Virus record (IMG/VR): IMGVR_UViG_3300047562_001637 | Location: 1-20,856 of that record | Length of the DNA: 20,856 nt | Reading direction: 5' to 3' (one strand) | DNA from: a virus | Shown here: positions 1 to 20,856 of the stretch, piece by piece | How the letters are laid out: each line of letters begins with the position of its first letter | Position numbering within the stretch: position 1 is the stretch's first letter | Position numbers and translations under genes: made by a program | Notes under the pieces: model-generated | Database searches by the model: none | Seen by the model: the letters and a program-made list of their open reading frames with translations, nothing else | What the model was told of the DNA's origin: nothing

Positions 1-12
1 TTTAGGATTCAT
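1..12 (-). CDS. Start of a gene running off the left edge (first four codons)
   Basis: An ATG on the minus strand (complement of 10-12) is followed by three sense codons (N-P-K) before the window ends. It sits 6 nt downstream of a TAAATA late-promoter core, the same arrangement as for other genes here, and 12 nt after the gp17 stop codon. Nothing can be said about the product. In T4 the gene after 17 is 18, but the sheath gene lies elsewhere in this window, so it is not expected to be gp18. Confidence 0.5.
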
Positions 13-17
13 GTAGT

Positions 18-26
18 GTATTTATT
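18..26 (-). promoter_or_regulatory. Late-promoter core for the left-edge gene
   Basis: The minus strand reads AATAAATAC, matching the T4 late consensus TATAAATA, and overlaps the gp17 stop codon. TAAATA is followed by 6 nt (CACTAC) and then ATG. No Shine-Dalgarno sequence is present between them. Confidence 0.6.
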
Positions 27-1620
27 ATCCCGTGAATGATCCAAATATGGGCATCGGGGCGGTGAATTCCGAGGTCCTGTTGGTCCACTTCTCGAAGATC
101 TTTGGATCAAAATCCGCCAACACCTTCATCATACGCGTCATCAGTAGGCACGCACTGACTAGATCGTCATGCTGTCCAGGCTTGGCCTTGTAGCTCATTC
201 CGGTCGCTACGAAGTCCTTGAGTTCTGATATCAGTAGTTGTGAGTTGATCTTCATCTTGTCGTTCTCTATCAACTCCTTGAATTTTGTACAGGCATCTAT
301 CTTGTGTTTTGCGGTGGTGTTGAATCCCCTCCTGAATTTCCTCCTGTGCCCTTTCCTTATCGGTTCACTCAGGAACATTCCCATGATGTTCTCCTCACCT
401 ATGTCCATCACACGCATCAGCGCGGCCTCCCCTATGGTGTTGTTCTCCATTGAGTAGAATATCTGTGGCGTGGCAGTGGAATCCTGTTCCAGTATGGTGT
501 CATGTATGTGCTTGTTGATTCCCTGTAGTATGCGAACCTGCTGGTTCATGGGAGTCATGTTGTGATGCCATTCGCCCACTTGCTCGAATGTTGGCAGTTC
601 GAAAACCTGTATTGCGGCGTAGTCTCCGCCCGTACCCATGCTGGGATCTAGGCTGGTCAGGTATGTGTGTCCAGGTGTTGGACGTTTGAACCAACGCACT
701 TGTCCTGTGGTCTCCACTGGTGGCACACCTTCCATGTCCGCAAGTGTTATGCTGTTGATCAATGTCTCATCAAAGATCAAGAACTCACATTCGTGTTCCC
801 TACGGAATCTCTCTTCACCAATCCTGGCACGTTCCGCGTCTGCCCATGCTTCATCTCGGTCAGGATGTTCTGACCAGTGCGCCTTCATGGCGTAGAACCC
901 GTTGGTGCCTGTAACTTTATCATTGCCGTACTCGTCAAATCTCTTGTTGGCCTCTTTCCAGATCATGGCGAACTGGTCCTCGTCCGAGTTGGGTGTTGAA
1001 GTGATCATGCACTTACCACCTGTACTCAATGTCGGTGACAGTGATGTCCAGAACTCCCTGGCCTTCTCTGGCGGTTGCACGAATGCGAACTCATCACAGT
1101 AGATAAGTGTGAGTGACATACCCCTACCGGTGTTCTCTGTGGTAGTGGTTGCCATTATCTTTGAACCATTGTCGAATTCTATGCTGTTCCTGTTGTACTG
1201 TGTGACTCCGGCCTTGATCCAACTGGGCAACATCTCGTATGCGTAACGCACCCTTGACATGATGTCTGATGCACCCGCGTATTTGTGTGCGGCTATCAGG
1301 ATCTGTGAGTCTGGCCTGAACATGGCGTACCATATAAGATAGCCCGAAGCACACGTGGTCTTGCCGGTCTGCCTGGGTAGCATGGCTATACTGAATCTGT
1401 GATTGTTGTAGCTCTCGATCAAGCGTTCCTGATATGGGAAGGGTTTGAACTTCACGGAACCCTTGACAGGGTGTTGTATCAACATGAATTCCTGCATGAA
1501 GTATAGAGGACCCGTCTTGGGATCCATGCACTTCTCGAGCTTCTCTACCTGTTCCTTGGTGTATTTGTGTTTCTTGTGCGCCTTCTTGATCTGGTCGCTG
1601 TCTAGTGATACATATGCCAT
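25..1620 (-). CDS. gp17: Terminase large subunit gp17 (packaging ATPase-nuclease)
   Basis: This is the motor that pumps DNA into the prohead through the portal and cuts the concatemer at headful. The 531-aa protein has an N-terminal ATPase with Walker A LPRQTGKTT (residues 81-89, K87), Walker B LIYCDE (D176, E177) and a coupling motif TSTP (207-210). The C-terminal RNase H-like nuclease has its acidic residues at D325 (SLDPS), E392 (SMENN) and D485/D486 (QHDDL). It is shorter than T4 gp17 (610 aa) but complete. The ATG at 1620 is 7 nt from a TAAATA core and has no Shine-Dalgarno sequence. It is the last complete gene of the leftward packaging block. Arg codons are often AGG, including tandem AGG-AGG near residues 426-431. 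Confidence 0.97.
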   Translation of the reverse strand: MAYVSLDSDQIKKAHKKHKYTKEQVEKLEKCMDPKTGPLYFMQEFMLIQHPVKGSVKFKPFPYQERLIESYNNHRFSIAMLPRQTGKTTCASGYLIWYAMFRPDSQILIAAHKYAGASDIMSRVRYAYEMLPSWIKAGVTQYNRNSIEFDNGSKIMATTTTENTGRGMSLTLIYCDEFAFVQPPEKAREFWTSLSPTLSTGGKCMITSTPNSDEDQFAMIWKEANKRFDEYGNDKVTGTNGFYAMKAHWSEHPDRDEAWADAERARIGEERFRREHECEFLIFDETLINSITLADMEGVPPVETTGQVRWFKRPTPGHTYLTSLDPSMGTGGDYAAIQVFELPTFEQVGEWHHNMTPMNQQVRILQGINKHIHDTILEQDSTATPQIFYSMENNTIGEAALMRVMDIGEENIMGMFLSEPIRKGHRRKFRRGFNTTAKHKIDACTKFKELIENDKMKINSQLLISELKDFVATGMSYKAKPGQHDDLVSACLLMTRMMKVLADFDPKIFEKWTNRTSEFTAPMPIFGSFTG

Positions 1621-1626
1621 AGTGTA

Positions 1627-1635
1627 GTATTTACG
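1627..1635 (-). promoter_or_regulatory. Late-promoter core for gp17
   Basis: The minus strand reads CGTAAATAC, ending 7 nt before the gp17 ATG, in the 39-nt gap after the 297-aa gene. By T4 spacing the start site falls about +3 relative to the A of the ATG, so little or no leader is predicted. Confidence 0.6.
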
Positions 1636-1659
1636 ATGGGAGATGTAATGCGAAAAGTA

Positions 1660-2553
1660 TTACTTTTGCGATTTCTCTATGCTCTTGGCTATGTCGTGAG
1701 CCTTCTTGATCGTGCTCTTTTCAAGAGGTGGTTTGTCACCCGTTGACTTCATAGCCTGTGCCATTCCGATCGCATACGGTGACTTGGCCTTTTTGGCTTC
1801 TGTTTGGTATTGTGATTTGAAGCTCTCATACTGTGCTCTCAGGCTGTTGGCAAGTTCTTCTTCTGTGATCTTGTCTTCTTGAGCAACTGCCATGGCATTG
1901 TCTCCGTCCTGTGCTTTCGCAAACTGTTGTTTACGTCTGTTCAATCCACCTGAGTGTACATTCACTAAAGTGTCTATATCTGAAACTTTCTCTTCAGGTT
2001 CATTTGCGAATGTCTCTTCAGCCTTCTCTTCATCTGGTGCTGTGACCATGTTTCTGAACTTGGCCATTTCATCACCGTCCGTGCCGTGATCTGCCGCTGG
2101 TTCTTCCGCACCGATCATTGCCGCGTCAACTGGCTTTACTCCTGCCAATGCAAGTATCTGCATCATCATTGATGCTTCTTGTGGGCTGTCTGTTGAAATC
2201 TGTATCGCTTCGTTGACTGATTCTTTCTTCGTCTCTTTGTCTTTGATGGCCTTCTTCATTGGCTCTTTCTTGTCACCGTCCTTGTCCATGTCTAGGAAGT
2301 CTGGTTTACTTTTGCTCTCTGTTGCCTCCTGTGATCCATTGATTGAGTCCCAGAAACCTGCCAGGCTCTTGCCGTGTTTCTTGATGAATTCTTCTCTTGA
2401 AAGTTTCTCTGCCTCGTCGTGTAGGTAGTCCTTCATCCTACTCTCGTCCACTTTTGGATTGGTCCTTGACACGTTGTCCACAGCGTCTTTGACCAATTCT
2501 GGTCTTGATTCTGCTATCTCTTTTAGTTTCTGTAATACGTCAATCATTTCCAT
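1660..2553 (-). CDS. Conserved virion-associated protein of marine T4-like phages (297 aa), function unknown
   Basis: I know no function for this protein. It is very hydrophilic, rich in K, E and D, with no membrane segment or signal peptide. Residues 88-94 form D-M-D-K-D-G-D, the pattern of a DxDxDG calcium-binding loop, followed by a highly charged helix. A second short segment near residues 120-145 (Q-E-A-S-M-M-M-Q) is hydrophobic and helical. The C-terminal 60 residues are basic and Ala/Lys-rich. The gene starts 3 nt after the stop of the 200-aa gene, and AAGGAAA lies about 8 nt upstream of the ATG at 2553, so it is probably translationally coupled. Position between genes 16 and 17 and similarity, from memory, to oceanic T4-like virion proteins suggest a head or packaging role. 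That is inference. Confidence 0.7.
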   Translation of the reverse strand: MEMIDVLQKLKEIAESRPELVKDAVDNVSRTNPKVDESRMKDYLHDEAEKLSREEFIKKHGKSLAGFWDSINGSQEATESKSKPDFLDMDKDGDKKEPMKKAIKDKETKKESVNEAIQISTDSPQEASMMMQILALAGVKPVDAAMIGAEEPAADHGTDGDEMAKFRNMVTAPDEEKAEETFANEPEEKVSDIDTLVNVHSGGLNRRKQQFAKAQDGDNAMAVAQEDKITEEELANSLRAQYESFKSQYQTEAKKAKSPYAIGMAQAMKSTGDKPPLEKSTIKKAHDIAKSIEKSQK

Positions 2554-2556
2554 GGC

Positions 2557-3153
2557 TTATTTCCTTTTTGGGTCTGGGTGTGGGTTTGATGCTTTTGACA
2601 GAGGACTTGGTGTTCCTTTTTCCTCTATGTGACTTTGAACTCCGGTCTCACCACCCTTTGGATGGTCCTTGTTCTCTTGTCTGTCTTTTAATAATTCTTT
2701 GAGCAGGCTCATGTTGGCATTTGTGCTGTGGAAGTCTTCTGGATTAATTTTTGCCATGTCTGAATACTCGATATCGTGCAGTTTGTTCCTGTATTCTGAT
2801 TTGATCTGCATGTCGGCCTGGTATTGCTCTGTTGGCTCGCCTGGTTTCCTCACCACGATGTGTGTGGCCGGTACCCTCATCCTGTCTGAAAGGTATTCTT
2901 TTAGTTCTCTCACTGACACAGGATAGTTTGTTGTGACGTCAAAGATTGTGACTTCTTCGTTGCTCAACATTGGGAAATCTAATGGCATGGTCATAATGGG
3001 CGTTTTCTTGCCTGCTGACATCTTGGCCACTTCAAACTTGGCCAGTGCTGTTTCCATCTTGTTGGCGAAATCCTTGTCAATAGCGCCTGCTACCTTGATT
3101 TTGTAGTCATAAGACTTTACTGATTCTGCTAGATAGTCCTTAAACGTGCTCAT
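2557..3153 (-). CDS. Conserved structural protein of marine T4-like phages (198 aa)
   Basis: The function is unknown. The N-terminal half (roughly residues 10-110) reads as a compact alpha/beta domain: YDYKIKVAGAID, then a helix, then M-T-M-P-L-D-F-P and VTIFDVTTNYPVSVREL. This pattern recurs in virion proteins of cyanophage-type T4-like phages as I recall them. The rest is charged, low-complexity and probably disordered, ending in a Pro/Lys-rich tail. I chose the ATG at 3153 rather than the in-frame TTG two codons upstream, because the ATG lies 6 nt after a TAAATA core. It is followed after 3 nt by the 297-aa gene. Confidence 0.75.
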   Translation of the reverse strand: MSTFKDYLAESVKSYDYKIKVAGAIDKDFANKMETALAKFEVAKMSAGKKTPIMTMPLDFPMLSNEEVTIFDVTTNYPVSVRELKEYLSDRMRVPATHIVVRKPGEPTEQYQADMQIKSEYRNKLHDIEYSDMAKINPEDFHSTNANMSLLKELLKDRQENKDHPKGGETGVQSHIEEKGTPSPLSKASNPHPDPKRK

Positions 3154-3159
3154 ATGCAA

Positions 3160-3166
3160 TATTTAG
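3160..3166 (-). promoter_or_regulatory. Late-promoter core inside the gp16 stop codon
   Basis: The minus strand reads CTAAATA. Its TAA is the stop codon of gp16, and six bases later comes the ATG of the 200-aa gene. No Shine-Dalgarno sequence is present. Confidence 0.55.
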
Positions 3167-3693
3167 TCTTTTTTTAATAGTTTCTTCATTAATTCGTTAC
3201 GGTCGGATATGACGAATCCATCGCTTTCCTCTATGGGACCACCGTCTTTTTGGCTGTCTTTGTCCAATTTCATCTTTTTGAGCTGTAGTTCTACCATTTT
3301 CAACTTCTTGTCTATCTTACTACTCTTGGCATCTATGGCGTTGCGCAGGAAGTTGCCTGCCACTTCGAATATACGCCCGGAATAGCGTGAGTCCACGTTC
3401 ATACCCAAGTCCATTAGATTCTTGTAACTCTCCTCGGCCTCTATGGCCAGTTTGTCTAATTCTAGATCTGACAGTTCCCCCAGTCCTTTTACTTGTGGCA
3501 GTGCGGCCGCTATCTTGTCAAACTCTGCGTAGCTCTTCTCTAGATTCCTCTTGGTTTGTGGATCTAGGTTGTTGCCCGTCGTACCACTGTTGGCGGTCTC
3601 CTTCAGTTTCTTGTCCTTTTCCTTCTTGTCGACTTCCTTGAACGCTTCCTTGACGTTTGGTAAATTCAAAATGTCTTCTAATTTCTTTGTCAT
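3163..3693 (-). CDS. gp16: Terminase small subunit gp16
   Basis: gp16 forms a ring that regulates gp17 and binds DNA at initiation of packaging. The 176-aa length matches T4 gp16 (164 aa). It shows the family layout. An N-terminal D-I-L-N-L-P element (residues 7-12) is followed by a charged linker. A helical core follows, with S-G-R-I-F-E-V-A-G (105-113) and a long amphipathic helix, N-A-I-D-A-K-S-S-K onward to about 145, which is the predicted oligomerisation coiled coil. A charged C-terminal tail ends in KKLLKKD. The ATG at 3693 lies 5 nt after TAAATA and 8 nt after the gp4 stop. Identification rests on pattern and on position between gp4 and gp17. Confidence 0.85.
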   Translation of the reverse strand: MTKKLEDILNLPNVKEAFKEVDKKEKDKKLKETANSGTTGNNLDPQTKRNLEKSYAEFDKIAAALPQVKGLGELSDLELDKLAIEAEESYKNLMDLGMNVDSRYSGRIFEVAGNFLRNAIDAKSSKIDKKLKMVELQLKKMKLDKDSQKDGGPIEESDGFVISDRNELMKKLLKKD

Positions 3694-3698
3694 CGTCT

Positions 3699-3705
3699 TA
3701 TTTAC
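3699..3705 (-). promoter_or_regulatory. Late-promoter core inside the gp4 stop codon
   Basis: The minus strand reads GTAAATA, where TAA is the stop of gp4. AGACG and then the gp16 ATG follow. The 5-nt spacing puts the expected T4-type start site on the A of the ATG. Confidence 0.55.
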
Positions 3706-4142
3706 TTACGTTTACCGTTATGGAACAGTTGCTCTTCTGACACCACCCTGAACTTGATCCTCCTCTGCTTGGCGTATGCTGAGGCGGCCTCCCACTTGGC
3801 CATGTTGATCACCACCTGTTTCTTCTTGGCCTGGCTACGTCCCGCTGACTCCATGGTGGTCTGGCTCATGGGTTTGACCTCGACCATCTCGGCGTGTTTG
3901 CGACCTTCCTTGTCTTGGTAAACTATGAAGAAGTCTGGCACGTACACGGTGTACTTGCCCGTGAACGGATGTCGGTAAGGTATCTTGATCGATTCGCTGG
4001 CCCATTGGTACACGTTGGGGTGTTCGTCACACAATCTCATGAAGGCGTGTTCCCAGCTCGACCTGTATGTGGGTGTCTTGGTGCCCACGTATTTCTCCGC
4101 GTTCTTGGGGGAGAACTTGCCCCTAGCGAATCTCGGTATCAT
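3702..4142 (-). CDS. gp4: Head-completion protein gp4 (PD-(D/E)XK nuclease-like)
   Basis: In T4, gp4 (also called gp50/gp4) acts after packaging to finish the head so that the tail can join. The 146-aa protein matches T4 gp4 (150 aa) along its length: a basic N-terminus, YRSSWEHAF (residues 26-34) with E31, WASESIKIPY (47-56) with E50, PDFFI (69-73) with D70, and VEVKP (87-91) with E88 and K90. The PD...EVK pair is the signature of the restriction-endonuclease fold. The C-terminal motif RIKFRVVSEE is also shared. Its ATG overlaps the stop of the 125-aa gene by one base (TAATG), so translation is probably coupled. Confidence 0.92.
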   Translation of the reverse strand: MIPRFARGKFSPKNAEKYVGTKTPTYRSSWEHAFMRLCDEHPNVYQWASESIKIPYRHPFTGKYTVYVPDFFIVYQDKEGRKHAEMVEVKPMSQTTMESAGRSQAKKKQVVINMAKWEAASAYAKQRRIKFRVVSEEQLFHNGKRK

Positions 4143-4519
4143 TAGTCTATGATGTTCCTGGACACGGTCTCTTTCGTGGTCAAGGTCTGCCTCACACCCA
4201 ACCTGCTGGACTTGTATCTGTTGGCGTTCAGTATTATGGTGATCAGTTCTGACAGCAGTGCCGGTGAGGCGTAGGTCAGTTTGTCTAGTATCTCCTGTGG
4301 TTTGATGTCATCGATCTTGGCCTGTGACAGTATGGCGTATGCCGTTGACTCCGCCGCCGTCCTGGAGAATCCTCGCTTGACGAAGAACGCTATGGTGCTG
4401 TCGTACTCACCCACGTTGAATTGGTATTCCGTCTCGTAGTTGGACGTGGTCAGTTTCTCTATGGTCTTGTCTAGGTCGTCCTTGTCTTTGGGTGGTAAGT
4501 TTGTGTAGAATTCAGTCAT
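4142..4519 (-). CDS. Small conserved virion protein of marine T4-like phages (125 aa)
   Basis: The function is unknown. It appears all-helical: Y-D-S-T-I-A-F-F-V-K-R-G-F (about residues 39-51), an Ala-rich helix, then L-D-K-L-T and L-L-S-E-L-I-T-I-I-L-N-A-N-R-Y-K. It ends in S-R-N-I-I-D. I recall proteins of this length, with the same F-F-x-K-R-G-F motif and a terminal RNI, next to gp4 in oceanic T4-like genomes. It is interlocked on both sides by one-base TAATG overlaps with the tube-fold gene and with gp4, so the three form one translational unit. AGGA lies 5 nt upstream of the ATG. Confidence 0.75.
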   Translation of the reverse strand: MTEFYTNLPPKDKDDLDKTIEKLTTSNYETEYQFNVGEYDSTIAFFVKRGFSRTAAESTAYAILSQAKIDDIKPQEILDKLTYASPALLSELITIILNANRYKSSRLGVRQTLTTKETVSRNIID

Positions 4520-5904
4520 TATAATCCTGCTTTCTCTGTGACTATTTCAACGTTTTGTGACGAACGTTCGATTTTTATATATCCTTCGGTCACTAGTTTT
4601 CTAATATCTGTAATTACTTTATTAGTATACACTGTTTTTATATTGTCAGATGATCCCGCATATTCCACATCAGACTCTGCTACAGTTAATCCTTTCCTAG
4701 AACCAATGTCTTTATAATAGATACCTGCCGCTATTTTGTCACGGATTGTGCTGTTATTTGATATCAAGTTAAATGCCTCATCCGAACTTAAAAAATTAAT
4801 TGTGTCTATTGTTGGATTGGATATGACTGTATTGTTCTGTCTAGTGTTATTATCAACTGTACCCTTTGAGGATGATAGAATAACGGCTCCTGCCACAGCC
4901 GCCCCTACGGAAAACTGTGCTATTGGATTTGTTATGGATCCTGCCTGTTTGCCAATTTCTAATATACCTTCCTTGGCTATTCCTTTGAGTTCTGCTTTTA
5001 CATCTTTTTTTCTAATTTTTTTAGCATTGTTGTAGGTATTAGATGCTGAAAGAATTGCACCTAGAATATTTCCCGACTGCACATTCCTAATCACTGATCC
5101 TATGCCATCAACAACCCCACCGGGACCAAAAATTGAATTTGTACCTCCTCCAAGCACAGTCAACGGTGATGGTTCATTATCATAATGTATTGTTGCAAAT
5201 CCAGGCACATTGTTCCTATTGATAATTCCTGACTTATAAATCACAGTTTCATAAAGTATTTGCATGGTGTTGCTCATAACACCTGCACCATCGGTCTGAT
5301 CGAGATTATCATGACTGAACGATCCTATTACCGGATTGACTAGTGTCATTGATGTAAATCTTTGTTTATGTAAAACAAAAATCTCAATACCTTTTAAGTA
5401 TGGTCTTTTTCTTTGATTGGGTGTGTCCATTCCGAACTTGTTGGTTCTCTTGTCTCCCCAGTCGTAGAGATCATCCTTGGTCTCCGCTATCTGTAGGTCT
5501 GAATTCATTGACACGGAATCCGCTATGTGGTACTCGTAGTATTTCTTCCAGAACGCGTTCACGGTGTCCGCGTGGTCATCATGGAAAGTGATGTTGACGG
5601 GCTCGTACGCTATCCTTGTGGCCGCGTACATCTTCTTGTTGTACTGTGTCTTCTCCTCCACGCTCATGTTGTACTTGGGTAGGTCACAGCTCTTGACCAG
5701 CATGTTTAATTCATAACTTTCATTGCTGTTGAATCTGTCCACGAACAGTGTCTCGTCCGTGTTGAACACCACGTGGAACAGGAACTTTTGTTTGGGCATC
5801 AACTTGTGATTGTTGTCGATGTACAATCTTGACGCGTGGCGGTAGTCCTTCATCCCGGGAAGACCGTCTTGGAACCCTTGTAAAAAATTGTTAATGCTTG
5901 GCAT
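4519..5904 (-). CDS. Tail-tube-fold structural protein (461 aa), possible gp54-like tube initiator
   Basis: The N-terminal ~250 residues look like a divergent tail-tube fold. RIAYEPVNITFHDD followed by a helical F-W-K-K-Y-Y-E-Y-H, then strands LKGIEIFVLHKQ, VNPVIGSFSHDNLD and LYETVIYKSG, parallels the strand order of gp19 encoded just upstream. The C-terminal ~200 residues contain a Gly/Ala-rich helical stretch (A-V-A-G-A-V-I-L, possibly membrane-active or an oligomer contact) and a small C-terminal domain. A role as baseplate tube initiator (T4 gp54) or tail completion protein is inference. I start at the ATG at 5904. A GTG six codons upstream would lie beyond the late promoter, next to the terminator. 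GC content falls sharply in the C-terminal two thirds, suggesting mosaic origin. Confidence 0.7.
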   Translation of the reverse strand: MPSINNFLQGFQDGLPGMKDYRHASRLYIDNNHKLMPKQKFLFHVVFNTDETLFVDRFNSNESYELNMLVKSCDLPKYNMSVEEKTQYNKKMYAATRIAYEPVNITFHDDHADTVNAFWKKYYEYHIADSVSMNSDLQIAETKDDLYDWGDKRTNKFGMDTPNQRKRPYLKGIEIFVLHKQRFTSMTLVNPVIGSFSHDNLDQTDGAGVMSNTMQILYETVIYKSGIINRNNVPGFATIHYDNEPSPLTVLGGGTNSIFGPGGVVDGIGSVIRNVQSGNILGAILSASNTYNNAKKIRKKDVKAELKGIAKEGILEIGKQAGSITNPIAQFSVGAAVAGAVILSSSKGTVDNNTRQNNTVISNPTIDTINFLSSDEAFNLISNNSTIRDKIAAGIYYKDIGSRKGLTVAESDVEYAGSSDNIKTVYTNKVITDIRKLVTEGYIKIERSSQNVEIVTEKAGL

Positions 5905-5908
5905 ATGC

Positions 5909-5918
5909 GTATTTATGG
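5909..5918 (-). promoter_or_regulatory. Late promoter for the tube-fold gene
   Basis: The minus strand reads CCATAAATAC, immediately beyond the U-tract of the gp19 terminator. TAAATA is followed by 5 nt and ATG, with no Shine-Dalgarno sequence. This restarts transcription just after termination. Confidence 0.65.
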
Positions 5919-5922
5919 CCAC

Positions 5923-5950
5923 AAAAAAAGCGCCATATAAAGGCGCTTTT
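5923..5950 (-). terminator. Rho-independent terminator after gp19
   Basis: A perfect 9-bp stem AAAAGCGCC/GGCGCTTTT (arms 5926-5934 and 5942-5950) with a 7-nt loop is followed on the minus strand by seven T residues. It lies 26 nt beyond the gp19 stop. The stem is flanked by A and T on both sides, so it could work in either direction. Confidence 0.9.
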
Positions 5951-5976
5951 GATGTTTATAATTGCTTGTTTGATTC

Positions 5977-6603
5977 TTACTGTCCACCACCAGTACTTAA
6001 GGTACCGATAGTTCTCGCGACTGCCGTGCCAATTCCAGTTCCTTGTGGGGTCTGTATAGCGTTGTCGTATCTGATTGACATCGTGATGGTCACTGGTTCT
6101 GAAGTTTGGTATGCTAAAGTATTGTAGTTAACGTTCTCTACATATGCACCGTACAACTCAAATGTCTCTAACACGTTTGGTGCTGATGCGCCATTACCAC
6201 CATCTAGCATTTCAATCCTACCTGTGAATTTGTAGTCGATGCCTGATGCCGCACTTGACTGTTCAAAGAAGTCAAACTGTTTCTGTATCTGCTCACCGAC
6301 CAGTTTGGTCACTGAGTTGTTGACATCATCCCTTAGTGTGATCGTGATCGGATCCCAAGTGTGTTTGCCCGCAACGTATACTTTTGAGTTGTACACATCT
6401 AATGTTACTGTGTCAAAAGTAAGGTTCGGTCTTGTGATATCCATCACCTGTTTGGTTAGTTCTGATCTCGGTGTTGATACTCCAAAGTTCTCCAGGATCG
6501 CTCTGAAACGATACTGTAGTTTTGGCATCAATAAGCCCTGTGATGCCGAGCTCTGATCGTTTGCTAAAGGTACTGTGAATTTTGATAAAGTTGATATTGC
6601 CAT
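5977..6603 (-). CDS. gp19: Tail tube protein gp19
   Basis: gp19 polymerises into the inner tube inside the sheath and carries DNA into the host. The 208-aa protein is somewhat longer than T4 gp19 (163 aa). It shows the expected beta-rich order: L-M-P-K-L-Q-Y-R-F-R (26-35), L-T-K-Q-V-M-D-I-T-R-P-N-L, T-W-D-P-I-T-I-T-L-R-D-D, a long helix around Q-I-Q-K-Q-F-D-F-F, then E-T-F-E-L-Y-G-A-Y-V and PVTITMSIRYDNA. It ends in a Gly-rich tail (G-G-G-Q). It starts 23 nt after the sheath stop with a good Shine-Dalgarno sequence (AGGAG), as expected for a protein needed in many copies, and a strong terminator follows. Confidence 0.95.
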   Translation of the reverse strand: MAISTLSKFTVPLANDQSSASQGLLMPKLQYRFRAILENFGVSTPRSELTKQVMDITRPNLTFDTVTLDVYNSKVYVAGKHTWDPITITLRDDVNNSVTKLVGEQIQKQFDFFEQSSAASGIDYKFTGRIEMLDGGNGASAPNVLETFELYGAYVENVNYNTLAYQTSEPVTITMSIRYDNAIQTPQGTGIGTAVARTIGTLSTGGGQ

Positions 6604-6613
6604 CTGTTTCTCC

Positions 6614-6621
6614 TATTTATT
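6614..6621 (-). promoter_or_regulatory. Possible late-promoter core and Shine-Dalgarno site before gp19
   Basis: The minus strand reads AATAAATA directly followed by GGAGAAACAG and the gp19 ATG. With T4 geometry the RNA start would fall just after the Shine-Dalgarno sequence, so gp19 may instead be read from the gp18 message. It is weaker than the other cores as a promoter call. Confidence 0.35.
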
Positions 6622-6626
6622 CAAAA

Positions 6627-9600
6627 TTAGTTCCCCAATTTTGCGATTTCTCCTGTGTTTTTGATTCTCAACGGTATGTAGATAAACTCGACCGACTTCA
6701 CTGGTTCGATCGCGATGTCCACGTACAGTTCATTCCTGTCGATCCTTGTGGGTGTGTTGTTTGTGTCATCACACACTACTAGGAAGTCGTATAACGCTCT
6801 CTGACCAACTAGCTCTAACAAGAATGATTCGATCGCACCCCTGATCTCGTTCCTTGTCAGCTCATCATTTGGTTCAAATATGAAAGGTTTGGCTATTGCA
6901 TCCAGTTGTGATCTCAGATACACTGCCAATCTTGAAACGTTGATCCTGTCCAATGCTGAGCTTGACGCGGTCTTGGTCAAATTACCAAAGTTCACGATGC
7001 CCGCTCCTGAGAAGAACGTGATCGGGTTCACTTTGACTTCATGCATCGAGTCTCTCACTGACTCCGTAACAGATATTGTTTGGAATTCACCACTTGATGA
7101 ATCGATGTAACCAACTGATGTGGCGTTGTCCACGACACCTCTCCTTGTGCCCGCTGGTGCGAACCATGGGAAAGCGATGTTGTCGTTGTTGGCCAGTGTC
7201 CTCATCATCATGTGTGATGCTGGCACCACGATCGATTTGCCTGTGTTGTCTGTGGTCAATCCTGATGGGTAGAACACTCCCAGGTAATCACTTGAGCTAA
7301 CAAGTCCGTCCTCACCATTGTCCAGTGCTGACGCTGAGTTGTTGGCCCAGTTCTGTATCGCTGTGGATGTGCCCACCAATCTTAGAGGTGTGTCACCTAC
7401 CACGAACGCAGTGTTGTTCCTGTCCGTGTTCAGATTGATCATGTTCTGTATCACTTCTGGATAGCCAGGACAAGCGATCACGTTGTAACCTCTTTGGTCT
7501 TCCCTGATTGCTTGGTTGGTGTCTATCTCAGATTTCAATTGCTCAACGATGACCTTTCTCTGTGCTTTTCTTCCGAAAGTGCCAGAGCCGTCCGCATTGT
7601 TGCTGGACTTGGTCACCCATCTGTCTGGGTAGTATGTTGACACAGATTCATTGCTGTATCTGATGTTACCCAAACCGGTTGATCCGCTTCCTGGGTACTT
7701 GGTCGTTGTGATGTAACTGTTCTTGTACTCCTTGACGTTGTAACCAGATCTCCTAGTGTTCCATAACAAGATACCCTGTGGGTAGTTGTCCGGGTTTGGA
7801 GCATCTGGATCTAGGAAATCATCGCTCAATAAGTTCTTGATTGTTGATGGTGTTCCCGCCGCGGTCGATGTGCCCGCCGCTTTGTCAGTTGAAGTGTGCC
7901 ATCTGGCGTCCGCGAAAACTATACCGTCCTCTGTGGTCTGGTCCGCTTTGTCGATAGCCACCCACGCCGCGCCCGAAGTGGTCACTGCCACTTGGTTGGC
8001 CGTGTTGCTTGAACTCAGTGTCGCCGCCGTGTTGTATTTGTAGATCTTTGGATAGTTCTCAAGGTCGCTGGTGTCAATCCATAAGTCGTTGTCAACTAGA
8101 GCAGTACCATCCGACTGTGTGGTGGGTGCTGTCGCTGAGAACTGTGGACCATTTGGATCGGTCGAACTGTAGACTTGAGCGTAGCCTTTCCATGTTGTTC
8201 CATTGTGCGTCATGATGTCCGCGACATCTATGTTAGAGTCATACCACAATGTGCCATCTGCTGGCTCATTTGTTGGTGCGCTCGTTGACGCTGTGTAACT
8301 CAATCTCTTCCAGTTACTGGCCACGATACCTGTGTTGGCGCTTGAGTCAAGGCTCTCACCTGTTGGCAGGTCATACAAGTTGTCGATCAGCGTTGAGCTG
8401 TTCGCTGTATATGTTCCATAACTGTGTGCCGTTGAAGCGCTGAATCCAGCATCTGCCAGTGGAGTTCCTTGTGTGTCGAACATCCTGAATTCACCACCCA
8501 GTTTGTGTGTCATCCTGATCTCACCGGTCGTCAGTTTGGTTGCGCTGACGTTGGTCAGTCCAGCACCATTTACTGCCGCGATGAAATCATCCGCGCCTGT
8601 ACCGCCGAGTGTTATCTCAACAGCAGTGGCCAATGCTTCTTGGTTCTTCTTTGATTCCTGGATCTTGAACTTGTCTCCACTTGTGAAACTTGGTGAAGTG
8701 TCATTACTTGTGATAATTGTGGCACCACCCTCGTATCTGAACAACTGGAAGTCACCCACGTTTGGAGTGGTGTCGGTGGCATCTCCCGCTGTCATCGACT
8801 CTTCAGTCACGTTGTACTGTGTGTAAAGTGTTCCTACTGTTAGGCCTGTTCCGCCATTCGCTGGATCTAGGTTGTAGATCGCTGAGTGGTTTGTGGCATA
8901 CAATGGAGCCGCAACTGCCGAGAAGCTCGCACTTGATGTGCTGTAAACTTTGGCAACAATGTTGGCACCAGCATTTGCGTTGGTAGTCTTGAACCATACA
9001 GAACCATTAGGTCTGTTCTCGTCTGCTGTTTTCCATGTGGGCCTGTTGGTGTGTTTGTCCTGAAGGAATTTAACACCGTTCTTGACACCTGCTGTGATCC
9101 CCAATTGAGCTAGTACTCCATTACCTTCATCAAATCTGATTGTGTTGGCACCCGCCGATGAATCACCCACCGCTCTACCGTTGTGGAAGATCTCTAGGTT
9201 ACCTGTTGTGGCATTAACACTCGCACTGACGTTGGTCACGTTAGATCCGATCGCTGTGGCAACATCTGATAATGCTGTTCCGCCCGGAGTGATCGTGATA
9301 CCGTTCATGACAAATGTATTGCCCGATGTTACTGTTGTTCCAGATGCTACTGTAACCACAGGTAAAGAATTGTGCCAGTCTGACGATCCAACCTGCACCC
9401 AGGTGTTGCTCGCCGTCTTCTTGTAGATCTTGTTGGTCACGTGAGTCGTGTTGATCGCGTAACTGCCAATCGTTCCTATTGAAGTCTTTGGTGCACCAGT
9501 AGACACCGCGCCAACTAGGTCACTTGTTGAAGTGATCAATATAGGAGTGATTGTTGTGAATGATTGATTTGTTGCTGACCATTCGAATATACCATACGTG

Positions 9601-10025
9601 CTTGATGCAAGGTCAAACCAGTATGTGCCATCTGTTGGTGTTGCCGTTGGAGCCGTGGCGCTTCCGATCAAATCCGAAGTGTCAACGTTGGCTCTCAGAA
9701 CGTATGCCCTATTGGCAATTCCCAAGAAACTGTAGGCCGCTTGTAGACCCCATTCGTTCAATTCATAACCGTGTAGTGAATTTCCTGAGGCGTCCGTGTA
9801 GAATTTTGGATCTCCAAAAGTCTCTGTTAATTCTCTCTGTGACGAGATCAAGTAAGCAGTGTTGGCGTTAGCAGTTGTAGTTCCTGCCGCTGTGCCGTCT
9901 CCCGCCCCGTTGGTCTTGTCCTGTGATGATGCTACTATGAAAAGAGGTGTGGTACCCGCATCTGATGGTACGTAAAAACTTTCGTTTATTACTGAAACCT
10001 CTACTCCTGGTGATGTTAAAGCCAT
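6627..10025 (-). CDS. gp18: Tail sheath protein gp18, giant form with inserted surface modules
   Basis: gp18 forms the contractile sheath. At 1132 aa it is far longer than T4 gp18 (659 aa). The N-terminus (SPGVEVSVIN, residues 4-13; A-Y-L-I-S-S-Q-R-E-L-T-E-T-F-G-D-P near 57-74) and the C-terminal third (from about residue 750; N-V-I-A-C-P-G-Y-P, F-P-W-F-A-P-A-G-T-R-R-G, then N-P-I-T-F-F-S-G-A-G-I-V-N-F-G and the final 150 residues) are canonical sheath. Between about 130 and 750 lie short D-G-T-x-W-[FY]-D elements and two modules of roughly 80 residues resembling the flagellin/hook IN motif. I start at the ATG at 10025 because AAGGAG lies about 10 nt upstream. An upstream in-frame extension reaching 10163 would cross the promoter and the opposite gene. 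Confidence 0.95.
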   Translation of the reverse strand: MALTSPGVEVSVINESFYVPSDAGTTPLFIVASSQDKTNGAGDGTAAGTTTANANTAYLISSQRELTETFGDPKFYTDASGNSLHGYELNEWGLQAAYSFLGIANRAYVLRANVDTSDLIGSATAPTATPTDGTYWFDLASSTYGIFEWSATNQSFTTITPILITSTSDLVGAVSTGAPKTSIGTIGSYAINTTHVTNKIYKKTASNTWVQVGSSDWHNSLPVVTVASGTTVTSGNTFVMNGITITPGGTALSDVATAIGSNVTNVSASVNATTGNLEIFHNGRAVGDSSAGANTIRFDEGNGVLAQLGITAGVKNGVKFLQDKHTNRPTWKTADENRPNGSVWFKTTNANAGANIVAKVYSTSSASFSAVAAPLYATNHSAIYNLDPANGGTGLTVGTLYTQYNVTEESMTAGDATDTTPNVGDFQLFRYEGGATIITSNDTSPSFTSGDKFKIQESKKNQEALATAVEITLGGTGADDFIAAVNGAGLTNVSATKLTTGEIRMTHKLGGEFRMFDTQGTPLADAGFSASTAHSYGTYTANSSTLIDNLYDLPTGESLDSSANTGIVASNWKRLSYTASTSAPTNEPADGTLWYDSNIDVADIMTHNGTTWKGYAQVYSSTDPNGPQFSATAPTTQSDGTALVDNDLWIDTSDLENYPKIYKYNTAATLSSSNTANQVAVTTSGAAWVAIDKADQTTEDGIVFADARWHTSTDKAAGTSTAAGTPSTIKNLLSDDFLDPDAPNPDNYPQGILLWNTRRSGYNVKEYKNSYITTTKYPGSGSTGLGNIRYSNESVSTYYPDRWVTKSSNNADGSGTFGRKAQRKVIVEQLKSEIDTNQAIREDQRGYNVIACPGYPEVIQNMINLNTDRNNTAFVVGDTPLRLVGTSTAIQNWANNSASALDNGEDGLVSSSDYLGVFYPSGLTTDNTGKSIVVPASHMMMRTLANNDNIAFPWFAPAGTRRGVVDNATSVGYIDSSSGEFQTISVTESVRDSMHEVKVNPITFFSGAGIVNFGNLTKTASSSALDRINVSRLAVYLRSQLDAIAKPFIFEPNDELTRNEIRGAIESFLLELVGQRALYDFLVVCDDTNNTPTRIDRNELYVDIAIEPVKSVEFIYIPLRIKNTGEIAKLGN

Positions 10026-10063
10026 TTTTCGTTTTCTCCTTGCAAGTTTAACGTATACAGAGT

Positions 10064-10071
10064 TATTTATT
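10064..10071 (-). promoter_or_regulatory. Late-promoter core for gp18
   Basis: The minus strand reads AATAAATA 38 nt before the gp18 ATG, leaving a leader of about 32 nt that contains AAGGAG. This is a conventional leadered late promoter, unlike the leaderless set. Confidence 0.6.
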
Positions 10072-10114
10072 ATTATCATACGGTTTTGTTGACATAATTT
10101 ACCGTTTTCCAGGT

Positions 10115-10126
10115 GCCTATATAGGC
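10115..10126. promoter_or_regulatory. 12-bp perfect palindrome between divergent promoters
   Basis: GCCTATATAGGC is a perfect palindrome lying 4 nt upstream of the TAAATA core of the plus-strand gene, in the divergent region with gp18. It could be an operator for a dimeric regulator or chance. A TTGACA lies at 10089-10094 but has no -10 box at usable spacing. Confidence 0.25.
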
Positions 10127-10130
10127 GACG

Positions 10131-10136
10131 TAAATA
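10131..10136 (+). promoter_or_regulatory. Late-promoter core for the eight-cysteine protein
   Basis: TAAATA is followed by CACAC and ATG. The 5-nt spacing predicts transcription starting on the ATG itself. No Shine-Dalgarno sequence is present. Confidence 0.6.
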
Positions 10137-10141
10137 CACAC

Positions 10142-10501
10142 ATGCGATATCCTGATAGACCATTGTGCAAGGAGTGTAGGACTAAACCCAGGGCCTATGC
10201 CTATCGCCGAGGAGATAGGGTGTACTGGCGTAGCCTGTGTGACACCTGCAACAGGAAACGTGTGGGTAAAAGGGTGGGCGGCATAACTGCCCTACAGCGT
10301 TCGGGTTACAAGAAGCATCGTAAGTGTGAACTATGTGGATTCAAAGCACAGGACAAAGCACAGTTGGACGTGCTGTTCGTGGATGGGAATCTGAGGAATA
10401 CGGCGGCTACTAATCTAAAAACAGTTTGTGCCAATTGCCAGCGGTTGGCTGGGGTCCGTAGACTCGGATGGCGTGTGGGAGATCTTATTGCCGACGATTA
10501 G
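10142..10501 (+). CDS. Small zinc-binding protein related to HNH nucleases, catalytic histidines missing
   Basis: The 119-aa basic protein has four Cys pairs: C9/C12, C33/C36, C62/C65 and C96/C99, enough for two four-cysteine zinc sites. The C-terminal half follows the HNH layout: C-x-x-C, a hydrophobic strand, F-V-D-G-N (79-83), then N-L-K-T-V-C-A-N-C-Q (91-100). The positions normally holding the catalytic His before Asp-Gly-Asn and after the last Cys are occupied by other residues (F-V and Q). A nuclease is therefore doubtful, and DNA or RNA binding is more likely. I recall similar proteins in other marine T4-like phages, unassigned. Its last 87 bases are antisense to the 3' end of gene 1. 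Confidence 0.75.
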   Translation: MRYPDRPLCKECRTKPRAYAYRRGDRVYWRSLCDTCNRKRVGKRVGGITALQRSGYKKHRKCELCGFKAQDKAQLDVLFVDGNLRNTAATNLKTVCANCQRLAGVRRLGWRVGDLIADD

Positions 10502-11068
10502 GTCATCGACTTTGCTGTATAGTTCCTCTTTTGTGCCATTGTTCTCTATGAGGTGATCGTACTCGGATTTGGCCCAGGCATATTCTGAGGAATGTATGTG
10601 TTCTGGTATCACATTGCCTTCCACGTAGTCAGTGAACCATTCGGGATCTGGTCCTCGTTTCACTAGCACTATCTTGCCTCCCATCTCTCGTATTGTCTTG
10701 ATCTCGTTTTCAAATCTCGTGTCCGCTATCACGGTGGGCTTGCCATTATACCTGGCCATGCAACTGTCAACCCACATGGCATCATGCATGTTCTGTCGCA
10801 TGACTTCGGTGCCAAAATACTGCAACACCCATCTGGGAGTCACATCCTTGCCAAAACGTTTACTCCAGAAAGCATCGGGTTTCTCACGCCATTCCCTGCT
10901 TTCTTTCGTCTTGCCTTCCAGCATGTCTCGGTCCCAGTTGAACATGGAACTCACCGCGTCCTTGAGGCTTTTCGCAAACGAGTCTTTCCTGAAACCGTGT
11001 TTCTGTGCCAGTCTATCAGACACCGTGTCTTTACCAGAACCTATCAATCCTACTACACCTATCAGCAT
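10415..11068 (-). CDS. gp1: Deoxynucleoside monophosphate kinase (T4 gp1 family)
   Basis: This enzyme phosphorylates dNMPs (in T4 dGMP, dTMP and hydroxymethyl-dCMP) to diphosphates using ATP, feeding phage DNA synthesis in the cytoplasm. The 217-aa protein begins with a P-loop, G-L-I-G-S-G-K-D-T (residues 7-15). It continues with F-A-K-S-L-K-D-A, R-W-V-L-Q-Y-F-G-T-E-V-M-R-Q and V-I-A-D-T-R-F-E-N-E, all standard for the family (T4 gp1 is 241 aa). The last ~25 residues (after D-D-L-I-V-G) do not look like family sequence and lie opposite the eight-cysteine gene. The ATG at 11068 is 6 nt after a TATAAT box, and no Shine-Dalgarno sequence is present. Confidence 0.9.
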   Translation of the reverse strand: MLIGVVGLIGSGKDTVSDRLAQKHGFRKDSFAKSLKDAVSSMFNWDRDMLEGKTKESREWREKPDAFWSKRFGKDVTPRWVLQYFGTEVMRQNMHDAMWVDSCMARYNGKPTVIADTRFENEIKTIREMGGKIVLVKRGPDPEWFTDYVEGNVIPEHIHSSEYAWAKSEYDHLIENNGTKEELYSKVDDLIVGNKISHTPSESTDPSQPLAIGTNCF

Positions 11069-11074
11069 AGCATT

Positions 11075-11103
11075 ATTATACTATCTTTTCAGACGTCTTT
11101 CAA
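11075..11103 (-). promoter_or_regulatory. Sigma70-type promoter for gene 1
   Basis: The minus strand has TTGAAA (11098-11103), a spacer of exactly 17 bp, and TATAAT (11075-11080). This is five of six -35 matches and a perfect -10. The -35 box lies inside the 60-aa gene, whose TAG stop touches the -10. The predicted start site is at or within a base or two of the gene 1 ATG. Confidence 0.75.
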
Positions 11104-11263
11104 TCTCTTTGATTGCTTCTTTGACAGATTTCAAGATGGAAATTCTCAGACCTTTTTTGTGCTGTTTAAGTGCGACAATGCTCATGTTCTCTAGATCCTG
11201 GACCAATGTTTCCAGTTCATCCAGTGTGAGGTCAGAGTAATTCTTGTAATTTTTTTTATCCAT
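11081..11263 (-). CDS. Small charged helical protein (60 aa), unknown
   Basis: I do not recognise this protein. It is strongly helical and charged (L-T-L-D-E-L-E-T-L-V-Q-D-L, later V-K-E-A-I-K-E-I-E-R-R-L-K-R), with heptad-like leucines suggesting a short coiled coil. It has no Cys and no membrane segment. The ATG at 11263 is preferred to the TTG one codon upstream. A TAAATA core ends 6 nt before it, and no Shine-Dalgarno sequence is visible. It sits between gp13 and gene 1, and its end contains the gene 1 promoter. Confidence 0.6.
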   Translation of the reverse strand: MDKKNYKNYSDLTLDELETLVQDLENMSIVALKQHKKGLRISILKSVKEAIKEIERRLKR

Positions 11264-11269
11264 CAATGT

Positions 11270-11276
11270 TATTTAG
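11270..11276 (-). promoter_or_regulatory. Late-promoter core for the 60-aa gene
   Basis: The minus strand reads CTAAATA followed by ACATTG and ATG, in the 30-nt gap after gp13. Confidence 0.5.
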
Positions 11277-11293
11277 ATGTGATTTGGTTGTAA

Positions 11294-12055
11294 TTAACCA
11301 ATAACAAAACTGTGCGGAGTTCCACCTTCTTGGAAGTTACCTATCTCACCGTCCAGTCTTTCCATGTCGGAATTACCTTCGTTCTTCAAGGCATCACCGT
11401 TCAGCGATGTACCACCCTGTGGACCGGCTATGGTGTTGAACTTGCCTCTGGCCTCGCCCAACATCACTTTACAAACTGCCAACGTGTAATCCCTGATCCA
11501 CGGCTTGGCGTAGATGTCCTTGAACAGTGTGATGTCCGGTCTGTAGTTGTCGGTGTGCATCAGCACGGTCTCGTTGTCGGCCCTGGGTCTCTGTGTTATT
11601 GTCAGTTTCTTGGTTGCCACATCAAAATGGAACTGTATGAAACTTCCAAACATCTTTCCCACAAGTTCTTGATAACTTGCGAAAGCGTAGTAAGTGGCCA
11701 ATCCGCCAGTGGCGCCTGCCCTTAAAAGATATGTGTTGGTGTAGGCCAGGTTGAACGGCTCGAAAAGTGTTCCGCCTTCTCCGCCTTCCGTCCTCGAACC
11801 CACGGTCCTCCTGTTGAGGTTTCTCACGTTGATCACCTCGTCTGGTAGGATGTATGAGTTTTGGTCTTTTTTCAGTTCCAGGAAAGCGTATGATTCTTCA
11901 ACAGCGTTTGATGATCTCTGTCTGTACCTGTTGACCGCCCTCTCCAGTGCCGTATGATAGTGTTTTGGATCCAATTCCACGTCGATCATGCCATCGCCGA
12001 GATTGTTCTTAACGTAATCAAATATTTCCTGTTGTCCTGTTTGGAGTTCTGACAT
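11294..12055 (-). CDS. gp13: Neck protein gp13
   Basis: gp13 and gp14 form the neck that closes the packaged head and receives the tail. The 253-aa protein (T4 gp13 is 309 aa) closely fits the oceanic T4-like form. It has E-I-F-D-Y-V-K-N-N-L-G-D-G, VELDPKHYHTALERAVNRY, EESYAFLELKKDQN, PFNLAYTNTYLLRAG, F-A-S-Y-Q-E-L-V-G-K-M-F-G-S-F, C-K-V-M-L-G-E-A-R-G-K-F, GPQGGTSLNGDALK and a terminal GGTPHSFVIG. An upstream ATG at 12061 lies inside the TAAATA core, so I take the ATG at 12055, which is 5 nt past it. Confidence 0.92.
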   Translation of the reverse strand: MSELQTGQQEIFDYVKNNLGDGMIDVELDPKHYHTALERAVNRYRQRSSNAVEESYAFLELKKDQNSYILPDEVINVRNLNRRTVGSRTEGGEGGTLFEPFNLAYTNTYLLRAGATGGLATYYAFASYQELVGKMFGSFIQFHFDVATKKLTITQRPRADNETVLMHTDNYRPDITLFKDIYAKPWIRDYTLAVCKVMLGEARGKFNTIAGPQGGTSLNGDALKNEGNSDMERLDGEIGNFQEGGTPHSFVIG

Positions 12056-12098
12056 ACTCATATTTATTGCCGTGACGCCAGCAATAAATATGTGTGAT
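12056..12098. promoter_or_regulatory. Divergent pair of late-promoter cores between gp13 and gp14
   Basis: Two AATAAATA elements face outward as an inverted repeat: minus-strand core 12061-12068 for gp13 and plus-strand core 12083-12090 for gp14, separated by a short GC-richer centre. The ATGs follow 5 nt and 8 nt after the cores, without Shine-Dalgarno sequences. The arms (CATATTTATTG and CAATAAATATG) are exact reverse complements. Confidence 0.7.
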
Positions 12099-13265
12099 AT
12101 GCCAAGATTATCCATTTTCAAGCCTGAAAAAGGCAATGACTACAAGTTCTTCGATCGCAACATCAAGGAGATGTTCCAGGTGGGTGGGACGGACCTACAC
12201 TTTCACAAGTACTTGGGGCCTTATGATCAGGGCGATACCAACAAGGATGGTCCAGCCAGTCCCACGCAACCGCAGTACTCTGGTGATAGCCTAAACGAGA
12301 GGACCATACAGGATCTACTATTCCTGGAGAACAGGGATAGGAAGTACGCCAGTGACGTGTACGTGGTCAGGGGCATATACAACGTGCAGGACGCGGATTT
12401 CAACCTGTCTCAGTTTGGCATGTTCCTACAGAATGACACATTGTTCCTGACAGTGCATCTGAACGACATAGTTGAGAGGATCGGTAGGAAACCCATGGCG
12501 GGAGACGTGATAGAATTCCCACACATGAAGGAAGATTACAGTTTAGATGAATCGATACCGATATCATTAAAGAGATATTATGTTGTGGAAGATGTAAACA
12601 GGGCCGCGGAAGGTTTCTCACAGACTTGGTGGCCGCACCTACTTAGGTTGAAAATGAAGACAATGGTGGATTCACAGGAATTCAAGGACATCATAGGTGA
12701 CGCCACAACAGCAGGTTCGATGGCCAGTTACATGAGCACCTACAACAGGGAGAAGACCATCAACGATCAGATAGTGGCACAGGCGGAGGCGGACGCTCCG
12801 AAGTCTGGGTTCAACTACAAACAGTATTACGTGGCCCCCATAGATGAGAGGGGCAACATCAGGACGGACAATGTCAACAGTATTGATCCTGTCAGTGGAG
12901 ATAAGACGATCAACGCCGTCATAGACACACCGGCCGCTTCACACTATGGCTTCTACCTAGACGGTGATGGTGTCGCACCAAACGGTAACCCAGCGGGATT
13001 TGGTATATCGTTCCCAACATCAAATGTTGACAAGGGAGATTACTTCCTGAGGACGGATTATCTACCGAATAGACTATTCCGTTTTGATGGAACCAGATGG
13101 GTCAAAATAGAGGACTCGGTGAGAATAACTACTACGAACAATGATTCACGTGCCAACTATAAAACAAGTTTTGTCAACAACTCAACCAGTTCGACCATTA
13201 ATGGATTGACTGTTGAACAGAGACAAGCACTCACGAACGCGTTGAAACCGAAGGCTGACAATTAA
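12099..13265 (+). CDS. gp14: Neck protein gp14 with C-terminal extension
   Basis: This is the partner of gp13 in the neck. The 388-aa protein is longer than T4 gp14 (256 aa). The core (about residues 60-210) carries Y-V-V-R-G-I-Y-N-V-Q-D-A-D-F-N-L-S-Q-F-G, N-D-T-L-F-L-T-V-H-L, A-G-D-V-I-E-F-P-H, R-Y-Y-V-V-E-D-V, T-W-W-P-H-L-L-R and DSQEFKDII, matching the oceanic T4-like gp14 I recall. The added C-terminal region contains one G-D-Y-F-L-R-T...R-F-D-G-T-R-W-V-K module (about 310-340). ATGs at 12090 and the GTG at 12072 lie in or before the promoter core, so the start is 12099. Of 21 Arg codons I count 12 AGG, 6 AGA and 3 CGN. It overlaps gp15 by one base. Confidence 0.88.
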   Translation: MPRLSIFKPEKGNDYKFFDRNIKEMFQVGGTDLHFHKYLGPYDQGDTNKDGPASPTQPQYSGDSLNERTIQDLLFLENRDRKYASDVYVVRGIYNVQDADFNLSQFGMFLQNDTLFLTVHLNDIVERIGRKPMAGDVIEFPHMKEDYSLDESIPISLKRYYVVEDVNRAAEGFSQTWWPHLLRLKMKTMVDSQEFKDIIGDATTAGSMASYMSTYNREKTINDQIVAQAEADAPKSGFNYKQYYVAPIDERGNIRTDNVNSIDPVSGDKTINAVIDTPAASHYGFYLDGDGVAPNGNPAGFGISFPTSNVDKGDYFLRTDYLPNRLFRFDGTRWVKIEDSVRITTTNNDSRANYKTSFVNNSTSSTINGLTVEQRQALTNALKPKADN

Positions 13266-14713
13266 TGCTACATTTCTACGAAGGACAGGTCAGGAAATTT
13301 CTCACTCAATTCATTAGGATATTGAGCAACTTCTCTGTGGAGACCGGTAGGGGTTCAGATGGACAGGTACAACTCAGGGCAGTGCCCGTTGTTTACGGAG
13401 ACCCAACTAGGCAAGTGGCCAACATCATACGTAATAACTCAGAGAACGCACTGGCCTACGCACCAAAGATAGCCTGCTACGTGAGGGAATTGAACTACGA
13501 CAGGGACAGGATGCAGAATCCTTACCACATAGAGAAACAGCATTTGAAAGAACGTGCATACGACGAATCGACCGGAGAATACACCAACCAACTGGGTGCG
13601 GGCTACACCATAGAGAAGGTGATGCCATCACCGTTCAGGTTGGAAGTCACTGCGGACATATGGAGTTCCAACACCGATCAGAAACTACAGATTATGGAAC
13701 AGATATTGTATCTGTTCAATCCAGACTTCGAGATACAGAAGTCCGACAACTACATAGATTGGACCAGTCTCAGTTACGTGGAACTTACGGGGGTGACCTT
13801 CAGCTCGAGGACCATACCTGTGGGTGCGGATTCAGAGATCGACGTGGCCACGCTGACATTCAGCATGCCCATATGGTTGTCACCACCGGTGAAAGTCAAG
13901 AAACTGGGTGTGATACAGAAGATCATTATGAGCATATACGACGATGACGGCGGTATAGCAAAAGGGCTGATAGATGGATCCATGATCTCGAGGAGTTACG
14001 TCACACCAAACAACTTTGGGTTGTTGGTCACAGGAAACCAACTGAGATTATTGGGAACAACAGGAGTAAATGTGAAATCCGGGGGAGATGGATTCCACAC
14101 AGGAGCCAACGAGCCAAGCAACTACGATCCTTTTGAAACATTTGGTCCAGCGGTCAACTGGAAGGTGTTGTTGGACCAGTACGGCAAGGTCACAAATGGA
14201 ACATCACAGATCAGATTGAAACAGCCAAACGGGAACGAGATAGTGGGCACTATTGCGACAACCACATTGGACGACACTATCTTGCTCTACAGTATAGACA
14301 CTGATACGATACCTAGTAATTCAGATGCCCCTGTTGGACCAACAGTGAAGAAGATCATAAATCCAGCCACATTTGATCCAGGCACACCGGCGAGCGGTGA
14401 TAGGTATCTGATAATAAATGACGTGGGTGATAGTACTGCCAGTTTCCAAAGTTCGACATGGGGAGATTTAGTTGCCAGCGTGGGAGACATCATAGAGTAC
14501 AACGGCAGTAAATGGGTAAAAAAATTTGATGCGTCTCATCCAGATTCGACACAGCACTACGTGACCAACCTAAACACCGGAATACAGTACAGGTTCAATG
14601 GCACGGAATGGGTCAAATCATACGAGGGTGTGTACACCGCGGGTAATTGGAGCATCGTGCTAGACGGTAATTCATCAGATTACAATGCCAGCACCGACGC
14701 AACCACCCCTTGA
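13265..14713 (+). CDS. gp15: Proximal tail sheath stabilisation protein gp15 with C-terminal extension
   Basis: gp15 caps the tail, stabilising the uncontracted sheath and joining it to the neck. The 482-aa protein exceeds T4 gp15 (272 aa). Residues 1-230 hold the family core: FYEGQVRKFLTQFIRIL, R-A-V-P-V-V-Y-G-D-P-T-R-Q-V-A, P-K-I-A-C-Y-V, G-A-G-Y-T-I-E-K-V-M-P-S-P-F-R, IWSSNTDQKLQIMEQI, NYIDWTSLSYVELT and S-P-P-V-K-V-K-K-L-G-V-I. The extra C-terminal ~240 residues include two Y-N-G-S-K-W-V-K / F-N-G-T-E-W-V-K elements. The ATG overlaps the gp14 stop (TAATG). Its own TGA overlaps the -35 box of the Nudix promoter. Confidence 0.9.
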   Translation: MLHFYEGQVRKFLTQFIRILSNFSVETGRGSDGQVQLRAVPVVYGDPTRQVANIIRNNSENALAYAPKIACYVRELNYDRDRMQNPYHIEKQHLKERAYDESTGEYTNQLGAGYTIEKVMPSPFRLEVTADIWSSNTDQKLQIMEQILYLFNPDFEIQKSDNYIDWTSLSYVELTGVTFSSRTIPVGADSEIDVATLTFSMPIWLSPPVKVKKLGVIQKIIMSIYDDDGGIAKGLIDGSMISRSYVTPNNFGLLVTGNQLRLLGTTGVNVKSGGDGFHTGANEPSNYDPFETFGPAVNWKVLLDQYGKVTNGTSQIRLKQPNGNEIVGTIATTTLDDTILLYSIDTDTIPSNSDAPVGPTVKKIINPATFDPGTPASGDRYLIINDVGDSTASFQSSTWGDLVASVGDIIEYNGSKWVKKFDASHPDSTQHYVTNLNTGIQYRFNGTEWVKSYEGVYTAGNWSIVLDGNSSDYNASTDATTP

Positions 14714-14738
14714 TAAAACAACTTTAATCTGTTATAAT
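14710..14738 (+). promoter_or_regulatory. Sigma70-type promoter for the Nudix gene
   Basis: TTGATA (14710-14715), a spacer of exactly 17 bp and TATAAT (14733-14738) form a near-consensus host promoter. Only 5 nt separate the -10 from the ATG at 14744, so the message is predicted to start at or inside the start codon. Confidence 0.75.
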
Positions 14739-14743
14739 ACGGT

Positions 14744-15172
14744 ATGAGTGAAAACATAGTCTGTTCTGGAGCACTGTTCTACGCCACCGGCACGAAACGA
14801 TTCCTGTTCCTACAACGCACTGACAAGAAGACACAAGGTCTTTGGGGACTGGTAGGCGGCAAGAACAAGTTCACGGAGAGTGCTTTCGAGGGACTCAAGC
14901 GTGAGATACAGGAAGAAGTGGGTGACACTCCCAAGTTCAAGAAGGTCATACCGTTGGAGATGTTCACTTCCAACGATCAGAAGTTCTTTTTCCATACCTA
15001 TCTCGTGGCAATAGAGTCAGAGTTCATACCAAAATTAAATGCGGAACACTCCGGCTACTGCTGGACAGCATTCGAGTGCTGGCCCAAAAATCTACACATG
15101 GGATTGAGGAACACCCTCAACAACAAATCGATAAAAGGTAAGTTACAGACTATATTGGATCTGATAGTCTAG
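14744..15172 (+). CDS. Nudix hydrolase
   Basis: Nudix enzymes hydrolyse nucleoside diphosphates linked to another group. The 142-aa protein is a single Nudix domain with a complete box: G39-x5-E45-x7-R53-E54-I-Q-E57-E58-V-G60. The metal-binding glutamates E54, E57 and E58 are intact. The preceding L-W-G-L-V-G-G (33-39) is typical of the fold. The substrate cannot be told from sequence. Phage relatives act on (d)NTPs, ADP-ribose, NADH or RNA caps, and T4 NudE is a precedent. It is probably an early gene because of its sigma70-type promoter, and no Shine-Dalgarno sequence is visible. Its TAG stop interlocks with the TAG stop of the opposite fibre gene at the palindrome CTAG. Confidence 0.93.
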   Translation: MSENIVCSGALFYATGTKRFLFLQRTDKKTQGLWGLVGGKNKFTESAFEGLKREIQEEVGDTPKFKKVIPLEMFTSNDQKFFFHTYLVAIESEFIPKLNAEHSGYCWTAFECWPKNLHMGLRNTLNNKSIKGKLQTILDLIV

Positions 15173-18100
15173 TCGTTTTTTATATAAGTTTTACCAGTGA
15201 GTTTCTCTATATCACGGATCATCTCTTCCATGTTGATCCTCACGGTCTTGCCGGTCCTTACATTCCTAGAGTAGTATTCCCACTCACCGGCCTCGTTGTG
15301 CGGAGATATCTTGGTCACGTTGCCGGCCTCGTCACGAACAAACACTTCGGCGCTGGCGGCCTCGTCCTTGGCGTATATGTGGGCACCGTTCTCCGCTGTG
15401 CTAGGATCTGATGAAACCTGGAGTACGACTGGATTAGTGAATGTTTTCACTCCCGATATTCCCTGTGCGTCTGCCACCGTGACGTTCTCCGATACCGCCC
15501 CACCAACTCCTCTGAGAAGGTGTACCCTGTAGGCGTTGACCGTGGTGCTGGATCCTGATGTGGATGCCGCGTTAAGCGTCACTGTCGTGCCTGAAACGCC
15601 CGCCGTGAATGACAGTTGATCTGACTCCTTGGTGCTGAGCACCGGTCCAGTTGAAACGTAGGCCACCCCGCCGTTGGTTACAACACTCACTTCGCTGATG
15701 CTGGCGGCGCCTTCGGTGGCGTTGTATCCAACAACAACGTAGAAAGCACCGGTGTAGACATCGGATTGGAATGTGTCGAGGGCGGTTGCACCCGAACTCA
15801 CCGTGGTTGCCGCTACGATGTTCACGTTATCACCCGTGCTGGCAGATTCGGAATCCCCCAACGCTATCCTGTAGCCGGTTACCCTGACGTTGGCGATTGC
15901 CGATGATGCTTTTACCAACACCACCGTGCTGTCAACTTCCACGGTCAGTGTGATCAGGTCCCTGTTGCCTATGGTGGCGTTGACCGTTCCATACTGCGTG
16001 ATGTATGCCGTGGAACCATCATGCACAACGATGGCCTCTGTGTTGCTGACCTCCCCGGAAGCATCGTCCTTGGTGCTGATGAAGTACTTGGCACCCCTTA
16101 TGCTGGAAAGGGCAAAACTGTCTATAACCTCAGATGCAGAATCCACATCTGTGTTGATAAATCTAGTGACGTTGCCCGTAGTACCGGCCGTGGTGTTGTC
16201 CCCCAGTGGGATTTCGTAATAACTGACACTGTTGATGTCACTGGTACCTATGGCCCTGAGCCTCACAGTACCGCTGTCTATGTCCGCGTCAACAGTTATG
16301 TAATCGTTGGTGGGATCGGACTCGTTGACGTGCGATGTGGCGACGAAAGCGTCTGCATCATTGTGTACCAGGCTGTACCTAGCAGTGCTTACCTCATCAT
16401 TGGTCTCGTCCCTGGTTATGGCGTAGTAGAATGCGCTGTCATAGGTGCCTGTGGTGAACGTGTCCACGTTCTTGTAGTTGACACCGATACCCAGTACCGC
16501 CTCACCCGACTCGTCACCACCACCACCACCGGCGGCGGCACCAAACTCGGCCCAACCGTCTGCGGTGGTGTAGCCCTCGATCTTGTCCGTGGTGCTGTTG
16601 TAACGGATCATTCCCGGTGAGCCCGCCGGTCTCTGTCCGGACGTTCCCACTGGCAGTCTTATGGCCTTGTCCGAGTTACTGGCGTCTATGGGCAGTGCGG
16701 TCGTGAAATTCACGATGTTTGTGCCGTCAGTGGTAATTGACACGGTGGCGGTACCCGTATCTGTGACCGTTACATCTGAGTTGCCCTCAGATATAGATGA
16801 TGTCGACACAGCACCCACTTGGGTGTCAACGTAGGCTTTTATAGACTGTTGTGTGGCCAATTGTGTGGCACTGTCTGAAGCCATGTTGTCCTCGTCCAGT
16901 ATCGCCGTACCACTCACTCCTGTGTTCAAAACTGCAGAAGTTAATGTCTTGTTGGTCAACGTGTCGGTCGTCGCTCTACCAACCAATGTGTCTGTGCTTG
17001 TTGGCAAAGTCAAAGTGCCTGTGTTACTGATGCTGGAAATGATCGGTGTGGTCAGTGTCTTGTTCGTCAGTGTTTCTGTGCCAGCCAGTGTGGCGAACGA
17101 ACCATCACTCAACGCAGTATTAAATTCTGCTGTTGTACCACTTAATGTATTAGTTGTTAAACTGATAGACTTATTAGTTAATGTTTGTGTACCAGAGTTT
17201 GTAGTAACTGTACTATCAATAGCAAAGGTAACTGTATTACCAGAACCACTTGTGTCAATACCAGTACCACCTGTAAAGGTTAGTGTTTCACTATCTAAAT
17301 CAATAGCAAGAGCACCACCTGTGTCTGCTTGGAAGTCTAAGTCTTGTGCTGTTACTTGAGTATCAATGTAAGTTTTAATTGCTTTAGCAGAAGCAAGGGT
17401 GTCATCACTCGCTGATACCGAACTCAGATCTGTATCTAAAACACCAGCGGCGAAGTCTGCCACCTCGATGTTCGAGATCGAGTTGCCCGTTCCGTTGGCG
17501 TCGAACGTCTTGTTGGTCAGTGTGTTGGTGCTGGAAGCGGTGATGTACGATGTTAGATCTGGCCCAGTTATGGTCAGTGTGTCGCCACTCACTGCCGTGG
17601 TGATGTTCTGTGTGCCCGCTATCTTGAAAGTTTCATTGGTGCTTACGGCGGTCCCTGTGCTGTCGTCGCCGACAAAAGTTATTGATGTAAATGTATCTAT
17701 GTCCACGAAACTCACAGTACCGGATCCATCTGTGGCCAGTACCTGGTTCGCTGTACCATCCGTGGTTGGGAGTGTGAATCCATCCCCGTCTGGGTTCACT
17801 GTGATGGCACCACTGGCACCGATCGTGACCACCGCCGCACTGTTATAGGCCAACGCCAGGGGTGTGGCACCCACTGATCCAAATGCCGAACGGGTGGCCT
17901 GGCCTTCTATGAAACAGGCCGCACCGTCAGTCCTGTCAAGAACTAACAATGCATTAGATCCTGTGTTCTCTATTTCAAATTGATATGCCGGGGAGGTGGT
18001 ACCGATTCCTACCCTGTTGTTCGCTGAATCAACGTGTAGGGTGTTTGTGTCAACGGTCAGTCCCGTCGACGTTATCGTTCCTGCTACCTGTAATGCTGTT

Positions 18101-18237
18101 GTGGGTTCTGAAGTACCGATACCTACGCGACTGTTGGTGACGTCGAGATACAGTAGGTTTGTTTCAAACGCAAGGTCGACGCCATTCCTGGTTAGGTTTG
18201 ACTTCAGTACCGACCCTGATATACGACCTATGGCCAT
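15169..18237 (-). CDS. Large repetitive virion/tail-fibre-like protein (1022 aa)
   Basis: This is probably an elongated trimeric fibre or decoration protein exposed on the virion, and its receptor is unknown. It opens with two N-R-V-G-I-G-T-[ST]-x-P elements (near residues 36 and 72), common in phage fibres. Many T-L-T-N-K-T beta-strand repeats follow, including modules shared with the next fibre protein, then a Gly-rich linker (G-G-G-G-G near 570). Three tandem repeats of ~115 aa (about 586-909) come next, and a conserved tail with AHIYAKDEAASAEVFVRDE (near 960) and TGKTVRINMEEMIRDIEKLT. The start at 18237 has AAGGAG 9 nt upstream. A late core and a hairpin lie in its leader. An AT-rich patch interrupts the gene near 17101-17400. 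Confidence 0.85.
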   Translation of the reverse strand: MAIGRISGSVLKSNLTRNGVDLAFETNLLYLDVTNSRVGIGTSEPTTALQVAGTITSTGLTVDTNTLHVDSANNRVGIGTTSPAYQFEIENTGSNALLVLDRTDGAACFIEGQATRSAFGSVGATPLALAYNSAAVVTIGASGAITVNPDGDGFTLPTTDGTANQVLATDGSGTVSFVDIDTFTSITFVGDDSTGTAVSTNETFKIAGTQNITTAVSGDTLTITGPDLTSYITASSTNTLTNKTFDANGTGNSISNIEVADFAAGVLDTDLSSVSASDDTLASAKAIKTYIDTQVTAQDLDFQADTGGALAIDLDSETLTFTGGTGIDTSGSGNTVTFAIDSTVTTNSGTQTLTNKSISLTTNTLSGTTAEFNTALSDGSFATLAGTETLTNKTLTTPIISSISNTGTLTLPTSTDTLVGRATTDTLTNKTLTSAVLNTGVSGTAILDEDNMASDSATQLATQQSIKAYVDTQVGAVSTSSISEGNSDVTVTDTGTATVSITTDGTNIVNFTTALPIDASNSDKAIRLPVGTSGQRPAGSPGMIRYNSTTDKIEGYTTADGWAEFGAAAGGGGGDESGEAVLGIGVNYKNVDTFTTGTYDSAFYYAITRDETNDEVSTARYSLVHNDADAFVATSHVNESDPTNDYITVDADIDSGTVRLRAIGTSDINSVSYYEIPLGDNTTAGTTGNVTRFINTDVDSASEVIDSFALSSIRGAKYFISTKDDASGEVSNTEAIVVHDGSTAYITQYGTVNATIGNRDLITLTVEVDSTVVLVKASSAIANVRVTGYRIALGDSESASTGDNVNIVAATTVSSGATALDTFQSDVYTGAFYVVVGYNATEGAASISEVSVVTNGGVAYVSTGPVLSTKESDQLSFTAGVSGTTVTLNAASTSGSSTTVNAYRVHLLRGVGGAVSENVTVADAQGISGVKTFTNPVVLQVSSDPSTAENGAHIYAKDEAASAEVFVRDEAGNVTKISPHNEAGEWEYYSRNVRTGKTVRINMEEMIRDIEKLTGKTYIKND
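15510..16485 (-). repeat. Three tandem ~115-aa repeats in the 1022-aa protein
   Basis: Successive copies begin V-D-T-F-T-T-G-T-Y-D-S-A-F-Y-Y (~residue 586), V-I-D-S-F-A-L-S-S-I-R-G-A-K-Y-F (~702) and A-L-D-T-F-Q-S-D-V-Y-T-G-A-F-Y (~816). Each has a central S-E-V/V-V-H-D/A-Y motif and ends in Y-x-[IV]-x-L-[GL]. Strand periodicity suggests one beta-sandwich domain per repeat. Protein similarity is clear but DNA identity is low, so the duplications look old. Confidence 0.75.
16810..17560 (-). repeat. Shuffled fibre modules, copy A
   Basis: This region encodes four blocks also found in the 737-aa fibre gene. In protein order they are SYITASSTNTLTNKTF, DLDFQADTGGALAIDLDSET, T-P-I-I-S-S-I-S-N-T-G-T-L-T-L-P and I-L-D-E-D-N-M-A-S. 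Their order differs from the other gene. Confidence 0.8.
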
Positions 18238-18264
18238 ACTTCAGTACTCCTTATAATAATGTTA

Positions 18265-18282
18265 GTGTGGCAAACGCCACGC
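18265..18282 (-). other. Hairpin in the leader of the 1022-aa gene
   Basis: GTGTGGC/GCCACGC form a 7-bp stem (one G-T pair) with a 4-nt loop, in the leader between the late core and the AAGGAG Shine-Dalgarno sequence. No T-run follows, so it is not a terminator. It may stabilise the message or affect translation. Confidence 0.4.
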
Positions 18283-18319
18283 ACGGTCTCCCTATCATTG
18301 CCGACCGACAGCAGTACTG

Positions 18320-18329
18320 GTATTTATGC
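18320..18329 (-). promoter_or_regulatory. Late promoter for the 1022-aa gene
   Basis: The minus strand reads GCATAAATAC, just beyond the T-run of the terminator. It leaves a leader of about 78 nt before the ATG at 18237. The identical 10-mer precedes the 737-aa gene. Confidence 0.65.
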
Positions 18330-18333
18330 GCCT

Positions 18334-18366
18334 AAAAAAAAAGGGCGACCCTAGAGCCGCCCTTTT
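18334..18366 (-). terminator. Rho-independent terminator after the 737-aa fibre gene
   Basis: AAAAGGGCG (18339-18347) pairs with CGCCCTTTT (18358-18366) around a 10-nt loop. On the minus strand the stem is followed by nine T residues. It could also act rightward. Confidence 0.85.
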
Positions 18367-18386
18367 GTACTACTAAAAAGTAGAGA

Positions 18387-18394
18387 TATTTATT
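18387..18394 (-). promoter_or_regulatory. Orphan late-promoter core upstream of a terminator
   Basis: AATAAATA on the minus strand overlaps the stop of the 737-aa gene and points at the terminator about 20 nt away. No gene lies between. It may be chance, or may make a terminated RNA of about 45 nt. A small hairpin CTACT/AGTAG lies at 18370-18383. Confidence 0.3.
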
Positions 18395-20606
18395 AGTTGT
18401 TGGTCCTCACCGCGCAGTTTACCAGTTTGATGCCTGCTTCAGTGTTGGTCTCCAGTGCCCTGCCGATCACGTTGAAAGGAGAGATCGATTCACCTGGCTG
18501 TGCCGCTCTGGCGCAACCTTTTGTTGATGAAGTAACAAGTCTCTGACCTTTTGTCACAGCGCCCACTACCCTGACCGGTGTCCTACCTGTCATGGCAACG
18601 AACGGGTGTGTCTCGTCGTCACCCGCGCCTGAGTTCATCATGTACGCTGGTTTGTGAGATATGACACCAAAAACGTCCTGGGACATCTCTGAAGTCGCTT
18701 CCGTGATCTCCGCTGTACCACCCACTTCAACAACTGTGCCGATTTCCATAGGAGCGTCTGCTTCGAAACGCTCCGCCACGTCCGCGTACTGTGCCGCTGA
18801 TGCCGTGGTGGTCAACACGTTGGTGCTTGGGTTGTATGTTAGGTTGGTGTCCGTCCTAACGTTTTCATTGCCAGTGGCCGCATCAACAAACGTGATGTAG
18901 TGCGTGGCGTTGGTGGTGTTGGTGGCCACCAGTGCGACCGTTGTCGCCACAGCGGCAGTTCCTGAGGTGTTCTGGTTACCCGTTGTGTTCACACCTGGTA
19001 GGTTGATGTTGGCTGTTCCATTGAATGAAACTCCACCTATGGTCCTTGCAGTTTCAAGTGCAGTGGCAGTTGCCGCGTTACCTGACGTGTCCTGGTTACC
19101 CGCTGTGTTCACACCTGGTAGGTTGATGTTGGCACTTCCATTGAATGAAACGCCACCTATGGTCCTTGCTGTCTGTAGGGTCGTGGCCGTGCTGGCGTTA
19201 CCAGTCACCGCTCCCGTCACGTTACCCTCTAGGTTGGCTACCAATGTGCCCGTTGTGATGGTCAGGTTACCTGTACTAGCACCCGTGAATGTGCCCGTAC
19301 CAACCTTGAACTTGTCTTCCGACTCGTCGAAACCGATGAACGCGTTGTTTTGATCACCACGCTCGATCACGATACCCGCGTCGTTGGCCGGGGCACCAGT
19401 TGTTCCGTTGGCCAGTTCCATCAGTGAGTCTGACACAACCGTGTTGGTCGTGGCCACTGTTGTGGTCGTACCGTTGACCGTGAAGTCGCCTGACACGATC
19501 ACGTTACCACTGAAAGTGGCACTGGTGTCGTTTACGACCAGTTCCGTGTTACCGTCCGCTGTCAGTGTGATAGTTCCTGTGCCCGAGTCAGCAACAACCA
19601 CAGATGTTTCACCCTCTGTGATAGTGGTCGATGATAGACTTGATAGGCCGTTGTCAACGTAATCTTTCACCGCCGCAGTTGTAGGCAATGACGTGTCGTT
19701 GTCGCTGGAATTTAGGCCTTCCGCCTCAGTAACGACAGCCGTTGTCGCTAGGTCAGCCACCTCGATGTTTGATATCGAGTTACCTGTTCCATTGGCGTTG
19801 AAGGTCTTGTTGGTCAATGTATCTGTAGAACTTGCTGTGATGTAAGAACCTAAATCAGAAATGTTTGATTCAGTAATAGTGATTGTGTTTGAAGCACTAT
19901 TAATTGTCTTGTTGGTCAGTGTGTCTGTTGTAGCCCTACCAACCAATGTATCAGTAGATGTGGGTAATGTCAAAGTACCTGTGTTACTGATAGACGAGAT
20001 AACCGGTGTGGTCAGTGTCTTGTTGGTCAGTGTTTGTGTTCCTGTTAAAGTAGTAACTGTACTGTCTATGGCAAAAGTCACAGCATTACCTGATCCTGAA
20101 GTGTCAATACCAGTACCGCCAGTGAACGTCAATGTTTCACTGTCAAGGTCTATTGATAGTGCACCGCCCGAGTCCGCTTGGAAATCAAGGTCTGACGCTG
20201 TTACCTGTGCGTCAACGTAGGCCTTGATAGACTGCTGTGTGGCCAGTGCCGTGGCACTGTTAGATGCCATGTTGTCCTCGTCCAGGATGCTGTTCACCCT
20301 AGCACCTGATCCACCCAACTGCATACCAGAATCATTAACTGTGAGTTCTTCGTTGCTGTTCGCTGTGATGGTCAATACGCCTGAAGCACCCGTGCCTGAC
20401 ACAGTTGCGTTCGTGGCGTTGCTGTCTGTTGTGATACTCGTTGTTGAGATCGCGTTTATCTGATCGTCAACGTATTTCTTGTTGGCCACGTCACCGTCAG
20501 CACTTGGTGCCGCTGTGGCTAGACCTGTTATGGTGTTAGCCGATGCTGATATAGTGATATCACCAACGCTTAACCCGTTCTTTACCCTAAAGTTTCTTGT
20601 TGTCAT
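18393..20606 (-). CDS. Tail-fibre-like virion protein with conserved C-terminal domain (737 aa)
   Basis: The N-terminus (FRVKNGLSVGDITISASANT) and body are beta-repeat fibre sequence: T-L-T-N-K-T strands, A-V-K-D-Y-V-D and S-I-K-A-Y-V-D elements. It also carries two tandem 40-aa units beginning T-A-R-T-I-G-G-V-S-F-N-G (about 470-550). The C-terminal ~130 residues start YADVAERFEADAPMEIGTVV and continue G-V-I-S-H-K-P-A-Y-M-M-N, T-G-R-T-P-V-R-V-V-G-A-V and A-G-I-K-L-V-N-C-A-V. That architecture recalls self-processing or chaperone-like fibre tails (peptidase G2/IMC type), but I cannot place catalytic residues. The start has GGGAG 10 nt upstream. A terminator follows the stop. Confidence 0.85.
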   Translation of the reverse strand: MTTRNFRVKNGLSVGDITISASANTITGLATAAPSADGDVANKKYVDDQINAISTTSITTDSNATNATVSGTGASGVLTITANSNEELTVNDSGMQLGGSGARVNSILDEDNMASNSATALATQQSIKAYVDAQVTASDLDFQADSGGALSIDLDSETLTFTGGTGIDTSGSGNAVTFAIDSTVTTLTGTQTLTNKTLTTPVISSISNTGTLTLPTSTDTLVGRATTDTLTNKTINSASNTITITESNISDLGSYITASSTDTLTNKTFNANGTGNSISNIEVADLATTAVVTEAEGLNSSDNDTSLPTTAAVKDYVDNGLSSLSSTTITEGETSVVVADSGTGTITLTADGNTELVVNDTSATFSGNVIVSGDFTVNGTTTTVATTNTVVSDSLMELANGTTGAPANDAGIVIERGDQNNAFIGFDESEDKFKVGTGTFTGASTGNLTITTGTLVANLEGNVTGAVTGNASTATTLQTARTIGGVSFNGSANINLPGVNTAGNQDTSGNAATATALETARTIGGVSFNGTANINLPGVNTTGNQNTSGTAAVATTVALVATNTTNATHYITFVDAATGNENVRTDTNLTYNPSTNVLTTTASAAQYADVAERFEADAPMEIGTVVEVGGTAEITEATSEMSQDVFGVISHKPAYMMNSGAGDDETHPFVAMTGRTPVRVVGAVTKGQRLVTSSTKGCARAAQPGESISPFNVIGRALETNTEAGIKLVNCAVRTNN
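18961..19200 (-). repeat. Tandem 120-bp repeat in the 737-aa fibre gene
   Basis: 18961-19080 and 19081-19200 align base for base without gaps, with about 18 mismatches by eye (roughly 85% identity). Each encodes a 40-aa unit including V-S-F-N-G-x-A-N-I-N-L-P-G-V-N-T and G-N-Q-x-T-S-G. This is a recent duplication compared with the other fibre repeats. Confidence 0.9.
19745..20290 (-). repeat. Shuffled fibre modules, copy B
   Basis: This holds the counterparts of the four blocks in the 1022-aa gene. Here the protein order is I-L-D-E-D-N-M-A-S, then DLDFQADSGGALSIDLDSET, then T-P-V-I-S-S-I-S-N-T-G-T-L-T-L-P, then SYITASSTDTLTNKTF. Confidence 0.8.
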
Positions 20607-20644
20607 GGTTCCATTTCTCCCGCATGATTATTGTTGTTGTACGG

Positions 20645-20654
20645 GTATTTATGC
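20645..20654 (-). promoter_or_regulatory. Late promoter for the 737-aa fibre gene
   Basis: The minus strand reads GCATAAATAC, 38 nt before the ATG at 20606. This leaves a leader that includes a GGGAG Shine-Dalgarno sequence. No terminator hairpin is apparent between it and the upstream gene. Confidence 0.65.
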
Positions 20655-20675
20655 GGTTTTTGGTAATTTTAACAA

Positions 20676-20856
20676 CTACACTTTAAGGATGCATTCCACC
20701 AACTTGACCCCAGAATCACCGTTGGATTCCAAGGCTATGCCCACCATGTCCGATCCGGTGTTTGATGCTGTCGCAACGCCGTTGTCGTCGACATACACCG
20801 CTTGGCCCTTGGACACCGCACCCGCTACTTTCACTGGCACGCGTCCCTTCAGTGCT
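20676..20856 (-). CDS. C-terminal end of a third fibre-like protein, cut by the window edge
   Basis: An open frame enters from the right edge (codons in phase from 20855) and ends in TAG at 20676-20678, giving 59 residues. They include K-G-R-V-P-V-K-V-A-G-A-V-S-K-G-Q, G-I-A-L-E-S-N-G-D-S-G-V-K-L-V and E-C-I-L-K-V. These align with the last ~60 residues of the 737-aa protein (T-G-R-T-P-V-R-V-V-G-A-V-T-K-G-Q, G-R-A-L-E-T-N-T-E-A-G-I-K-L-V), so it is a paralogue sharing the C-terminal domain. The rest lies outside the window. Confidence 0.85.
   Translation of the reverse strand, partial: ALKGRVPVKVAGAVSKGQAVYVDDNGVATASNTGSDMVGIALESNGDSGVKLVECILKV

Follow-up and report, generated by a model that had tools for sequence, protein, structure and literature searches.

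What does it mean for a phage gene when a late promoter core stands only 5–8 nt before its start codon? The question is raised by a 20,856-nt uncultured virus record (GC 47.9%), called the window below and analysed at its full length, in which nine genes carry the hexamer TAAATA at such distances from ATG. Our reading is that the late mRNAs of these nine genes would be leaderless or nearly so, transcribed from T4-type late promoters, and that the phage would thus possess two classes of translation initiation; we put the probability of this reading at about 0.88.

TAAATA boxes in the window

The DNA of the window belongs to the structural region of a jumbo-type phage in the T4 superfamily. Its PHROGs matches included the terminase large and small subunits, head closure, two tail-tube-fold proteins, an 1132-aa sheath, dNMP kinase, gp13, gp14/gp15-like neck proteins, NUDIX hydrolase and fibers. 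Nucleotide comparison of the window with cultured phages gave no match, and the nearest cultured phages by protein (terminase, sheath and gp14) were Atu_ph07, Phosso and PA5oct, with RaK2 also grouped there. Homologues of gp17 and gp14 are encoded by hundreds of uncultured relatives, with identities of 89–98% for the 80 best matches to each. The MAG bins of gp17 relatives (labeled Betaproteobacteria TMED41 and Pelagibacter) were too weak a basis for naming a host. No tRNA was found in the window, and two relatives have tRNAs. The two tail-tube-fold proteins are 461 aa long (4519–5904), with a leaderless-type start, and 208 aa long (5977–6603), with a Shine-Dalgarno sequence. The HNH-like 119-aa gene is convergent with the dNMP kinase gene and overlaps its 3′ end by 87 nt.

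TAAATA occurs 14 times in the window (shuffles: mean 6.1, sd 2.3), and all 14 copies stand 5′ of genes: nine at 5–8 nt from ATG, one at 10 nt from the tube gene and four at 38–149 nt. The arrangement TAAATA-N5–8-ATG was found nine times, compared with a mean of 0.37 and a maximum of 2 in 100 shuffles, and each of the 14 other permutations of the hexamer occurred 0–3 times in this position. A sequence-only reading of this DNA had proposed nine such spacings, from 5 nt (gp16, 461-aa, eight-Cys and gp13 genes) to 8 nt (gp14), and all nine were recovered (Table 1).

Table 1. Promoter elements and gene starts in the window, with their conservation
Gene or feature (gene span)	Position	Strand	Arrangement	Relatives
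Left-edge gene (cut)	10..24	-	TAAATA 24–19, 6-nt spacer, ATG 12–10; predicted leader 0 nt (C13/A12)	
gp17, terminase large subunit (25–1620)	1618..1633	-	TAAATA, 7-nt spacer, ATG	Spacing 7 in 51/53 unique relatives
'200-aa' gene, virion structural protein (2557–3153)	3151..3165	-	TAAATA, 6-nt spacer, ATG	Spacing 6 in 33/33
gp16, terminase small subunit (3163–3693)	3691..3704	-	TAAATA, 5-nt spacer, ATG	Spacing 5 in 47/57
461-aa tail-tube-fold protein (4519–5904)	5902..5915	-	TAAATA, 5-nt spacer, ATG	Spacing 5 in 25/27
119-aa HNH-like eight-Cys protein (10142–10501)	10131..10144	+	TAAATA, 5-nt spacer, ATG	Spacing 5 in 35/37
60-aa protein (11081–11263)	11261..11275	-	TAAATA, 6-nt spacer, ATG	Spacing 6–8 in 48/49
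gp13, head-tail adaptor (11294–12055)	12053..12066	-	TAAATA, 5-nt spacer, ATG	Spacing 5 in 33/33
gp14 (12099–13265)	12085..12101	+	TAAATA, 8-nt spacer, ATG; predicted 3-nt leader GAT	Spacing 8 in 33/33
gp13/gp14 back-to-back late promoters	12053..12101	.	Divergent; cores 18 nt apart	Kept in 35 unique close relatives
208-aa tail tube core	6601..6619	-	TAAATAGGAGAAACAGATG; 10 nt from ATG, Shine-Dalgarno between	
Tail sheath late promoter, leadered	10064..10069	-	38 nt to ATG 10025; Shine-Dalgarno AAGGAGA	
737-aa fiber late promoter, leadered	20646..20651	-	39 nt; GGGAGA	
1022-aa fiber late promoter core, leadered	18321..18326	-	83 nt; second core 18387–18392 at 149 nt; AAGGAG	
dNMP kinase promoter (10415–11068)	11069..11103	-	TTGAAA-N17-TATAAT-N6-ATG, sigma70-type	
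NUDIX hydrolase promoter (14744–15172)	14710..14743	+	TTGATA-N17-TATAAT-N5-ATG, sigma70-type	

The same reading held that none of the nine genes has a Shine-Dalgarno sequence. This is correct for eight of them, where the signal is weak or absent (+3.0 to −2.8 kcal/mol), but the left-edge gene has a value of −4.1; the GGG in question is located upstream of TAAATA and would not be transcribed. In the window and its relatives, the predicted transcribed part of leaderless-class starts contains few or no Shine-Dalgarno sequences. The clear Shine-Dalgarno sequences ascribed to the sheath, fiber and 297-aa genes were confirmed, with −7.3 to −8.0 kcal/mol for sheath, tube and both fibers and −4.9 for the 297-aa gene.

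Several starts needed separate treatment. The '200-aa' gene encodes 198 aa when counted from the ATG adjacent to TAAATA, and its TAAATA holds the gp16 stop. In two of the nine cases (the 200-aa gene and gp16) the TAA of the hexamer is the upstream gene's stop codon; such an overlap (TAA-ATA) was rejected as the cause of the arrangement because it covers only these two. A further in-frame ATG lies within TAAATATG in both gp13 and gp14. For gp14 this ATG was rejected as the start, since the alignment with Atu_ph07, Phosso and PA5oct, in which M1 is invariant, favors the downstream ATG. At the tube gene (TAAATAGGAG) the late-type core is continuous with the Shine-Dalgarno sequence and its spacing is 10 nt in 14 of 21 relatives; there is no pyrimidine-purine step at bases 5/6 after the core, so this start is probably not leaderless, and it was left out of the leaderless class.

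Conservation and the two states of gp14

The earlier reading had proposed that TAAATA-to-ATG distances be compared with random expectation. They form a sharp peak at 5–8 nt together with a separate leadered class: among ATGs opening at least 60 codons in 160 relatives' loci, the spacing was 5 nt in 156 cases, 6 nt in 95, 7 nt in 61 and 8 nt in 83, against 2 at 4 nt, 2 at 9 nt and 0 at 11 nt, with many copies of the same genes included in these counts, and the second class lay at 37–39 and 56 nt. The lower edge at 5 nt is a hard one. The peak is present in the 160 relatives' loci, in four large relatives and in a 517-kb phage, and is missing from cultured T4-like phages. In an unbiased scan of hexamers and distances at 380 starts of the four large relatives, TAAATA ranked first at 6 nt and third at 5 nt, and TATAAT at 6 nt ranked fifth.

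When starts were taken from protein alignment and not from the motif, the spacing in relatives was gene-specific and almost constant (Table 1). Few or no Shine-Dalgarno-like tetramers preceded the close-spaced starts of the relatives, and such tetramers were universal in their 297-aa, gp15, tube, sheath and 1022-aa fiber genes and found at 16 of 17 genes for the 737-aa fiber. Start codons at spacings of 5–8 nt were almost only ATG (446, with 2 GTG and 2 TTG), as is expected of leaderless messages. The motif, its spacing and conservation, the absence of Shine-Dalgarno sequences and the exclusivity of AUG are direct observations, as is the initiator signature described below. The leaderless class comprises packaging proteins, neck proteins, the HNH-like protein and small proteins, and Shine-Dalgarno sequences precede the genes for the major capsid protein and the protease in the relative G001. 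This division suggests that high-copy proteins may be kept on the Shine-Dalgarno channel and that leaderless genes may be mostly low-copy parts of the virion or the packaging machinery.

The gp14 gene occurs in both states. Among 161 orthologues, the promoter was 4–8 nt from ATG in 109 (104 without a Shine-Dalgarno sequence) and 18–33 nt away in 51 (46 with one); intermediate spacings were absent, and one orthologue had no TAAATA. In Atu_ph07, Phosso and PA5oct, the gp14 promoters are 19–28 nt away, with a Shine-Dalgarno sequence. The gp14 protein tree requires at least six switches of state on supported branches, and the Shine-Dalgarno sequence tracks the leader in an average of 5.5 out of 6 independent gp14 pairs, never in the opposite direction (median p 0.03). 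Two initiation classes set by promoter position, as the sequence-only reading had supposed, are supported for the window phage and would extend to its relatives, given their two spacing classes and the gp14 states. In most members of a second clade (L212–L242), gp14 is preceded at 5 nt by an extended core resembling GATAAATAGTANT. The closeness of the gp13 and gp14 cores in the window would mean that two polymerases are not easily bound simultaneously.

Start-site signature, proposed mechanism and alternatives

The T4 late promoter TATAAATA occupies positions −13 to −6 (PMC1524935), which places +1 at the sixth base after the core. The start about 6 nt past the core assumed in the earlier reading agrees with this and with a pyrimidine-purine signature at the same position in these phages. 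The hard lower edge at 5 nt, combined with the near-exclusive use of ATG, is a second signature pointing to the same +1. At the leadered promoters of these phages, whose bases after the core are not dictated by an ATG, the pyrimidine-purine step was found at positions 5/6 past the core in 32 of 46, compared with about 0.2 elsewhere (p 8e-12). With a spacing of 5 nt the purine of the step is the A of ATG in 17/18, with 8 nt it remains at 5/6 in 7/10, and with 6 nt it shifts to 6/7 (58%); gp16 in the window has no step at 5/6. A pyrimidine immediately precedes ATG at 36 of 53 leaderless starts versus 40 of 109 Shine-Dalgarno starts (p 2e-4). These step positions predict leaders of 0–3 nt, so that a +1 on or within a few bases of ATG, as had been claimed, would hold, but not strict leaderlessness for all nine: the messages of gp14, and perhaps of gp17 and the 60-aa gene, would retain 1–3 nt. 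The TAAATA core, the last six bases of TATAAATA, is present in the window, and the full octamer is not, with A at −12 in 4/9 and T at −13 in 0/9. Other T4-like phages likewise show little conservation at −13, and at −12 Aeh1 carries C (PMC1524935).

We propose that a gp55-type sigma factor of the phage recognizes the TAAATA boxes as late promoter cores of the T4 type. Transcription would begin at the sixth base past the core, or at the seventh if ATG is there, as in T4, which would put +1 of the nine window genes on the first base of ATG or at most 3 nt before it. A promoter so near ATG leaves no room for the usual ribosome-binding site, and translation would proceed by recognition of the 5′-terminal AUG without Shine-Dalgarno pairing. 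The sheath, tube and fiber genes and, in a relative, the major capsid gene would use ordinary Shine-Dalgarno sequences and, wherever a late promoter can be seen, a leader as well. The two classes, leaderless without and leadered with a Shine-Dalgarno sequence, would in this way be set by promoter position. A gp55 homologue is encoded by the relative G001 (E 6e-84) and a gp55-like sigma factor also by the 517-kb phage G013, both in relatives and outside the window fragment. The 5′ ends, recognition by gp55 and the mode of translation are what we infer from these patterns.

The foremost competing explanation, which we consider improbable, is that the functional mRNA is a longer read-through from upstream, the close promoters being secondary and translation relying on coupling or on Shine-Dalgarno-independent initiation on a leadered message. 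The genes are tightly packed, with the stop-codon overlaps at two of the nine boxes, translation of the 125-aa and 146-aa genes appears to be coupled to that of the 461-aa gene, and longer read-through mRNAs might be templates for operon-internal genes as well. However, the same arrangement is found at first-of-operon and divergent genes (gp13, gp14 and the 119-aa HNH-like gene), the initiator step at spacing 5 falls exactly at ATG, and the gp14 orthologues with a distant promoter nearly all have a Shine-Dalgarno sequence, all of which argues against read-through.

It is less probable still that TAAATA is an A/T-rich translation-initiation element and not a promoter, as in bacteria that rarely use Shine-Dalgarno sequences. 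Its constant short distance from ATG, without a Shine-Dalgarno sequence, would suit such an element, but TAAATA also stands 37–39 or 56 nt from other starts, including sheath and fiber starts with Shine-Dalgarno sequences, and its leadered copies have the initiator step at a fixed distance. Permuted A/T hexamers in relatives are not enriched to the same degree, and early-type genes carry a promoter, TTGANA-N17-TATAAT, in its place. Chance or start-codon mis-annotation, to which the mere nine cases of the window alone and the two genes with alternative in-frame ATGs might point, has a negligible probability, as it is contradicted by the shuffles and permuted hexamers, which rule out chance, and by alignment-based starts in ~160 relatives' loci, a second independent lineage and the invariant gp14 M1.

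The leaderless reading draws independent support from the window test, the tree test, the initiator test on distinct genes and the separate 517-kb lineage. A related placement is seen at the dNMP kinase and NUDIX hydrolase genes, both early-type, whose sigma70-type promoters appear to be positioned for leaderless mRNAs (Table 1). TATAAT with a −35-like element was conserved before dNMP kinase in 60/60 unique relatives, and TATAAT was 5–6 nt from the NUDIX ATG in 47/52. Over the 377 kb made up of the window and four large relatives, sigma70-like pairs peaked 5–7 nt from ATG, with 18 at 4–8 nt versus 10 and 7 at control distances, which are small numbers. Sigma70-type promoters with the same placement would mean that this phage lineage in general tolerates or favors leaderless starts.

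Breadth and comparison with known systems

Whole records of cultured phages had no excess of 5–8 nt spacings over control distances (Atu_ph07 39/48, PA5oct 43/50, Phosso 7/8, T6 21/20 and Syn19 7/8), nor had regions of about 41–43 kb from cultured phages. On the Atu_ph07 side of the tree, in a branch separate from the window clade, the uncultured 517-kb phage had 77 cases at 5–8 nt versus 25 in the control, with no excess at 9–12 nt (21 versus 20). In the 240 kb examined, 38 of its open frames lie at exactly 5 nt, with 0–4 at neighboring distances, and the initiator step falls at ATG in 37 of the 38. Dozens of genes in its loci (G013/L210 and L293–L304) have a TAAATA separated from ATG by exactly 5 nt. 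Neither the ribosomal protein bS21 nor IF3 was found in 12–13 relatives, which are mostly fragments, and phage-encoded versions of these were rejected as an explanation.

Uncultured jumbo T4-superfamily phages (the window clade, a GATAAATAG clade and the 517-kb phage) may have evolved leaderless late expression repeatedly. It would give them a second channel of translation, possibly adapted to a host, or to a ribosome state in infected cells, that favors a 5′-terminal AUG, and virion proteins of high copy number would stay with Shine-Dalgarno initiation; we offer this broader proposal tentatively, at somewhat less than even odds. If the leaderless reading is true, a phage sigma factor would here drive leaderless expression across an entire lineage, and the gp14 orthologues would form a natural series of a single gene that has switched at least six times between a leadered state with and a leaderless state without a Shine-Dalgarno sequence. 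Gene finders that lean on Shine-Dalgarno sequences can mis-call starts in such common uncultured phages, and the role of leaderless translation during infection becomes testable.

No precedent for leaderless transcripts of T4-like phages, cyanophages or jumbo phages was found in the literature covered, from which most subscription journals were absent. The window phage resembles T4, with its TATAAATA late promoters and gp55/gp33/gp45, in the TAAATA core, the gp55 homologue of its relatives, the predicted sixth-base start and the late structural genes downstream, and differs in that the TA at −13/−12 is not conserved. In the T4-type phages tested (T6, Syn19, phiN3, Cr30 and RaK2) the core is away from ATG, whereas here it abuts ATG without a Shine-Dalgarno sequence, and the jumbo T4-superfamily phages Atu_ph07, Phosso, PA5oct and RaK2 have no excess of close TAAATA, unlike the window clade. 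In Sinorhizobium meliloti, 171 leaderless mRNAs have been mapped, all of which begin with AUG (PMC3616915). The window messages would share with these the start at AUG, here predicted from DNA, the AUG-only start codon and the absence of a Shine-Dalgarno sequence, but the S. meliloti messages come from host promoters and a minority of genes, while those proposed here would depend mainly on a phage late sigma factor, be concentrated in virion and packaging genes and form one of two classes. The cI gene of phage lambda is a single leaderless phage gene, regulatory in function, whose mRNA starts at AUG; where lambda has this one regulatory gene, the window phage would have a genome-wide arrangement of late genes.
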